DNA of 64,000 nucleotides, from assembly GCF_009828925.2 (NCBI RefSeq), contig NZ_WUTY02000001.1, forward strand, positions 3,626,492 through 3,690,491, written 5' to 3'. Both the position numbers and the translations under genes were made by a program. Shown here in pieces: positions 1 to 64,000 of the stretch. Under the pieces are notes generated by a model that was not told the DNA's origin, searched no databases, and saw only the letters and a program-made list of their open reading frames with translations. Position 1 is the first letter of the stretch; each line of letters starts with the position of its first letter. The stretch comes from Methylicorpusculum oleiharenae. GTDB lineage: Bacteria > Pseudomonadota > Gammaproteobacteria > Methylococcales > Methylomonadaceae.

Positions 1-2313
1 GCGCTGTGCCGCGAGGCTTGCGCCGGCCTAACCGGTGTCGATGCCGAGCGGGTTTGGGCAGAAACCTTGACCAATCTGTACGACGGCATGCCTCTGGCGG
101 CGGTGCGTCAGGCCTTGGTCTTGGCGGCGCGCACCTTGATCGAAGCCGAGCCGGACTATGCCAAAGTCGCCGCGCGATTGCTGTTAAGCAATCTGCGCCT
201 GGAAGCGACCGGTTCGGCATTGACGCAAACCGACATGGCCGAACGCTACGCCGGTTGCTTTGCCGATTTCATCGCTGCCGGCGTCGCCGCCGAGTTACTC
301 GACCCTCGGCTGGCCGAGTTCGATCTGGAAAAACTGGGCTTGGCCTTACAGGCCGAGCGTGATCTGCAATTCGATTACCTGGGTCTGCAAACCCTGTACG
401 ACCGCTATTTTTTACACATCGACGGCCGCCGTATCGAACTGCCGCAGTGCTTTTTCATGCGGGTGGCGATGGGCTTGGCATTAAACGAGATCGACCGCGA
501 AACGCGCGCTATCGAATTTTACCGCCTGCTATCGAGCTTCGACTTTATGTGTTCGACGCCGACCTTGTTCAACAGCGGCACTCGCCATTCCCAACTGTCG
601 TCGTGCTATCTGACCACGGTGTCGGACGATTTGGACGGCATTTACCAAAGCATCAAGGAAAACGCGCTGCTGCAAAAATACGCCGGCGGCCTGGGCAACG
701 ACTGGACGCCGGTGCGGGCGCTGGGCAGCCGGATCAAGGGCACCAACGGCCATAGCCAGGGCGTGATTCCGTTCTTGAAAGTGGTCAACGACACCGCCGT
801 CGCGGTCAACCAAGGCGGCAAGCGCAAGGGCGCGGTGTGCGCTTATCTGGAAAACTGGCATCTGGATTTCGAGGAATTTCTGGAACTGCGCAAAAACACC
901 GGCGACGAGCGCCGCCGTTGCCACGACATGAACACCGCCGCCTGGGTGTCGGACCTGTTCATGCAGCGGGTGCGGGAAAACAGTGATTGGACTTTATTTT
1001 CGCCGGTGGACGTGCCGGATTTGCACGATTTGTACGGCGCGGCCTTTGCCGAGGCTTACCAAACCTACGAAGCCAAGGCCGAGCGCGGCGAGATCCCATT
1101 GTTCAAGCGGATCAGTGCTGTGCAATTGTGGCGCAAGATGTTGACCATGCTGTTCGAAACCGGCCATCCCTGGATTACCTTCAAGGACGCCTGCAATCTG
1201 CGTTCGCCGCAGCAGCACGTCGGGGTGATCCACAGTTCCAACCTCTGTACCGAGATCACGCTGAATACCTCTAATAATGAAACTGCCGTCTGCAATCTGG
1301 GCTCGGTGAATCTGGCCGCGCACTTGGTTGAACTTAACGGCGAATGGCAACTGGACGCCGACAAATTGCAACGCACCATTAACACCGCGATGCGGATGCT
1401 GGACAATGTCATCGACATCAATTTTTACGCCACTGTCAAAGCGCGTAACGCCAACCTGCGCCACCGCCCGGTCGGCCTGGGCATGATGGGTTTCTCCGAT
1501 TGCCTGCACCAACTGGGTATCGCTTACGCCAGCCCGGAAGCCGTGGCGTTTGCCGATTATTCCGCCGAATTGTTGTGTTACTACGCGTACCAAGCCTCAG
1601 CCGATTTGGCCGAGCAACGCGGCCGCTACAGCAGCTTTGCCGGCAGTTTGTGGCAACAAGGTTTGCTGCCGCCGGATACCTTGGAACATTTGGCCGAAAC
1701 CCGCGGTGATTTGGGCGTGGCTGCGGGCGGCCGTCTTGACTGGAACGCGTTACGCGAACGCATTGCTCAGGTCGGCATACGCAACTCCAATTGCGTGGCA
1801 ATTGCGCCGACTGCAACGATTTCCAACATCGTCGGCGTCTCGGCGTCTATAGAGCCGGTCTATCAGAATCTATACGTCAAATCCAATCTGTCCGGCGAGT
1901 TCACCGTGGTCAACGCCGCATTGGTACGCGAGTTGAAAGCCCTGGATTTATGGGATGCGGTGATGGTCGCCGACCTGAAATACTTCGACGGCTCGCTAGC
2001 CGCCATCGAGCGGGTGCCGGACGAGATCAAGGCGCGTTATGCCACCGCGTTTGAAATCGAGCCGGAATGGTTGATCGAAGCCGCCGCCCGCCGGCAGAAA
2101 TGGATAGACCAGTCGCAATCGCTGAATTTGTACGTCGCCGCCCCGACCGGCAGTAAACTGGACCAGATGTACCGCCTGGCCTGGCAACGGGGCTTGAAGA
2201 CCACTTATTACCTGCGCACCTTGGGTGCCACGGCGATGGAAAAAGCCGGTGCCGACGAGGCGGCGCCTAAGGCCTGTTCGATTAATGATCCGGATTGCGA
2301 GGCCTGCCAATGA
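1..2313 (+). CDS. nrdA: Ribonucleoside-diphosphate reductase alpha subunit (class Ia), 5' end outside the window
   Basis: Large catalytic subunit of class Ia ribonucleotide reductase, which reduces NDPs to dNDPs in the cytosol together with NrdB. The frame is open from base 1, so the start and any N-terminal ATP cone lie upstream. Seen in the translation: the first active-site cysteine in [13 protein letters not shown], the loop-1/2 region around [20 protein letters not shown], the catalytic NLCTEI motif (Asn, Cys, Glu), the second redox cysteine in [12 protein letters not shown], the phosphate-binding APTATIS segment, and the C-terminal swinging-arm cysteines in [12 protein letters not shown]. 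The stop codon overlaps the nrdB start as ATGA. Codon use is clearly more GC-rich than in genes after 3.5 kb, which fits a chromosomal core gene. Confidence 0.97.
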
Positions 2314-3446
2314 AGACTACGTTAAGCTTTGACGATTGGGATACGTCCGCTTCTTCGTCTGTAAGTATCGGGGCATCGGTCAACGTGACCGGACAGCCAG
2401 CAATTCATAACATAGACAGCCGAACCATTGCAGCGGGTTCGACAATGGCGGCCGTCGATCCTGAACAGAAACGGGTGGTCAACGGCCAAGCCGACATCAA
2501 CCAACTGGCGCCGTTCAAATACCCATGGGCATGGTCGTTTTTTCTGAATGCCAACCGCAACCATTGGACGCCGCTGGAAATCTCGATGGCGCAGGACGTG
2601 CACGATTACCAGCACAAATTGACGCCGGCCGAGCGCCACGTATTCGAGAATGTGCTGGCTTACTTAACCACCTCGGACATCCTGGCAATGCGCAACATCG
2701 GCCTGGCGGTGATGGAGAAAATGAGTGCGCCGGAACTGCAAATCTACCAGGCCCGGCAAGTTTACGAGGAAGCGCTGCACACCTGGACTTACCAGCATTG
2801 CATCGAAACCCTGGGTATTGACCAACGCGAGATTTACAACCGTTACCGGGTGGTACCGGAAATCCACGGCAAGATCGCCTTGGCCCACCGCCGCTTGCAG
2901 GGCGTGTTGCAATCCGGCAGGCCGTTGACCGACCGCGACGCGCTGCACGAATTCGCCATGGCCTATCTGTTCTTTGCCGCCGTGTTCGAGGGTTGCTGGT
3001 TTTACAACGGCTTCAGTCCGATATTCGCGTTGCAGCGGCGCGGTTTGATGAAGGGCGCCGCCGAGCAGCTGCAATACATCATGCGCGACGAGGTGTTGCA
3101 TTGCGCGTTCGGCATCCGCGTGGTCAGACAATTATTGGATGAAGAAAATCTCGCGCTCGACCCACACGCGCTGCGGCAGATGTGGGATGAAGCCGAAGCT
3201 GCCGAAGCGGCTTACGCCGGTTACATCCTGCGCGAGCCGATATTGGGCTACAACGCCGGGTTACATATCGAGCAATTCCGCTACGTTGCCAACCGCCGCG
3301 CCCGCCAATTAAGCTTGGCAGAACCCTTTCCCGGCGCCGCCAACGTATTACCGTGGCTGGACGAGCAAGCCAATTTGCGCAAGGAGAAAAACTTTTTCGA
3401 AACGCGGGTGACGGAATATCAGACCGGTGGAGCTTTGGTTTGGTAA
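2310..3446 (+). CDS. nrdB: Ribonucleoside-diphosphate reductase beta subunit (class Ia)
   Basis: Small subunit (378 aa) that carries the diiron centre and tyrosyl radical of class Ia reductase and passes the radical to NrdA. Ferritin-like ligands are visible: EEALHTWTY contains the E-x-x-H iron ligands and, four residues after the His, the Tyr at the radical position; [11 protein letters not shown] carries the second D-E-x-x-H. I chose the ATG at 2310, which overlaps the nrdA stop (ATGA), rather than the in-frame TTG at 2295. The first 50 residues (Ser/Thr-rich) are longer than the usual NrdB N-terminus. No transcription terminator is obvious directly after the stop. Confidence 0.96.
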
Positions 3447-3568
3447 TAGGCGTCGAGAGTGGCCGAAATTGACAAAATCGAGGCCAATCATGGCGACTAC
3501 CCTAAATCTGCTATTTGAAGTATGGAGTAATGCACTTTTGATTGCTGATTTTCCACTGGGGAGACTTC

Positions 3569-3784
3569 TTGTTCAGCAAAAATTTCGATAGTAAACATGA
3601 AGCGAAACATTGTCCGCGTTGTCAGGGTCAGTTTATTTGTAAGGCTAATCGCATTCATCGCTGTGATTGTTCGAACATTTGTTTGTCCTTTGAAACGATT
3701 GAGTATGTCCGCCAACTTTACGATGAATGCTTATGTCTGGCTTGCTTGAAAGAGTTAGAAGCTATTGTAACGTCCCTAAAATAA
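3569..3784 (+). CDS. Cysteine-rich CWC family small protein
   Basis: 71-aa protein of the cysteine-rich CWC type: CPRCQGQF, then CDCSNICLSF, then ECLCLACL, giving paired cysteines that probably bind a metal. The family is common in proteobacteria and its function is unknown. The TTG at 3569 is preceded by GGGGAG five bases upstream, a much better ribosome-binding site than for the in-frame TTG at 3542, so I use 3569. It stands alone downstream of nrdB and is the last gene before the accessory region. Confidence 0.75.
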   Translation: MFSKNFDSKHEAKHCPRCQGQFICKANRIHRCDCSNICLSFETIEYVRQLYDECLCLACLKELEAIVTSLK

Positions 3785-3892
3785 CTTCAGCAGCCTAATC
3801 CAGGAGATTGTTGTGTATTTTGCTCCTATAGTTCGGTTAAGTGCCCACCCATTCAAGAGCATAAGAGTCATGCTGCGAATCCCAGTATCCCT

Positions 3893-4840
3893 TCATTCTT
3901 CAGATCGTCTTAACAGCCCGTTGACAAACTCATGAAGTGCCTTTTCCTGATCACTATTCAACGCGGCACATGACAATGTCAGAGTAATCTTTTTTCCATT
4001 GTTTTTTAACTTGCCTACTGCCTTGCCTTTTTGATTAACGAAAAGCATGGGCTCCGAATTTGATTGACTTCCAGATGATGAATTTGATTTTTGTTTGAAT
4101 GAAGCTGATGTCGCTATTTTTTCGACCTCGGAAGCCACTCTAATCTGAGTCAATTCCCCGGCTTCAACAAGCTCAATCGCTTTTAGCGTTGCTTCACGAT
4201 AATTTTGATGGTCGATTGGATCTTTAGCAAAGAGTCTTTTCAGTTCCTCTGCCGCAGTTCGATTGAGTAAGAATGGATTTTCATCCAATTTCGATCTCAA
4301 CCAGTCCGGCAGCTCCATAAACGCCAAATAGCGGTAGAGTTCGCTTCTCGTTTTTTTAAGATAGCGAGCTAACTCAGTTCGGCTTCCGAAATTTTCTTCC
4401 ACACCATGAATGGCCAAAGCCACTTCATAATCGCTCAAGCCTTCGCGATCAAGGTTTTCGGCCACCGCTATCAATCGCATTTGCATATCAACGGCGCATT
4501 TCACTATGGCGCTGATATGCGGTTTTTTAAGCTGCTGATGTGCACGCCAACGTCTTTCGCCCGCGATAATTTGAAACCGGTTTCCATGTTTTCTAACAAC
4601 GATAGGTTCAATTAAACCGTGCACATCGATTGATTCAGCGAGCTGTTCAATTTTTAATTGGTTAAAGTCTCTCCGGGGTTGCCATGGATTCGGGTCTATC
4701 AATTCCATTGCTATAGGTTGACTTTCGCCGTCGCTACTGGTCAATGAAAAGATTGGGTCCGATGCCAAATGCTGATCGAGATTGGTCTTGGATAAAGACT
4801 TTAGTTTATCAAGAGGGGATTGTTTTTTAGTGTCGTTCAT
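3893..4840 (-). CDS. parB: ParB-like partition protein
   Basis: 315-aa ParB/Spo0J-type DNA-binding protein, which loads on a centromere site and works with ParA to segregate a replicon. Visible: the ParB N-terminal domain with NPWQPRRDF, the nucleotide-binding signature IAGERRWRAHQQ, and ENLDREGLSDYEVALAIHG leading into a helix-turn-helix (GSRTELARYLKKTRSELYRY). The N-terminal 45 residues are a variable tail and the C-terminus is probably a dimerisation domain. It lies just downstream of parA, with two copies of a 17-bp palindrome in the 72-bp gap. The paralogue at 32950-35172 is the much longer PRTRC ParB. Confidence 0.9.
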   Translation of the reverse strand: MNDTKKQSPLDKLKSLSKTNLDQHLASDPIFSLTSSDGESQPIAMELIDPNPWQPRRDFNQLKIEQLAESIDVHGLIEPIVVRKHGNRFQIIAGERRWRAHQQLKKPHISAIVKCAVDMQMRLIAVAENLDREGLSDYEVALAIHGVEENFGSRTELARYLKKTRSELYRYLAFMELPDWLRSKLDENPFLLNRTAAEELKRLFAKDPIDHQNYREATLKAIELVEAGELTQIRVASEVEKIATSASFKQKSNSSSGSQSNSEPMLFVNQKGKAVGKLKNNGKKITLTLSCAALNSDQEKALHEFVNGLLRRSEE

Positions 4841-4857
4841 TTTTAGGATTCCTTGGC

Positions 4858-4904
4858 TGTCTCACTCTGGGACAGAGAAAATTTTTCCGTCCCATTCTGG
4901 GACG
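4858..4904. promoter_or_regulatory. Two 17-bp palindromes between parA and parB (parS-like or operator)
   Basis: TGTCTCACTCTGGGACA at 4858-4874 and CGTCCCATTCTGGGACG at 4888-4904. Both follow the form GTCyCA-N3-TGGGAC, and the second is a perfect inverted repeat. The start-to-start distance is 30 bp and the first lies 18 bp upstream of the parB start codon. Two more copies lie upstream of parA. The position suggests a ParB-binding centromere and/or autoregulatory operator; this is inference. Confidence 0.7.
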
Positions 4905-4912
4905 CGTCCAAT

Positions 4913-5752
4913 CTAATTTCCGATCGCTTCTTGGTTGTGTTGCTCAAGACCTAACTTATCGATCAGATACCGCGCCAATTCCTCAAAATCTTTGGCTACT
5001 TTCCCGTCTTTTTCCAATTTTCGTATCGGCATGCGTGCGATCGATGCTTCGCCAACTTTTGCGCCTGCATGGATCACCATCGGCAATATGTTGCCAATCT
5101 TCTCTTGTACCGTTTCAAAAATAGCTTTGCAGGCCCGTCTTCTTTCATCGTGTCTTGAAATCAATACGCCGATATTGATCAATTCCGGATTGATGCTTTC
5201 TTTGATTCGGTTGATAAATGCGGTAAGGTCAGCCACCCCGTACAAAGGGTATTGACTGCTCGTTTCAATTGGAACTATGTAGTGGGTTGACGCTGCCAAA
5301 GCATTACCGGTCAGCAATCTCAGTGATGGTGGTGTGTCGATAATGATGACATCATACGCTTCACGCAGCATTTCAATACGACGGCGCATTTCTTCATACG
5401 GTCTTGGCGAATAATTTCTCAGCGCCTCTTCGACTGATTGATCAAGTTCTAGCGACCCTGGAATTAAATGCACATTTTCAAACCCTGGATTTGTTTCGAT
5501 TTGAATCGATTCCATAATTTCCTCAAGACTGCCACGGAACAATACGCTTGAGTTTTTGCTTAACGTGGACGGGTGCGCGACACAAACATGAGTGCTTGCA
5601 TTTGCTTGAGGATCAACGTCGATTAAAAGCACATTGAATCCTTGAGCGCCTAGTTCGGCTGCCAAATTTACGGCAAGTGTTGTTTTGGCTGAGCCGCCTT
5701 TTTGAATGGCTACGGTAATGACCGGCGCTAATCCTGTTTTTTTCTCGCTCAT
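4913..5752 (-). CDS. parA: ParA-like partition ATPase
   Basis: 279-aa deviant-Walker ATPase of the ParA/MinD family, the motor of type Ia/Ib partition. The deviant P-loop QKGGSAKTTLAVNLA is at about residues 18-32, Walker A' is in VLLIDVDPQANAS, and Walker B is in VIIIDTPPSLRLLTGNALAAS. There is no N-terminal helix-turn-helix, so it resembles the small ParA type. It is transcribed with parB. The 175-bp region upstream carries two 17-bp palindromes. Confidence 0.92.
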   Translation of the reverse strand: MSEKKTGLAPVITVAIQKGGSAKTTLAVNLAAELGAQGFNVLLIDVDPQANASTHVCVAHPSTLSKNSSVLFRGSLEEIMESIQIETNPGFENVHLIPGSLELDQSVEEALRNYSPRPYEEMRRRIEMLREAYDVIIIDTPPSLRLLTGNALAASTHYIVPIETSSQYPLYGVADLTAFINRIKESINPELINIGVLISRHDERRRACKAIFETVQEKIGNILPMVIHAGAKVGEASIARMPIRKLEKDGKVAKDFEELARYLIDKLGLEQHNQEAIGN

Positions 5753-5792
5753 TGTTTTTCCTGTTTATTAAATTGAGTGAATTATTGGCATG

Positions 5793-5909
5793 TGTCTCAT
5801 TGTGGGACATTGCGATTTGTACGAAGCACGGTTCATTTTCCACACAATTCGAATAATGCAACCAACCACAAAAAGATTCCTTTCCAGGAGTGTGTCTCAT
5901 TGTGGGACG
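5793..5909. promoter_or_regulatory. Two 17-bp palindromes upstream of parA
   Basis: TGTCTCATTGTGGGACA at 5793-5809 and TGTCTCATTGTGGGACG at 5893-5909, exactly 100 bp apart. They match each other at 16 of 17 positions and share the GTCyCA-N3-TGGGAC form with the pair at 4858-4904. They sit between the integrase stop and the parA start. The most economical reading is a parS-like partition site and/or parA operator. Confidence 0.7.
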
Positions 5910-5927
5910 ATTTTTTTATCGCTGCGA

Positions 5928-7622
5928 CTAAGATGCCTTTTCTTTGTCGCTCAATCCCAGCATGGCCTTATAGCGCTCATCCCGGTCGGTATGAACATAG
6001 ATGGAGGTCGTGGCAATGTTGCTGTGACCAAGATTGTCTCGAACGATTGCCAAGGGAACACCGTTGGCAACAGCGTGACTATCATGCGTGTGCCGCAGCC
6101 AATGCGTGCTGGCTCGTTTTAGTTTTTCTGCTGCCAAAGGGTCTTTATCAGCTACTTCACTCGCCGCATCTTCGAAAAATCTTTTGAGTTTTTGATAAAG
6201 TCCTGACGCGCTAAGCGCTTCTCTGCCTTCCCCGCGCAGCTTTCCGAGAATGGGCGTGTCCTCAGACACGTAGCCAACTGGGCCGAGTTTTCTATCCCGA
6301 AGATGAGCATTAATTCCATCCATAAGGCTTGGTGGTACGGGTATCTCTCGATGTTTATTACCTTTTCCAGTAACATCAAGCCACCATTGATCGCCATCAA
6401 AGTTTGATACTTGCTTTAGGTCGCCAACTCGTGCTTTCACTATTTCGTGAAGTCGAAGTCCAGTTTGGTATGCAAACTTTAGGATAAAGGCCGTGCGCCG
6501 GTAATCATTGCGTTGCGCTTCTGTTAAAGTTGAATTTTTCGCCTGATTCTCAGCAAATACGTTAATTTGCCCCCATAATGCAGGAGACAGCACACGATCT
6601 GTACTGTTGGTTCTTCGTCCATATCCTTGTGTGCTTAACCCTGTAAATGGATTGCTATCCAAATAGCGCTGACCCACCAGCCATTCACAAAGACCGCTCA
6701 GGATGACTTCGGACTGACGGATGCTGGATGGTTTAAGTGGCCCTTTTAATGGGCGCCATTCAGGTGACCATCTTGGCGCAGGCTTGCCAACCCATCGATC
6801 GGCTGGATGAGGATCAGCAAGAAACCGTCTGTATTCAGCACAGTCAGGCGTTGTAATTGAAGACAAGGCCTTTCCTTTCTCAAGGATCGCCCACAGCAGG
6901 AATCTTTCCGCTTCTTTTCGATATGCGCGGTGTGTCGATGTGTCGTCGCCCCACAGCGATAGCCAGGCCATTATTGACTCGTAGTCATTACGTGCCTCAA
7001 TTCTGCATCGTTCAACTGGAACCCGGTTTGTACCGGTTTCACCTGTTAAATGCGCCGGCGGAGCAAATCGTTCCAATGGTGCAATGCGATTACTAACAAC
7101 AACCACGTCTAGATATGCCGCCTTACTAGGCGACAGGTCCAACGAAATGCCTAAATCAATCGCTGATGCCGAAAAAAAATCGTGGATAACTTCTGCTGAT
7201 TGCTTACCAAGATTGGGTACTTTTTTCCACCAACTGCCTCCGTGCTGATTGATAAACACTGCGAGCTCTGCCAATGTTTTTATTTTTTTGACACTGGCTA
7301 ATCGAGCTGAAATTCGATGAGGAAGCCATCGGTTGTAATGATCATCCAATCGAGGCTTGGGATCTGGTTTAGATTTGAGCGATTCGACGGATTTGAGCGC
7401 TCGACTCATCCAGTCTTGGCTGTATTCCCGTTCCTGCTCCCATAGTTTTGCATCAGCGTCCAGTCCAAGCTGTTTTGCCTTTCTGGAAAGCTTTTCGCGT
7501 AACTGCTTGACCGCTCGAATAACATCATTCCGGTCTGCATCTTCGAGATACAGTTCTCCCATAACATCCCATGAGACGCCTTGAATCCAACTGCGTATCA
7601 AAGCCATTTCACGCGGATTCAA
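5928..7622 (-). CDS. Site-specific tyrosine recombinase / integrase
   Basis: 564-aa tyrosine recombinase, probably responsible for integration or dimer resolution of the element. C-terminal catalytic residues are all visible: Arg in TGLRLHEIVKARVGDL, Lys in DVTGKGNKHREIPV, His-x-x-Arg in THWLRHTHDSHAV, LGH in RDNLGHSNIATTSIY and the nucleophile Tyr in TSIYVHTDRDERY. A roughly 200-residue N-terminal extension precedes the core-binding domain and has a helix-hairpin-helix-like stretch (VPNLGKQSAEVIHDFF). The ATG at 7622 overlaps the stop of the upstream kfrA-like gene, so helicase, kfrA-like gene and integrase form one tight operon. No attachment site could be recognised. Confidence 0.92.
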   Translation of the reverse strand: MNPREMALIRSWIQGVSWDVMGELYLEDADRNDVIRAVKQLREKLSRKAKQLGLDADAKLWEQEREYSQDWMSRALKSVESLKSKPDPKPRLDDHYNRWLPHRISARLASVKKIKTLAELAVFINQHGGSWWKKVPNLGKQSAEVIHDFFSASAIDLGISLDLSPSKAAYLDVVVVSNRIAPLERFAPPAHLTGETGTNRVPVERCRIEARNDYESIMAWLSLWGDDTSTHRAYRKEAERFLLWAILEKGKALSSITTPDCAEYRRFLADPHPADRWVGKPAPRWSPEWRPLKGPLKPSSIRQSEVILSGLCEWLVGQRYLDSNPFTGLSTQGYGRRTNSTDRVLSPALWGQINVFAENQAKNSTLTEAQRNDYRRTAFILKFAYQTGLRLHEIVKARVGDLKQVSNFDGDQWWLDVTGKGNKHREIPVPPSLMDGINAHLRDRKLGPVGYVSEDTPILGKLRGEGREALSASGLYQKLKRFFEDAASEVADKDPLAAEKLKRASTHWLRHTHDSHAVANGVPLAIVRDNLGHSNIATTSIYVHTDRDERYKAMLGLSDKEKAS

Positions 7623-8529
7623 AGCTCTACCTTTTCACTTGAAGGTTTTTCGGATGGACGACGCTGTTTTTTTACCAACGCTTGCAACTTGGTTGTTTTT
7701 TCTTTCTCCATGCTCAAAGCTTTTTCCATGTCTGCCAAGTTGCCCCGCAACTGGTCAATTTGATCTTCCAGTTTACCCTGACGTTCTAACTGATCCCCAA
7801 CCTGATTCATGACTTGTGTCAATCTTGCCCGTAACGACTCCTGATCGAGTTTTGCTGTTTCCAAAGAACGATTCAGACTAGTAATGGTTTTGGCCTGCTC
7901 ATTCCGGGCCGCATCTTTTTCCTCCTCGATACGTTTCAAATGCCAGAGATGATCTCTCTCCGATTTTTCTGCCCATTCCTTGGCTTGCGCTTCGTGAGCT
8001 TTTCGCGATTCCCCTAATGCTCCTTCAATCCTTGAAAGATTTTCTCTAGTAACGCCAAGTTCCGATTCGGCTTCTTTCAAACTAACAGCTGTCTTGTTTA
8101 ATTTTTCCGAGATTTCTTTATTCAAAGTAATTTGAGATGAAATATCCTGGCTCAATTTTTCATTCTCATTTTTCCACTCATCTGTTTTTGCCTTGATCTC
8201 TTTTTCAAAGCAGTCGATGCGAGATTTCCACTCTAATTCTTTGACGGTTATCTCCCGATTCCTTTCCTCATACTCTTTTTTGGCCTCGCCTAGTGCTAAC
8301 TTCCATAATGATTCGGCGGCATATTGGGATGCTCCAATTTTTTGCGATGCCTTTCGACAAAATGGAGAGTCCAATCATTCATGGCCCTCTTGATCACAGC
8401 AGGGCTATTCACATGAATGCGATCTCGGATGGCATCAATAGTCGGGAAACGTCCTTCTTCCAGGAAGACCGTATTGCAACATTCATAGGCCAATGAGTAG
8501 GTGTCAGATCGCTTTTCCATACTGATCAC
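7619..8529 (-). pseudogene. kfrA: KfrA-like DNA-binding coiled-coil protein split by a -1 frameshift
   Basis: Two overlapping frames together make one KfrA-like protein. The first (8529-8296) carries the KfrA N-terminal DNA-binding domain (FLEEGRFPTIDAIRDRI, NSPAVIKRAMNDW). The second (open to 7619) carries KIGASQYAAESLWKLAL followed by about 200 residues of Lys/Glu-rich coiled coil. They join by a -1 shift at a six-base homopolymer (T8338-T8343 on the plus strand, A6 in the mRNA). The first frame starts in an ATGA overlap with the helicase stop and the second ends in one with the integrase start, so the ancestral gene fills the space exactly. KfrA proteins are plasmid partition/nucleoid-type proteins. 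Decay, sequencing error or recoding at the A6 run are all possible. Confidence 0.8.
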
Positions 8530-10046
8530 CGTCCCATGTACATAGCCAAATCAAAATTTAATTGAAGGATTCTCTGCGCTCTTGTTGCTGCGACATACAG
8601 TATGTTCAGATCCTCTTCAATAGGTCGTAATAATTCGTATCTTTCCGGTTCGCTAATTTTCGATAAATCCGGTATTTCGCAAAGCTCAATAAAGTCATCG
8701 TCTAGCTGTATATTTGCCCATTCCAGGCCCTTCGCTTTGTGCGCTGTTGACATGACAATGGCGGCATATTCCATGGACACAGCGGTGCCTACTTTCCGTT
8801 CGATTTTGTCGATGATGTCCGGGATGCTATCTCCGTATTCTTCAGTTATCCGGCAACGCGGCTTTATCTCCGCATCTTCAACTTCTTCCGCATAAAGCTT
8901 CAGTTCTGCAAAATCATTAAAGGAGCGAATAAACGGGTCCCTAATCAAATTGAATTGACGCTTCCATAAATAGTAGATGTCCAGGATCTGATCAAAGCGA
9001 TATCCTTCACTTCCTCCCACATGCCACCAGCTGCTGCCACTATTAATAGCGCGTGCAGTTTGCGAGAAGACGCCGGCATTTGATCGACTGATAATCGTTT
9101 TTGGCTCGCTTTCATTTATTTTTCCGAGTCTGTCATCACCTGATAAACCTTGGACTCTGATTGATTCTCCTTTCATAGCCAGGATCTTGTTGGCAACATG
9201 TGCAATGTTTTTGCCGAACCGGAAAGAACCCGTCAGATATCGATCGACGCCGCCTTGCTTAATCGCAAATCCAAGTGCATTACGAGCGCCCCGCCACCCA
9301 TAGATAGCTTGGTGTGAGTCGCCAACGAATACCTTTTGCGCCGTTTGCTTGAATATGATCGACATGCTGACCGGGTTCATGTCTTGGCTTTCATCGACCA
9401 ATAAATAGTCATATTCAGAAAGAACGGGGTCTGATAACTGAAAGAGTTTCAGATAGCCATCGTGCAACATCCCAACATCACGATCATTTACATCGATCAT
9501 TTTTGACCATAGTCTTTTGGCCTGGATCATGATCAATTGCTTGGTGGCGTTATCATCGATGCTGACGATCTCATTAAACACTTTGCTCAAGCGACTGTAA
9601 TTCTCGTGTACGTGTTTCGCTTGGATTTCCCTGTCTGGGCTGTAGAGATACTTAATCAGAGTGTCGAATACCACGCTGGCAATAACCATGTCATCGTTAT
9701 GACTTCCGTTGTAACCTATCTCTCGATCCAGTTCCTCTCGAAGCCGTAATGCTTTCTCTACTTCGTGGGGTTTTAGCCCTCTAATCAATTTGTGTTTGTA
9801 ACGTATCCCGGTATGACGGTAGGCCAGAGAATGAGATGTCATAGGCTTAACCCGAGTGCCTTTGAACTTTTGCTCGGCTTCGATTTGCACCGATTTATTG
9901 AGAACCAGGTAAAGCATTCTTTTGTGCCTTCTGGTTTTGGCAAATTCAACAAGAGTGGAAGTCTTACCGGCTCCCGCAAAAGCTCTTACGACCAGAATAG
10001 GGGATTCTGTTTCAACGATGGTTTTTTGTTCTTGCGTCAACTGCAT
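8526..10046 (-). CDS. UvrD/REP-family superfamily 1 helicase
   Basis: 506-aa SF1A DNA helicase. Visible motifs in order: Q motif LTQEQKTIV at the N-terminus, Walker A AFAGAGKTST at about residues 22-32, Walker B LLVDESQDMNP, motif III VGDSHQAIYGWRGA, motif V AHKAKGLEW and motif VI YVAATRAQRIL. It is shorter than UvrD (about 720 aa) and lacks large 1B/2B insertions, so it resembles the compact F-box-helicase/phage-type group. It is transcribed between the ParR/actin-like genes and kfrA/integrase, which suggests a role in element maintenance rather than general repair. Confidence 0.88.
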   Translation of the reverse strand: MQLTQEQKTIVETESPILVVRAFAGAGKTSTLVEFAKTRRHKRMLYLVLNKSVQIEAEQKFKGTRVKPMTSHSLAYRHTGIRYKHKLIRGLKPHEVEKALRLREELDREIGYNGSHNDDMVIASVVFDTLIKYLYSPDREIQAKHVHENYSRLSKVFNEIVSIDDNATKQLIMIQAKRLWSKMIDVNDRDVGMLHDGYLKLFQLSDPVLSEYDYLLVDESQDMNPVSMSIIFKQTAQKVFVGDSHQAIYGWRGARNALGFAIKQGGVDRYLTGSFRFGKNIAHVANKILAMKGESIRVQGLSGDDRLGKINESEPKTIISRSNAGVFSQTARAINSGSSWWHVGGSEGYRFDQILDIYYLWKRQFNLIRDPFIRSFNDFAELKLYAEEVEDAEIKPRCRITEEYGDSIPDIIDKIERKVGTAVSMEYAAIVMSTAHKAKGLEWANIQLDDDFIELCEIPDLSKISEPERYELLRPIEEDLNILYVAATRAQRILQLNFDLAMYMGR

Positions 10047-10116
10047 GATTTCCTCATTTAAAAATACTTTTCCAAGAAAATCTCATGCTTTAAACAAAAC
10101 GCAAGTTGCTTTTTCA

Positions 10117-10467
10117 TTAAAGTCCACCGCCAGCGATCCCAAATAATAGTTGGCTGCCTTTTCCTTTCTTTAGCTCATTATTTTGTTTCACGTTCTCCTT
10201 TCTTACTTCGTCTCTCTCTGCCGCGCTTGGTAAATTTACCGATAATGATTCCGCTCGAATGTTTTCCGGTTTATCAACAACATTATTATCTTCAGGCTTT
10301 TTTTCGGTATGCGAACTATTGGCAAATGTTTTTTCGCTGAGCAATCCTTGTGTAGCTAATTCTCGAAGAAAGGTCGCTCTACGTCTGCTTGGTTTATTGA
10401 CTAAATATCGATAAAGATCAGAATCGGCGCTTTTATCGATTACAATCTTGACTGTGATTTTTTCCAT
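10117..10467 (-). CDS. Small ParR-like partner of the actin-like ATPase
   Basis: 116-aa basic protein. The N-terminal half (ITVKIVIDKSADSDLYRYL, then KPSRRRATFLRELATQGLL) has the beta-strand plus two-helix outline of a ribbon-helix-helix DNA-binding domain. The C-terminal half is polar and low-complexity. It begins two bases after the stop of the actin-like gene, the arrangement of ParM-ParR (StbA-StbB) partition pairs, in which ParR binds the centromere and caps filaments. The pairing, rather than sequence similarity I can verify, drives this call. Confidence 0.55.
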   Translation of the reverse strand: MEKITVKIVIDKSADSDLYRYLVNKPSRRRATFLRELATQGLLSEKTFANSSHTEKKPEDNNVVDKPENIRAESLSVNLPSAAERDEVRKENVKQNNELKKGKGSQLLFGIAGGGL

Positions 10468-10469
10468 GA

Positions 10470-11468
10470 TTACGCCCCAATACTAGCTGCACGCTGTTTG
10501 CCGGCCAAATAGAAACCTTTGACGTTCGAATATATACTGCTATCAGGTACAATAATCTCTCTACCAAGAACCTTTTCAAAAATCCCTTGATAGCATTTTG
10601 CACCGCCGCCAACTAATAAAATCACATCGATGTCATCTAATGACCCAACGCTTCTAACGACCGATTGAATTGCTGTTGTGATGTGATCTTCCATTTTTGG
10701 AATCAAATGTGAGAAGTCATATTCAACACCTTGGATTCTGGTTTTGAATCCCTTTTGAATTCCGGCATCTACCATGCCAATATTTGAAAATGAATCTTTC
10801 CGATCAACTGCTATAAGCTGTGTTAGTTTCTCCAGTATTAGGGACATTCCACCTGGTGTGCTGCTGCTTCGCTCTTCATTCATTTTCAAACCACGGCAAG
10901 TTAACCAGTCCAATGTGTAATAGCCCACATCAAGCGTCAGCGACATAATTTCGTCGAGATTTCTATCGTCGTTATTATTCATAAAGAAATCGATAAACCC
11001 ACCGACAGGCTGAGGTATTACCCAAACGTCTTTTACCGTTACGCTTTTTCCGTTTTGATATTTATGGTTTCCCATTAATAACTCACGCATTCTTGCTTTG
11101 TCTTGTGCATAGTTATTGACGGGTAATCCAGATACCAGTAAATCAATATTTTCCTCGTTCATATAAGCCAACGCCCCTCTATACAGGGCAAGATATTGCG
11201 GCGTATCGATATAATTAGTTTGCAGGTGTGCAATTCGGTCGTCTCTGGCCGATAACGTGTCAATACTATCTTTACCTACCATGTAAATACTTTCCCCACT
11301 TTCGACTTCGATTAAATCCCTTTTTGTCATTACGCTCGCGCCCCGATCGATACCGGTATGAGCCTTTGCTATAGAAGGAAAATGGCTACACAGCATCTCT
11401 TCGTTATCTGTCTCACCGTGGCAAATCTTCACGTTGCCATAACCCACATCGACCGCCTTAACCTTCAT
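10470..11468 (-). CDS. Actin-like ATPase, PRTRC system protein D / ParM type
   Basis: 332-aa actin/Hsp70-fold ATPase. Phosphate-1 loop: VKAVDVGYGNVKICHG at the N-terminus. Phosphate-2: LTLDVGYYTLDWLTCRG. Adenosine loop: VILLVGGGAKCYQGIF. Further blocks YLALYRGALAYM, IDLLVSGLPVNN and NVKGFYLAG match what I know of PRTRC protein D, the actin-like member of the PRTRC cassette and a relative of ParM. It leads the minus-strand operon (actin-like, RHH, helicase, kfrA, integrase). It lies some 12 kb from the nearest other PRTRC gene (ThiF). An array of repeats lies just upstream. Confidence 0.85.
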   Translation of the reverse strand: MKVKAVDVGYGNVKICHGETDNEEMLCSHFPSIAKAHTGIDRGASVMTKRDLIEVESGESIYMVGKDSIDTLSARDDRIAHLQTNYIDTPQYLALYRGALAYMNEENIDLLVSGLPVNNYAQDKARMRELLMGNHKYQNGKSVTVKDVWVIPQPVGGFIDFFMNNNDDRNLDEIMSLTLDVGYYTLDWLTCRGLKMNEERSSSTPGGMSLILEKLTQLIAVDRKDSFSNIGMVDAGIQKGFKTRIQGVEYDFSHLIPKMEDHITTAIQSVVRSVGSLDDIDVILLVGGGAKCYQGIFEKVLGREIIVPDSSIYSNVKGFYLAGKQRAASIGA

Positions 11469-11510
11469 TTTGTATACCTCTGTTGATTTCTACTGTTCAT
11501 TAATCGCATT

Positions 11511-11750
11511 TAAGTGACTTGATGGCCTTTCGAATGCCGATGGGTACCATTAGGTCCCTTTAGGTGCTATAGCCTGCACGGTCTCCAGGTGCTTTCAGGT
11601 TGATTGGCAGGCCTTTACGTCTCGCCAAGTGCCTTTTGGTGCTCTCGCGGTCCGTGTGATTCGTAAGTCAAAAAGTCCTTGACGCCCCCTTGATGAACTC
11701 AAAAGCCTACCAAGTCATTTGAAAGCCCTTCAAGTCACTTGAGAGAACTT
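11511..11750. repeat. Degenerate short repeat array upstream of the actin-like gene (centromere or origin candidate)
   Basis: At least six occurrences of a motif close to A(A/G)GTssCTTg: TAAGTGACTT at 11511, AGGTCCCTTT near 11553, AGGTGCTTTC near 11588, AAGTGCCTTT near 11628, AAGTCATTTG near 11712 and AAGTCACTTG near 11732, with AAGTCC at 11674 as a weaker copy. Spacing is roughly 20-40 bp. Actin-type partition systems have direct-repeat centromeres just upstream of the ATPase gene, and iteron origins look similar. No Rep gene is visible. Confidence 0.55.
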
Positions 11751-11842
11751 TGCCAGAAGCAGAGGCGCTGCATCGGATCGAAAGAGATCGAAAAAGAGCG
11801 TCTTTTGATTTTGGATGGTGAGGGGCGTTGACAATGGATTGA

Positions 11843-12028
11843 ATGCCAGTGCAGAATGAAGATTCGTTGATGGGTTTACTGCAACAGGACGCACTAACCC
11901 GACAAGAACTGCGACGATCGCAGTATAAAAAGCTTCGAGATCACCCGGACAGCTACGGCGGCAAGGAAGTCACCGGGACTACGGTTTCAGCACAGGCTGA
12001 GCTAACTCTCCATTTTCTGGGAAACTAA
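11843..12028 (+). CDS. Possible 61-aa protein, unrecognised
   Basis: Short polar reading frame (LLQQDALTRQELRRSQYKK is typical of it) with no clear ribosome-binding site upstream of the ATG and no recognisable domain. It lies in the divergent region between the leftward maintenance operon and the rightward recombinase operon. It could be a chance frame or a gene remnant. Confidence 0.25.
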   Translation: MPVQNEDSLMGLLQQDALTRQELRRSQYKKLRDHPDSYGGKEVTGTTVSAQAELTLHFLGN

Positions 12029-12765
12029 TCCAGAAAATCATCGCACCCAAGTTGTGCCCTTTGTCCGCCGCTGGGCGGTCAATCATCCGGCAAAAATGCC
12101 TTTTTCTGTAATACAGGACCCGCAAATGATCGATCCGTAAGACGGCAATTTCACGGGCATTTCCCTCTGGTTCCGGGTTGACGAGATCAAGACGTACTCG
12201 CAGACGTAACCACTAAAACCATCTAAAGCCGGTCAAAATTTTTTTACCCCCGGTCTTTTTTTTAAAACATAGACACTTTAGTCTTAGTCAAAACCGCGCC
12301 TGAGTTTCTTTCAAGAACAATGGCTTATACACTCCAACACTTCCAATTCTCAATAGGAAAAGTTGGGGTTGCTTTCAAAATTCACGTTGAAATCGTTCAG
12401 AACCAGGCAGCGCCTGTCCATAGAAAGTGTATGGCCAGCCCGAATGACACCCACCTGCTAGGCGTTTTTTCATCAAATATTTCGCCACGCGCGGCGGAGA
12501 AGAAGTAGCGCATTGACGTTCGTTTTTTCTACACCCTGCTGGGAGGCCAGTCCCAAGCACCTTATGCTCACCGTCGAGAGAAGTGTGTCCGTAGAAAAAG
12601 AGGCGTTGGGGATTCCTGTTGGAATTCCCACTGGAGCCGGTTATGCCTGCTCTCGACATTAAAGATATTTAGGACGACCCGGCTCCACCCCAGAGCGGCC
12701 AATGGCTGTTCCGGCGTGGGGCTGAATAACAACAATTTGATGTATTGATTTTCCAAGAGGATTCC
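12029..12765. other. Non-coding stretch between maintenance and recombinase operons
   Basis: I see no gene here that I can support. Small structures: an ATTTTCTGG/CCAGAAAAT inverted repeat at 12012-12038, a CCGCC-N4-GGCGG hairpin near 12065-12078 without a T-run, and a T-rich stretch near 12240-12265. It may hold the promoter of the downstream recombinase operon. Confidence 0.4.
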
Positions 12766-12897
12766 ATGACCGAACATCTGACACCGTATAGTCTAAAAGA
12801 CGCTCTTAATTCTCGTTGCCTTTGTAGTAAATGGAGGAACAGCAAAAGGCAGATCATGGCGTCTTTTGTTGATGAACATGGCCTTGTGAAGCCATAA
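12766..12897 (+). CDS. 43-aa leader protein of the recombinase operon
   Basis: ATG at 12766 is preceded by AAGAGG with five bases of spacing, one of the best ribosome-binding sites in the window. The 43-aa product (begins MTEHLTPYSLKDALNSRCLC) is polar and basic with two cysteines. Its TAA stop is followed one base later by the ATG of the first recombinase-like gene, so the two are probably translationally coupled. No family recognised. Confidence 0.55.
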   Translation: MTEHLTPYSLKDALNSRCLCSKWRNSKRQIMASFVDEHGLVKP

Positions 12898-12898
12898 C

Positions 12899-13846
12899 AT
12901 GGACAAAACACTTCTGCGTCATAAAACCCGCCTTCATTCGCTGTTCAAGAACGGCGAAACTGAAATCACGCGTGGCTGTTCAGAAGATACCAAAGCACAA
13001 AAACGGCTTATTAACCAATGGCTGAATTTTTGTACTTGGTCGATAACCAAGGACGGTAACCAGCTCGAAGATATCAAGTTAGTAACGCGCGAACATATTA
13101 TCCGTTACGGACAATATCTGAAATCTGAATTCGACAACGGAAGATTTGCGAGTACCTCCAGTGCAGTGAGTTACATATCGGGCATAAATAACGTGATGAA
13201 ATTGATTCACGATGATTGGAAAAAGGTAAGCCCTATTCAAGATTGCGGTTTGGAGCCTTTTTCTCATATTCCGAACAATAAACCGGAATTAGACAAAAAT
13301 GGTTTGCCGGATATTGAAAGCTTGGCAGGCCATTTACTCGATCTCCAAATTTCACTTGGCGTCGTTATTCGAGAAGCCCTGAGCCTGGATTTAAAAGAAG
13401 CGCTTATTGAGGGACGTTCGACAGGATTTGTAACGATAAACAACTTTCAAAATGGTTTAAGGAGAAAAGTTCCTTGTCGCTCATCTGCCATTAAAGCCAT
13501 TGGAAAAGGAATTACCGCACGGCGATTACAAAAACTATTGCCGAAAAAATGGGAGTTTGATGATTTTTTAGCGGCTCATAACAAGCTTGCATCAAGAAAA
13601 GGCTATTCCACCAATACCGCCCGAGGCATTTACGTTCGCGACCGGTACCAGGAATTGACCGTTGTGGAACCGCCGATTATTTCTGGCCTCAACCAAGCTG
13701 AACACTGGAAAAAACTCGCTCAGTATTCCAATAAGACATTATCGGAAGCCAAAGGCCTCGACAAAAACATTCGTCATGTCATTGCCAGAGAAATCGGTGT
13801 GCTTGGTATTGAATTTCTCAAAGATTATCTGGATAAAAAACCATGA
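12899..13846 (+). CDS. Integrase_1-type recombinase paralogue, probably catalytically inactive
   Basis: 315-aa protein alignable by eye along its length with the next gene: an N-terminal SAM-like core-binding domain (residues ~30-120) and a C-terminal Integrase_1-like domain. Compared with its neighbour the catalytic signature is lost: the Arg box GLRFKES is GVVIREA, the H-x-x-R box HPERHAFAQKRY reads NTARGIYVRDRY, and LGHSRVEI reads GVLGIEFL. A Tyr remains near the C-terminus (DYLDKK). It may act as an architectural or regulatory partner. Its stop overlaps the next start as ATGA. Confidence 0.7.
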   Translation: MDKTLLRHKTRLHSLFKNGETEITRGCSEDTKAQKRLINQWLNFCTWSITKDGNQLEDIKLVTREHIIRYGQYLKSEFDNGRFASTSSAVSYISGINNVMKLIHDDWKKVSPIQDCGLEPFSHIPNNKPELDKNGLPDIESLAGHLLDLQISLGVVIREALSLDLKEALIEGRSTGFVTINNFQNGLRRKVPCRSSAIKAIGKGITARRLQKLLPKKWEFDDFLAAHNKLASRKGYSTNTARGIYVRDRYQELTVVEPPIISGLNQAEHWKKLAQYSNKTLSEAKGLDKNIRHVIAREIGVLGIEFLKDYLDKKP

Positions 13847-14781
13847 GCCGAAACTATGAAATTGGCAGCCGGGACATGTTTACCGCTGGGAAAATGCTAT
13901 TGAAAAACCGCTCACCCAACGGCTTTAAAACCAAGGCGGATTACAGTGACCGTTGGCGGTTATTCTGCATGTACGCCGAAGAAAATGGGGTTAAAAGAAT
14001 GGTGGATGTCACGCCGGCATTCGTGATTAGCTATGGCCAGCATCTGCAAAAGCAATTGGAAGCCGGCCTGTATTCCAGCGCATCTGCGCCAAAGAATTAC
14101 CTGTCGGCCGTGAATTGCGTCATGCGCCTAGCAACCGGAGGACAATGGAAAACGGTTCGCCCAAGCAAAGATTGTGGCATCGAACGCAGAAAATACATTC
14201 CCAAGGAATCCAAGGCACTGCCTGAAACCAGGCATCACGAGGTACAGCAAGCGATCGATGACCGACTGTCCCGGATCATGGATCTGCAACGCACATTGGG
14301 TTTGCGTTTCAAAGAAAGCTGCCTTTTCGATGCTAAAACCGCTTTGAAACAACTCGATAAATTTGGCTTCATCACTATTCAGACTGGTACCAAGGGAGGA
14401 AGGCCAAGGCGCTTGCCCAGCGACGACGAAATGCGCAAAGTGATCCAGGTGGCCGCAGAAATCCAAAGCGGAAAATCAATGATTCCCAAGGAAATGACCT
14501 ACATCAAATTCCGCCAGGAATGCTACCAGCAGGCAAAGGCGAATGAAATTTCCTTCCATCCGGAACGCCATGCCTTCGCGCAAAAGCGTTACCGCGAGTT
14601 GGTCAATGCGCCGTGTCCACTTGAGGCTGGATGGGAGCACAAAGGCCGGATAGAAAAACTGGCCGAATACCTGTCAACTTCCGTAGAAGAAGCCAAGGAC
14701 ATTGACCGCAGAGCACGCCTCAAAATCTCAATGGAATTAGGTCATTCTCGCGTGGAGATCAGCAATGCGTACCTGGGCTAA
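13843..14781 (+). CDS. Integrase_1-type tyrosine recombinase
   Basis: 312-aa protein of the Integrase_1 (PF12835-like) group. It has an N-terminal core-binding domain and a C-terminal catalytic domain with Arg in QRTLGLRFKESCLFD, His-x-x-Arg in FHPERHAFAQKRYREL, LGH in MELGHSRVEISNAYLG and a Tyr nucleophile four residues from the end. All core residues are present, unlike its upstream paralogue. It overlaps the previous gene by 4 bp and the next by 17 bp, so the three are one transcriptional and translational unit. Confidence 0.82.
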   Translation: MSRNYEIGSRDMFTAGKMLLKNRSPNGFKTKADYSDRWRLFCMYAEENGVKRMVDVTPAFVISYGQHLQKQLEAGLYSSASAPKNYLSAVNCVMRLATGGQWKTVRPSKDCGIERRKYIPKESKALPETRHHEVQQAIDDRLSRIMDLQRTLGLRFKESCLFDAKTALKQLDKFGFITIQTGTKGGRPRRLPSDDEMRKVIQVAAEIQSGKSMIPKEMTYIKFRQECYQQAKANEISFHPERHAFAQKRYRELVNAPCPLEAGWEHKGRIEKLAEYLSTSVEEAKDIDRRARLKISMELGHSRVEISNAYLG

Positions 14782-15307
14782 GAAACTCGAATCCTACACC
14801 CATGACTACGTGCGCCGGGGTGGAAAACAAAACCGCCGCAAGCAGGTATCCTTGATCGTGAATTTCCTGGAATTTACCGACGCCCAGGAAGGATTGACCT
14901 CGCTGCACCGCTTGGGCAAACGGCATGTCATCAACTTCTGGAAAACTCATCGAGATATGCCGGAGAAATCGGCTTACGATTACTGGTTAGGGTTGTGTCA
15001 GCTCTGGAGTTGGCTTGGTAAACCAGAGAAACCTCCACGGCCGCATAAGATGGACGCATATTCTGATGATCCGGAAGCTAATGAAGATCAACCTAATGTT
15101 GTTTTATGCTTTACCGAATTTTCCGCTGCCATCAAGACAGCCCGTGAGACGAAAGGTATGCCGATCCTCAAGCTTGCAAACTTGTCGGGTTGCGATTCCA
15201 CGATCCTCAATGAAATCGAAGCCGGTCAATATGGCGCTGCCACCATTTCAGACATCCAGAATCTATTGAAGATTTTAAGCGTCAATCTGACCCTGGCAAG
15301 GACATAA
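14765..15307 (+). CDS. Recombinase N-domain-like protein with C-terminal XRE helix-turn-helix
   Basis: 180-aa protein. The first ~85 residues (KQNRRKQVSLIVNFLEFTDA, then YDYWLGLCQLWSWLG) resemble the SAM-like core-binding domain of tyrosine recombinases. After an acidic linker the last ~70 residues form an XRE/Cro-type helix-turn-helix (SAAIKTARETKGMPILKLAN, then CDSTILNEIEAGQ). No catalytic recombinase domain follows. Overlap with the active recombinase gene by 17 bp suggests an accessory or directionality/repressor role; that is inference. Confidence 0.65.
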   Translation: MRTWAKKLESYTHDYVRRGGKQNRRKQVSLIVNFLEFTDAQEGLTSLHRLGKRHVINFWKTHRDMPEKSAYDYWLGLCQLWSWLGKPEKPPRPHKMDAYSDDPEANEDQPNVVLCFTEFSAAIKTARETKGMPILKLANLSGCDSTILNEIEAGQYGAATISDIQNLLKILSVNLTLART

Positions 15308-15348
15308 GCTTCTGAAGACTTAGCGCCGTGCCTTTTCGTTTATTTCAT

Positions 15349-15377
15349 TTGTTTCGTTTATTTCGTTTGTGTATAAT
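15349..15377 (+). promoter_or_regulatory. Promoter of the HTH/PIN toxin-antitoxin operon
   Basis: TTGTTT at 15349-15354, 17 bp, TATAAT at 15372-15377. The -35 side lies inside an imperfect direct repeat of TTTCGTTTATTTC units (15333-15370), a likely autoregulatory operator. The leader to the antitoxin start is about 140 bp. Confidence 0.6.
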
Positions 15378-15522
15378 GTGCCTGTGACTTTTTTACAAAC
15401 GAACTATTGAAATTTAAGCTAATTGCCAATCACTAAAATCATACACAACGAAAAGAAACTGAAAAAATTACGACATCTAACTAAATACTGATAAGCACAA
15501 ACTGACAATACTAGAGAAAACA

Positions 15523-15981
15523 ATGAACACTAAAGAAAGTCCAGGTCTTCCAACGGAAGCCGAGGTTTCGTTAGCAAAGGAAAGCAGCCGGTTGCTCTCC
15601 TTGTACTTGAGCACCAAAGAAGAATCACAATCGATCAGAGTCATTGATCAAGCAGGTGAACATGAAGCGGTCAGAATTCCCACCGCCGCATTTCGCTTGT
15701 TGATCGATGTGTTGTCCGAAATGGCTCAAGGTAATGCAGTCAGTATGATTCCTGTGCATGCGGAACTCACAACACAAGAGGCGGCTGACATGCTCAATAT
15801 TTCCCGTCCGCATCTGATCAAATTGCTCGACAGCGGCGTGATTCCTTTTCACAAAGTAGGCACCCATCGTCGTGTGCGTTATCTCCATTTGGTAGATTAC
15901 AAAGCGAAGGTCGATTCGGAACGATTAGCAGCGTTGGAAGAACTGTCAGCCCAGGCACAAGAACTAAATATGGGCTATTAA
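15523..15981 (+). CDS. Antitoxin with excisionase/MerR-type helix-turn-helix
   Basis: 152-aa protein. Residues ~85-135 are an excisionase-family helix-turn-helix (LTTQEAADMLNISRPHLIKL, then GVIPFHKVGTHRRVRYLHL). This is the type of DNA-binding antitoxin found upstream of PIN_3-domain toxins. Three bases separate its stop from the toxin start. It probably represses the promoter at 15349-15377 and neutralises the downstream PIN RNase. Confidence 0.8.
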   Translation: MNTKESPGLPTEAEVSLAKESSRLLSLYLSTKEESQSIRVIDQAGEHEAVRIPTAAFRLLIDVLSEMAQGNAVSMIPVHAELTTQEAADMLNISRPHLIKLLDSGVIPFHKVGTHRRVRYLHLVDYKAKVDSERLAALEELSAQAQELNMGY

Positions 15982-15984
15982 TTA

Positions 15985-16554
15985 ATGACAAGCTTTTCCG
16001 TAGTCTACGACGCATGTGTGTTGTATCCGGCACCCTTGCGCGATTTACTGATGCACCTTTCTCTGACCGATCTATACCGAGCAAAATGGACGGCGGAAAT
16101 CCACGAAGAATGGATACGAAACGTCTTGACCGTTCGTCAGGATTTGACACGCGAGCAACTTGAACGAACACGAAAACTGATGGATACCAGTGCCCGTGAT
16201 TGTCTGGTAACCGGCTACGAATTTCTGATCCCAACTCTGACCTTGCCAGACCAAAATGATCGGCATGTGCTCGCTGCTGCAATACGCAGTCAGTCGAGTG
16301 TTATTTTAACTTTCAACCTGAAGGATTTTCCGGAAACGGAACTCGAAAAATACGATGTTGAGGCGCAACATCCGGATGAATTCATTTCAGATCTGATCGA
16401 CTTGAATGCGGCTAGGGTATTGGCGGCTATTGCCAAACACAGACAATCCCTAAAACACCCACCAAAAACGAGCAAAGAATATTTGGATACCCTGTTGCAA
16501 CAAGGGCTGCCCGAAACTGTTAGCCAGTTACGGCAATGGGAATTATCTTTTTAA
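15985..16554 (+). CDS. PIN-domain toxin (VapC-like, PIN_3)
   Basis: 189-aa PIN-domain RNase. Acidic active-site candidates: Asp in VVYDACVLYP at the N-terminus, Glu in TAEIHEEWIRNV, Asp in LPDQNDRHVLAAAI and Asp in ILTFNLKDFP. About 50 extra C-terminal residues exceed a minimal VapC. It is partnered with the helix-turn-helix protein directly upstream (gap 3 bp). PIN toxins cleave tRNA or rRNA; the target here cannot be read from sequence. Confidence 0.82.
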   Translation: MTSFSVVYDACVLYPAPLRDLLMHLSLTDLYRAKWTAEIHEEWIRNVLTVRQDLTREQLERTRKLMDTSARDCLVTGYEFLIPTLTLPDQNDRHVLAAAIRSQSSVILTFNLKDFPETELEKYDVEAQHPDEFISDLIDLNAARVLAAIAKHRQSLKHPPKTSKEYLDTLLQQGLPETVSQLRQWELSF

Positions 16555-16630
16555 GCTCCAGCAAATGCTCCACAAAGTCAGCAGAGATTTTTCAGGATGA
16601 GTAGCTATTAAATCAAAGATTTCATTTACA

Positions 16631-16653
16631 CACGGGCGGCATTGCCACCCGTG
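16631..16653. terminator. Hairpin between convergent genes (putative bidirectional terminator)
   Basis: CACGGGCGGC-ATT-GCCACCCGTG forms a 10-bp stem with one mismatch and a 3-nt loop, located between the convergent PIN toxin and Sel1-repeat genes. Flanks are AT-rich but there is no long T-run, so termination efficiency is uncertain. Confidence 0.55.
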
Positions 16654-16675
16654 CTTTAATAAATGAACGTTTCAA

Positions 16676-17821
16676 TTATTGAATCGCTTCGAATAATTCC
16701 TGAGCTTTTTTACGAGCTTTAACATCGTCTTCTTGACCAAGGGATTCAAGCCTGACTCCCTCTCTGCCATCAACATACATTGGGCCACCGACATCATCGT
16801 CGTAATCCGATCCATCTTCATGAATAGCATAAAAATTATCTTTAGTCAGATCGGTACCTAACAACTCTGCGAGATAAATCCATGTCCAACAACGCTGCAA
16901 GTTACCCTGGTCAAATTCTTCGATGAGTCTTAGCATTGCTTCCGTTTCACCATTTTCAGCCGCAACGGTTAACCAGGAATGGACATCCTGATAACGATCT
17001 AATTTTTCGGCTATTTCTGCTACTTTTAGCGGATCATGATCAAGCCCACTTCTGGATTGTTCAAAAAATGTGGGATCATCGAAAAAATCTGCCAAATCAA
17101 TCAAAGCAAGCTCATTTCCTAAGCGTCCCGCCTCACGGAGATGGTGCTCGTACTTTTGATCCTTCGCAACGGTGAATGCATACTGTTCAGCCCATTCTTT
17201 CTCCACTCCTGTTAATACACGGCCACTTTTTTCTTGGTTATACCAATAATCAAACCCTGGTGACCGTTCGTCTGCGTCTACGGGGGAGTGGATCAAAGCT
17301 AAAGCATAATGGGCACTGGCGTTCCCTCTTGTAGCAGCATCTTCAAGGGTTTTCAGTAATTCTTGTGAAATCAAGTCTTGAGGTTCGTCATGGAATGGAA
17401 GCCAATCCTTGTCGACCCATTGCTCCAGATTTTCGTCTTCACTTTCGTCAATATCTTCTTCCTGCCAATCAGAATAACCTCGATATGATAATTGCTGCCT
17501 TAGCTTCAATATCAAATCGGAAAGCAACAAAATATTGATCCGCTTTTGTTCTATTAAAATTGGAAATTGAGTGGCAATGAAATCGGCCACGGCAGTTGGG
17601 TATCCAAGATCCAAGCAACGCTTATGTAGAGACTTCGATTGCTGGATACAAGAATGTACTTGATCCCCTGGTAACAAAATAGATTGAGAATTCAGCACCG
17701 CAAAGGAGTTATAGCCAAATGCGGTAGCTAAAAGTTCGTAGATATGAGTCCTTTTGAAAGGGGCGGCAATATGAGTCTGGCAATATTGATGTGTATCGAA
17801 GACAAATGTTTTGATAGTCAT
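16676..17821 (-). CDS. Sel1-like repeat protein
   Basis: 381-aa acidic protein with at least three Sel1/TPR-like units: AATRGNASAHYALALIHSP, AGRLGNELALIDLADFF and AAENGETEAMLRLIEEF, in the second half. The N-terminal ~100 residues contain a segment like those in proteins of unknown function that precede Sel1 repeats (THIYELLATAFGYNSFAVLN). The ATG at 17821 has GAGGA nine bases upstream and is preferred to the in-frame start 14 codons earlier. Sel1 repeats mediate protein-protein contacts; the partner is unknown. It is monocistronic, between two oppositely oriented accessory modules. Confidence 0.6.
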   Translation of the reverse strand: MTIKTFVFDTHQYCQTHIAAPFKRTHIYELLATAFGYNSFAVLNSQSILLPGDQVHSCIQQSKSLHKRCLDLGYPTAVADFIATQFPILIEQKRINILLLSDLILKLRQQLSYRGYSDWQEEDIDESEDENLEQWVDKDWLPFHDEPQDLISQELLKTLEDAATRGNASAHYALALIHSPVDADERSPGFDYWYNQEKSGRVLTGVEKEWAEQYAFTVAKDQKYEHHLREAGRLGNELALIDLADFFDDPTFFEQSRSGLDHDPLKVAEIAEKLDRYQDVHSWLTVAAENGETEAMLRLIEEFDQGNLQRCWTWIYLAELLGTDLTKDNFYAIHEDGSDYDDDVGGPMYVDGREGVRLESLGQEDDVKARKKAQELFEAIQ

Positions 17822-18147
17822 AAATAATTTCCTCAACACTTCATCGTTCTGGGATGAATGCACACGTTTAACGTCCCAACGACGAAGCCGTTTAAGAAAA
17901 TTGAATCAATGACAATTTTAGATAAACCTTTTTTTACTCGTGTGCAAGTAAGGCGGGCGCCAGAGATTATTCTAGTCGTTTGATTAAAGCCAGTCAAAAA
18001 AATGAAAGGCAAATTCCGCGCTAAGGAGCAATTTTCATGAAACCAACGCCCTTGTAACGAAAGACGCTCAAAAATCACGCCTTTCGTTGTGACCTCACAT
18101 GTTGTTTTTCATTAGGATCATCCATTTCAAGGGAGGCCGAATAATTC

Positions 18148-19029
18148 ACGCATAAGCAACAAGTCATCATCTATCCAGAATACAGTGCGGATGGTCTTGG
18201 ATCAGCCTGGGCTGCATGGGAGCTTTTTGGCGATGGGGCTTATTACAGGCCCTATCGGTATAATGATCCGATGCCAAACTTCGAGTCCGGAGCGGAAGTC
18301 TTTGTGCTTGGCTGTGGAATTTCTTTAGGAATTCTCTACAAAGCCGCGATCAACGCAGAACGAATCGTGGTTATCGAAAGCCAGTCACATTATGAAGAGA
18401 AGTACTTGGATCAGCTCAATGCTCAGCTGGTACCACACAACCTTACCTTCATAATTGATAGCTCTCGAAGCGCTTGTGTCATGGCATGGGAGTTTTTCAA
18501 CCACACCAAGACGCCGCTTTTATTGGAGATGATCCAGGATCACAATCAAGGAAGATTTTCAATCGAGACATCCAGCGATGTTATTGCCGCGCTGAACAAT
18601 CGTCTCCCTATGGATCTCATGGAATTTGGGGGTATTTCTCTTGGCGAATTAAGATCGGAAGGGAAGGCGCTGAATGAGCAAACTCGAAGAATTGCCGCCA
18701 GATTAATGAAAGCACGTCATTCGGCTTGTCTTGGCGATGTCGTTGGGATGGCCATCAATGCGCCGCCGGCATTCGCTAACGATCTTGGCCTGATGCTATC
18801 CATGGAAAGGGGAAGTTTTGGAATGACGTATCACTTCAATGGCGAGCGTAATGCTTGGCTCTGTTCGCTTCGGTCTGATGGTTCTGTCAATGTGGGGTTA
18901 TTAGCTGAGCGGTTTGGTGGCGGCGGAAATGATCGTGCAGCCGGATTTTCGGTGCAGAGTGGCGAGTGTGATTTTCTTTTTCCTGCGTCAAAAGGGGCAA
19001 AACAGCAAAAAACACAACATGTAGTATAG
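18148..19029 (+). CDS. Degenerate DHH-family phosphoesterase with no canonical start codon
   Basis: The in-frame sequence before the first ATG (18271) continues the DHH phosphoesterase fold: VIIYPEYSADGLGSAWAAW matches the family opening, where the D of x-DG binds metal. Reading back, the frame closes at TAA 18142-18144 and holds no ATG, GTG or TTG; the likely start position is ACG at 18148, preceded by AGGGAGG (18130-18136), as if an ATG had mutated. The DHH motif itself reads VIESQSHYE, the other metal-ligand blocks read FVLGCGIS and IQDHNQGRF, and the DHHA1 motif reads GGGGNDRAAGF in place of GGGH-AAGF. So most catalytic ligands are lost. It could be a decaying gene or a repurposed, non-enzymatic one. 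Confidence 0.65.
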   Translation, partial: THKQQVIIYPEYSADGLGSAWAAWELFGDGAYYRPYRYNDPMPNFESGAEVFVLGCGISLGILYKAAINAERIVVIESQSHYEEKYLDQLNAQLVPHNLTFIIDSSRSACVMAWEFFNHTKTPLLLEMIQDHNQGRFSIETSSDVIAALNNRLPMDLMEFGGISLGELRSEGKALNEQTRRIAARLMKARHSACLGDVVGMAINAPPAFANDLGLMLSMERGSFGMTYHFNGERNAWLCSLRSDGSVNVGLLAERFGGGGNDRAAGFSVQSGECDFLFPASKGAKQQKTQHVV

Positions 19030-19286
19030 TGAGACTGACTTCTGCGCTATTTGTCGGGGGTCTTTCCCGCGCGTACCCGGGTTGGTGTATTCAAAATAGC
19101 ACCCGAAGGCATTCGGTTGATCTATTACAAAATACTGGACGCCGGTAACGCTAAGATCAATATAACACGGTCGTGAAGAATCTAAGCAATGGTGATGGCA
19201 GCAAAGCTAGATGCAGCCCCATGGCGACCAATCGTATTAGTCAATATTTATTCCATAGATAAATCTCAATATGCGAAATAAATTTC
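19030..19286. other. Non-coding stretch upstream of the IetAS-like operon
   Basis: No gene seen. The stretch turns AT-rich towards its right end and leads into the direct repeats and promoter at 19287-19333. Confidence 0.4.
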
Positions 19287-19333
19287 ATTTTAGTGAAACA
19301 AAAGTCGATTTTACTGAAACAAAATTATATAAT
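19287..19333 (+). promoter_or_regulatory. Paired direct repeats and TATAAT box just ahead of the AAA+ gene
   Basis: ATTTTAGTGAAACAAAA (19287-19303) and ATTTTACTGAAACAAAA (19308-19324) are 17-bp direct repeats with one mismatch, spaced 21 bp start to start, two helical turns. TATAAT follows at 19328-19333, and the start codon is at 19342. The expected transcription start would fall at or beside the ATG, and no ribosome-binding site is present, so the mRNA may be leaderless. There is no good -35, so a regulator bound at the repeats probably controls transcription. Confidence 0.6.
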
Positions 19334-19341
19334 TCGCAACT

Positions 19342-20499
19342 ATGGATAATCTCTCCGAAGTTCTAAAAATTCTAGAAGGTGCCCTGCAGCATAACGTGCG
19401 CAAGGCTGCCGATTACGCCGCGTTGCTCGCTGATAAACTGGAAGAAAAAGGCGAGGTGAAACAGGCTTCCATGATCCGGCAGAAACTTGCTCGCGTGCCC
19501 CAGGAATTATTCTCTCCAGCCAGCATGAGCCACAGCCTTCCAGTGGATTCGGAAAGCCAGCTTCACACAGTAGACGAAGAGCGTCCTAACATTACAGATA
19601 TCGAGCTGGCTTTGCCGGGAAATGTTAGGATCAGACTAAATGAGTTTGTCGGATCAGTTCGTGCTGTCGAACAACTAGCTGCCGCCGGCCTGCGTCAACC
19701 AGCCAGGCTCTTTCTATACGGCCCCCCAGGATGCGGCAAAACACAGGCTGCCCGACTGATCGCCGCTGAATTAAATTTGCCACTTCTTACTGTGCGTTGC
19801 GACACTTTAGTCTCATCGCTTCTCGGGCAGACCAGTCGAAATCTACGCCGAGTGTTTGAGCATGCCGAAAACCGTCCCTGCATATTATTTCTTGATGAAT
19901 TCGATGCGCTTGCAAAATCGCGTAGCAATGAACGAGAGATCGGCGAGTTACAACGAGTAGTCATTGCCCTTCTGCAGAATATTGATGCGCTGTCACCCGA
20001 AACACTCCTGATTGCTGCTACTAATCATGACGAGTTATTGGATCGTGCAGTTTGGCGACGCTTTGCATGGCATATTTCTATGGGGTACCCAGATTCAGAA
20101 CTGCGTGCGCAAATTTGGTCGATGAAGCTAGGGAATCGAGCGCCCGTGGAACCGTCTGCTGCTTTGTTAGCGGAGCTTTCTGAAGGACTTTCCGGCGCCA
20201 CTATCGAGCATGTGGCACATGACGCTATCCGCTCTACTATTCTTCGTGGCGAATCACGAATAGATGAAGTTGATCTGCTGCGGCGCCTTGGACTCACCAT
20301 TGCGATGACTCGCGGCCTGCGCCTTGACTCAAAAGAACGAGAAATTGCGTTTCTAAGAGAGTGGGCGCCGCGTCAGCTAGCCCTGCGAAAACTCGCAAAT
20401 TATTATGACGTCTCGGTAAGACAAATCTCTAATGCCGCCAAAGGGGAAATTAATGACCTCAAGTATCGAAAATCCGATTCTGCTCGTTCAGCCACGTAA
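19342..20499 (+). CDS. ietA: AAA+ ATPase of an IetAS-type defence pair
   Basis: 385-aa AAA+ ATPase: Walker A YGPPGCGKTQAARLI at about residue 127, Walker B ILFLDEFDALAKS at about 180, sensor-1 LLIAATNHDELLDRAVWRRF with an arginine finger, and a C-terminal lid. The N-terminal ~60 residues are helical (microtubule-interacting-like). It overlaps the following subtilisin-type protease by 47 bp. AAA+ ATPase plus S8 protease is the composition of IetAS, known as a plasmid-incompatibility locus in Agrobacterium and as an anti-phage system. The ATPase probably controls or unfolds substrate for the protease. Confidence 0.8.
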   Translation: MDNLSEVLKILEGALQHNVRKAADYAALLADKLEEKGEVKQASMIRQKLARVPQELFSPASMSHSLPVDSESQLHTVDEERPNITDIELALPGNVRIRLNEFVGSVRAVEQLAAAGLRQPARLFLYGPPGCGKTQAARLIAAELNLPLLTVRCDTLVSSLLGQTSRNLRRVFEHAENRPCILFLDEFDALAKSRSNEREIGELQRVVIALLQNIDALSPETLLIAATNHDELLDRAVWRRFAWHISMGYPDSELRAQIWSMKLGNRAPVEPSAALLAELSEGLSGATIEHVAHDAIRSTILRGESRIDEVDLLRRLGLTIAMTRGLRLDSKEREIAFLREWAPRQLALRKLANYYDVSVRQISNAAKGEINDLKYRKSDSARSAT

Positions 20500-22744
20500 A
20501 CAAGATCTAAAGCAGCGCATCATTGAGGGTTTTGGCGAACCCAAGGAAATCGTCGAAGTCACGCCTACCTTCCGGAATGCATTGGTTTCACGCATTGTAA
20601 GAGCAGCACAAGAACTACAACGTAGCTTTACAGATTATCCAACCATCCCAGCGGTAGTTGCTCTCCGGTTGCATGTTGAGGCAATGGCAAAATCACACCG
20701 GCCAATGTTACTGTTGGAGCGCGTTGGGATGCTACCTATTGGTACACGGCAATTCGGTGAATTATTACTTCCTGCGACGACCGGCAGCCTAAAGCACTTA
20801 TCCGAGATCGTGGAAAATAATGATTCAAAGGCAATTCGAGCAAATCTATCAGCCATTGCCGAAATTTTCCCGTGGAGCATCAACGATGTCCTAGGTTGGA
20901 ATGAGCTTGACGAAAAAGACGCAAGCGCGTTGAACCTCGCAGCATGGATCGAAGCAGATAAACCAATACTAATTGAACGTTTCATTAGTGATGAAAAAAC
21001 GACAGATAGTGCTCTTGCAACAGTCGTTAACTTAAAGTTGCAGCAAATTAATGCAAAGATTGGCACAACGATACCGAAGACATTAGGTGAAACTTCGGTT
21101 TTTATCCGCATATCCTCACTTGATGATGCAATGCTACTTGCCGCATGTCCAGCAGTGAGAAGGATTGCTCCCGTGGACGAATTTTCTCCGATCGAAGTCC
21201 GACCACAGATGTTTGCTCTGCTTGGTGATGCCCCAGCAGATTTGTTACCACCGCCGGAGCCTGATCTTCCAGTAGTTGCAATTGTGGATAGTGGTATCCA
21301 AAAAAACGATACTATCCTTAAATCATGGATTGCAGCGAGGGAAACTTTCGTATTGCCACCGGATACTGATCATCTTCACGGCACCTTCGTTGCTGGATTG
21401 GTGACCGGTGCGAGAGTGCTAAATAATGATGATTCTCTGTTTCCCGTGGCAAGATCAAAAGTGCTTGATGTAGCTACCCTCTCTACCGGTCTGACGACCG
21501 CCGATGAACTTCTTCTCAACATAGAGACCGCAATTAAAGGCAATCCGGATGTTAAAGTTTGGAATTGTTCTTTTGGCTCCAAGGTACCAGGACATGCTGA
21601 ATTGTTCGGTCAGTTTGCCCAAGATTTAGATATATTGTCCGATAAGCACAGCGTGTTATTTGTCATTTCCTCCGGTAATTATGAGACATTACCTCTGCGA
21701 AACTGGCCTCCTAGCGCCGATCTCGGCGGTATGGACAGAATCAGCCAACCTGCAGAAGCCTTGCGTGCAATTACAGTTGGTTCAGTAGCCCATAAACCCT
21801 CCTTGGTACAACCAAATGATCCTTCGCCATTTTCCCGGAGAGGACCAGGCGCTGCAAGAACGCCGAAACCAGATGTTGTACATCACGGAGGTAATTGCTC
21901 TAGCAATGGTGAATTCTTTGGCTCCGGTATTCGCTCATTCCTTCCTGGTGGAAAACTCGGAGAGTCGATCGGCACAAGTTTCTCTACACCTTTAGTATCG
22001 ACTCTTGCTGCTAATGTATGGCAGACGCTTGACAGACGTGGTCACTCAGCTAACCCGGAGATCGTCAAGGCGCTGATGATCCACGCGGCAGCGCTGACAT
22101 CCCCTTTGCGTAAAACCGATGAGCGAGATTACTATGGCTTCGGTATCCCGAATTCTGTGCTTGATGTTTTATTTTGCGCACCCGATACTTTCACCTTAAT
22201 GTTCGACGCTGAACTTTACGACGGAATTTATTGGGAAAAAACGCCATTCCCTGTTCCTGCCTGTCTCCATTCAAGCGGCACTCATCTTAGGGCGGAAATT
22301 TTAATGACCTTGGTGTATTCCCCGCCTTTAGATGGTAAGCATGGCGCCGAATATGTTCGAGCTAATGTCGATGCTTCATTCGGTAATTACGATCCAGACG
22401 ACGACGGTGAACTGCATCATCACGGGTTAGTACCACTTGATGCGCCTCGGCGAGAAGACTTATACGAGAAAGCTATGGTTGATCACGGTTTTAAGTGGTC
22501 TCCTGTAAAGGTCTATCACGGTCGATTTCCTCGCGGTAAGGCCGGAAGAAATTTCCGTTTGAAGCTTGAGCTACTACGGCGTGCTGGTGAGCCGTCGCGA
22601 CGGGAGCCGCAACGCGCTACTGTTATCCTCAGTTTTAGGGCGCTTGAAAAGGGGCAGCCGGTATATGCCGATGGCCTTCGTGCTTTGCGTGCTGCGAACT
22701 GGGTGTCGAACGCGTTAGCAAACCACGAAGTTATCCGACTTTGA
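20453..22744 (+). CDS. ietS: Subtilisin-like (S8) serine protease of an IetAS-type defence pair
   Basis: 763-aa cytosolic S8 peptidase; no signal peptide. Catalytic triad: Asp in VAIVDSGIQKND (~residue 276), His in DHLHGTFVAGLVTG (~307), Ser in GESIGTSFSTPLVS (~507), with the oxyanion Asn region VISSGNYETLP between. The ~250-residue N-terminal part is not recognised. I prefer the ATG at 20453, which has AAAGGGGAA upstream, over the in-frame ATG seven codons earlier. It overlaps the AAA+ gene, so the two are co-translated. Function inferred from the pair: an effector protease unleashed on invasion. Confidence 0.82.
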   Translation: MTSSIENPILLVQPRKQDLKQRIIEGFGEPKEIVEVTPTFRNALVSRIVRAAQELQRSFTDYPTIPAVVALRLHVEAMAKSHRPMLLLERVGMLPIGTRQFGELLLPATTGSLKHLSEIVENNDSKAIRANLSAIAEIFPWSINDVLGWNELDEKDASALNLAAWIEADKPILIERFISDEKTTDSALATVVNLKLQQINAKIGTTIPKTLGETSVFIRISSLDDAMLLAACPAVRRIAPVDEFSPIEVRPQMFALLGDAPADLLPPPEPDLPVVAIVDSGIQKNDTILKSWIAARETFVLPPDTDHLHGTFVAGLVTGARVLNNDDSLFPVARSKVLDVATLSTGLTTADELLLNIETAIKGNPDVKVWNCSFGSKVPGHAELFGQFAQDLDILSDKHSVLFVISSGNYETLPLRNWPPSADLGGMDRISQPAEALRAITVGSVAHKPSLVQPNDPSPFSRRGPGAARTPKPDVVHHGGNCSSNGEFFGSGIRSFLPGGKLGESIGTSFSTPLVSTLAANVWQTLDRRGHSANPEIVKALMIHAAALTSPLRKTDERDYYGFGIPNSVLDVLFCAPDTFTLMFDAELYDGIYWEKTPFPVPACLHSSGTHLRAEILMTLVYSPPLDGKHGAEYVRANVDASFGNYDPDDDGELHHHGLVPLDAPRREDLYEKAMVDHGFKWSPVKVYHGRFPRGKAGRNFRLKLELLRRAGEPSRREPQRATVILSFRALEKGQPVYADGLRALRAANWVSNALANHEVIRL

Positions 22745-22921
22745 TATCTATGCATCCAAAAGGCTGAATTGAGCGTATGCAGCGCGCCCTTCACTGTGAT
22801 AATAGGCACATATTAGTCCTGGCTGAGTACGGACGATTTAATATGTTATTTACCATCAGCAGGGGCTTGCAAATACGAATAGATCTCAGTTTGCTGAAAA
22901 TATCCATATCTATCTTGTTCG

Positions 22922-23212
22922 TTGGTCGAATTTTGCTACCCTGTAGCCGATGACGCCGATTACAGTGATGAATCAGAAATTCATCAAAGAAATGGATTTT
23001 TTGGTGTTAGCGACAGACCAGCCCCAGTGTCACAAAACCAAAGAAACAAAAACCAACAAGATTATTTTAATGGCTACACACCAGATTCCATTGCGAATTT
23101 TCTAATCCTCCTGCAGCCACAGCTAGGCAATCAACAACCCGTTTTGATCGACGAAGATTTTATCTACGAAAATGCCAGCGACGAATACATGCTTTATGGA
23201 ATTCAGGAATGA
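22922..23212 (+). CDS. Possible 96-aa acidic protein, unrecognised
   Basis: Open frame beginning at a TTG (22922) with no good ribosome-binding site and no ATG until late. The product is acidic and Asn/Gln-rich. It converges on the PRTRC ThiF gene, 9 bp away. Coding status is uncertain. Confidence 0.3.
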   Translation: MVEFCYPVADDADYSDESEIHQRNGFFGVSDRPAPVSQNQRNKNQQDYFNGYTPDSIANFLILLQPQLGNQQPVLIDEDFIYENASDEYMLYGIQE

Positions 23213-23221
23213 CCAATATTT

Positions 23222-23971
23222 TTAGAGAATATTAATCGGTGTTTGGGCGCCTTTTCGGATATCCACAAAAGCCCCTTGATGATTTAATCCGCCATGCCGC
23301 AATAACGACCAGATCAACTGCATAGCCACGTTTGCGATTGCACGGTTGATAGGCAAATCCTGATTGGACAAGGCTACTTCCATGCTGCATGACGGGGTAT
23401 TGTTATCCACCATGCCATCCAGCTCGGGGTAGAAATCAAACACTGAAGGCAGCTTGATTGGATTCTCGTTGGCATGCCCAAGCCTTCCTAAAATGACTTG
23501 ACCCGTGCTCTCGCCGTTACCGGTATCCAGCCATAGGCATCTTGAATACAGATTATTTTGGCACTTTGCCAAGTCAGCTCGGAATTGCGCCACATCAACA
23601 CAGGTAATCAATAAATCGCAGTTCATGCCGCTGCAATCTTCATTGATATCTAACATGCGTGGCATGGCCACCCAATCACGGCCATACAGATAATTGATCC
23701 TTTGGATTGTAATGGTTGCCTTGTTCTGGCCTAAATCGGCGGGGTAAAAGGCTTGACGGCCTATATTGGGTCTTTCAACCACGTCTCCGTCCCATGCCGT
23801 CACATGCAGGCCAGGATGACCAAGTTCTCGGATAGCGTAATCAATTCTGGCCAGACTGGCTAAGACCTCAGAGCCGGTGCCACCGACACCGATTAAACAG
23901 ATTTTGACGGGCTTACGAAGCCAATGGTCTGGAGTGCAGAATTTGAAGGACTTGATGGAACTGGTTGTCAT
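23222..23971 (-). CDS. PRTRC system ThiF-family adenylyltransferase
   Basis: 249-aa E1-like protein of the PRTRC (ParB-related, ThiF-related cassette) type. The ATP-binding loop ICLIGVGGTGSEVLASLA is at about residues 24-41, followed by the Asp of TAWDGDVVERPNIGRQAFYP (D, N, R, Q positions of the E1 adenylation site) and the acidic LLITCVDVAQFR. No separate catalytic-Cys domain is present, as in MoeB/ThiF adenylases. In PRTRC it presumably adenylates the C-terminus of ubiquitin-like protein C. Here it is separated from the other PRTRC genes by a broken OLD gene and a small plus-strand gene. Confidence 0.88.
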   Translation of the reverse strand: MTTSSIKSFKFCTPDHWLRKPVKICLIGVGGTGSEVLASLARIDYAIRELGHPGLHVTAWDGDVVERPNIGRQAFYPADLGQNKATITIQRINYLYGRDWVAMPRMLDINEDCSGMNCDLLITCVDVAQFRADLAKCQNNLYSRCLWLDTGNGESTGQVILGRLGHANENPIKLPSVFDFYPELDGMVDNNTPSCSMEVALSNQDLPINRAIANVAMQLIWSLLRHGGLNHQGAFVDIRKGAQTPINIL

Positions 23972-24226
23972 GGATTACCGATTAAAAGATCGTTTAGTTA
24001 CCAGTCTTTTAACACCGTCGATTGATCATGCAAGCCAACTTTACCAGTCGATTAAAATAGGGTTTGGACGCAGGTTGACAGGAGCTAATCCGTCGACTTA
24101 TGTAAGATTGACGCCGATTAGCGGCTATCGGCCCGTTACGGTCGATCACTCCGTCTGATTGAACGCTGGCAATTTTGTTTTGACCGGGTCACCGCTTCCT
24201 CCCACTTACCAGAACAGATTAAACAG

Positions 24227-26184
24227 TCAGAATGCGTCACTGACACGTTTAAACAGCTTATCAAAAATCGCAAGCTCTTCTGGCTTAAGTGACTCACTCG
24301 TCAGCATTGGTAAAGCCGCTTGAGCAACACGGTAATGATTAAAGCCACCATCTTTAAGCAAAGTAATTCCATTTTGTTTTAGCCATTTATTAATGCGTTC
24401 AACAATTCTCGGGTGATCACCAAGTTCTTCAACTGTAAGTGTTTTGCCTTTTAATTCCTTAGCATAAGACGCATTAAAGGCATCAATATAAAGTTCTGAA
24501 GGGAGTAAATCCTCGATATCCGCTTCATTCGCGGACTCATCCAGGAACATCGAGAAATCTAGCACTCGTTTCCTCTCTATCAATCGTTGTCGAATCAAAT
24601 CTTCAAGTTTCTGATGAGGTGTACTTGCTCGATCATGTAGAACAGCAATTTTAAGTTTGTTTGCTCCAAGTAAGGCCACAAATGTTGCAAGCTTATCTAA
24701 TCCGCCTACAGGTACTAAGATGGCGTCATTAAGCCCCTGCTTACCATTTGCTTCCAATACTGAACCCATGTGCTGCAACAAAATCAAATCGGCGGGACCT
24801 TCGACTAAAAGATTCTTTTTAGCTATAAACAGATTTTGTGCAATCGAATAACCGAGAGCAGCTTGTAACGGGAAAACACTTTCGTCTGATGAACCAGCCA
24901 ACTCGCGGGTAATCTTTGTTCCCTCTTTGACTCGATCCTCAACCACACGAACATCTTCAAGATAAGCACTATCGACCATAAAAGGAGAATGCGTCGTGTA
25001 AATTATCTGATGTTGCTCGGATAACTCTCGAATGTAGGCAAGAAAGTCGGCTTGAGCTAATGCGTGCAGGTTCAAACCTGGTTCATCCAGTAACAGTATC
25101 AGGTCATTATTTGTATTCACTCGGGATTTAACAGCATCAAACCAAACCAGAAAGCTAAAAAACCAGATAAATCCCTTGCTTCGTTGATCAAAGGGTACAG
25201 TCACGCCATGCCGTCTGTTTTTGATGCGTATGTATAGATTTACCCCGTTGTTGTATGGTGGAGCATCCTTTGAATCAGCTTTAAGATCGAATTCAACATC
25301 AAGGTCTTGATTCTGTTTCCAAAAGTCAAAAACCTTCTGAGTAATGTCTAAACCTATGGCTTCCAGTTCGGCCTTAGCAGTCTCATAACCTTCATCACTG
25401 ATCAAATCTTTAAGCGAAGTACCTGCTAATTCCAATAGACCAAGTGCTGTTTCGTCGGCATCTGTCAGTTGCCCAGCGGATTGGCGTTGTTGCAATGAAG
25501 GCAAATTTATTTTGCCTTCGAGCAATTTGTAGTCATCAAAATACAAAAATTTTGGCATTGCTGGAGACAAATACATTTGCCAGATGTGCCCTTCTACCAA
25601 CCCCAACTACTAGATTTAGGCTCCCAGCTTCGCCATTGAGCCGCGAAAATAGCTAACTTGTTGTCGGGTGAGAGTCCCAACTCATCAATCCTATTTAATA
25701 CATCTGCTAGTGTTTCAGCATCCTTAAAAACATCCTTTGCATGCTCCAAATCGATCAGTGGGTTTTGTATTGCGGAAAGTGCAGCCTTCTGGTCGATATC
25801 AAACCCGATGGTACTAGTGTTTCCGATAGTCGTGCTGCGAGTAAAGGTAGTCTGTGGAGCTACAATCGCTACACCACCAAAAACCCCTTTATTTATCTTA
25901 TCGGCTAAAGCTTCCTCTATGCGTAAAGTGAGCTCTACTACTTTCTGATAGTTTTGTGCTTCATGTTGCTGACGGTAACGAGTGAATTCTTTTCGGGGAT
26001 AGTCAGCTACATAGTTGTACTTTGCTGTGCCTAATGGCATTGACTTGTGCAGTGCTTCAAGAAAGGCCGTCTTACCAGACTCATTCTTGCCGACTAGTAC
26101 TGTTACATGATTACTAAGATCAACTGGCGTTGAATCATCAATCGATTTGTACTTCCAAACTTGGGCTTTGATGAGGGTAAGCAT
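24227..26184 (-). pseudogene. OLD-family ATP-dependent nuclease split by a -1 frameshift
   Basis: The first frame (26184-25594) has the ABC-type N-terminal ATPase half: P-loop VLVGKNESGKTAFLEAL. The second frame (25606-24227) has the C-terminal ATPase half (LLLDEPGLNLHALAQADF, IYTTHSPFMVDSA) and a TOPRIM-like nuclease domain (LLVEGPADLILLQHMG, VGGLDKLATFVALLGANK, IAVLHDRAST). They overlap by 13 bp and would join by a -1 shift in a TTGGGGTTGG stretch. Together about 650 aa, the usual length of a class 1 OLD nuclease. The second frame could only start at a weak TTG after two TAG codons, so I regard the gene as broken unless the shift is an error. No adjacent UvrD gene, so not a Gabija arrangement. 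Confidence 0.8.
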
Positions 26185-26564
26185 TATTCTTCTTTATCCA
26201 TTGCTATTAGACGACACTGTATTTTAATTTACAGACCTGCATCCAGACTAAGTAGGCAGTCAAAACAGAATTTTGAAATCTGGTTTTAGATTAAGAATGC
26301 CATTCAAAATTTATGGGCATTTCTATCGATTTTCAAGTGTTACATTTTCAAAGTTTTCGATCCATCCGTGGGGTAGCGTGCGGTGCTGAATACCGGCTTT
26401 CAGAATGAGAAATTTATGATCTTCGCACAAACGTGTTGACCGGCAGAAAGTGGCTCAAAATCCTATTAGAACTCTCTTTTTTCATCCGCATTTGGTTGTG
26501 TGCAATAATTGGTCGGGAGTCAGAATATTGGTAGCAACAAATTTTTAGCCAGGACGAATAATTA
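26185..26564. other. 380-bp divergent intergenic region
   Basis: AT-rich spacer between the leftward OLD gene and the rightward 108-aa gene. I see no gene or clear RNA in it; promoters for both flanking genes presumably lie here. Confidence 0.4.
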
Positions 26565-26891
26565 ATGAATCTCAACCAAAACCCAACCAAAGAACAGCTA
26601 AAAGCTTTATTTTCCTCTTGCAACGATACCATCGGCCATCATGTGCTTTGGGTAGCCATGAATGGTGACGTGGCTTTGACTCCACTCCCAAGCGAAATAA
26701 ATCCAGTTGGATTTGATCAAACAAACCCGGACCTAATGTTGCGTTATGAAACCTTCGTGCAAGGCAATGGCTATGTCGGCCAGAAAGCTGCCGAGGATGA
26801 AAAGTTCGTGGACAGAATTTTCAAAAGTTTGCAGAGTGAATGGTCGACCGTTACGGAGAAATCGCCACAGCGTTACGTTGATTTTTTCTGA
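26565..26891 (+). CDS. 108-aa conserved-looking protein, unrecognised
   Basis: ATG at 26565 with AGGA about 10 bases upstream. Balanced soluble composition and regular secondary-structure periodicity (CNDTIGHHVLWVAMNGDVAL, GQKAAEDEKFVDRIFKSLQ). No domain recognised. Its 3' end overlaps the convergent 62-aa gene by 19 bp. Confidence 0.6.
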   Translation: MNLNQNPTKEQLKALFSSCNDTIGHHVLWVAMNGDVALTPLPSEINPVGFDQTNPDLMLRYETFVQGNGYVGQKAAEDEKFVDRIFKSLQSEWSTVTEKSPQRYVDFF

Positions 26892-27061
26892 GTTTGTTTC
26901 TCCTGGGCAGCAACATTGATCCAGTTTTTTCGCTCAAAATCTACGGTGATACGATCGGTTGAGATTTTCCCATCGCAAAGCTTGAGATCGATTTCAACCG
27001 GCTTGGCTCCCATTTCTTCTGCGGCTTTATACAGATCGTCAAAATCTACATTCAATTTCAT
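26873..27061 (-). CDS. 62-aa protein at the end of the PRTRC operon, unrecognised
   Basis: Small acidic protein (MKLNVDFDDLYKAAEEMGAK start) beginning three bases after the nucleotidyltransferase stop. The tight spacing supports it as the last gene of the minus-strand PRTRC transcript. It overlaps the convergent plus-strand gene by 19 bp. Function unknown. Confidence 0.55.
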   Translation of the reverse strand: MKLNVDFDDLYKAAEEMGAKPVEIDLKLCDGKISTDRITVDFERKNWINVAAQEKQTQKKST

Positions 27062-27064
27062 GGT

Positions 27065-27553
27065 CTAACTTTCGATCTGTGTTTTGAAATCGTTTCGCGG
27101 ATACAGCATTATCCTTGGATGGGCAAGATTGCCATCAACCACGTACTCGTGAAATCTGACCATCTTGCTACTTCCCCTGATACTTCGAAGCGCCGTTATT
27201 CTTGAAGAAACAGCCGTATACACCCCACAACTTCTCAAATAGCCTTTGTCCGTCTTGCCTAACCGGAACTTTACAAAAGACCTATCCGATCTTTTCTTTC
27301 TATCATTAACGAAGCCAGCCATTGATTTTTTGTTCTTCCAATTAGCAAATTGAATCAGGCCGCATTCGCCACCATCGATCAAAATATCGACATCATTAGG
27401 ATTTTCGTATCCCTTTGCCGTGGAGCCGAATAACCACATGCGATTGATTCTGAATGCTGTGAATTCGCATTCTGGTGTACCAATAATGCCGTTGCATTTT
27501 TTCACTCGATCCGCTATTTCCAAAGCTGTCTTTATCGCTGTCGATCGCTTCAA
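27065..27553 (-). CDS. Nucleotidyltransferase-fold protein
   Basis: 162-aa protein with the minimal Pol-beta nucleotidyltransferase signature LFGSTAKGYENPNDVDILID (GS-x-A-x-G and D-x-D) at about residues 41-60. Such domains occur in MNT antitoxins, which AMPylate toxins, and in other transferases; no HEPN partner is visible here. The TTG start at 27553 has AGGAG eight bases upstream and overlaps the stop of the upstream reading frame (TTGA). That upstream stop belongs to the frameshifted second half of the CPF/CRG gene, which supports that reading. Confidence 0.7.
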   Translation of the reverse strand: MKRSTAIKTALEIADRVKKCNGIIGTPECEFTAFRINRMWLFGSTAKGYENPNDVDILIDGGECGLIQFANWKNKKSMAGFVNDRKKRSDRSFVKFRLGKTDKGYLRSCGVYTAVSSRITALRSIRGSSKMVRFHEYVVDGNLAHPRIMLYPRNDFKTQIES

Positions 27554-27845
27554 GCCGAAATCTCCTGCATTTTCTTTTCCCAGGCTTCATCCGTTGGCAT
27601 CTCCAAACCAAGCCGATGAAAATCTCTAACTGGAAATCTCGTACACCACGGCACAGATGGTCTTCTTTCTTACCATGAAGTCTAGGGTGGTGGCATATCT
27701 GCGATGCTTCCGTTAAGCATCGACGCCTAACCATATCGGCAATATCCGGCGCAGCCTCACGTCCATTCTCATCCTTGTTGAATGGACACGTCGGGCATTT
27801 GCCTTTCATTACTGGCCAGCCGGAAATATTGGTTGAATTGTGCAT
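27550..27845 (-). pseudogene. Cys-rich CPF...CRG protein broken by a -1 frameshift
   Basis: The first frame reads KGKCPTCPFNKDENGREA, ICHHPRL, HLCRGVRDFQLEIF, a pattern (CPF, CH, CRG-x-RD) I associate with small hypothetical proteins of phages and mobile elements. After ...LEIF the frame loses sense, but the -1 frame continues HRLGLEMPTDEAWEKKMQEI and stops at 27550, directly coupled to the nucleotidyltransferase start. The shift falls at a four-base run (A27619-A27622 on the plus strand). The start is ATG 27845 or 27809 (MKGKC). Conserved cysteines suggest metal binding; function unknown. Confidence 0.65.
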
Positions 27846-27847
27846 AC

Positions 27848-29236
27848 TTACCAGCGAGAAAATCCATCAAAGAACTGATCTTGGCGATCGATGAATTCGA
27901 ACATCTTTTTTCGATTTGACCAAGGATCGCTGCATGCTTTAGCGCACGTCGAAACAACATCCCTGTAGATAGTTGCTGGAATTGATTTTACGCCATCAAA
28001 ATTCATCAGCATCTTATCCCCAATTTTCTCCGCAGATGCGCTGCCACGCCCAAACATAATGATATTTGGCGATTCGCCGCAGGCTTTGAATATGACATAC
28101 CGCCAGCTTGGATCGGCATTACCTTTTTCTGGAATTACCTCAAGTGAGTAGGCCAAATCCCCGCCATGGGTAAGAAGGTTATATACCTCTGAAATTTTAG
28201 TCGGTTTGTCGCCGACTAAAATGCAAGGGCCTACAGCATCGAAATCATAGAAGCGCTCGCTTTCTTCAAGCCCTAGCATTTCTTTCAATGCGTCTATTTT
28301 CTCGTCAGGCAACTTGGCAACCTTCGAAACAAATCTTTGCAGTCGCTTTGCAGTAATGCCAAGGGCTTTTGCGATTTCTGCAGGATTGTTGGGCCAACAA
28401 TCCATCAGCAATTTTGTTTTTTCGGCACAGGCCCCTTCCATAGCATTCATTTCAAATTCCGAAGAATCATCACCATCGTAATCATCAACGTCATCACTTC
28501 CGGCGCTCAACCAGGTAACACCGTCATCCTTCCTGAAAGTCCTACGTCCAATCGGAACCGCATTAACTTCCCAGGACGAAAGCCACTGGCCGGGTTCCCA
28601 GTCTATTTTGGATGAATCCAAATGGTTTTCCATTTCTTTGACAGGCAAAGTCATCCATTTTTCAGCAGCTTCTCGAACGGATTTGTTGCTATACCAAGTC
28701 CACCTTTTATTTTCTACGTGATGATTATGTTCCGTATTGGCATGAGCATTCAGAGCTTCCAGGTTATAGAAATCCTTTTCATTTTTTCGGGCAAGCCAAC
28801 CAAATCTCATTACTTCGCCTTGAGCAGCTCTTAAAGAACCGGACAACTTTTTGTCCCCTTTTTCAGCAATTACGACATCAACCCCAAGCTTTTTTATATT
28901 CAGCTTGAGATCAGGGCAGGATTCAGCAATATGCTTATTGATTTTCAAAATATCTGGACATCCTTTCAATCCGGCTCCTTTTGACCATGCTTCGATCAAA
29001 AAACCAAGAAATGATCGCGGGTTATCAAGACACGAAAAGGCAAACCATTGGATTTGAGTTCCAGGGACAGTTAACCCATAGAGTATTAGGGGTTTTAAGC
29101 TGAATCTAGCGGCATCGGATAATGCAATGGTTTCACCGCTGAATACAACGCCATGCTCAGGATGCTCAAAGACGTGCTTCGCAATCGCAACGTAGAAATG
29201 ATGCTCTCGCTGTTGATCGGAATTATTTGCTGCCAT
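27848..29236 (-). CDS. 462-aa unrecognised protein in the PRTRC operon
   Basis: Soluble protein without a domain I recognise. Around residues 255-320 there is an acidic stretch (AGSDDVDDYDGDDSSEFE) followed by what looks like a small helix-turn-helix (NNPAEIAKALGITAKRLQRF). The N-terminal half has mixed alpha/beta periodicity. It starts three bases after the stop of PRTRC protein A and ends two bases before the CPF/CRG gene start, so it is co-expressed with PRTRC. It is not one of the standard PRTRC components I know. Confidence 0.7.
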   Translation of the reverse strand: MAANNSDQQREHHFYVAIAKHVFEHPEHGVVFSGETIALSDAARFSLKPLILYGLTVPGTQIQWFAFSCLDNPRSFLGFLIEAWSKGAGLKGCPDILKINKHIAESCPDLKLNIKKLGVDVVIAEKGDKKLSGSLRAAQGEVMRFGWLARKNEKDFYNLEALNAHANTEHNHHVENKRWTWYSNKSVREAAEKWMTLPVKEMENHLDSSKIDWEPGQWLSSWEVNAVPIGRRTFRKDDGVTWLSAGSDDVDDYDGDDSSEFEMNAMEGACAEKTKLLMDCWPNNPAEIAKALGITAKRLQRFVSKVAKLPDEKIDALKEMLGLEESERFYDFDAVGPCILVGDKPTKISEVYNLLTHGGDLAYSLEVIPEKGNADPSWRYVIFKACGESPNIIMFGRGSASAEKIGDKMLMNFDGVKSIPATIYRDVVSTCAKACSDPWSNRKKMFEFIDRQDQFFDGFSRW

Positions 29237-29239
29237 TCA

Positions 29240-29878
29240 TTACCCCTCTGAACTAAAAAATTTCCGAAAATCCCGGCACTCAAAGAAATGCCCATTGAAC
29301 AGGATCCGCGTGGCAAAAGTCGGTTCACTTGAATCGCAGTTGCCAACCACACCGGCGATATAGAAACCACCAATATCGGACTTGTCGTCTGCCTTGGAAA
29401 AGAACGCAGGCATATCGCCATGCGAATGCAGATCCATGACCAGCTCATATTCATCCGGCAGCACATTCAAATAGGAAACATGTCCAGCACTAAATGAAAT
29501 CACATCCGGCTCATACAGAGAATATTCTTTTCGGATTTTGTCCCACACCACCAATCCAGCCCACTCGCTCGGGGCGCAAAGGAAAGTTTTCTCGCAAACA
29601 TCTTGCAAAATCCGTTTCGGAATTTGGCCATGCGGCAACCGCACACCGATCGTGCCTATTCGTTCGTAGGGCAACTTGATCGATGACTCCGCCACCGGCA
29701 GCCGAACTTCCAATACCGGATTGATCGCTTCGATATACACGCCATCACCAGAAAACACGAACCGATGCTTGCCTGTTTCCGGCTTGGGCAATCCTTCTCC
29801 ATGTAAAGACTGCATCAAGGTTGGTGTTTCGCCAAAAACAATTTGGTCGCGTTGGTCGGTGAGGTAGCTAGTCATCAT
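29240..29878 (-). CDS. PRTRC system protein A (JAMM-type peptidase)
   Basis: 212-aa protein with a canonical JAMM/MPN+ zinc-peptidase motif LHSHGDMPAFFSKADDKSD (H-x-H-x7-S-x2-D) near residue 150. PRTRC protein A is the JAB-domain member of the cassette and is expected to process or remove the ubiquitin-like protein C. It overlaps the upstream 95-aa gene by 11 bp. The Glu partner of the JAMM site would lie upstream but I cannot assign it with confidence. Confidence 0.85.
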   Translation of the reverse strand: MMTSYLTDQRDQIVFGETPTLMQSLHGEGLPKPETGKHRFVFSGDGVYIEAINPVLEVRLPVAESSIKLPYERIGTIGVRLPHGQIPKRILQDVCEKTFLCAPSEWAGLVVWDKIRKEYSLYEPDVISFSAGHVSYLNVLPDEYELVMDLHSHGDMPAFFSKADDKSDIGGFYIAGVVGNCDSSEPTFATRILFNGHFFECRDFRKFFSSEG

Positions 29879-30155
29879 TGGCAGTTATTCGTCCATCAAA
29901 AATGCAATTCAACTTTTCTTTCAGATACGTTATTTCGAAGCTTTCCATTGGCAATGGATTACCCGTATGCCGGTTACATTCGGTGAAATCAATCCCAGCC
30001 TCGTGAGCACGTTGGCATGTCTTGATGTATGCCTGCATGATCCCGGCGAATTCAATGAATGGATGATTGTTAACGCCAATAGCTTGCCGATAAAAATCGT
30101 CCACAATGACATCCATTTTCTTTAGCGCAATTTCACGTTCTTCTTTACTAAGCAT
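29868..30155 (-). CDS. 95-aa protein between PRTRC B and A, unrecognised
   Basis: Small helical protein (SKEEREIALKKMDVIVDDFY start; central HPFIEFAGIMQAYIKTCQRA). It lies 65 bp downstream of PRTRC B and overlaps PRTRC A by 11 bp, so it belongs to the operon. No domain recognised. Confidence 0.6.
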   Translation of the reverse strand: MLSKEEREIALKKMDVIVDDFYRQAIGVNNHPFIEFAGIMQAYIKTCQRAHEAGIDFTECNRHTGNPLPMESFEITYLKEKLNCIFDGRITANDD

Positions 30156-30220
30156 TTTTCGCCCTCAACACTAATTGTTAGTTGACCATGCCTCTATTTC
30201 GCTCATTTTGTGTTTACCTT

Positions 30221-31021
30221 TTAGGAATGATTTTCAATGAAATTTTCTACGCTATAGCGCAAGGTATTCAAATGTTCATTCGGGAATTTATCTGCCTTAT
30301 TCTTGGAAAGGGAATGCCAAAACCGATAATGGGCTTTGTTATCAACCGCTTGATCCTTATCCCCATCCAGAGAAAGGGTTGAGGGATTATTGACATGGGA
30401 GAAGGCGCTATCGAACATGACCGATTCCCAAGCCTTGATCTGATCGATGCCACACTCATTGGGCAACGTCGCTGACCCCGTACACACGTTGCCATTGGTA
30501 TACACGTTCATTAACGGCGCTTGGTAAAGCTTTGTTTTGGCACTGACCCTGCCATTGGTTTTCAACGCCGCCACAGCCAGCTTGCCATTACGATTCGCCA
30601 CCATCAGCAACCTTGGCCAAGGCACATCGATCTTTTTCATTGGCATCCCGGTAATATTGAACAGCATGGGGCGAACCTTAGCTGGCACTGTCCAGGCAAT
30701 ATGGGTTTCGGAAATCGACACGACATTCGGCGGCAACAGGCTTACTTTTCGCTTACCCATTTCCAGCATCGACCGCAAAACCGACTCCACATCATCTTTG
30801 GACATTAAGCGGCCGGCGCCGATAATGGATTCCCCTTGCTCGTTGATCACGAAATCGTGCATCGACGCCAGAAAATCACCTGATCGATACTGGGAATAGC
30901 CACTTGAAAGCGCTTTGGCCTGATGAATCAGGAGGGCGTGTTTCTGCACGATGCTCGGCTTTTCGACTTGGTAGAACTGGAAAAAATCGTTAAGCTTCAA
31001 CTTGGGCCTCCAAATCAGCAT
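30221..31021 (-). CDS. PRTRC system protein B
   Basis: 266-aa protein matching what I know of PRTRC protein B: QYRSGDFLASMHDFVI, SLLPPNVVSISETHIAWTVP, WPRLLMVANRNGKLAVAALK and LYQAPLMNVYTNGNVCTGSA are typical blocks. The biochemical role is unknown. It overlaps PRTRC F by 32 bp. Confidence 0.85.
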   Translation of the reverse strand: MLIWRPKLKLNDFFQFYQVEKPSIVQKHALLIHQAKALSSGYSQYRSGDFLASMHDFVINEQGESIIGAGRLMSKDDVESVLRSMLEMGKRKVSLLPPNVVSISETHIAWTVPAKVRPMLFNITGMPMKKIDVPWPRLLMVANRNGKLAVAALKTNGRVSAKTKLYQAPLMNVYTNGNVCTGSATLPNECGIDQIKAWESVMFDSAFSHVNNPSTLSLDGDKDQAVDNKAHYRFWHSLSKNKADKFPNEHLNTLRYSVENFIENHS

Positions 31022-32183
31022 TGATCACCTCGGCCAATCGAATCAACCCTCTCGACTTGGCCAACAAGGTCAGTCTCTCACCGACTTCCGAACATGCAAG
31101 CGGATTCAATCGAATGATGCTTTCCGGGTTTTCACCTGTTTGAGCCATATCGTTATAAACTTCCGACACCACAGACTCTTCCCAATCAAAGCCGCATCCG
31201 ATGACATGACCATAGTCCAGATGCACATCCCCATGATTATTATCGCAGGGTGATATTCTACATTCGGAGGCTTTTAGTCCGAACTTTTCAATCCACTTAC
31301 AAACCTTGATCGTTTCCCGAACGAACTTGACCCAAGGATTCTGATAGATGGCCTGATTTGATTTTCGCCAACTGACCAGCATTCGCCTGATATCACGGAT
31401 TTCCGGCAACGCTCCGAACATCGATTTGCAGTTATTGGTTAAAACCGATTTCAGATAACCAATGCGATCCTCCAGATACTCCTGATCGTCGGTTATCTCG
31501 GTAAACGGATAAACATCGTTTTCCAAAAAAAACTCAGCCAATTCCCCGTTGCTCAGATGGCCTTGAGTTTCCAATGCCTCCTTGAGCGCGTCCAGTTCAT
31601 CACCCATCATCATCCATGCTTCGGACAGATCATCGACTAAGATGCCTATGCCGCCATTGAAGATTGTCCATTTCAGACAACCAGCCACCGCTTTGGCAAG
31701 TTCACGATCAATGTCCAACAAGGAAAACTGGGAAAATCTGGGATAAACGCCCAACACCAAAAAAACACCCTCGTTCTTACTTTGCTGCATTTCAAAGCTC
31801 ATCGGCTCAAAGTCGCTGTGGACCGAGTCGATACCTGCAATACTCATCGATTCTTGATTCAAGTGATCCATGATTTTGGCAACGACCTCCTGATATAGGC
31901 GATAGACAGCCTCCCAGCCAGCCGTCACGGCCAGATCGATTTCAGCTTCTTCAACTAGCCCCATTGAATGGGCTAACAAGATCATGCAAGAAACTCCGGA
32001 GCGATTGGTTTCAAAATCGGCCTTGTCTTTTCGGTGCCGAATCTCGTCGATCAAACCGTTCAGGTCGGTTTCGATCCTGACTTGACCGAATAATTGACCT
32101 ACAGCATCGGAAGTTGTTTGGGGTCGATACCCATAATGGTTCGGTTGGGCAGTTTTGGCAGGTTCAGCTTGAACTGAAAGCAT
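30990..32183 (-). CDS. PRTRC system protein F
   Basis: 397-aa protein in the position and of the size of PRTRC protein F, with its C-terminal section (VHLDYGHVIGCGFDWEESVV, MAQTGENPESIIRLNPL) typical of that family as I know it. Function unknown. Its first ~30 residues may be misread: the overlapping frame 32314-32099 ends in FKLNLPKLPNRTIMG, which looks more like the usual F start, and a -1 shift in ACCCCAAAC (around 32125) would join the two. Confidence 0.8.
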   Translation of the reverse strand: MLSVQAEPAKTAQPNHYGYRPQTTSDAVGQLFGQVRIETDLNGLIDEIRHRKDKADFETNRSGVSCMILLAHSMGLVEEAEIDLAVTAGWEAVYRLYQEVVAKIMDHLNQESMSIAGIDSVHSDFEPMSFEMQQSKNEGVFLVLGVYPRFSQFSLLDIDRELAKAVAGCLKWTIFNGGIGILVDDLSEAWMMMGDELDALKEALETQGHLSNGELAEFFLENDVYPFTEITDDQEYLEDRIGYLKSVLTNNCKSMFGALPEIRDIRRMLVSWRKSNQAIYQNPWVKFVRETIKVCKWIEKFGLKASECRISPCDNNHGDVHLDYGHVIGCGFDWEESVVSEVYNDMAQTGENPESIIRLNPLACSEVGERLTLLAKSRGLIRLAEVINADLEAQVEA

Positions 32184-32314
32184 GTTGGCTCGTTCTCGGT
32201 CTTGACGTTGTTATCAATGGGAGATTGGCTCCCCCATTCTTTCAATTGTGCTATTCCAACGCTATCAGCCTTATCAGCCTTTGGTTTTGACTTCTTGATG
32301 CGGCTTGATGGCAT
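32099..32314 (-). CDS. 71-aa frame overlapping PRTRC C and F (possible true N-terminus of F)
   Basis: Basic, polar frame that starts inside the end of PRTRC C (41-bp overlap) and ends inside PRTRC F (85-bp overlap). Double overlap is unusual for an independent gene. Its C-terminal LNLPKLPNRTIMGID resembles a PRTRC F opening. Either it is the displaced N-terminus of F or a small operon gene. Confidence 0.4.
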   Translation of the reverse strand: MPSSRIKKSKPKADKADSVGIAQLKEWGSQSPIDNNVKTENEPTCFQFKLNLPKLPNRTIMGIDPKQLPML

Positions 32315-32498
32315 AGTGCAATTCCTCGCCTATCAGTTCAGGCTCATTGAGTTCGACATGAGCCAGATGCGGGTATGAGGCCGCATAGAGCTTGATGGCT
32401 TCTTCCGGCGATAAATCGGGTGCAGGATCGGCAAGACGAACAGCACCCATTTTGAAGACTCTGACCGGGCGAATGACAGTGGTATTGTTATTTTCCAT
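32274..32498 (-). CDS. PRTRC system protein C (prokaryotic ubiquitin-like)
   Basis: 74-aa protein of the PRTRC C / Prok_Ub family, a small ubiquitin-like beta-grasp protein: VRLADPAPDLSPEEAIKLY, then YPHLAHVELNEPELIGEELH, ending KTKG. The chain ends in Gly with no tail, the form needed for adenylation by an E1. It sits between PRTRC E (9-bp gap) and F. Together with ThiF (E1-like) and A (JAMM) it makes the cassette a minimal ubiquitin-like system; conjugation itself is not demonstrated. Confidence 0.88.
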   Translation of the reverse strand: MENNNTTVIRPVRVFKMGAVRLADPAPDLSPEEAIKLYAASYPHLAHVELNEPELIGEELHYAIKPHQEVKTKG

Positions 32499-32507
32499 GT
32501 TGAATCC

Positions 32508-32948
32508 TCAAAACAGTGATTTATCGGTTACGGCAATTTCCGCTGTTTTTTCGCTTGCCGCATTCTGATGATTCGGTTCTTCAAACCGGGATCTTTCTGT
32601 CGGCTTATCCGCCTGCTTGTTCTTGACTGCTTCGGCCTTCCCTTTCTTTCCAGCCTCCTTGATTCGACTCATGGCGTCCTTCAAGTCGTTATGACCGCCT
32701 TCGCGCACATCGGCAAAATCGGCCAGAGAACGCGGAAAATCCGCGTCTAGCGCTTGAGGATGTGTTACCACGTACAAAGGCATCGCCAGCGCCGCTCTCA
32801 GCGACTGAATGGCTTCTGAGGCTTTCTCGTCTGCCGCCCCCTGCAGCACCGGCTGAACCAGTACGGCAAGCAGGTCACCCTTGCGGGTGACTGTAAACTG
32901 AATGCGCTCATCGTTTTTGAGCATGTTATGGAAGGTTTCAAAGATCAT
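32508..32948 (-). CDS. PRTRC system protein E
   Basis: 146-aa protein with the PRTRC E fold outline: IQFTVTRKGDLLAVLVQPVL and the A-rich LRAALAMPLYVVTHPQALD block, followed by a charged low-complexity tail. It lies one base after the PRTRC ParB stop and nine before PRTRC C. Function unknown. Confidence 0.85.
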   Translation of the reverse strand: MIFETFHNMLKNDERIQFTVTRKGDLLAVLVQPVLQGAADEKASEAIQSLRAALAMPLYVVTHPQALDADFPRSLADFADVREGGHNDLKDAMSRIKEAGKKGKAEAVKNKQADKPTERSRFEEPNHQNAASEKTAEIAVTDKSLF

Positions 32949-32949
32949 A

Positions 32950-35172
32950 TTAAGCAGCCTCTTCTTCGGGGTCTTGGGTGTAACCGTTAGCGTTTAAAGA
33001 CATGGCTTTTTCCTCGTCATCGAGCCAATCCGAATCGCTGAGATAATTGGAAGGGCTTGATGATTCTTCCGCATCCAGATCATCGAATTCACCTGTTTTT
33101 GCTATCACAGCGTCCAAGATCGCGCTTTCGTCGTCGCCATTTACGGCGTCCGTTCTTGGCAGGTCGGCATCCAAATCGTCATTCAGATCTTCAAAATCGG
33201 TTTGATCGCTTGAATCCTCTGCATCAGTTAAAGACTCACTCTCCGGCTCTACTGCATGTTGAGCACCGTTTTCTTTCGCCACCTCAACATCCGCTTCATC
33301 TGCCTGGGATTCAGTGGTTGGCTCGGACGAAACCGGCTCGACAACGGCGTTTGGCGTTTGAGTGTGCGATGTCATGTCTTGATGACTATCGTCACCCATG
33401 AACTTAAAAACGCAACTCGGTACAAAACCAGCGAAGTCGTAACCACACCCCAAAACATCATCCAAGATTTCGTTGTTTTTCTTCTTCATCAGCGCGGCAA
33501 TCTTGTGTTTCTCGCTTTGCTTTTCGTAATGCTCGACAAATGACAAACCTTTGCCGTTTATGGCTTCGCGCAACACCCCTTCGATACCGGCCTTGGTGAA
33601 GGAACCCAAAAACTCCCTGTCCAGAATGAAATGGTCAGCCAATCTTGCTTTCGTCACATTCAACACGGACGCAGCGCCTTTCGCCCAGGTCTTGTTCAGA
33701 ATCGGCGTTGACTTTTCATGCTCCCCCAGTAAATGACTCAACAGCCGGTGATTGAATGCCAGCGTTTCTTCGATACCCAAAGATGACAGCGCTTTCACGA
33801 ATCCCTCGATTTCGCAACCAATTCTTGTCGGATCTTTTAAAGATTCAGGCATTTTTTCAACCGGCAACGAGCTTCTTACCAGCCGATAAAGCGCAAAGGT
33901 GTTCACGCACAACACGGCCAGTTTGTTATCCGTAATTTGTTTTGCGCCAAGGTCGCGGTAAAACGCCTCGATCTTCTCAATCACTCTGGTAGGGGGAATC
34001 GCCGCGCTTGTATTGCCAGTATCCCCCTCTTTTTCATCAGCATCATTATTGGAGGTGTCAGGATTTCTTCCCGTTACTGACTGGATGGGCTTGGTTGATT
34101 TCTTAGTCGAAGCTTTGCCTTTATCGTTGCTAGCAGGTGTGGATGCTGCCTTGAAGCTCTCTTGATAACCGACAACCTTGTCTTTGTGACAATCCAGATT
34201 AAAGCAGCAATCTTCCGTAATTCGACCCAGGCGATCCGACGAAGTGGACAGCAAAGCGCCGAAATGGGCGCATTGTTTGCAACCTTGTTCAAGCTGGGCT
34301 TTGCCAACACCTTCCGCACCGGACTGGCAAATGATCTTGTAAGAATCCGGTCTTCTTTCGGTGTCGAGGAAAACGGCTGCGTATTGTTCGGACAATGACG
34401 CCTTTTTCTCTAGCATCGCCGTTTCGGTTTTCTGCTCATAGCAGGCCCGATTCGCGCACCGCCCTTCGCTGATATGTTCCTCGAACAGGCTGGATTGCAT
34501 ACTGGAGTTATGGGGGCATCCATTGCAACCCGTCTTATCGAAAGTGGCTTTTGACAATTCCAGCGCAAACGAGGCCAGTCTGCTTTTCAGTTCTGCAACC
34601 GAGTAGCCGTTTTCGAGAATTTTGGCGAGAGTGGCCGTTTGGAAGTCGCTGGGCAGTTGGGAGAGCAATTCAGCATGACCCAATTTGATCTTGCGTTCTG
34701 TCAGTGCGTTAAGGACTTCCGAGGCGGCGTGGAGCAGCAATAACCGCGCATCGAACTTAACACCGCTCCAACCTAAAAGCCGTAACGCTTCGCTTTTATC
34801 ACCACCACAATCGGTTAACACATCCCTTGCCGCCACCGCTTCTTCGGCTGGACTCATATCAGCCCTTTGTGAATTTTCGACGGTGGCGATCAATCTAGCT
34901 TCTCTGTCGCTCAGGTTGCGCACCACGGCTGGAATTTCAGTCAATCCGGCTTCATTCGCGGCTCTCCATCGGCGCTCACCGGCCACAACCCAGTAGCCAT
35001 TGCCATCAGCCACCGACCTGACAATGATCGGCTGAATCACGCCCTCAGCCTGTACCGAAACGACTAACTGTTGGAATTCGTAATTATCAAAGAACTTACG
35101 CGGATTAAATCCATCTTGAACACTGATTTGATCGATGGGCAATTTTGTGAATTCTGCTGAACTGGTTTGCAT
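32950..35172 (-). CDS. PRTRC system ParB family protein
   Basis: 740-aa lead gene of the PRTRC operon. The N-terminal ParB nuclease-like domain shows NPRKFFDNYEFQQL, VAGERRWRAANEAGL and ENSQRADMSPAEEAVAARDV; a helix-turn-helix-like region follows (GDKSEALRLLGWSGVKFDAR). Residues ~225-335 carry paired cysteines (GCNGCPHN, RCANRACYE, GCKQCAHFG, CCFNLDCHK), probably zinc-binding. The last 150 residues are very acidic. I prefer the ATG at 35172, with GGAG six bases upstream, to the in-frame ATG at 35184. It is about twice the length of the ParB at 3893-4840. Confidence 0.9.
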   Translation of the reverse strand: MQTSSAEFTKLPIDQISVQDGFNPRKFFDNYEFQQLVVSVQAEGVIQPIIVRSVADGNGYWVVAGERRWRAANEAGLTEIPAVVRNLSDREARLIATVENSQRADMSPAEEAVAARDVLTDCGGDKSEALRLLGWSGVKFDARLLLLHAASEVLNALTERKIKLGHAELLSQLPSDFQTATLAKILENGYSVAELKSRLASFALELSKATFDKTGCNGCPHNSSMQSSLFEEHISEGRCANRACYEQKTETAMLEKKASLSEQYAAVFLDTERRPDSYKIICQSGAEGVGKAQLEQGCKQCAHFGALLSTSSDRLGRITEDCCFNLDCHKDKVVGYQESFKAASTPASNDKGKASTKKSTKPIQSVTGRNPDTSNNDADEKEGDTGNTSAAIPPTRVIEKIEAFYRDLGAKQITDNKLAVLCVNTFALYRLVRSSLPVEKMPESLKDPTRIGCEIEGFVKALSSLGIEETLAFNHRLLSHLLGEHEKSTPILNKTWAKGAASVLNVTKARLADHFILDREFLGSFTKAGIEGVLREAINGKGLSFVEHYEKQSEKHKIAALMKKKNNEILDDVLGCGYDFAGFVPSCVFKFMGDDSHQDMTSHTQTPNAVVEPVSSEPTTESQADEADVEVAKENGAQHAVEPESESLTDAEDSSDQTDFEDLNDDLDADLPRTDAVNGDDESAILDAVIAKTGEFDDLDAEESSSPSNYLSDSDWLDDEEKAMSLNANGYTQDPEEEAA

Positions 35173-35472
35173 GATTTTCTCCATAGCTTTGCCACCTTTT
35201 AGGTTGCCCGAAAAAGCAGCATGGTTAATAAAAACTACAGAGTAAAATTCTCATGAATCAATGATTATGCAAGAGTGTTTTGATGTTTTAGCTTGTTCTA
35301 CATTTTGATAAGTATCAATGACAGTTTCAATCGTCCGCTACCTGGAAAGGGTTTAGTAAACATTTGTACGATTTGAAGCCTGAGTTAGCACAATCTGGCA
35401 AACTTAGTTAATTTGGAACATTTGAACGAAAAGACAGCCGAGATCTTTGGCAGCCTGCCTGCCGAAATGTTT

Positions 35473-36207
35473 TTAGCGATTCAACAGCAACTCAGCCATC
35501 CCATCCAACTTAGCTTTGATCTGTTTCCATTCAGGCATTTGCAAAGATAACAATCTGTAAAACTCCGGGCTGTGATTGTGCTCCTTCAGGTGACAAAGCT
35601 CGTGAATAATCACGTAGTCGATGCACTCTCTGGGCGCCTTAACCAAATGCGGGTTTAGCAAAATATGTCCCTGCGGCGAACAGCTGCCCCATTGCTTCTT
35701 CATGGTCAAAAGCTTAATCGTCGGCAATGCTCCACTCAGCCAGAGCACACCAGGCGCCAACGCTTGCATACGACGATGAAAAACTTGGTGAGCGTGGGAT
35801 GCATACCAGTCTTTCAATAACTGGCTGATTTTTTCTGTGGAACGATCAGCCGTGACAACCTGTAATTGCCCGCGCAACAGTTTGACAGTCGGTCGATGGC
35901 TGTTGGTTAAATCCAGCACTTTTAGCGGGTAGCGCTTCCCCAAATAGAAATGACTTTCGCCACTGATGTATTGCCTGGGCAGCACTTCAGCTTGCGCTTC
36001 ACGAATACGTGTCAGATTCTGCGTTAACCACCGAGCACGTTTCAACACCGCTTGCTTGATTTTGGACAGTTCAGCACCCACAGGCGCATCAACCTGAACA
36101 ACACCATCCGGATGAATATGGATAGCTATTCTGGTTGATTTACTCGCCAAGAATGCAACTTGGTAAAGGATTTCCTCGCTGCCGTAACGGATGGACTGCT
36201 GCATCAT
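35473..36207 (-). CDS. YgjP-like zinc metallopeptidase
   Basis: 244-aa YgjP/WLM-type metallopeptidase with zinc motif YVIIHELCHLKEHNHSPEFY (H-E-x-x-H plus downstream H) near the C-terminus and the preceding KKQWGSCSPQGHILLNPHLV block typical of the family. Such genes commonly follow type I restriction hsdR. It overlaps hsdR by 4 bp and ends the restriction operon. Confidence 0.9.
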   Translation of the reverse strand: MMQQSIRYGSEEILYQVAFLASKSTRIAIHIHPDGVVQVDAPVGAELSKIKQAVLKRARWLTQNLTRIREAQAEVLPRQYISGESHFYLGKRYPLKVLDLTNSHRPTVKLLRGQLQVVTADRSTEKISQLLKDWYASHAHQVFHRRMQALAPGVLWLSGALPTIKLLTMKKQWGSCSPQGHILLNPHLVKAPRECIDYVIIHELCHLKEHNHSPEFYRLLSLQMPEWKQIKAKLDGMAELLLNR

Positions 36208-39200
36208 CGTTCTTTGGACAAACCGACTCGGGTGATTTGCACGATATGCTCGATGACTTCCTTGGCCTTATCCATACCAATCATTTTGAACAAGCGCGGC
36301 AACAAGCCTTTACGAATTTCAGCTTCGATGTTTTGCGGATTGACTGAATTTTCCGCAACAGCCTTATCGACCAGTTCATCAATTGCAAAAGCCTGTTCGA
36401 CGTAACTTTGCCTGTCCGCCTCCGACAAAGCATTGAATGCATCTTCGCCAAACACCAATTTGAATACTCCAAAATACGCCTTGGCATGCGAATTGGACGC
36501 CAATGGGTCCGGCGTATCCGGCACATCGCGCTCGGCCAGCTTTTCTTCCAAATCCTTAAACAACACGTATTGTTTGAATGGGTGTTCGAACATGGCTTCG
36601 GCATCGCGAATGGCCTGGTCCAGCAATTCCGAAAACACTTTTTGCGCATAAGGATCGTCTTGCAAATCCTGCTCGATGGTTTTCTTCAGTCTGGTGCGAA
36701 TAATGTCGGTTTCGTTGCGGGTTTTTTCATCAGTCCAATCTTCGGGTTTTTGCTTGCCCAGTTCATTGACGATGAATACGCCTTCCGGCTCGCGAATGCC
36801 TTCACCGACCACATGCTTATCGATCAGCTTTTTGATGCGCGCCGCGTAGTCGGAATAGTCGATAGTTTCGCCGGCATCCTGGCGGGCAATTTGCCGAAGT
36901 TGACTGAAAAACCGCACATCACGTTTATAAGTGCGAATATCCTCCTCATTGAAGCTGCGATCTTCGTAAAAACTGCTCGATCCCAGCGCAACTTCCAGAC
37001 ACAAACTAAACGCCGTCAAGGCCTCGTAAAAGTCTTCCCGCACCTTTTGCTTGGCATCGTAACTGTCGCCCGCATCGTCGGTTTGGTAATGCGGAATCAA
37101 CACCTGGCGAAATTGCTCTAGGTCGGCGCGATTTTTAACGTCTTTGAAAATCGCCCATAACGTGTCATGCAAAACTGGCAGCTTTTTATATTCGGTGTTC
37201 ACCTGACGATACAAACCGACCAAATCATCAATGTCGTAGCCGTCTTGGGTGCGTTCGGCCAAATTTTGATAGGCTTCCAGGGTCGTATCCAGCTCTTTCA
37301 ATATCCCCCGGTAATCGATCAGTAGGCCAAATTTTTTCAGCTCATGCAGACGATTGACGCGGGCGATGGCCTGGATCAGATTGTGCTGTTTCAGCGGCTT
37401 ATCGATATACAGCACCGCGTTTCGGGGCTCGTCGAACCCCGTCAGCAATTTATCCACCACAATCAGTATCTGCGGATCGTCTTCGTCGGCGAATCGACGA
37501 ATCACTTCCTTGGTATAAGCCTCTTCACTTTGATTACCGACATGCTCCAGCCACCATTGCTGCACTTCCGGTAAGTGGCTTTCGTCCACTTCCTCGTGAC
37601 CTTCGCGGGTGTCGGGTGGTGACATCACAATGGCACTGGTAACCAAGCCGGTTTCATCGAGATATTTCTTATAGCGGATCGCCGATAGCTTGCTGTCGGT
37701 CGCCAATTGCGCTTTCAAACCATCGGCTACATTTTTGACGAAATGGTCGGCAATATCATGCGCGATTAGTTCGATGCGGCTTTCGGATTGGTAGATTTGG
37801 CCTTTTTGCGCGAATTTCTTCTTCAAATCGGCGCGCTGCTTGTCGGTCAAGCCCTCGGTAATACGCTCGAACCAGTTATCGATGGCCTTGGCATTGGTAC
37901 CCAGCTCCGGCACCCGTTCTTCGTACAGCAAGGGCGTGACCGTGCCATCTTCCACCGCGCGCTGCATGGTGTAGGCATGAATGATGGGGCCGAATTTGTT
38001 GGTGGTTTTATCGTTTTTCAGCAGCGGCGTGCCGGTAAAGGCAATGTAAGCCGCGTTCGGCAATGCCTGGCGCATGCGCTCGTGGGTTTCGCCGCCGTGG
38101 CTACGATGGCCTTCATCGACCAACACGATAATGTCGGAACTGGGATTGTGGCATTCCGGTTGTTTGGAAGCCGTGGCAAATTTATTGATGATCGAGAACA
38201 AAATCCGCTCGTTACCCTGGCTGATGCGCTGCGCTAAATCTTTACCCGACGTCGCCTTGGCTTTTTCAATGTCCCTCGGTGAAGCCAAGACACCGGCATT
38301 GGCAAATACCTTGCTCAACTGCGTTTCCAAATCGATGCGGTCGGTCACCACGAAAAAACGGCAAGGCTTTAACTGCTCATGCAAAATCAAAGCCTTGGCC
38401 ATGAATACCATGGTGAACGACTTACCGGAACCGGTGGTATGCCAAATCACCCCACCCTGGCGGGCATCGCGGCTATCCTTGTGCGTAACCTGATCGACCA
38501 GCTTCTTAATACCAAAATACTGCTGATAGCGCGCGGCAATCTTGCCGCTTTTCTTATCGAACAGGATAAAAAACCGCATGAATTCCAGTAACCGGTCAGG
38601 ATTCAATAAACTGACAATCAGCTTATCCTGGCCGGTCACTAACAGCTTACCTTGCGCGGCTTGGCTATCGAAATATTGCCGCATCCAAGCCGGCCTATGT
38701 CCGAACAACTGCGCAGCCTGACACTCCGATAACGCCGTGTTCTTGATCGCATCGAAGGTGTCGTCTTGCAACAATTCTTCCCGCCACAACGCCCAAAATT
38801 TGGCGGGCGTCCGGGTAGTCCCATACCGGCCATCCAGGCCATTCACCGATAGCAATAATTGGCTGTAAGCAAACAAGTGCGGAATCTCGGCGACGCCTTG
38901 ATTTCTCAGGTGCTGTGAGATGCCCTCCTTGAGCATATCCTTGTGCGGATTATGTGGATCGGGCCGCTTGGCTTCGATACACACCAAGGGGATACCATTC
39001 ACGAAGCAAACGATATCCGGCCTTCGAGTACCGGTACTTCCGGCATTCAACACATCAAATTCGTCGGTCACCTGGAAGCAATTGTTGGCCGGGTTTTCCC
39101 AATCGATGATGGCGATGGTGGGCTGGGCTTTTTTACCATCGATGAATTCAGTAACCGTCAGCCCAAGAGTCAAGTGGTCATACAGCCGCTCGTTGGCTGA

Positions 39201-39473
39201 TAACAAGCCTTCGCCCAAACCGGGCGAGGCTAACTGCCGCACGATGTCGTCGATGGCATTGTTGGATAGCGGATACTCCTGACCTTTCCAGTTGAACCGG
39301 CGTTTGCGCAGTTCAGCTATCAGCACTGTCCGCAACAACACTTCGGAGGTTTGTCCGCCGCGATAGGCAAGCGCTTGCGCCGGCGACAGATACTCATAGC
39401 CCATCGCCATCAACACCTGCAAGGCAGGGATTTGCGAACTGAAGACTTCCTTGGTTTCAGGCACCATACTCAT
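36204..39473 (-). CDS. hsdR: Type I restriction enzyme, R subunit
   Basis: 1089-aa motor/endonuclease subunit. The N-terminal nuclease site RRPDIVCFVNGIPLVCIEAK (D, E-x-K) is at about residues 152-171. SF2 motor: Walker A WHTTGSGKSFTMVFMAKAL, motif II IIVLVDEGHRSHGGE, motif III AFTGTPLL, motif V/VI DKLLTGFDEPRNAVLYIDK and LIQAIARVNRL. It needs HsdM and HsdS. The gene is intact and full-length. It overlaps the DUF559 gene upstream and YgjP downstream by 4 bp each. Confidence 0.95.
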   Translation of the reverse strand: MSMVPETKEVFSSQIPALQVLMAMGYEYLSPAQALAYRGGQTSEVLLRTVLIAELRKRRFNWKGQEYPLSNNAIDDIVRQLASPGLGEGLLSANERLYDHLTLGLTVTEFIDGKKAQPTIAIIDWENPANNCFQVTDEFDVLNAGSTGTRRPDIVCFVNGIPLVCIEAKRPDPHNPHKDMLKEGISQHLRNQGVAEIPHLFAYSQLLLSVNGLDGRYGTTRTPAKFWALWREELLQDDTFDAIKNTALSECQAAQLFGHRPAWMRQYFDSQAAQGKLLVTGQDKLIVSLLNPDRLLEFMRFFILFDKKSGKIAARYQQYFGIKKLVDQVTHKDSRDARQGGVIWHTTGSGKSFTMVFMAKALILHEQLKPCRFFVVTDRIDLETQLSKVFANAGVLASPRDIEKAKATSGKDLAQRISQGNERILFSIINKFATASKQPECHNPSSDIIVLVDEGHRSHGGETHERMRQALPNAAYIAFTGTPLLKNDKTTNKFGPIIHAYTMQRAVEDGTVTPLLYEERVPELGTNAKAIDNWFERITEGLTDKQRADLKKKFAQKGQIYQSESRIELIAHDIADHFVKNVADGLKAQLATDSKLSAIRYKKYLDETGLVTSAIVMSPPDTREGHEEVDESHLPEVQQWWLEHVGNQSEEAYTKEVIRRFADEDDPQILIVVDKLLTGFDEPRNAVLYIDKPLKQHNLIQAIARVNRLHELKKFGLLIDYRGILKELDTTLEAYQNLAERTQDGYDIDDLVGLYRQVNTEYKKLPVLHDTLWAIFKDVKNRADLEQFRQVLIPHYQTDDAGDSYDAKQKVREDFYEALTAFSLCLEVALGSSSFYEDRSFNEEDIRTYKRDVRFFSQLRQIARQDAGETIDYSDYAARIKKLIDKHVVGEGIREPEGVFIVNELGKQKPEDWTDEKTRNETDIIRTRLKKTIEQDLQDDPYAQKVFSELLDQAIRDAEAMFEHPFKQYVLFKDLEEKLAERDVPDTPDPLASNSHAKAYFGVFKLVFGEDAFNALSEADRQSYVEQAFAIDELVDKAVAENSVNPQNIEAEIRKGLLPRLFKMIGMDKAKEVIEHIVQITRVGLSKER

Positions 39474-39844
39474 TGCCGTTCTTCTCCCTCTCCCTTCGGG
39501 AGAGGGCCGGGGTGAGGGGATCGAATGACAACCAATCGAATCGCCTCCAACACCGACTCAATATCCCTGATTACATCATGATTCCAAAACCGCAACACCC
39601 GATACCCTAAAGACTCTAGAAATCGAGTGCGCTGTTCATCCTGCTTTTGTTGCTCGGCGTGCTGACCACCGTCCAACTCGATGATTAACTTAGGTTCCAG
39701 ACATAGAAAATCAGCGATATAAGGACCAATCACCTGTTGTCTACGAAACTTGCAGCCAGCCAATTGCCGATTACGCAATCGATACCACAGCAATTTTTCC
39801 GCATCGGTTTGATTTTTTCGTAAGGCTCGGTCGAGTTGTTTCAT
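39470..39844 (-). CDS. DUF559 (Vsr-like) endonuclease-fold protein
   Basis: 124-aa protein of the DUF559 family, a PD-(D/E)XK/Vsr-like fold: KNQTDAEKLLWYRLRNRQL, GYIADFLC-type strand (GPYIADFLCLEPKLIIELDG) and YRVLRFWNHDVIRDIESVL. Its last ~14 residues (PHPGPLPKGEGEE) are encoded by a REP-like palindrome, so the natural C-terminus has been extended. It overlaps the hsdR start by 4 bp. Confidence 0.85.
   Translation of the reverse strand: MKQLDRALRKNQTDAEKLLWYRLRNRQLAGCKFRRQQVIGPYIADFLCLEPKLIIELDGGQHAEQQKQDEQRTRFLESLGYRVLRFWNHDVIRDIESVLEAIRLVVIRSPHPGPLPKGEGEERQ
39485..39519. repeat. REP-like palindrome, copy 1
   Basis: CCCTCTCCC-TTC-GGGAGAGGG followed by CCGGGGTGAGGGG. Lies at the 3' end of the DUF559 gene, just before hsdR. 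Same unit as the other four copies up to 40925. Confidence 0.8.
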
Positions 39845-39849
39845 TTTGA

Positions 39850-39886
39850 TCCCCTCACCCTAGCCCTCTCCCTGAGGGAGAGGGTA
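39850..39886. repeat. REP-like palindrome, copy 2 (opposite orientation)
   Basis: CCCCTCACCCTAG followed by CCCTCTCCCTGAGGGAGAGGG. Spans the DUF559/Fic boundary and encodes the last residues of the Fic protein (PSPSGRGLG). Confidence 0.8.
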
Positions 39887-40685
39887 CTGAACCTTGCACG
39901 ATCCGCAGATAACGTTCCAAGGTGGCTTGTTCCAGGGTAACCACCAGTTCGATAAACAGGCCGTAATCGCCGCGGGTATGCGCGGTATCTAGGGCATTGT
40001 AATAGGCCAGGCGATTCTCGACCGGAATGATCACCGGCAAAAAGCCGCGCCGCATCAATTCAAAGTTCATCAACAATCGCGAAGTACGGCCATTGCCGTC
40101 GACAAACGGATGGATACCGACGAAATCGACGTGCAAGCGGGCGGCGCATTCCACCGGGTGCATGGGTAAAACTCCCTCTCCAGCGGGAGAGGGTTGGGGT
40201 GAGGGGGAATCAAAATCACCCGTTACCTTCTGATACCAGTCCATCAGCCCCGCCATCGCTTCAGGCACCTTGATGTAATCCGGCGGCAGATGCTCGGCGC
40301 CGGCGATCACCACGTTTTCCTGCCGGTATTGGCCGGCGTTACGGTCATCGATGTTTTTCAGCACCAGATGATGAATGGATTTGATTTGCCACTCGCTCAG
40401 GCCTTCCTGGTTTTGCACGATGGCTTCGACATAATCGATGGCTTCCTTGTGATTGATCACCTCGAAATGCTCGCGCAACGGCTTGCCGCCGATGGTGATG
40501 CCTTCCAGCACCACCTTGGTTTCCTTCAGGGTTAAGGTATTACCCTCGATGGCGTTGGAATGGTAAGTCCATTCCAGCACTTGCTGTTCGTGCAGGGTGC
40601 GGACGGTGTGTTCCGGCAGCGGACGCAGGCTATCGAGGAGGGACTTGAGACGGTCGATTTCGGCGAAACGGATTGCAACGTTCAT
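39855..40685 (-). CDS. Fic-family AMP/UMP-transferase with REP-encoded insertion
   Basis: 276-aa Fic protein that would transfer AMP (or another nucleotide part) to a hydroxyl of a target protein. The catalytic motif GIHPFVDGNGRTSRLL is at about residues 189-204. An inhibitory helix motif of class II type, YHSNAIEGN (S-x3-E-G), sits near residue 45, so the protein can self-inhibit. Residues ~160-171 (SPSPQPSPAGEG) are encoded by a REP-like palindrome between the helical core and the catalytic helix, and the C-terminus is also REP-encoded. It is embedded in the type I restriction operon. Confidence 0.88.
   Translation of the reverse strand: MNVAIRFAEIDRLKSLLDSLRPLPEHTVRTLHEQQVLEWTYHSNAIEGNTLTLKETKVVLEGITIGGKPLREHFEVINHKEAIDYVEAIVQNQEGLSEWQIKSIHHLVLKNIDDRNAGQYRQENVVIAGAEHLPPDYIKVPEAMAGLMDWYQKVTGDFDSPSPQPSPAGEGVLPMHPVECAARLHVDFVGIHPFVDGNGRTSRLLMNFELMRRGFLPVIIPVENRLAYYNALDTAHTRGDYGLFIELVVTLEQATLERYLRIVQGSVPSPSGRGLG
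40172..40208. repeat. REP-like palindrome, copy 3, inside the Fic coding sequence
   Basis: CTCCCTCTCC-AGC-GGGAGAGGG followed by TTGGGGTGAGGGG. In frame within the Fic gene, adding about 12 Ser/Pro/Gly-rich residues. Confidence 0.8.
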
Positions 40686-40745
40686 GATTCGCCTTCCTTC
40701 ACGCAGAGTGCGTCGGTGAGCAATGGTTGCAAGGGAGTTTTATAT

Positions 40746-40797
40746 CCCCTCACCCTCACCCTCACCCTAGCCCTAGCCCTCTCCCGGTGGGAGAGGG
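40746..40797. repeat. REP-like palindrome, copy 4 with expanded CCCTCA/CCCTAG units
   Basis: Repeated CACCCT units, then two CCTAGC units, then CCCTCTCCC-GGT-GGGAGAGGG. Intergenic between Fic and hsdS. The short tandem expansion distinguishes it from the other copies. Confidence 0.8.
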
Positions 40798-40889
40798 AAT
40801 TAAGCCCGAGCATCGAAATAGCTGGACGTTTGATTATCTGCTTACCTGCCATGATCAACATGGTTTCACTAAAAACGGGGGCTGTTAGC

Positions 40890-40925
40890 TCCCTCTCCCA
40901 CCGGGAGAGGGTTGGGGTGAGGGGA
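40890..40925. repeat. REP-like palindrome, copy 5
   Basis: CTCCCTCTCCC-ACC-GGGAGAGGG followed by TTGGGGTGAGGGG. Intergenic, 23 bp before the hsdS stop. Opposite in orientation to copy 4, about 95 bp away, so the pair could fold together. Confidence 0.8.
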
Positions 40926-40947
40926 TCAAATAAACGGCAAACACTAT

Positions 40948-42174
40948 TCATGACTCATCGACCTTCACGCGGCGTTTGCCGGTGAGTAATTGTTGCATTA
41001 GGGCTTTTTTCTCTTGCTTCAAGCAGGCGAGTTTTTGTTGCAGGATTTCGATTTCGCTGTTGGCAACGGTGAGGACTTGAGCAATTCTTTTTTGCTCTTC
41101 CAAAGACGGCATGTTGAAGTGAGCATTTTTAATTCCACCTATAGACAAGCCAAAACGTGTCGCTCCCGTCGCCAAAGTAAAAAAGTAATATCTTGTAATT
41201 GGCAATGAAAATAAAAAATTTAAAAAATCACTATCAACTAAGTTTTTATTTGGACGAAGTATCGCCAAATGATACCCACAAAGGACATTATTTAATTCTT
41301 CGCTAACAAGAGCAGAGATAGCAATATCACCTGGTGTTTCTGAATCTTTCGTAATTATTACATCACCTTTTTTAAGAAAATATTTTTCAATTTCCGTTTC
41401 CTTGGCAGTTGCATTCATAAATTTTATACGAGAAGTTATGTAGTTATTTTTATACACATCCGTGTAATTACATAAATTAACTGCGACTTCACCGCACTCA
41501 GATTTTTTATCAACGGGACTTATAATGACTTCAACAATACTTGAGAGACTGCTATGTCTCCATTCCCCTTCAAACTTTGAAAATCGAGTTTTTCCAGCAA
41601 GCAATTGCTGCATCAAAGCCTTTTTCTGCTGTTGACTATTAGCAAGCAATCTTTCGGTAGTCGAGATCGCTTGATCCCAAGTAGACAGGATTTTGGCAAT
41701 TTTCTTTTGTTCACCAAGGCTAGGGAGATTAACAGGAAAGCTTTTGATACTTTCCGTGTCAAGTCGGCCTGTGCCATGACCGGCAATGGAGACCAGTTGC
41801 CGCATCTTTTCTTTTTGGCTCGCCAAAAAAAACGAAAGAAATAATCCATCGACCTCTTTTTCAGGGATCAACGCCTTAATATCTTGATTGAACGACATTG
41901 GTCGCGTGACATAACCAACAGGAAAATCCTTGAGTAAGGTCATACCACGAACCAAAATCAGGCTCGCACCCGCTGGCGCAAGCTTCGTATTTGCGAGGCC
42001 CGCATCAGTCAAGGTATCAATACTCTTTTTTAGGTAATGTTGCTTTAAATCCTTAGCCGTTATCCAAGGATGAACTCCACCCCAAAAACCCGCATTTTCC
42101 TTACTCGGCGTTCCCCCTGAAGAGAACTTAGCAATTTCACCGAGTTCGGTTGCTTTCCAGTTAGCAGGCAACAT
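40948..42174 (-). CDS. hsdS: Type I restriction-modification specificity subunit
   Basis: 408-aa HsdS with two target-recognition domains separated by conserved helical spacers. TRD1 begins LPANWKATELGEIAKFSSGG. Spacer 1: LPSLGEQKKIAKILSTWDQA with KKALMQQLLAGKTRF. TRD2 begins FEGEWRHSSLSSIVEV. Spacer 2: MPSLEEQKRIAQVLTVANSE with KKALMQQLLTGKRRV. The internal repeat is the normal pseudo-symmetry. Visibly lower G+C inside TRD2 (41150-41520) than in the spacers suggests past domain exchange. Confidence 0.93.
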   Translation of the reverse strand: MLPANWKATELGEIAKFSSGGTPSKENAGFWGGVHPWITAKDLKQHYLKKSIDTLTDAGLANTKLAPAGASLILVRGMTLLKDFPVGYVTRPMSFNQDIKALIPEKEVDGLFLSFFLASQKEKMRQLVSIAGHGTGRLDTESIKSFPVNLPSLGEQKKIAKILSTWDQAISTTERLLANSQQQKKALMQQLLAGKTRFSKFEGEWRHSSLSSIVEVIISPVDKKSECGEVAVNLCNYTDVYKNNYITSRIKFMNATAKETEIEKYFLKKGDVIITKDSETPGDIAISALVSEELNNVLCGYHLAILRPNKNLVDSDFLNFLFSLPITRYYFFTLATGATRFGLSIGGIKNAHFNMPSLEEQKRIAQVLTVANSEIEILQQKLACLKQEKKALMQQLLTGKRRVKVDES

Positions 42175-42191
42175 AACCGCTTCCCTCCCAT

Positions 42192-43235
42192 TTAACCTTC
42201 ATTCTCGTTCCCTTTTCCCACCAACTGTTGCTGCACCCATTGCCGTTCGCGTTCCAGTTCGTGTCTCAGCTCGTCCTCAGTGGGCAAATAAGGCAGATAT
42301 TTGGCGGCAAACAGTTGCTGATTGTCGGACAGTACCGAATATTTGGCGATGGTTTCGCTTTTTTGGCTGCACAATATCAGGCCTATGGTTGGATTGTCGT
42401 CCTCGCCTTTTTTATGCCGGTCGTAAATCCGCACATAGCTATCCATTTGCCCAACGTCCTGATGGGTCAGCTTGCCGAGTTTCAGGTCGATCAGCAAAAA
42501 GCATTTGAGCTTGAAGTTGTAAAACACCAGATCGATGTAAAAATCCTGGTCGTCGGTGCTGATGCGTTGTTGCCGGGCGACGAAGGCAAAACCCTTGCCC
42601 AACTCCAGCAGAAATTGCTGCAAGTTGTCGATCAGGCCTTGTTCCAGCTCGCTTTCCAGAAAGGTTTGCGATGGCAGATTCAGAAAGTCCAGCACGTAGG
42701 GATCGCGCAGATAGTCTTCCGGCCTGGAGCGTAATTCCGTGGTGTTTGCCTTGGCTTCCTGCTCGACGGCGGCGCGATCCTGACTGGCCAGCAGGCGTTC
42801 GTAATACAACACGCCAATCTGGCGCTCCAATGCTCGAACACTCCAGTTCTGCTCCAAGGTTTCCTGCATATACCAATCGCGGGCTTGCGGGTTTTCCAGT
42901 CGCAACAACACGCGATAATGGCTCCAACTCAATTCGAGACACAGTGTGTCTCGAATTGGGAAGCTTTGATAAAACCGGCGCATGTTACGCAAATTGGAAA
43001 CATCAAAGCCTTTGCCATATTCCCGCGTCAGTTGCTCCGACAAGTGCTGCAACTGCTGTTTACCATACGTGGCGCGTTGCTGCCCTTGCTGTTCATCTTC
43101 GACGATCACGCGGCCGATATGCCAATAGGCCTGCACCATTTCGCTGTTGACGGTTTGGTGTACCCGATTGCGCGCCTGTTCGACGATTTGCCGGATAGCC
43201 GACAGCAGTTGATGGTTTGCGGCATCAAGCGTCAT
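42192..43235 (-). CDS. YhcG/DUF1016-type PD-(D/E)XK nuclease-domain protein
   Basis: 347-aa protein of the YhcG (DUF1016) family. The N-terminal helical domain (MVQAYWHIGRVIVEDEQQG, SNLRNMRRFYQSFP, LSWSHYRVLLRLENP) is followed by a C-terminal PD-(D/E)XK nuclease domain (FYIDLVFYNFKLKCFLLIDL, K in LKLGKLTHQD). Such genes are frequent passengers of restriction loci. A 29-bp perfect palindrome lies within the coding sequence. Confidence 0.88.
   Translation of the reverse strand: MTLDAANHQLLSAIRQIVEQARNRVHQTVNSEMVQAYWHIGRVIVEDEQQGQQRATYGKQQLQHLSEQLTREYGKGFDVSNLRNMRRFYQSFPIRDTLCLELSWSHYRVLLRLENPQARDWYMQETLEQNWSVRALERQIGVLYYERLLASQDRAAVEQEAKANTTELRSRPEDYLRDPYVLDFLNLPSQTFLESELEQGLIDNLQQFLLELGKGFAFVARQQRISTDDQDFYIDLVFYNFKLKCFLLIDLKLGKLTHQDVGQMDSYVRIYDRHKKGEDDNPTIGLILCSQKSETIAKYSVLSDNQQLFAAKYLPYLPTEDELRHELERERQWVQQQLVGKGNENEG
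42930..42958. repeat. 29-bp perfect palindrome inside the YhcG-type gene
   Basis: CAATTCGAGACACA, centre G, TGTGTCTCGAATTG. It encodes the IRDTLCLEL part of the protein. A degenerate relative (CAATTTGAGACACA, then TGCGTTCCAATTCG) lies at 43923-43952 upstream of the DUF4160 gene, so it behaves as a dispersed palindromic repeat. Confidence 0.75.
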
Positions 43236-43282
43236 AGCTTAGCTCTTTTAAGCCTACTTTAGCTTGTAAGCCAATGGTCTGA

Positions 43283-43316
43283 TTTTTAATTATGGCGAAT
43301 TCGCCATAATTAAAAA
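43283..43316. repeat. 34-bp perfect palindrome upstream of the YhcG-type gene
   Basis: Left arm TTTTTAATTATGGCGAA (43283-43299), right arm its exact complement (43300-43316), no loop. Lies between the DUF2442 stop and the YhcG-type start. A-run rather than T-run follows the stem in both directions, so it does not look like an intrinsic terminator. Operator for a dimeric regulator or a mobile palindrome are alternatives. Confidence 0.75.
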
Positions 43317-43340
43317 CGAAGTTATGTACGCTTTCAGTGA

Positions 43341-43595
43341 TCATTTTAAAACCCATTCGCCATTTTGTTTGATCGCTTGATACATCGCATCCGGCGCCAA
43401 ATCGATTTCATCCGGCCAGGCTACAAAGCCATCGGTTATCTCCAGGCGATTAAAGAATTGTGGGTCTTTTAATTTCTCAAACACGCCGTATAAATGGCTT
43501 GGCAAAATCTTAACCGCGCCGGATAAACCATCGGCAAACGTGACAACAAATTCAAGATGGCGGGTTACTTTTGCGTCTATCACATCAAAATACAT
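43341..43595 (-). CDS. DUF2442 protein
   Basis: 84-aa protein of the DUF2442 family: YFDVIDAKVTRHLEFVVTFA, then FEKLKDPQFFNRLEI and ITDGFVAWPDEIDLAPD. These are paired with DUF4160 genes in what is thought to be a toxin-antitoxin-like two-gene unit. Start at the ATG at 43595, ten bases after the DUF4160 stop. Confidence 0.82.
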   Translation of the reverse strand: MYFDVIDAKVTRHLEFVVTFADGLSGAVKILPSHLYGVFEKLKDPQFFNRLEITDGFVAWPDEIDLAPDAMYQAIKQNGEWVLK

Positions 43596-43605
43596 AGCAT
43601 TAACC

Positions 43606-43866
43606 TCAGTGTAACGGTTCAATTTTAATGGGCTGTAAATGTTGCTGGCATAAATCCCAATCTTGGAGTAATTCGGCTTGATGTAATTCAGCCCAATCCA
43701 AAACCAGTTCCAAAGCACGTCTCGGTAATTCCCCCTCCATTAAAGACAAGGTCCGAATATCGATAGACGCTTTAAATTCTCCATATTGGGCATGAAAATG
43801 TGGCGGTGCATGTTCGTCAAAAAACATACGAATGACAATACCGTAAAATATACTAATGGTAGGCAT
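43606..43866 (-). CDS. DUF4160 protein
   Basis: 86-aa protein of the DUF4160 family: MPTISIFYGIVIRMFFDEH, PPHFHAQYGEFKASI, LPRRALELVLDWAELHQAEL. Paired with DUF2442 directly downstream. Probably a toxin-antitoxin-like passenger of the restriction island; no activity is demonstrated by sequence. Confidence 0.85.
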   Translation of the reverse strand: MPTISIFYGIVIRMFFDEHAPPHFHAQYGEFKASIDIRTLSLMEGELPRRALELVLDWAELHQAELLQDWDLCQQHLQPIKIEPLH

Positions 43867-43989
43867 GAACTGCTCCTATTTCTCCAAAAAATCGATTAAA
43901 TGACCAGATGTTGTTTTCAGCGCAATTTGAGACACACTGCGTTCCAATTCGACAGCAGCCGACATTATTCAAGCCGGTTATTTTTGGTA

Positions 43990-45513
43990 TCAAGCGTCAT
44001 AACCCAGCTCTTTCAAGTAGTGGTTCATTTCGATTTCCAGCTCCGCCAATTGCGCCTTCAACTGCTCGCGTTCCTTGCGTACCGCCAGTAAGTCGATTTC
44101 CGCCTCTTCCTCGAAGGTATCAACGTAGCGCGGAATGTTCAGGTTGAAATCGTTTTCCTGAATATCGCCGAGACTGGCCAAGTAGGCATATTTATCAGCC
44201 GATTGCCGTTGACGATAGGTGGTAACGATTTTGAGAATGTCGTCCGGACGCAGGAAGTTCTGGTTTTTGCCGTCGCGGTAATCGCGGCTGGCGTCGATGA
44301 ACAATACCTTATCGTCGGTTTTGCGCTTTTTGAAAATCAGAATCGCGGCAGGAATGCCGGTGCCGTAAAACAGTTTTTCCGGCAGACCGATGACGGCATC
44401 CAGCAAGTTTTCTTCAATCAGTTTTTTGCGAATCTGACCTTCGGCAGCGCCACGGAACAAAACACCATGTGGCACGACCACACCCATCCGCCCAGTGCCG
44501 GGTTTGAGGGTTTCGATCATGTGCAGAATAAAGGCATAGTCGCCTTTGGTTTTGGGAGGAAATCCTCGGCGGTACCGACCAAACCGATCATGCTGGGCCT
44601 CTTCGTAGCCCCATTTTTCCAGCGAGAACGGCGGATTGGCGGTAACGATGTCGAAATGTTTGAGCGTCTCATCCGGGTTGAGCAATTTGGGATTGCGTAA
44701 GGTGTCGCCCCATTCAATACGGTGATTGTCTTCGCCGTGCAAAAACATGTTCATTTTGGCCAGCGCCCAGGTGGAGCCGATGGCTTCCTGGCCGAACAGT
44801 GCGTATTTTTTGGAGCCGTTGAAGTTTTCCCGAATTTTACGGCCGCATTTCATCAATAACGAACCGGAGCCACAGGCCGGATCGCCGATTTCGTCGCCTT
44901 CGCGCGGCTCCAAAATTTCGGCGATTAGGTCGGATACTTCCGGTGGCGTATAAAACTCGCCGGCTTTCTTGCCGGCACTGGCGGCAAAGTTTTTGATCAA
45001 AAACTCGTAAGCGCCGCCGATGATATCCAACTGACCGATTCGCGAGGGGCGCAGATCCAAGGTGGATTTATTAAAGTCTTCCAGCAGATGGCGCAGGATG
45101 TTGTTTTTCTGTTTGTCGTCACCCAGCTTGTTGGAATTGAAGCTGATGTCTTGGAATACGTCGCGTAGCTTGGTAATGTTGGCTTCTTCGATGGCATGCA
45201 AGGCTTGGTCGATGCGCTCGCCATTACCGGGTTCATGCCGGCGGTCGAATAGATTGTAAAAACTGGCGAACTTGGGTAACACAAAGCGCTCGCTTTTCAT
45301 CAGCTCTTCAATCAATTCCGGCTCGTTGCCATGCTCTTTTTGGTATTGGTCATAGTGATCCTGCCAGACGTCAGAGATGTATTTCAGAAATAGCATGGTC
45401 AGGACGTAATCCTTGTAAATACTGGGGTCGACGGTGCCGCGAAAGCTATCGCAAGCGGCCCAGACGGCTTTGTTGATGTCGTCCTGTTTGATTTGATCCA
45501 TGGTTTCGTTCAT
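43990..45513 (-). CDS. hsdM: Type I restriction-modification methyltransferase subunit
   Basis: 507-aa N6-adenine methyltransferase. N-terminal HsdM helical domain (INKAVWAACDSFRGTVDPSI), SAM motif I DPACGSGSLLMKC, catalytic NPPF motif in VTANPPFSLEKWGYEEAQHD, with TRD-type C-terminal helices (LLAVRKEREQLKAQLAELE). Start at ATG 45513 (AGAGAA upstream) rather than the GTG at 45543. Separated from HsdR and HsdS by accessory genes but on the same strand. Confidence 0.94.
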   Translation of the reverse strand: MNETMDQIKQDDINKAVWAACDSFRGTVDPSIYKDYVLTMLFLKYISDVWQDHYDQYQKEHGNEPELIEELMKSERFVLPKFASFYNLFDRRHEPGNGERIDQALHAIEEANITKLRDVFQDISFNSNKLGDDKQKNNILRHLLEDFNKSTLDLRPSRIGQLDIIGGAYEFLIKNFAASAGKKAGEFYTPPEVSDLIAEILEPREGDEIGDPACGSGSLLMKCGRKIRENFNGSKKYALFGQEAIGSTWALAKMNMFLHGEDNHRIEWGDTLRNPKLLNPDETLKHFDIVTANPPFSLEKWGYEEAQHDRFGRYRRGFPPKTKGDYAFILHMIETLKPGTGRMGVVVPHGVLFRGAAEGQIRKKLIEENLLDAVIGLPEKLFYGTGIPAAILIFKKRKTDDKVLFIDASRDYRDGKNQNFLRPDDILKIVTTYRQRQSADKYAYLASLGDIQENDFNLNIPRYVDTFEEEAEIDLLAVRKEREQLKAQLAELEIEMNHYLKELGYDA

Positions 45514-45532
45514 AGCGCGTTCTCTGGTTTTT

Positions 45533-46108
45533 CTAGTTATCACGCAGCAACTGGCGGGTAATGCCGGTCATCGTGCGCTGCATATTGTCGGTTAAGGCGG
45601 CCATCACCCGCAGCTGTTGCTGCCAAGTTTTGTTCAACGCCACGATGGCGTGCTGTTTTTCGAGTGGCGGTATCGCCAGTTGCATGTTTTCCAGTTCTTG
45701 CCGACCAATCGCTTGCACTTGGCTGCCGTGCGACGATTTTTGCAAATATTGCTGAATCGGTTCCTGATTGATCTGCCATGCCAAAAATCCGGGTAAAACT
45801 TTGGCTTCACGCTTTACGGTGAGGTGAAAAAAATGCGGGGACAACACCGTATCGAATGGCACATCCTCCAATAGCAGCGCAAAGTTTCTGTTACCTCTGG
45901 CAGCGAACAACAAATCCCCGGCTTTCAGCCAATCCGGCTCTTTCTTCCCAGGTAAGTCGGTCACTACTAAGCCTACCCAATTAACGCCACACTCAGCATC
46001 AACATCTTTCATCTGAATCACGCGCGCATTACCGCTGGGATCTTCCTCGATTTTTCCTCGAAAGGGATGGCCCGCGCGGATGGTGGCGATTTGTTTTAGG
46101 AGCTTCAT
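45533..46108 (-). CDS. Half-length HsdS-like specificity protein (single TRD)
   Basis: 191-aa protein with one target-recognition domain (KLLKQIATIRAGHPFRGKIE, AGDLLFAARGNRNFALL) and one spacer helix (IPPLEKQHAIVALNKTWQQQ). It is half the size of the full HsdS at 40948-42174 and lies upstream of hsdM (19-bp gap). Single-TRD HsdS proteins can dimerise or exchange with a full HsdS to change specificity. Its own length and tidy start suggest a functional gene rather than a fragment. Confidence 0.75.
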   Translation of the reverse strand: MKLLKQIATIRAGHPFRGKIEEDPSGNARVIQMKDVDAECGVNWVGLVVTDLPGKKEPDWLKAGDLLFAARGNRNFALLLEDVPFDTVLSPHFFHLTVKREAKVLPGFLAWQINQEPIQQYLQKSSHGSQVQAIGRQELENMQLAIPPLEKQHAIVALNKTWQQQLRVMAALTDNMQRTMTGITRQLLRDN

Positions 46109-46156
46109 GTCTTGCTTACAACCTTGATTGCTTTAACGCATATTGTAGTCAAAAAT

Positions 46157-46215
46157 ATTGCATCACACAAGTTGATGCAATTTTTGCTTGACACGAAAAA
46201 AGACAGTGATAGCAT
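46157..46215. promoter_or_regulatory. Inverted repeat and rightward promoter ahead of the MBL/E2-E1-JAB operon
   Basis: ATTGCATCA (46157-46165) and TGATGCAAT (46173-46181) form a perfect 9-bp inverted repeat with 7-bp spacer. TTGACA follows at 46188-46193 and TAGCAT at 46210-46215 (16-bp spacing). A further TTTGATGCG lies at 46231-46239. The arrangement suggests a repressor-controlled promoter, with a leader of about 150 bases. Confidence 0.55.
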
Positions 46216-46300
46216 TATTAGCGTCAATCGCTTTGATGCGATAAATTTATTTTTGGGGTGGCCTTGAAATGCGATCAGGCAACCCTATATCGGCACTATC

Positions 46301-46346
46301 CACTATATGTTGTGTTTATTTTATGCTGATTTCATGACATATAGTG
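46301..46346. promoter_or_regulatory. Second inverted repeat in the leader of the MBL operon
   Basis: CACTATATG (46301-46309) and CATATAGTG (46338-46346) are exact inverted copies, 28 bp apart, just before the ribosome-binding site GGAG (46364-46367) and TTG start (46375). It could be an operator or a leader hairpin that hides or exposes the translation start region. Confidence 0.5.
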
Positions 46347-46374
46347 TTTATTCATCCTTTTTTGGAGACTCAAC

Positions 46375-47550
46375 TTGAGTACACAAATTACATTTTTTCC
46401 GGTTGGCAACGGCGACATGACACTGATTGAGCTTGACGACGCTAAGCAAACCAAGATTTTGATTGACATAAACATCCGCGAAAGCGCTGACGACGAGGCT
46501 AATGCGGATTATTTCGACGTTGCCAGCGAATTGAGAAGTCGCCTTAAAAACGACTCAAAAGGACGTCCCTACGTTGATGTCTTCCTGCAAACTCATCCAG
46601 ACCAAGACCACTTGAGAGGCTTGTCCAAACATTTCCATCTTGGCGCTGTTGACGACTACAAGGAGCCTAAAGAAGGCGAGCTTGCCAAAATCATCATTCA
46701 AGAAATTTGGTCGTCCCCCATTGTGTGGCGACGGGCTGACCGGCGCACTGGCCACACCTTATGCGAAGATGCTAAAGCGTTTAATACCGAAGCGAAGCGC
46801 CGAGTCAACCTGTACAAAGAAACCAAAAAAATCGGCGAAGCCGGTGATCGCATCCGTATTATCGGCAAAGATGAAAACGGCAAAACCGATGGCCTGGAAG
46901 CAATCTTGACTGAGGCTGATCAAACCTTCACCAAGATTAATGACCAGGAAACGCAAATGGTCGAAGTGTATGTGCTTGGCCCGTTGCAGTCTAAGGATGT
47001 AGAAGACGAAGATCGACTATCCAAGAATCACTCAAGCGTCATCTTGCAATTTAAAATTGCAGCACGGCCTTACGGCCCTAAAACCAACCGTTTTTTGTGT
47101 GGAGGCGACGCGGAAGTCGCAATCTGGCGCGAACTATGGCGCAAACACCAATACACCCCGCACTGTTTACGTTACGACATCTTATTGACACCGCATCATT
47201 GCTCTTGGCATAGCTTGTCAGAAGAAAGTTGGAGCGGCACTAAAAATCCTAAGGTTGATGAAGCCGCAAAATCGGCGTTATCTCAGGCAGAACGCTACGC
47301 CAAGATTGTCGCCAGCAGCAATGCCATCAAAGACGATGATAACGATCCGCCGTGCTGGGGCGCCAAGAAAGAGTACGAAGAGATCGCTGCTACTGTCAGC
47401 GGCGAATTTGTCTGCACAGGCACCAAAGACCAAGAGGTCATTGAAATCCTCTTAACATCCGACGGCCCTAAAGAAAGCCCCAAACGGGCAAGCAACATTA
47501 CCTTAGGCGCCGGCATTGCCTCAAGCGCAAAACCCAAACCACACGGCTGA
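46375..47550 (+). CDS. Metallo-beta-lactamase-fold hydrolase, first gene of an E2-E1-JAB operon
   Basis: 391-aa cytosolic MBL-fold protein. First strand ITFFPVGNGDMTLIELDD, metal motif VFLQTHPDQDHLRGL (T-H-x-D-x-D-H, ~residues 71-85), a later Asp in LCGGDAEVAIW and His pair in LLTPHHCSWHSL. This is the ComEC/Rec2- or RNase-Z-like branch by shape. TTG start at 46375 with GGAG eight bases upstream. It is 4 bp upstream of the E2-E1-JAB gene. The substrate is unknown; hydrolysis of a nucleotide signal or nucleic acid are both conceivable. Confidence 0.78.
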   Translation: MSTQITFFPVGNGDMTLIELDDAKQTKILIDINIRESADDEANADYFDVASELRSRLKNDSKGRPYVDVFLQTHPDQDHLRGLSKHFHLGAVDDYKEPKEGELAKIIIQEIWSSPIVWRRADRRTGHTLCEDAKAFNTEAKRRVNLYKETKKIGEAGDRIRIIGKDENGKTDGLEAILTEADQTFTKINDQETQMVEVYVLGPLQSKDVEDEDRLSKNHSSVILQFKIAARPYGPKTNRFLCGGDAEVAIWRELWRKHQYTPHCLRYDILLTPHHCSWHSLSEESWSGTKNPKVDEAAKSALSQAERYAKIVASSNAIKDDDNDPPCWGAKKEYEEIAATVSGEFVCTGTKDQEVIEILLTSDGPKESPKRASNITLGAGIASSAKPKPHG

Positions 47551-47554
47551 CCGT

Positions 47555-49831
47555 ATGGGTTTACTGTCACAAGAACTGCCAATCGCTGTGAAAGCAGCGA
47601 TTGACCAAATCTCAAACCATCCTTCTATCAACGATATAGTCACCGCCCCCAGTAAGGACAAGCATGGCAATTGGACAATCGAAATTAACATGGACGTTCC
47701 GTTGCCCCGTGATGCAAGGGACAAAGGAATATCGACAACAGGCGTTAAGGCAACGGAGTGGGTAAGAATTGAATTTCCAGCATCTTTTCCTAGCCATGCA
47801 CCTCGGCTTTTTTTACGAGCCGATTTCAACCGAGCCCATCCTCATATCAATCCGGGGAGACCAGGCGAATTGGTTTCGCCTTGCATCTATGAAGGCAGAC
47901 TTGACGACTTATTACATGAGCCGGACTGGATAAATGGCATTATCAACCAACTCGCCGATTGGTTAAGCAAAGCCGCGACTGGCGAGTTGCTTGATTGCTC
48001 TGGTCAGGGGTGGGAGCCCATTCGAAGGGATAGCGTAGATGGGACGATTGTTACCAATATCTCCATCATTCGCGAGCGTATGGCCAACGCCAAGAACCCG
48101 ATAAGTCAATATCTTAGATATGAATATTGGCAGTCCATCGTCGGACATTCGGGTCGGATCATTGATGAAAATACCTTATACGCCAACATCGGTGAAGCCA
48201 TTCGAAAGTTTAGGATAGGAAACAATGAGCGCTCACCGTTTAGAAGCATTTTTTCTCTGGCGATGGTTATTTCAGGCGGCACAAAGAAGACGATTGATGT
48301 TTACCAGCCGGATGATGTCGAGAGCCTTGAACAGCTGCTACTCAGAGCCGAAAGCTATGGCTGTCGATCGGGATTGGAAAACCGCCTGAAGGAGATTACC
48401 GAAAACATTACCCTCCCTTTGATAGAGCAAAAACTGGATTTTGCCGTCTTATTTGCCGTGAAACGCCCCTGCAATCTGATCGGCGAAGACATTGATATTG
48501 AAATTATTCCCTATGGAATTACTTTTACCTCGGACCAAAACCGCCGATTGCAATTGACACGAACATCGGTATTCCCATTAGTGCTGATTCAGAAAGTGAG
48601 CCAACAGTTACTAGCCGAAACGTCGGATCGTAATTTAAATGAAGCAGACCGCCGCAAGGAAATTGCCATGATCGGCTGCGGCAGTCTGGGCTCAAAAATA
48701 GCCTTGCATCTCGCTCGCTCTGGGCATGGTCCGTTTAGGCTTTATGATAAGGATTGTTTTTCGCCGCATAACACCGCGAGACATGCTGTGGCGAATTCTG
48801 CCGCTGCCGAATTCATGCTCCCCAAGGTTTGGTTAACTGAAGACCTGCTAAAGCAAGTTGGCGCCAACGTTACTCAAGTCAATAATTCCCTTGAAGATGT
48901 CATTTCCATTTTGCAAACCAAGCCTGATCTATTTGCAAAATGTAACGGGCTAATTATCGACGCGACAGCTTCCAGTTCAGTCCAAGATGCTCTTTGCATG
49001 GTTCGCCAAAAGCATTTCGGCGCACCACTGCTGCAAGTTGCCCTGTATGGCCGCGGGAAGATCGGGTTTTTTGGCCTTGAAGGAAAAGATCGAAATCCCA
49101 GAGTCGACGATATGGTTGCCCAACTTTACCAACTAGGCTTGGATTCCAGCCCGATTGGAGCCGTGTTATATCAAGCCACTAATTTCGATCGCATAAACAC
49201 CGGCCAAGGGTGCGCATCGTTTTCGATGAAAATGTCTGACGCAAAAATCTCATTGTTCTCAGCTGGCATTTCTGAACGAGCATCACAGCTACTCGACAAC
49301 GGCATTCCAAAGGACGGAGAATTTCTGGTCGGATTGCTTACTGAAGACGGTCTAGGAGTGAATTGGCTGCGTCAACCTACGACCAAGATCGAAGTTCTCC
49401 ACATCGGAGACAAATCAAAATGGGAGCTAAGAATTCCTGCTGCCTTAAAAGATCAGATGCGCATGGAAACTGAGCAGCGCAGACCGCTGGAAACCGGAGG
49501 CGTCTTAATCGGACACATCAATTGGGGGAGACGAACTATCTACGTCACCGGCCTTCTTCCACCTCCTACGGATAGTGAGTTTCGAACTGACGAATTCGTG
49601 CTTGGTATTCAAGGCCTGAAAAAGCAGATCAGTGTCATTGAAAAGACTACGAGCCATACGCTCACCTATTTGGGAACTTGGCACAGCCATCCGAATGGCG
49701 GCGCCGCATCAGGGAAAGACCGAAGCACATTGGCGGAACTGACGAGAGAGCGAGGTAACGTTCCAAGCGTCTGTTTAATTTATCGGCCACATGGACTGTT
49801 AGCAGTACCGGGTCCAGTCACAAATCCATAG
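47555..49831 (+). CDS. E2-E1(ThiF)-JAB triple-fusion ubiquitin-like conjugation/deconjugation protein
   Basis: 758-aa three-domain protein. Residues ~1-145: E2-like (UBC-fold) domain; RIEFPASFPSHAPRLFLR is the E2 proline-rich strand, and ELVSPCIYEG contains the likely catalytic Cys at residue 110 after HPH at 95-97. Residues ~365-620: ThiF/E1 domain; IAMIGCGSLGSKIALHLARS and LYDKDCFSPHNTARH, with a Cys in GQGCASFSMK as candidate E1 cysteine. Residues ~640-755: JAB/JAMM domain; ETGGVLIGH and GTWHSHPNGGAASGKDRST, one residue shorter between His and Ser than the usual motif. The nearest known relatives are Cap2/Cap3 of CBASS and Bil/Bub proteins. No ubiquitin-like gene or cyclase is adjacent. 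I use the ATG at 47555. Confidence 0.82.
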   Translation: MGLLSQELPIAVKAAIDQISNHPSINDIVTAPSKDKHGNWTIEINMDVPLPRDARDKGISTTGVKATEWVRIEFPASFPSHAPRLFLRADFNRAHPHINPGRPGELVSPCIYEGRLDDLLHEPDWINGIINQLADWLSKAATGELLDCSGQGWEPIRRDSVDGTIVTNISIIRERMANAKNPISQYLRYEYWQSIVGHSGRIIDENTLYANIGEAIRKFRIGNNERSPFRSIFSLAMVISGGTKKTIDVYQPDDVESLEQLLLRAESYGCRSGLENRLKEITENITLPLIEQKLDFAVLFAVKRPCNLIGEDIDIEIIPYGITFTSDQNRRLQLTRTSVFPLVLIQKVSQQLLAETSDRNLNEADRRKEIAMIGCGSLGSKIALHLARSGHGPFRLYDKDCFSPHNTARHAVANSAAAEFMLPKVWLTEDLLKQVGANVTQVNNSLEDVISILQTKPDLFAKCNGLIIDATASSSVQDALCMVRQKHFGAPLLQVALYGRGKIGFFGLEGKDRNPRVDDMVAQLYQLGLDSSPIGAVLYQATNFDRINTGQGCASFSMKMSDAKISLFSAGISERASQLLDNGIPKDGEFLVGLLTEDGLGVNWLRQPTTKIEVLHIGDKSKWELRIPAALKDQMRMETEQRRPLETGGVLIGHINWGRRTIYVTGLLPPPTDSEFRTDEFVLGIQGLKKQISVIEKTTSHTLTYLGTWHSHPNGGAASGKDRSTLAELTRERGNVPSVCLIYRPHGLLAVPGPVTNP

Positions 49832-49842
49832 GAAAATATCGA

Positions 49843-50496
49843 ATGCCATCGTTAAAATCGCTCAACATGCCAAGTATCGTGGCCACTACATTGATTAATG
49901 CAGGGCTGTTGTGTTTCTTTTCGCAGGGGGTAGAAATAGATGCTCAAGTCCTTACGTCGTTTCTAAACAACTGGAAACTTTCCGGGTTAGCTGCAGCAGT
50001 ATCAACAGCGACAATCGCAGCGTTGAGCCTGATGCTTCCAAGACAGGTTAAAGATGCACTGGTTTATTTACGCTGGCCCTACGCGGCGCCCGGCCACCGT
50101 GCATTTTCAATCTATGCTCAACGCGATATCCGCGTGGATTATGACCGACTGAAAGCAGAAATCCCTGAATTGCAGGATCAATGGGCTTTAACGCCAGAAA
50201 TTGAAAACAAGGTTTGGTACCGATTATTCAAAACTCACGAAAAAACGGAGGCTGTTTCCCATGCGCATCGCATGTGGTTAATGTTCAGGGATCTGACATC
50301 ACTAGCATATCTATTCTTCGGAGCATTTATCATTATTGGTTTATATTTCAAACCTGGGATTAATTGGGGACTTTACCTAACAATCTTTACTCTGGAATTA
50401 TTGGTTTTCTGGAGAGCCGCATGGAATTCAGGCGAGCAGCTTATTTGTAATGTATTGGCTGCAGTTACATCTACAAACAAATCCGATGAAAGTTAA
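49843..50496 (+). CDS. Four-transmembrane protein, putative effector of the E2-E1-JAB operon
   Basis: 217-aa membrane protein. TM1 about residues 10-28 (IVATTLINAGLLCFF), TM2 ~44-62 (LSGLAAAVSTATIAALSL), a ~80-residue soluble section, TM3 ~150-170 (LTSLAYLFFGAFIIIGLYF), TM4 ~175-195 (LYLTIFTLELLVFWRAA). AGGA lies at the stop codon of the preceding gene, so it is co-translated. Its position as last gene and its helices resemble small membrane effectors of abortive-infection systems; this is inference. Confidence 0.65.
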   Translation: MPSLKSLNMPSIVATTLINAGLLCFFSQGVEIDAQVLTSFLNNWKLSGLAAAVSTATIAALSLMLPRQVKDALVYLRWPYAAPGHRAFSIYAQRDIRVDYDRLKAEIPELQDQWALTPEIENKVWYRLFKTHEKTEAVSHAHRMWLMFRDLTSLAYLFFGAFIIIGLYFKPGINWGLYLTIFTLELLVFWRAAWNSGEQLICNVLAAVTSTNKSDES

Positions 50497-50759
50497 CAGA
50501 TAAAACTGCCGACCCAGGTCAAAAGCAACCTGTTCAACCCCATAAATGATTAAATTCAATGAAATTCGCTGGGAGATGGTTACTTTTATCCGCTGAATGT
50601 TGGCCATGTCATAAGTAGTTTATTTGGTGAAAATCTAGCTTAATCTATTTAACTGATATAGACTTTGGGCATAGAAAGATAATTCCGTTCTCTATCGTAT
50701 CTGGCAAACATTAGAGGGCGATGTGACCTTGAAAGGTCAATCTATGATGGAGAATGCCA

Positions 50760-53700
50760 ATGACTCAAAACGCCCAACAAGGCGGAGCGTCCGTTCATGC
50801 GCGCGGACAAATTCCGTCGACCGATTTGGCTTCGTTGATCCAATATTTGACGAAAGCCTATCCTCCGGATTTCGAATCCGATAAGCCTGTTATTACATGG
50901 CCTGTTTTAAGCTTCGATTCTGAAAAACGCCGACTTGGCATCAATACCTACGGGATACTGCGCCGGTTGCTTATCCAGAAAGAATTACTTACACATTTTC
51001 GCCATACCCCGAGCACAGGATTTCTGCACGACCTAGCCAGCCCTCCAAAAGGTTTTACTACCAAGTTGGGAGGGCGGCTTTTCAACGACGATATTGCTGG
51101 ACTTTCTCAAGCCCTGACCAAGCTAAAACAGCTCATCAAAAATGAAATTGAAAGTCTAAATTGTCCACTGGATAGTTTATTGGTAGAAGAGCCGGCTTCG
51201 GCCCTGGAAGTATTGTCAAAGCTCGCCAATTGTAAGAGCTTATTCAGTACGTTTCCGGCCCAGATGATTGCCATGGAATTTGCCCAGAACGATCGTTCCA
51301 AGGATGCTCGTGAAAAAGATATTGCGCGCGTTTTTTCGGCTCAAGAAGAAGTTCAAGCGGAAGATTGGCTGGAAAGAATGGCGGATAGTATTTCAAAAGC
51401 CCAATCACACAGGGATGATGAATTCGATTCCGTTCAGCGCAGGAAATTGGTTGAAACCTTACGCCAGGACTTTGATAAAGAGGACAGTCAAGTCACGCGA
51501 TTCTTGAATTTTCTTGAAGATGAGGCGTTGTCACGAGTGCGTTTGCGTGTCAGTTTCGCCATTATGGACAGCCTCGCGGCACAAAAATCGAAATCAGAAA
51601 AAGAAACCGATCGACGTTTCATTGATTATATTCGACGCGTCAACCTAATTTTTCAACATTACGGAGCGCCCGAATCCAGCCACTCCTTGCATCTTGATTT
51701 AACGCGCGATTTTGGCTTAGGCGCCGAATTTTCGATTTCCCAGGAACTAGTCAAGGCTATGTTCTATAACTGCCTACCGGTTTGGGCTGAATGGAATACG
51801 CAACTGTTCGAAACGCGCAGCGTTGAGCCTGAATCCAAAGGGGTTTTGGTTGTTCGCGAAGTCAGTTACCGCTTTCGGGTGAATGGGAAAGATCCTCTTA
51901 ATGCGATGGAACAGGCCTTTAATGCCCGTCTTAATCGGTTACGCGACACATTACTGAATGAGTCAGACAACGAAGTACCGCAATTTATGCTGCGCAGGAG
52001 TATCAGCGAAGTGGCGTTTTTGTGGCTGGTGTTAAATCCAGCCATTCACAATTCCGAATTGCTTACGGAAGCCGCCCGGCTATCTACTCGCCTAAAAGAA
52101 CAAGGAAAATTGGGCTTGTCCGATTTGTTAGATGACTTAAATTCATGGAGCGATGCAGTTAAGGATCTCAGTAATACCTTAATTACCATCCTACGCACCC
52201 AGTCGCGCAATGTTATCGCACACGCTCAGCGATCAGTGGACGATTTATACCTAGTGGTTCAAAAAGGTGTTGTGGACTGGTCGTCAATAGACCGCTCGAA
52301 AGGCCGCGTTCGTGACCCACTCATCAAACCGGGATCTGGCCAATCCGAAAACATCGAATGGCTCAACCATATTCAAATCGCGCATAATCCGCATGATGTC
52401 GTCAACCCCTTGTTTTCCATTCTCGTCCGGACAATATTAAATGAACGAACGCTCACGGTTAGAGATAGTGAGAGTCTTAGGATTCAAATCCATCGAGAAC
52501 TGCCTGAATGTTTCCTAAACATCGTTTGGAGACCGATTAGGGTTGACGAAAACCAAACGCCTATTAAACGTGAACCCAGGGTCGCGGTGAATCAATCCTG
52601 GCTCATGTCATCAGGCATTGACATCTGGTATGACCCTGAGCGTTTGAAATATCGTAACCATCCAAAATTCCTTGAGGAAGATCAACGCCAATACCGCGCA
52701 GCAACAGCGACAGCCATGGCCGTATTGATTTACGTCGTGCTGCAGGTCATCAGCGAAAAACTGGTTTCTCAAGCGGAAAAGCACTTCCCAGCTTTGATGG
52801 TACGTTTCCAACAGCAAGGGAAGAATGCCGCCAAGGACGAAGGCGATCACTGGGTTTACGCCATTTCACAAGCTGTCGAATCCGCCTTGATGCGCGACGT
52901 GCCGGTGCGTATGCAAGGTTTAGTCGTCGATAAAAGTAAAGTCGACGATAGAAACAACCCCGCTTATTACAGGGTAAGTGGGGCGGCTTATGCCCTGTCA
53001 GCGGCGTTCCCGATAATCCTTGCAACAGATTGTTCCCCAACTGTCAATAAGGTCGCCGCGATCGTTTACACGACTCGACCATGCGATTATCACCCCGGGG
53101 TCCACGATACCAATGGCTTCATCTTTCAAGCAAAGACTTATCTGGCCGAATCGATCAGCCAACTTTCAACCGGTTACCGGATGGCCTTTGATCGCATGCA
53201 GACCCATGCCGTGGAAACCCAAAAAGAGTTCAAAAGTCCGAAGCTCATCGTCGAAGAAGTCTCAAGGCTACAAGCACTGGGTTACGAGCACATTATTCTA
53301 ATCTCAAACCATTTCGGTAATCGTCGGATCAACCGCGCCGCGCAGCGCCATTCTCCCCATACGCAAACCGTCTTTTTAGATGAAGTGGCCACCAAATTTC
53401 CGCATGTCAGTCTTTACATGTTGCGGCGAGACGTGTTCCCGGCTACTCGCCTGCATACCCGAACAAAAACCGAATCCGCATTCGAAGCCGTACAAATTTC
53501 CGACCATAATGAATTTGCCCTGAATCCTGATAAAGCGGTTTTAAAAAAACTTATCCCCATTTATACCTTTGCGACCTTGGCCATCGTGGGTAACGACGAT
53601 GCAGCGCGACCGCAATCGGGGTTTTGCACTTATTTTTGGGATGAAGATTACCAGGTCAAAAACAGCGAATGGCGAGAGCAAGTTCGTTCAAACCTCATGA

Positions 53701-53948
53701 ATTCGAATTTAGGTATTCGCTCAAGTTTATTAAACGTTCTCAGGGGGCTGCATTTTCTTGAAGCCGAAAAACAACCGGACGGCGGCGTTTTTAAACCTGT
53801 TTTAGATCCTTTCGGTTGGGTAAAGCCATCCACCCATCAAGCTGCCGGCGAAATCGAAGTGCTGCCATCCAGCCGGCGGAAAGGCAATGTCTTGCTTTCA
53901 TTGCCGGCCTTGCTATCCCATGTAACAGAAATCTTACACAGTCGGTAA
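50760..53948 (+). CDS. 1062-aa unrecognised protein paired with a helicase
   Basis: Large soluble protein, no domain recognised. Mostly helical to residue ~700; the C-terminal third shows alternating strand/helix (PKLIVEEVSRLQALGYEHII, HTQTVFLDEVATKFPHVSLY) that looks Rossmann-like. No P-loop and no obvious nuclease motif. Start at ATG 50760, with GGAG seven bases upstream; an in-frame ATG is six bases earlier. A 263-bp gap separates it from the 4TM gene, so it probably has its own promoter. The stop is 5 bp before the helicase start. I considered a PIWI-like protein but cannot support it. Confidence 0.7.
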   Translation: MTQNAQQGGASVHARGQIPSTDLASLIQYLTKAYPPDFESDKPVITWPVLSFDSEKRRLGINTYGILRRLLIQKELLTHFRHTPSTGFLHDLASPPKGFTTKLGGRLFNDDIAGLSQALTKLKQLIKNEIESLNCPLDSLLVEEPASALEVLSKLANCKSLFSTFPAQMIAMEFAQNDRSKDAREKDIARVFSAQEEVQAEDWLERMADSISKAQSHRDDEFDSVQRRKLVETLRQDFDKEDSQVTRFLNFLEDEALSRVRLRVSFAIMDSLAAQKSKSEKETDRRFIDYIRRVNLIFQHYGAPESSHSLHLDLTRDFGLGAEFSISQELVKAMFYNCLPVWAEWNTQLFETRSVEPESKGVLVVREVSYRFRVNGKDPLNAMEQAFNARLNRLRDTLLNESDNEVPQFMLRRSISEVAFLWLVLNPAIHNSELLTEAARLSTRLKEQGKLGLSDLLDDLNSWSDAVKDLSNTLITILRTQSRNVIAHAQRSVDDLYLVVQKGVVDWSSIDRSKGRVRDPLIKPGSGQSENIEWLNHIQIAHNPHDVVNPLFSILVRTILNERTLTVRDSESLRIQIHRELPECFLNIVWRPIRVDENQTPIKREPRVAVNQSWLMSSGIDIWYDPERLKYRNHPKFLEEDQRQYRAATATAMAVLIYVVLQVISEKLVSQAEKHFPALMVRFQQQGKNAAKDEGDHWVYAISQAVESALMRDVPVRMQGLVVDKSKVDDRNNPAYYRVSGAAYALSAAFPIILATDCSPTVNKVAAIVYTTRPCDYHPGVHDTNGFIFQAKTYLAESISQLSTGYRMAFDRMQTHAVETQKEFKSPKLIVEEVSRLQALGYEHIILISNHFGNRRINRAAQRHSPHTQTVFLDEVATKFPHVSLYMLRRDVFPATRLHTRTKTESAFEAVQISDHNEFALNPDKAVLKKLIPIYTFATLAIVGNDDAARPQSGFCTYFWDEDYQVKNSEWREQVRSNLMNSNLGIRSSLLNVLRGLHFLEAEKQPDGGVFKPVLDPFGWVKPSTHQAAGEIEVLPSSRRKGNVLLSLPALLSHVTEILHSR

Positions 53949-53953
53949 TCGTT

Positions 53954-56900
53954 GTGCTTGAGCCAAACCAACGTTATTCGCTGTGGGGTCAGGCCTTCGA
54001 AATCGCGGTAAAGAGAGGTGTTCTAACGGCCTTGCTAGCCAGTGGCTTGAATGGTTTGGATAAAATCGATTTGAAAGCTTGGAAAGCATTGGATACGGCC
54101 GATGTGTACGAAGCTTTGGCCAAGGTTCTTCAAGAAGTGGATCGAAATCTGCAAGACAGAACACGAGAGACCGCGCGCCACTTGTTCGAGTTGGGCATGG
54201 GGTTGGGTCAAACTGCCATGCGCGAATATCTACGCCGATTAAAGTACGATCCCGAAGACTACTGCATCAAAGCCCTTTGGTGTCCGTTACAGCTGCCTCG
54301 ATTAACGATTGAGGATAATTTCGAAGCGGAAACAACGGCGGCATTGCAGGACTTTACCATTGCCTTCGCACAAAATCGGCGGGTCGAGTCGATTTTGGCA
54401 GATAAAGGTTTTCCGGTTAGAGCGGATTTCTTACTCTGGTTGGATGGGAACGATGAGTTAATCGATAGGGAGTTCTTATGCTTGGAGTTTTCGCTAAACG
54501 GTTTACCTGAAACAGCCGATTATCGAAAACCCGAGGCCCACTTGGAAGAACTTCGCCGATTTGCTTGGTTCATGGATACTCGCAGCGTTTTTTCCCGTGT
54601 CTGCGCCGAAGTGTCCACTGAGGAATTCGTGCTGTCCCCGGATATCAAGCAATACTTACCGGCCTTTACCGGGCGCGACAAACCCTTATATAAACTCTGT
54701 CAAGCCGCTTCCTACGTTTACACTTTCATGCGATGGTTGGCAAGCAAGGGCTTCGATGACAAACCCTGCAAGGCGCGAGCCCTATCGATCACGCAAAATG
54801 GCTTTGAAAGTCTCAGTGCACGATTTTTTACCCAACCCACTCTCGATCCCCGTACGACTTTAATTGAAAATCTCGGCCGCGCCTATCGCAATAGCGAAAA
54901 GTCACCGGAAAGTGATGATGAATCATTGAACGATTATATTCTCCACGCTTTCAATACGATCCGCAAAGCCTTACCTCAGGTCATTAGCAAACAGTTTGTT
55001 GAGTTGCGTGAAGTACAGGAATTGGGAAAAAGCCTGGCTTTTGATTTCACAGAAGATGTTGAAGGTTTTTTAAATCCTATGGAGACCCTACCATGGCATG
55101 ACACCTTGTCGTGGGTAAATTCCGATGAGGCCATCGCCGACTTCCTCAAGGGCGATCCTAAAGTAGCCATAGCTGAAACCTTAGCGGAACAGGTAGCAGA
55201 AAATCAATCTGTGCCTTTGCGGGATTTACATGCAGCCGCTGTGGTTGCCGGCATGAAGGCGTCAACACTAGGAAAATTGACCGTTTTAGGGCTGGAGGGT
55301 AATCCCGGTATCGGCAAGACAACCGCAGTTGTCAGTTACCTAAAGAGTTCCGACGCTGGTTTCTTGTTTCTGTATGTTAGTCCTCGGGTGATTATTAATG
55401 ACGATGTCACCGAAAATCTGGCCAGGGATAAAAACACCCAAAATCCTACCGGTATTTTGACGGTTACCACTAACTCGAAATTGATCGGATCCGCCAATGC
55501 TTGGTATGAGGAGCGAGCAAAACAAGGTGAAGTTCCTCAAAGACGTGTAGATAGTGCCGTGGTTGCCGACGGCGTTAAAGATCTAAATCTGCCAGACGGC
55601 AGTACATTGATCCTTTTCCCAGAACAAAAAGAAGAACTCGAACTGACGCATATCGGCGCAAGCCATCGTAAGCGGGTTGAAACCGAACGCCAAGATCGCA
55701 TGGAAGATGTCAAACGTCCGGGCGTATTGAAAGTATTATCCATAAGCACCCGCAAATTGCTGGCCGAAAATAGTAACATCAACAAAGTCGTTCTGACAGC
55801 CGCGATTCAGGGATACCGAGAACTGGGTGGAGACAAAAGCACATTGTCAGCATTGGAAGGCTTGTTCAAAAATCCGGCGAATAGCCAAGCCGGCAAACAA
55901 GAGCGACGCCTGTTTGTCCAGCGTATTCCTACCATCGTGGTGATGGTCGACGAACTAACCGGCGACGGTGCGGGCGCGCCATTTATTCATGCCGTCACCC
56001 GATGGTTGGATCAACAATTCATCCAGCCATTCGAAGGCTCTCCATTATTCCGAGTTATCTTGATCGTATCGGACGCCTCGTTGGGCAACGAAATCGTCCT
56101 TGACCGTTATCTGAATAGTGGTTCGCGCACGCCGGACAAAGTATTGGTATCCCAAAGCGCAGGAAAACGTCCTTTTCGCCTGGCCGCCACCCCGGTTCGA
56201 ATTGGTGGTAAACGAATGCCGGTTCTCCATATCATGACCAACAGTTACCCGGCTGCAAAATTGACCGTCGACTATCGGGTGCGGCTCGACTTGATCAAAC
56301 CGGGCGAATTAGCTGACGGCAGAACGCAAACCGTTCGCCAAGCTATCGCGGAACAACAAGGTGAGGCGATTATCGGTAATGTCATCCAGGAAATTAGTCG
56401 AGCACTTAATATGGGGGGCGACCAAATCATCTTTTTCGCACAAGACAAAGCCTTTTTGAGATCGGTTCAAACCGCATTAGTCAGCTCTGATGACAGCGAA
56501 GCGCTGTTAGACGAATCACAAGTGGCCATATTGGATTCCAGTGTCACGGCCGCCAGACGTAAAGCGCTGATAACAGAAGACCGGCGGGATGCCGTGAAAG
56601 TTTTCCTCATGACCTCAAGTGGCGCCCGTGGCGTTTCTTTCCCTAAAACCGACTGGATTATCGCCTTGATACCCCGTTTCGGCATTGAAGCTGCGCTGAT
56701 GGAGGTCGCTCAATTGATTTACCGGGGGCGAGGGCAACGTTATACAGCTGATGACGGTGCGCGCAAAGACGACGGCGACTGGAAAAGCCGCCGACTGGTC
56801 ATGTTACTCCAGGATTTTCTGCCTCAGGATGATACGCCGGAACCGCGTCAGTGGCTCCGCCAAGTCAGCGATTTACTGACCTATTTAGTCATGCTGAGAT

Positions 56901-57823
56901 CAACGATATACACCCGCATTATCGGAGATGCGGGGTTAGATAGGCAGAATCTGGCCATGGTGCCTGTTGGTGGCATTGGCAGCACGGAAATGTTGTCATT
57001 GATGAGCACTCACATTAGGGAATTTTTGCAGGAAGCCGACGTTTTTCTTAGAGATCATGCCGCGGACCAACAACGACGAGGTCAGGTCGTGAGTGCCCAG
57101 CAAAATATTCATCGCTTATTCTCAAAATTTTCCTTGGAAGGGACCGCCCAATTCAAGGATTTCAAAAGCGTCGCCAAGTTGGAGGATATTCAGGCCTTTT
57201 CGCGGCGGGCCAGTGCCGATAACGCGCCGCTGTTAATCTCCCCAAACGACGATCGTGATTGCTTGTTACCCGATCATCTTTATTGTATAGGCCCATTCTG
57301 GTTAGAGCATTGGGATAAAGTGGATAAGCTGGAACGGCTCAACGTCGAAGGCTGGTCGACCAATGTCGACCGCTACATTTCTAATCTGTTCGGTGAGCTG
57401 AAATATATTTTTGTCGATGAAACACTACCTTTTAAATTGCGGAAGCCAGCCGAAGAGCTCTACCGGATTTTGGCGCGAGAGAAAAAAGAAGCTACCCGTG
57501 AGTTTTCGACCGTTAAGACCTTGAAATCGCCATCGACTTGGTTGGTCGTGCCGTTGGATTATGCGCGATTTTGGAAAAAAGACGCTACAGGCCGACTACC
57601 ATCCTTGGGAAGCGACGAGGCAAGTTGGCGAGATTCTTTAGGTGCTTGCATTTCCACTTCCTCAGCAGAAATCCTACCTGTCATTCCACGCTATGCGGAT
57701 ATACCCTATGCAGCGGTAATTGGCGAAAAAGACCCAGCCAGATTGGATTTGATATTCGATGATCGATACCTTGCTGCATCGAATGAGCTCAATTTACTGA
57801 ACACAATTCTTTTGGCTGAATAA
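53954..57823 (+). CDS. 1289-aa SF2-type helicase with nuclease-like N-terminal domain
   Basis: Start at GTG 53954, five bases after the upstream stop, probably by coupling. Walker A LGLEGNPGIGKTTAVVSYL at about residue 445; Walker B IVVMVDELTGDGAG at about 660; motif V SSGARGVSFPKTDWIIALIP; motif VI QLIYRGRGQRY at about 922. N-terminal ~400 residues include VRADFLLWLDG and FLCLEFSLN, spaced like a PD-(D/E)XK site but with Ser where Lys is expected. C-terminal ~330 residues unrecognised. It forms a pair with the 1062-aa protein upstream and lies 20 bp before a 123-aa gene. Confidence 0.75.
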   Translation: MLEPNQRYSLWGQAFEIAVKRGVLTALLASGLNGLDKIDLKAWKALDTADVYEALAKVLQEVDRNLQDRTRETARHLFELGMGLGQTAMREYLRRLKYDPEDYCIKALWCPLQLPRLTIEDNFEAETTAALQDFTIAFAQNRRVESILADKGFPVRADFLLWLDGNDELIDREFLCLEFSLNGLPETADYRKPEAHLEELRRFAWFMDTRSVFSRVCAEVSTEEFVLSPDIKQYLPAFTGRDKPLYKLCQAASYVYTFMRWLASKGFDDKPCKARALSITQNGFESLSARFFTQPTLDPRTTLIENLGRAYRNSEKSPESDDESLNDYILHAFNTIRKALPQVISKQFVELREVQELGKSLAFDFTEDVEGFLNPMETLPWHDTLSWVNSDEAIADFLKGDPKVAIAETLAEQVAENQSVPLRDLHAAAVVAGMKASTLGKLTVLGLEGNPGIGKTTAVVSYLKSSDAGFLFLYVSPRVIINDDVTENLARDKNTQNPTGILTVTTNSKLIGSANAWYEERAKQGEVPQRRVDSAVVADGVKDLNLPDGSTLILFPEQKEELELTHIGASHRKRVETERQDRMEDVKRPGVLKVLSISTRKLLAENSNINKVVLTAAIQGYRELGGDKSTLSALEGLFKNPANSQAGKQERRLFVQRIPTIVVMVDELTGDGAGAPFIHAVTRWLDQQFIQPFEGSPLFRVILIVSDASLGNEIVLDRYLNSGSRTPDKVLVSQSAGKRPFRLAATPVRIGGKRMPVLHIMTNSYPAAKLTVDYRVRLDLIKPGELADGRTQTVRQAIAEQQGEAIIGNVIQEISRALNMGGDQIIFFAQDKAFLRSVQTALVSSDDSEALLDESQVAILDSSVTAARRKALITEDRRDAVKVFLMTSSGARGVSFPKTDWIIALIPRFGIEAALMEVAQLIYRGRGQRYTADDGARKDDGDWKSRRLVMLLQDFLPQDDTPEPRQWLRQVSDLLTYLVMLRSTIYTRIIGDAGLDRQNLAMVPVGGIGSTEMLSLMSTHIREFLQEADVFLRDHAADQQRRGQVVSAQQNIHRLFSKFSLEGTAQFKDFKSVAKLEDIQAFSRRASADNAPLLISPNDDRDCLLPDHLYCIGPFWLEHWDKVDKLERLNVEGWSTNVDRYISNLFGELKYIFVDETLPFKLRKPAEELYRILAREKKEATREFSTVKTLKSPSTWLVVPLDYARFWKKDATGRLPSLGSDEASWRDSLGACISTSSAEILPVIPRYADIPYAAVIGEKDPARLDLIFDDRYLAASNELNLLNTILLAE

Positions 57824-57843
57824 ATGCCAATTGATTTTTGAAA

Positions 57844-58215
57844 ATGAAAAAAGAACAATACATTATCACTGAATTGCTCGATGGGGGAATAGGGCAAACT
57901 AAACCTGTTATATGGCAGCATGCCATGACACACGATGATAAGAAAGTAACTTTCTGGGGAAGGCTTGAATCAATGAGGAATATAAAAAGCATTGAAAATC
58001 AAGAAATTCCTTTTATTGCAGAAATTCTAGGTGCCGAAGAAAATATCGATTTCAAACGCAAGTACGGCACAGATATTTCCGTCAATGAGGGATGTTACGT
58101 GACGGTCCATCCTCTTTCTGCTCAGATGATTAGATTAATGATGTCTGGCAGCCCTGATAAATTGATTGAACAAATCTCAATAATGCAAAAAGAGTTCAGC
58201 GAAAAAAGAGACTAG
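57844..58215 (+). CDS. 123-aa protein after the helicase, unrecognised
   Basis: Small mixed alpha/beta protein (KEQYIITELLDGGIGQTKPV start; MIRLMMSGSPDKLIEQISIM near the end). Start at ATG 57844; weak ribosome-binding site. It follows the helicase by 20 bp and precedes the TM0106-type gene by 145 bp, so it is probably co-transcribed with the helicase. No domain recognised. Confidence 0.6.
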   Translation: MKKEQYIITELLDGGIGQTKPVIWQHAMTHDDKKVTFWGRLESMRNIKSIENQEIPFIAEILGAEENIDFKRKYGTDISVNEGCYVTVHPLSAQMIRLMMSGSPDKLIEQISIMQKEFSEKRD

Positions 58216-58360
58216 ATAACGCAAAAAACATTTTTACCCAAAGTCTTACCATGTCGAATAACCATACATTGCTAATAGTGTTTTCAAAAAAGATAGGTTT
58301 GCTTGCATTTTCTAAGATGTCAGGAAAATAGTTAATTTTGGACTGATTTTCCTGAACATA

Positions 58361-61300
58361 ATGTATAAAAATAATACTAATCAATTAATATTTTCTCCAT
58401 CCGATCTGGTTCTTGCCATGCGTTCTCCCTTCGCATCCTGGATGGAACGTTTGGCAATTGAATCTCCTGCCCTGATCTCCGGTATCGAGAAAGATCACGA
58501 TCCAATGATGGCCCTTCTTGCCGCCAAGGGTAATACCCATGAAGCGAACTTTCTCCAATCCCTGCAGGACAAGCACGGCGCCGAGGTTATTGCGATCGTC
58601 AAAAGCAAATCGCACCACGACAAGGCGATTGAAACCCTGCAATACATGCAAGCCGGGTATCCTTTCATCTACCAAGCCTATTTGTCGCGGGACGGCTTCG
58701 CCGGCAGCGCCGATTTCCTGGTCAAGCTCGAAGGAAAATCCGGTTTGGGCGATTACCATTACAAAGCCTGGGATACCAAACTCTCTCAAACCACTCGCCC
58801 CTATTTCCTGATCCAGCTTTGTTGCTACAGCTGGATGCTGGAATCGATCCAAGGCATCATCCCAAACGAGGCCGCCATTGTTCTGGGTGATTTAACTGAA
58901 GATCGTTTTCGTATCGCCCGCTATTACAGCTTTTTCGACCGCTTGAAACGCGACTTTCTCAATGCACAATACGCATTCACCGCAGATTTTGCCTGCATGC
59001 CTGATCCAGCCTATTACAGTGATCATGGCGCTTGGTCGTCTTTCGCAAAGGACTGGATCGAGAGAACAGACAGCCTGGCGCAAATTGCCTGTATCCGGAA
59101 AAGCCATATCCGTAAACTCCGTGCGGCCGGCATTGAAACCATGACTGATTTTGCCGGTAACGACATCGAATTGCTCAAAGGAATCTCAACCGCGACACTG
59201 GCAAAACTGAAAGCCCAAGCCGAAATTCAACACGCATCTCGCGGACTTGAAAAACCGCTATTCAAGATTCTTCAAAACGACAATGGTAAGGGTCTGTCCT
59301 CGTTGCCGCCGGCGTCTGCTCTCGACGTGTTTTTCGATATTGAGGGACATCCGTTGTATGACGGCGGACTCGAATACCTTTGGGGTTGCAGTTACCGCTG
59401 TCCCGATGCCGCACAAGGTAAGTTTTATGCATTTAGAGATTGGTGGGCACATACCCCTGACCAAGAAAAATCCGCATTCGAAGGGTTTATTGATTGGGTC
59501 TATGATCGATGGAAACGCGACAACACCCTGCATGTCTACCACTATGCCAATTACGAAGTGGCCGCCATACGCAAACTCTCTACCCGGTATGAAACCCGAA
59601 TCAAAGAGGTTGCCGAAATGTTGGCCAACGGCGTGTTCGTCGATCTGTATAAGATTGTCTTGAATGGCGTCCTCATTGGCGAGCCCCGTTACAGTATCAA
59701 AAACGTCGAACATCTGTTCAGAAGCAAACGGACCACGCAAGTCGCCAATGGCGGTGATTCAGTCATTGCTTATGAGCTATGGCGTGAACAAGGTGGCGTT
59801 ACCCGCTGGAGTGACAACGTCAACGGCTATTGGTCTTGGCTTGCCGATCCAGCCGCTTTTGATTGGGCGCAATGGCCCGAATTGAAAGACATTCGCGACT
59901 ACAACATCGACGACTGTGAAAGCACGCTGGAGCTGGTGAATTGGCTGCGTGAACAACAATCCATCGCTGGCATCGCTTATGCCCCCAAATCGGATGCCGC
60001 AACACCTGACCAGCAAAAAACCGATCGACAAATACAAGCGACTGAGAAAAAGCAGGTGCTCCGCGATTGGCAGCAACGTCTGTTCGAACGCTTCGAAGCG
60101 AGTGAATCGCTTAAAAACGATCCCAACGCTCAATTGGTTATGGATCTGCTAGGGTTTCATAATCGGGAACGCAAACCCAAAATCTGGGCTTATTTCGAGC
60201 GTCTTGAAAAGCCTGAAGAGGAATTGTTCGACGATGATACCTGCGTTCACGATGTGGTCATCACCGGTCAAATGCCATCCGATGATGGCGTTCTTTTCCG
60301 TTACAAATTCGACATCAAGCAACCGGTCAGAAAAGACAAGTTTGCCACCGGGACGATCAGAGGCACAGACATTCGAGTGAAAGGCATTCGTTTTCCGGAA
60401 TCCGAAACGGACGCACTTATTGAATTCATCGCTGATCCCGACCAAATATCAAAGCTTGGCACCGATCGCATGACATTGTTCGCCGACGAGCCATTTATCA
60501 GTACCGAGACTTTGGAAACCCGGCTATGCGAAGTGGCGGAAGCATTGTTCGACGGTCGACTGCCAGGCGCAATTCAATCGGTACTGAACCGAGAAAATCC
60601 AGTTTTCAAAACGGACTCTGAGCCCGATGGCAATTACTTGCCAATCACTCGTTCAAGATTCCCCGAAGACGATTTGTATCTGGAAGCCATCATTTCAGCG
60701 GTCGAGGCCATGAATAACAGCACGATGTGTATTCAAGGGCCTCCAGGCGCTGGGAAGACCTTCACCGCAAAACACATCATTACCTCGCTTGTCCGTAAAG
60801 GAAACAGGGTTGGAGTGATGAGTAATAGCCATGCTGCGATCCTGAATCTCTTGGATACCCTCCACGGACCCACCGAGCACGCAAGAATTGCCAAAGTCGG
60901 CGGTTTTGGTTCCAAACAGGATGCGTTCAAGGAGAAATATTCTGAAAAAGATTTCCCGAATTACGTGTATCGGACTTCCATGAATTTCACCAAACGCGAT
61001 CCTTATCATTCTTTTGCGGTGGTCGGTGCAACTGCTTATGCCTTTGCCTCGAATACGTCCTTTGAATCACCACTGGATTTCTTGTTTGTGGATGAGGCCA
61101 GCCAGGTTGCCTTGGCAAATCTTGTGGCCGTGGCCGGATGTGCAAGAAACATCGTCCTGATGGGCGATCAAATGCAGTTGGAGCAACCGATCCAGGGAAG
61201 TCATCCTGGGAGCTCAGGATTATCAGTATTGGATTACATGCTTGGTGGGCATGGCGTCATTCCTGAAGATATGGGAATCTTCCTGGAAAGGACATACCGC

Positions 61301-61885
61301 ATGCACCCCGCTGTTTGTCATCCACTATCCGAGGTGGTCTATGAGGGCAAGCTCAAGGCAGCCAAACACAACGATCGTCAACTGGTTTCGGTACCGGACT
61401 CGAAGCTGATCAAGCAGACCCATGGGGTCATGGTGGTCAACGTTGATCACGATGGCAACCGACAAAGCAGCGAAGAGGAAGTCGATGTCATCCAACGAAT
61501 CATCGACGACCTCAAAATGGGGCGGTGTACCGCTAAAAATGGCGAAGCTCGCTCAATCGCCGATGAGGATATCCTGGTTGTGTCGCCTTACAACATGCAG
61601 GTGAATTTGCTCAAAGATCGCTTAGGCGACAAAATCGCCATTGGCACCATTGATAAATTTCAGGGCCAGGAAGCGCCTGTGGTGATTATTTCCATGGCCG
61701 TCAGCGACGTAGAGGAAAGTAGTCGAGGCCTCGATTTCCTCTTCGACATCAACCGTCTAAATGTCGCTGTTTCCCGTGCCCAGGCCTTGGCTATTATCGT
61801 TGCCAATCCTGGCTTGGAACGCTGCCGGGTTTCATCGCTTGAGCAAATGGAAAAGGCGAGCTTTTATTCTCGGCTGGTATCTTGA
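58361..61885 (+). CDS. TM0106-type RecB-like nuclease, DEDD exonuclease and SF1 helicase fusion
   Basis: 1174-aa protein with three catalytic modules. Residues ~1-250: RecB-type nuclease (DLVLAMRSPFASWMERLA, GFAGSADFLVKL, YKAWDTKLSQ, LIQLCCYSWML). Residues ~315-540: RNase H-like DEDD exonuclease (DVFFDIEGHPLYDGGLEYLW, HYANYEVAAIRK, YNIDDCESTLELVNWL). Residues ~780-1174: SF1B helicase (Walker A IQGPPGAGKTFTAKH, FLFVDEASQVALANL, GDQMQLEQPIQGSHP, GTIDKFQGQEAPVVI, LNVAVSRAQAL). This order is that of TM0106-family putative nucleases, thought to act in DNA repair or defence. Its stop overlaps the next start (TGATG). Confidence 0.88.
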   Translation: MYKNNTNQLIFSPSDLVLAMRSPFASWMERLAIESPALISGIEKDHDPMMALLAAKGNTHEANFLQSLQDKHGAEVIAIVKSKSHHDKAIETLQYMQAGYPFIYQAYLSRDGFAGSADFLVKLEGKSGLGDYHYKAWDTKLSQTTRPYFLIQLCCYSWMLESIQGIIPNEAAIVLGDLTEDRFRIARYYSFFDRLKRDFLNAQYAFTADFACMPDPAYYSDHGAWSSFAKDWIERTDSLAQIACIRKSHIRKLRAAGIETMTDFAGNDIELLKGISTATLAKLKAQAEIQHASRGLEKPLFKILQNDNGKGLSSLPPASALDVFFDIEGHPLYDGGLEYLWGCSYRCPDAAQGKFYAFRDWWAHTPDQEKSAFEGFIDWVYDRWKRDNTLHVYHYANYEVAAIRKLSTRYETRIKEVAEMLANGVFVDLYKIVLNGVLIGEPRYSIKNVEHLFRSKRTTQVANGGDSVIAYELWREQGGVTRWSDNVNGYWSWLADPAAFDWAQWPELKDIRDYNIDDCESTLELVNWLREQQSIAGIAYAPKSDAATPDQQKTDRQIQATEKKQVLRDWQQRLFERFEASESLKNDPNAQLVMDLLGFHNRERKPKIWAYFERLEKPEEELFDDDTCVHDVVITGQMPSDDGVLFRYKFDIKQPVRKDKFATGTIRGTDIRVKGIRFPESETDALIEFIADPDQISKLGTDRMTLFADEPFISTETLETRLCEVAEALFDGRLPGAIQSVLNRENPVFKTDSEPDGNYLPITRSRFPEDDLYLEAIISAVEAMNNSTMCIQGPPGAGKTFTAKHIITSLVRKGNRVGVMSNSHAAILNLLDTLHGPTEHARIAKVGGFGSKQDAFKEKYSEKDFPNYVYRTSMNFTKRDPYHSFAVVGATAYAFASNTSFESPLDFLFVDEASQVALANLVAVAGCARNIVLMGDQMQLEQPIQGSHPGSSGLSVLDYMLGGHGVIPEDMGIFLERTYRMHPAVCHPLSEVVYEGKLKAAKHNDRQLVSVPDSKLIKQTHGVMVVNVDHDGNRQSSEEEVDVIQRIIDDLKMGRCTAKNGEARSIADEDILVVSPYNMQVNLLKDRLGDKIAIGTIDKFQGQEAPVVIISMAVSDVEESSRGLDFLFDINRLNVAVSRAQALAIIVANPGLERCRVSSLEQMEKASFYSRLVS

Positions 61886-62109
61886 TGAGTTCTGTTTCAA
61901 TTTGCGTCGCTTGCAAGCGCAACTGGTACTCTGCGCCGGGCGGGTGTTTGGGCAAGCCATACCCGTACAGCAAATGTCTGCATTTTCAAGATGATATACC
62001 TGCCGTCGTAGAAAAACGGGTAGGCTGTGACGGAACTAAAAGTCCGCGCTGGATTCGCAGTGAGGTGCCGGCGGATTGTCCGAAGTTTTCAGGGAGCCAG
62101 AAGCAATGA
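61885..62109 (+). CDS. 74-aa Cys-rich protein, unrecognised
   Basis: Six cysteines, including ICVACKRN, PGGCLGKPYPYSKCLHF, GCDGTKSPRW and ADCPKF, suggest metal binding. ATG at 61885 overlaps the upstream stop (TGATG), and its own stop overlaps the ung start (ATGA), so it is tied translationally to both neighbours. Function unknown; a role with the nuclease or UDG is inference. Confidence 0.6.
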   Translation: MSSVSICVACKRNWYSAPGGCLGKPYPYSKCLHFQDDIPAVVEKRVGCDGTKSPRWIRSEVPADCPKFSGSQKQ

Positions 62110-62825
62110 TCAAAATCCCATCACTTTGGGCAAATCTTTTATTGACCGCTGGCAAACCTGAGATTCTTGATGCTATTGCTGAAATTGAGAGCATTCTTGA
62201 TGGTCTTTCAAAACAAGCTGTGATTTTGCCCACTGCCGATCACCGTTATAGGGCTCTTTCAATCGATCCGGAAAAGGTAAGATGCGTGATCGTTGGCCAA
62301 GATCCTTACCACGGCATTGCAGAAATATGCCTTGAATCCGGAGAAACACACTCAGTACCGGAGGCAATGGGCCTGAGCTTTTCGGTACCCAAGGGAATAA
62401 AAATCCCGCCTTCTTTACGCAATATTTTCAAGGAACTGAATCAAGATGTTGGCTATCCGGCGCCGGATCACGGCGATTTAACCGCTTGGGCCGATAGAGG
62501 GGTTTTGCTTTTAAATCGCATGCTCAGCGTCCAGAAAGATAAACCCGGTTCTCATAGCAAACTTGGCTGGCAACAGGTAACAGAAGCATTGGTATCAGCT
62601 CTGTCTCAACAGCATTCGGGCATTGTGTTCATTCTTTGGGGAAACCATGCCAAGTCGGTTCGACCGTTCATCGCTAATAATGAGCATACAATCATCGAAT
62701 CGAGCCATCCCTCGCCGATCGGCGGCTCATGCAATAAAGGCTTTTTTGGTTCGAGGCCGTTTAGCCGTGCAAATGAGGCTTTAGCAAACCTTGGAAAACA
62801 AACAATCGATTGGAGTCTATCGTGA
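62106..62825 (+). CDS. ung: Family 1 uracil-DNA glycosylase
   Basis: 239-aa UDG that excises uracil from DNA. Catalytic water-activating Asp in VIVGQDPYHGIAE; minor-groove loop and uracil-binding AMGLSFSVP, PPSLRNIFKEL, RGVLLLNRMLSVQ; Asn and beta-strand IVFILWGNHAKSV; His in the intercalation loop ESSHPSPI. All family-1 motifs are present. It overlaps the Cys-rich gene before it (ATGA) and DUF805 after it (GTGA). An ung in a defence/mobile region rather than in a core locus is unusual. Confidence 0.94.
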   Translation: MIKIPSLWANLLLTAGKPEILDAIAEIESILDGLSKQAVILPTADHRYRALSIDPEKVRCVIVGQDPYHGIAEICLESGETHSVPEAMGLSFSVPKGIKIPPSLRNIFKELNQDVGYPAPDHGDLTAWADRGVLLLNRMLSVQKDKPGSHSKLGWQQVTEALVSALSQQHSGIVFILWGNHAKSVRPFIANNEHTIIESSHPSPIGGSCNKGFFGSRPFSRANEALANLGKQTIDWSLS

Positions 62826-63211
62826 ACTACTACTTTGCAGCTTTCAGAAAATACGCCGTATTCAAAGGCCGTGCTACCCGTAGTGAATACTGGTACTTCA
62901 CGCTGTTCAATATCCTCGCCGTCTTGGGATTTGGCCTAATTGATCAACTAATGGGCACTTTTAACTTTGACGCCGGCTATGGGCCATTGAGCGCTATTTA
63001 TACGCTGGCAATGATTCTCCCTGGTCTGAGCGTTTCGATAAGACGCTTACATGACACGGGACGTTCTGGAGGGTGGTTTTTGATTACTGCCATCCCTGTG
63101 TTAGGTCTACTGGTCTTTTTGTATTTTGCTTTGCTAGATAGTGATCCGAACCCAAACCAATACGGCGAATCGCCATCTTGGAAGTATAACATCCAAAATT
63201 TTTCTCGATGA
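62822..63211 (+). CDS. DUF805 inner-membrane protein
   Basis: 129-aa DUF805-family protein: KYAVFKGRATRSEYWYFTLF, then three hydrophobic segments (FNILAVLGFGLIDQLMG, IYTLAMILPGLSVSIRRL, WFLITAIPVLGLLVFLYFAL) and the conserved RRLHDTGRSGGW. GTG start at 62822 with GGAG six bases upstream, overlapping the ung stop. Family function unknown. Confidence 0.88.
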   Translation: MNYYFAAFRKYAVFKGRATRSEYWYFTLFNILAVLGFGLIDQLMGTFNFDAGYGPLSAIYTLAMILPGLSVSIRRLHDTGRSGGWFLITAIPVLGLLVFLYFALLDSDPNPNQYGESPSWKYNIQNFSR

Positions 63212-63221
63212 TCGTTCGAGA

Positions 63222-63506
63222 ATGATCGAACTGTTTTTCTTCGAAAGTGAATCCGAAGCCATAGCAGCTGCTCATGCACTTGAAAAGCTTGGCGGGCGGG
63301 CGAAAAAACTTTTGGCTGAATGCATCGAACATCAAGGTATCACTAGAAAATCCGCTTCGGCTGCAGCTCGGGCGTTGGAAAGCGAAGGCTTTTTGTTCAT
63401 TACTGAAAGTGATGATATTTTCGACAAATCGGTCGAAATGAAACCCTCTCTTTGGGGCGAGGAAGCTATGGACTTGCTTGAGTTTCTTTCTCAGAATTCG
63501 ACTTAA
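63222..63506 (+). CDS. 94-aa winged-helix-like protein, unrecognised
   Basis: ATG 63222, 10 bp after the DUF805 stop. The sequence (AECIEHQGITRKSASAAARA, LESEGFLFITESDD) has the helix-turn-helix-then-wing outline of a winged-helix regulator. Its end overlaps a degenerate TnpB remnant frame by 29 bp. Function unknown. Confidence 0.5.
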   Translation: MIELFFFESESEAIAAAHALEKLGGRAKKLLAECIEHQGITRKSASAAARALESEGFLFITESDDIFDKSVEMKPSLWGEEAMDLLEFLSQNST

Positions 63507-63522
63507 CAAAAACCGCGAAATT

Positions 63523-63700
63523 CTTCATCCATACTGTATTGACCGGTTTGAACTCAACGCCAAACGCTGCCATGCCTGCGAGCTTTTCGTCGACAAGCGG
63601 TCCTTGTCGGTGCGGATGAGGGATTGTCCACAATGCGGCACCCGGCACGATCGCGATATCAATGCTGCCAACCCACTCGAAAATCTCATCAACTTCCTGA
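63523..63700 (+). pseudogene. TnpB (IS200/IS605 orfB) zinc-ribbon remnant
   Basis: The translation contains IDRFELNAKRCHACELF, KRSLSVRMRDCPQCGTRH and DRDINAANPLENL: the C-terminal zinc ribbon (two C-x2-C pairs) and final RuvC DRD-x-NAA block of TnpB/OrfB. Only about 55 residues are left; the upstream ~330 residues of the transposon protein are missing and replaced by the 94-aa gene. It marks past insertion of an IS605-family element. The frame runs on into unrelated sequence after NAA. Confidence 0.75.
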
Positions 63701-63738
63701 TTTTCAATTCACCAGTGTTGACTTGGTGTTATTCTTTC

Positions 63739-63966
63739 ATGCTTTTTAGAAAAGGTATTGAGGTAGGTTCACCTCATGCCCATGCGTCGATATCCGCATA
63801 TTGTGGTTTCAATTCCGAAAAGGCGCTAATTGATTGCGGGCCCGACACTGAAGACAAAAATCTCATTCTCGCTATAACGTCAGACTTGCCAAAGCTTGCT
63901 GAGTGCGTTTCTGAGATGAAGGAAACACCCTTGAAGTCAGTTCCAATGATCATTTGGGGAATCTGA
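63739..63966 (+). CDS. 75-aa protein fused in frame to the TnpB remnant, unrecognised
   Basis: Open to 63966 in the same frame as the TnpB remnant; first internal ATG at 63739 (MLFRKGIEVGSPHAHASISA start). The composition after this point does not look like TnpB. It may be the start of a separate gene or the tail of one cut by the insertion. Confidence 0.35.
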   Translation: MLFRKGIEVGSPHAHASISAYCGFNSEKALIDCGPDTEDKNLILAITSDLPKLAECVSEMKETPLKSVPMIIWGI

Positions 63967-64000
63967 TCAGCACGGCATTGACTCCTGAATGCGAATGCTG

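What the first reader, a model, noticed from the sequence alone, without database searches (positions are those of the whole stretch)
50760..58215. Unrecognised 1062-aa protein with a 1289-aa helicase: candidate new two- or three-gene system
Very large coupled genes (5-bp gap) followed by a 123-aa gene. The helicase has P-loop, DE and QxxYRGRG motifs and an N-terminal ADFL...LEFS segment like a variant PD-(D/E)XK site. I cannot match the partner to Druantia, DISARM, Hachiman, Zorya or pPIWI-RE. The setting, among restriction, Ub-like and nuclease genes, points to defence.
Basis: partly seen in the sequence, partly recalled or inferred. Interest (0 to 1): 0.7.

Follow-up and report, generated by a model that had tools for sequence, protein, structure and literature searches.

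The report
Mobile helicase pair, perhaps Argonaute-guided
Two adjacent, jointly inherited bacterial genes that move between plasmids and chromosomes encode an unnamed large protein, perhaps a distant relative of the guide-carrying Argonaute proteins, and a helicase with a nuclease-like front end; together they probably attack invading DNA.

Summary
Window 50760-53948 (1062 aa, P0001) and 53954-57823 (1289 aa, P0002) lie 5 bp apart. Homologous pairs in the same order occur in methanotrophs, on Cupriavidus, Acinetobacter and Acetobacter plasmids and on cyanobacterial conjugative plasmids. Two comparisons of cyanobacterial plasmids show a shared block that ends at the two genes, so the unit is two genes. 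The 123-aa gene is optional cargo. No Pfam, PADLOC, NCBIfam or PHROGs model matches P0001. P0002 has a conserved SF2 helicase core and an N-terminal segment with invariant E16, D158, [DE]178, K243, K247 and Q250, like a PD-(D/E)XK nuclease with serine in place of the lysine.

Best reading (0.4): an Argonaute-like protein (MID-like motif with invariant QG and a basic residue, then an RNase-H-like strand order) that steers a helicase-nuclease onto invading DNA. That is the logic of ApsAB and DdmDE, but with gene order and nuclease position reversed. Profile comparisons with pAgo and pPIWI-RE were not significant and not stable in register, the control pair was weak too, and both structure predictions failed. 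The fold is unproven. Extra find: methanotroph copies carry a conserved 105-nt leader, found nowhere else, with a consensus three-way-junction fold over the ribosome site.

The parts
50655..50759 (+). conserved 5' leader; consensus fold a three-way junction that pairs CUCC (CUUU in the window) with the GGAG ribosome-binding site
50760..53948 (+). P0001, 1062 aa, large partner; MID-like motif around Y700, Q719-G720 and R738, then an RNase-H-like (PIWI-like?) order of elements at about 764-960
   Evidence: no database family
53954..57823 (+). P0002, 1289 aa: N-terminal PD-(D/E)XK-like segment, SF2 helicase, C-terminal region of unknown fold
53987..54715 (+). P0002 N-terminal nuclease-like motifs: G12, E16, D158, E178-F-S, K243, K247, Q250, Y254
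   Evidence: 10 of 10 rows, D/E exchange at 178; serine two residues after 178 in 10 of 10
55298..56734 (+). P0002 SF2 helicase core from GNPGIGKT (449-456) to QLIYRGRG (920-927)
57844..58215 (+). P0003, 123 aa, optional cargo gene of some methanotroph copies; not part of the core

Best explanation
A mobile two-gene module against invading DNA. P0001 acts as an Argonaute-like sensor that holds a guide, or recognises a nucleic-acid structure, through a MID-like pocket (QG plus a basic residue). It loads P0002 onto the target. P0002 then moves along DNA with its SF2 helicase motor and cuts it with its N-terminal PD-(D/E)XK-like domain, using K243 or K247 in place of the usual lysine. The result would be destruction of plasmid or phage DNA. 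Shown here: the pair, its joint inheritance, the two-gene boundary, the helicase motifs and the invariant nuclease-like residues. Inferred: the Argonaute-like fold, the guide, the cutting, the defence role and the target.
For: Pairs in the same order in methanotrophs and in 10 of the 11 plasmid records that encode the helicase; the eleventh, Stanieria, has only the C-terminal half of the helicase near a transposase. Distances of the two proteins correlate at r = 0.996 over 28 pairs of 8 rows, which are not independent. Cyanobacterial plasmids share 5502-12241 (L014/L016) and 5475-12243 (L014/L017), the genes being 5534-12240. SF2 helicase: Helicase_C matched by 10 of 10 rows. MID-like motif: QG in 12 of 12 rows, K or R at 738 in 12 of 12, Y700 in 8 of 12, K at 704 in 4 of 12, three of these four being near-copies; compare Y[X]3K[X]nQG[X]nK published for ApsB (PMC11096173, passages). 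The best hhalign segment of P0001 690-1062 against a pPIWI-RE profile covers 73 columns in the register expected for the RNase-H core; the nine other segments tested give 11 to 37 columns. Published systems pair an Argonaute-like protein with a helicase-nuclease. Defence setting of the window copy.
Against: No significant match of P0001 to any Argonaute, PIWI or pPIWI-RE family: hmmscan, PDB profile searches, hhalign scores inside the range of shuffled or unrelated segments. In one search the pPIWI-RE/pAgo control beat 40 of 40 shuffles while P0001 was reached or beaten by 21 and 23 of 40. The register is not stable: without its MID part P0001 aligns elsewhere on pPIWI-RE, against the longer pAgo profile its best segment is out of register, and an unrelated helicase segment reaches 67 columns against pAgo. 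K at 704 is missing in 8 of 12 rows. The nuclease-like site lacks the canonical K in 10 of 10 rows, and a PDB profile search with it found no nuclease. Both structure models are unusable (mean pLDDT 32.7 and 32.3). There are no functional data.
Confidence: 0.4

Rival explanations
1. A helicase-driven DNA defence pair whose large partner is not Argonaute-like but another kind of DNA-binding or scaffolding protein. P0002 senses or processes foreign DNA and P0001 regulates it.
For: P0001 matches no family and no PIWI profile above controls; P0002 motifs are conserved; defence setting of the window copy.
Against: QG and the basic residue sit just before an RNase-H-like order of strands, and one profile alignment lies in the PIWI register over 73 columns.
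Confidence: 0.33
2. A divergent member of the ApsAB or DdmDE family by descent, not just by logic.
For: Same pairing of an Argonaute-like candidate with a helicase-nuclease candidate; ApsB also has a conserved QG (passages).
Against: Gene order reversed. No conserved D...[DE]xK in the part of P0002 behind the helicase, whereas ApsA and DdmD have a C-terminal PD-(D/E)XK. Motif VI is QLIYRGRG and not the QAVGRVER given for ApsA. No direct comparison with ApsAB or DdmDE sequences was possible.
Confidence: 0.1
3. Not defence: a maintenance, replication or repair module of mobile elements.
For: All 10 non-methanotroph pairs seen are on plasmids, because only plasmid records were searched with names; 6 of them are typed conjugative.
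Against: Rare and patchy, also present on a 3.6-Mb-plus contig in a defence cluster, and shared as a bare two-gene block between plasmids with different flanks.
Confidence: 0.15

Closest known systems
ApsAB anti-plasmid system (E. coli ST38; PMC11096173, abstract, passages and data section seen)
   Same: Two genes, an Argonaute-like protein with a conserved QG MID-like motif and a helicase-nuclease.
   Different: ApsA comes first and carries its PD-(D/E)XK at the C-terminus; here the large partner comes first and the nuclease-like motifs are N-terminal. The K of Y[X]3K is missing in 8 of 12 rows.
DdmDE plasmid defence (review PMC12409362, passages seen)
   Same: Proposed logic: a guided Argonaute recruits a helicase-nuclease that degrades plasmid DNA.
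   Different: DdmD is helicase then C-terminal nuclease; P0002 is nuclease-like then helicase. PDB profile searches with A1, A2 and A6 listed no Argonaute and no helicase-nuclease; that DdmD and DdmE structures are in that collection is my recollection.
pPIWI-RE three-gene system (PMC3702460, passages seen)
   Same: Large PIWI protein with a helicase, often on mobile elements; longest profile alignment in the expected register (not significant).
   Different: No separate REase gene, no DinG-type cysteine cluster, no PF13032 match.

Membership tests
SF2 helicase | Walker A/B, Helicase_C, motif VI | tested here: met
   PF00271 in 10 of 10 rows; motif positions invariant
PD-(D/E)XK nuclease | D ... 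(D/E)-x-K | tested here: not met
   E16, D158 and D/E178 in 10 of 10, but S instead of K at +2 in 10 of 10; K243, K247, Q250 invariant
ApsAB | MID-like Y[X]3K[X]nQG[X]nK in the Argonaute-like protein | tested here: inconclusive
   QG 12/12, K or R at 738 12/12, Y 8/12, K at 704 4/12
ApsAB | C-terminal PD-(D/E)XK after the helicase | tested here: not met
   no A2 column with D/E in 10 of 10 rows is followed by K at +2 in all rows
ApsAB | helicase-nuclease gene first | tested here: not met
   large partner first in the pairs read
ApsAB | sequence homology to ApsA/ApsB | not testable with these tools
   no ApsAB sequence obtained
DdmDE | helicase followed by C-terminal PD-(D/E)XK in one protein | tested here: not met
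DdmDE | partner is a DNA-guided, catalytically inactive pAgo | not testable with these tools
   needs biochemistry; fold not settled
pPIWI-RE system | RNaseH_pPIWI_RE domain (PF13032) | tested here: not met
   not among the Pfam matches at E<=1 of any of 12 rows; none in the own genome
pPIWI-RE system | separate REase gene in a three-gene operon | tested here: not met
   two-gene block
pPIWI-RE system | DinG helicase with Fe-S cysteine cluster | tested here: not met
   only one column of A2 has Cys in at least 8 of 10 rows, C110
prokaryotic Argonaute | Piwi family match (PF02171) or profile match to pAgo | tested here: inconclusive
   no Pfam match; hhalign not above controls, control pair itself weak
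Druantia, DISARM, Hachiman, Zorya and other PADLOC systems | match of the protein to the system's models | tested here: not met
   P0001 family 0 of 12 rows at E<=1; P0002 family at E<=0.1 only mad8 (3 of 10 rows, best 4.9e-5) and Csf4 (1 of 10)

The most novel reading that the evidence does not exclude
A third, independently built kind of Argonaute-guided helicase-nuclease: the Argonaute-like gene comes first, the nuclease sits in front of the helicase and uses a displaced lysine, and in methanotrophs the operon is preceded by a dedicated three-way-junction RNA that is bound by its own Argonaute-like product as a regulator or scaffold.
Probability: 0.1. Interest if true: 0.85.

Novelty: new variant of a known kind. 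Interest (0 to 1): 0.6.

Why it matters
If the reading is right, Argonaute-like sensors have been paired with helicase-nucleases in yet another arrangement, which would show that this pairing is a recurrent solution against plasmids and phages. If P0001 is not Argonaute-like, the pair is a helicase module with a partner of unknown fold. Either way it is a compact, mobile, testable two-gene unit that no PADLOC-DB 2.0.0 or NCBIfam 20.0 model used here recognises.

Tried and rejected
AlphaFold2 of P0001 (4-row alignment) and of P0002 1-1198 (3-row alignment) gave mean pLDDT 32.7 and 32.3. I ran no fold searches on such models.

PDB sequence searches with P0001, P0002, A1, A5, A6 and A7 listed only hits that I take for chance; A2 listed generic RNA-helicase and clamp-loader matches and designed proteins, best E 6e-4.

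Profile comparison of P0001 with pAgo and pPIWI-RE: not significant, register not stable. The pPIWI-RE alignment contained a wrong part of L035; it was left out and replaced. By eye I first judged the RNase-H-like site inactive; the column count does not settle this, because D776, E797, D891 and D915 are acidic in 10 or 11 of 12 rows.

Search for ApsA through its published motif VI in viral contigs: 32 stretches; one lies in a 513-aa helicase-like frame (L074), none in a helicase of ApsA size.

Three-gene reading rejected: P0003 was found in 4 of 101 relatives, one of them (G057) without P0001, and in no plasmid record. In G040 (L007), which has P0001, P0003 was not found, but the stretch I hold ends inside the helicase. 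Its PDB profile search gave nothing.

No relative of P0002 in phage records; none in viral contigs with A2, P0002, the L014 helicase or the L011 partner as query. Rfam: nothing at gathering scores in 46000-62500.

Rows dropped before counts: the distance correlation uses 8 rows; L016 and L017 (near-copies of L014) were dropped, and L007 and L010 are not in A2 (L007 is cut inside the helicase; the L010 helicase is split in two frames). L016 and L017 were also left out of the profile segments. Searches use those segment files.

The novel case went from 0.12 to 0.1.
Full report
WHAT IS THERE. The window lies in a 5.85-Mb genome (G000 C1:3626492-3690491) whose P0001 relatives in genome contigs are a Methylomicrobium MAG (99%) and two Methylomonas strains. 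The reading frames are as reported: P0001 at 50760-53948 (1062 aa), P0002 at 53954-57823 (1289 aa, GTG start), P0003 at 57844-58215 (123 aa). P0001 and P0002 are 5 bp apart. The gap is also 5 bp in L003, L007, L011 and L012; the genes overlap by 4 bp in L002, L014, L016 and L017; the gap is 103 bp in L013 (L009 and L010 not measured).

FAMILY SEARCHES. P0001 has no match at E<=1 in Pfam, PADLOC, NCBIfam or PHROGs. Its 12 aligned relatives give scattered weak Pfam hits (best E 0.04, no family in more than 3 rows), none in PADLOC and one weak NCBIfam hit. P0002 has Helicase_C (E 8e-6), found in 10 of 10 rows. In PADLOC its rows match only mad8 (3 of 10) and Csf4 (1 of 10) at E<=0.1.

DISTRIBUTION. 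Relatives of P0001: 3 loci in genome contigs; full-length in 4 of 101 related genomes, plus a 45-residue remnant with a stop in a fifth; 4 of 72,556 plasmid records with P0001 as query and 6 with the cyanobacterial version. Relatives of P0002: 11 of 72,556 plasmid records. In 10 of these 11 the large partner lies directly upstream; Stanieria has only the C-terminal half of the helicase, near a transposase. BLAST does not link the cyanobacterial partner to P0001; a profile of the 8 proteobacterial rows does (L014 E 2e-17, L013 E 3e-6 in a set of six sequences; hhalign 98%, 979 columns, reversed control 0.3%), and QG is aligned with QG. In Acetobacter the helicase is split in two frames. In broad samples only the own genome has a full helicase match (369 genomes of the class; 398 of the phylum; the samples overlap); the other hits there cover about 35 to 120 model positions. 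No match in 50,697 phage records for P0002 or in viral contigs. The family looks rare, patchy and mobile.

UNIT. Two cyanobacterial plasmid stretches share a block from 32 bp before the first gene to 1 bp after the second (L014/L016, 97.6%); L014/L017 share from 59 bp before to 3 bp after (98.0%). L016 and L017 share a longer stretch with each other and are not independent. The window and L002 share 50671-57832, the two genes plus a 90-bp leader; the window and L003 share 50670-58094, which includes most of P0003. P0003 is found in 4 of 101 related genomes, three of them with P0001, and in no plasmid record. So the core has two genes and P0003 is cargo. Distances of the two partners correlate at r = 0.996 (28 pairs of 8 rows, not independent).

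ANATOMY OF P0002. Residues 449-927 hold an SF2 helicase: GNPGIGKT, VMVDE, SDAS, QDK, TSSGARGVSFP, QLIYRGRG; the tabulated positions are invariant in 10 of 10 rows, except that the first S of SDAS is A in six. The N-terminal third holds E16, D158, [DE]178, K243, K247, Q250, S253 and Y254, in 10 of 10 rows (D/E exchange at 178). That spacing resembles RecB/Cas4-type PD-(D/E)XK nucleases (a resemblance recalled, not a search result). The residue two after 178 is serine in 10 of 10 rows, so the canonical lysine is missing; K243 or K247 could replace it (inference). A PDB profile search with this part found no nuclease. No column of A2 with an acid in all rows is followed by lysine at +2 in all rows, so a C-terminal nuclease as in ApsA and DdmD is not seen.

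ANATOMY OF P0001. Q719-G720 are invariant (12 of 12), residue 738 is K or R in 12 of 12, residue 700 is Y in 8 of 12 and residue 704 is K in 4 of 12. For ApsB a motif Y[X]3K[X]nQG[X]nK is published and likened by its authors to the MID pocket of long-B pAgos (PMC11096173, passages). Behind it the alignment reads, by eye, as three strands, helix, strand, helix, strand, the order of an RNase H fold. The best hhalign segment of P0001 690-1062 against a pPIWI-RE profile of 11 sequences covers 73 columns in that helix-strand-helix-strand part; the nine other segments of the two proteins give 11 to 37 columns. Against this: the score (15.3) is inside the control range (11.1 to 18.3); the shorter segment 735-1062 aligns elsewhere; against pAgo the same segment is out of register, and a helicase segment reaches 67 columns there. 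Earlier, with shallower profiles, the best pAgo segment did fall in the expected register, but with scores no better than shuffles. In one search the control pair pPIWI-RE/pAgo beat 40 of 40 shuffles, while P0001 was reached or beaten by 21 and 23 of 40. In one search that control pair reached only P = 0.2, over 182 columns, so the test has little power. Acidic positions D776, E797, D891 and D915 are kept in 10 or 11 of 12 rows and E1003 in 12 of 12; whether a catalytic site exists is open. Both structure predictions failed.

MECHANISM. The simplest model joining these facts is a two-part machine: P0001 recognises foreign DNA, perhaps with a guide, and P0002 is loaded, translocates and cuts. 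The published parallels are DdmDE, where a pAgo with DNA guides recruits the helicase-nuclease DdmD (review PMC12409362, passages), and ApsAB, where helicase and MID-motif mutations abolish plasmid destabilisation and a nuclease mutation has a partial effect (PMC11096173, passages). Shown here: pair, unit, motifs. Inferred: guide, recruitment, cutting, target. The plasmid location of the distant copies would fit rivalry between plasmids as well as host defence; only plasmid records were searched for them by name.

MEMBERSHIP. Of the defining features of ApsAB, DdmDE and the pPIWI-RE system that could be tested, none was met; the MID-like motif is inconclusive (see table). The pair is therefore not filed in any of them. 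What it works like and what it belongs to are different questions; for the first, the Argonaute-helicase-nuclease logic is the best guess at 0.4.

LEADER. In the four methanotroph copies a leader of about 105 nt is conserved (0.67-0.80 pairwise identity, as high as or higher than coding DNA in 5 of 6 pairs, against 0.46-0.50 further upstream). RNAalifold gives a three-way junction with 23 pairs, one helix pairing with the GGAG ribosome site. 97.8% of cells are paired, but only one pair changes on both sides and 120 of 500 shuffles reach the same score. Single-sequence z-scores run from -0.9 to -3.0; the best single folds of L002 and L003 cover the ribosome site as in the consensus, that of L007 does not, and that of the window differs from the consensus. 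A covariance model built from these copies finds one match each in exactly the 4 of 101 relatives that carry full-length P0001, and none in the distant copies. Function unknown; translational control is my guess.

LITERATURE. Papers seen: PMC3702460 (passages), PMC11096173 (abstract, passages, data section), PMC12409362 (passages). I found no paper describing this pair; the searches were for related systems, since the pair has no name, and within an open-access library only.

Noticed in passing
window 50655-50759: Conserved 5' leader before P0001, consensus three-way junction over the ribosome-binding site, one match each and only in the relatives with full-length P0001.
   Followed up: partly
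window 46375-49831 (+): 6A-MBL anti-phage system: MBL-fold protein (NF058524) and E2-E1-JAB protein cap2_3 (NF058523) upstream of the pair; a 217-aa gene without a family match at a useful E-value follows at 49843-50496.
   Followed up: no
window 36204-46108 (-): Type I restriction-modification cluster (HsdR, HsdM, two HsdS-like genes) with a Fic-like and a DUF559 protein.
   Followed up: no
window 58361-61885 (+): 1174-aa TM0106-type RecB-like nuclease joined to an SF1 helicase; PADLOC MkoA (Mokosh) matches it at E 5e-45, best stretch in the helicase part; followed by uracil-DNA glycosylase at 62076-62825.
   Followed up: no
window 32950-35184 (-): PRTRC-system ParB protein, which may mean that the cluster sits in an integrated plasmid-like element.
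   Followed up: no
L009 / NZ_AP025172.1, L084 / AP018241.1: Cupriavidus sp. P-10 plasmid pMTS1 carries both this pair and a pPIWI-RE homologue; Microchaete NIES-3275 and Tolypothrix PCC 7712 carry the two on different plasmids. The two systems coexist.
   Followed up: no
L012 19548-24704; L011 19109-21115: In Acinetobacter sp. PK01 the pair is followed by a DUF4011 protein; in A. piscicola by an HNH endonuclease and a WYL protein.
   Followed up: no
L015 9034-10932: Stanieria plasmid keeps only the C-terminal half of the helicase near a transposase, a broken copy.
   Followed up: no
L008 (G023): 45-residue remnant of the P0001 family with a stop codon in a genome of the same family.
   Followed up: no
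L032 1408-1701 (G057): Homologue of the 123-aa protein (32% over 63 residues) in a genome without P0001; FWG and MRNI are kept in all three sequences aligned.
   Followed up: partly
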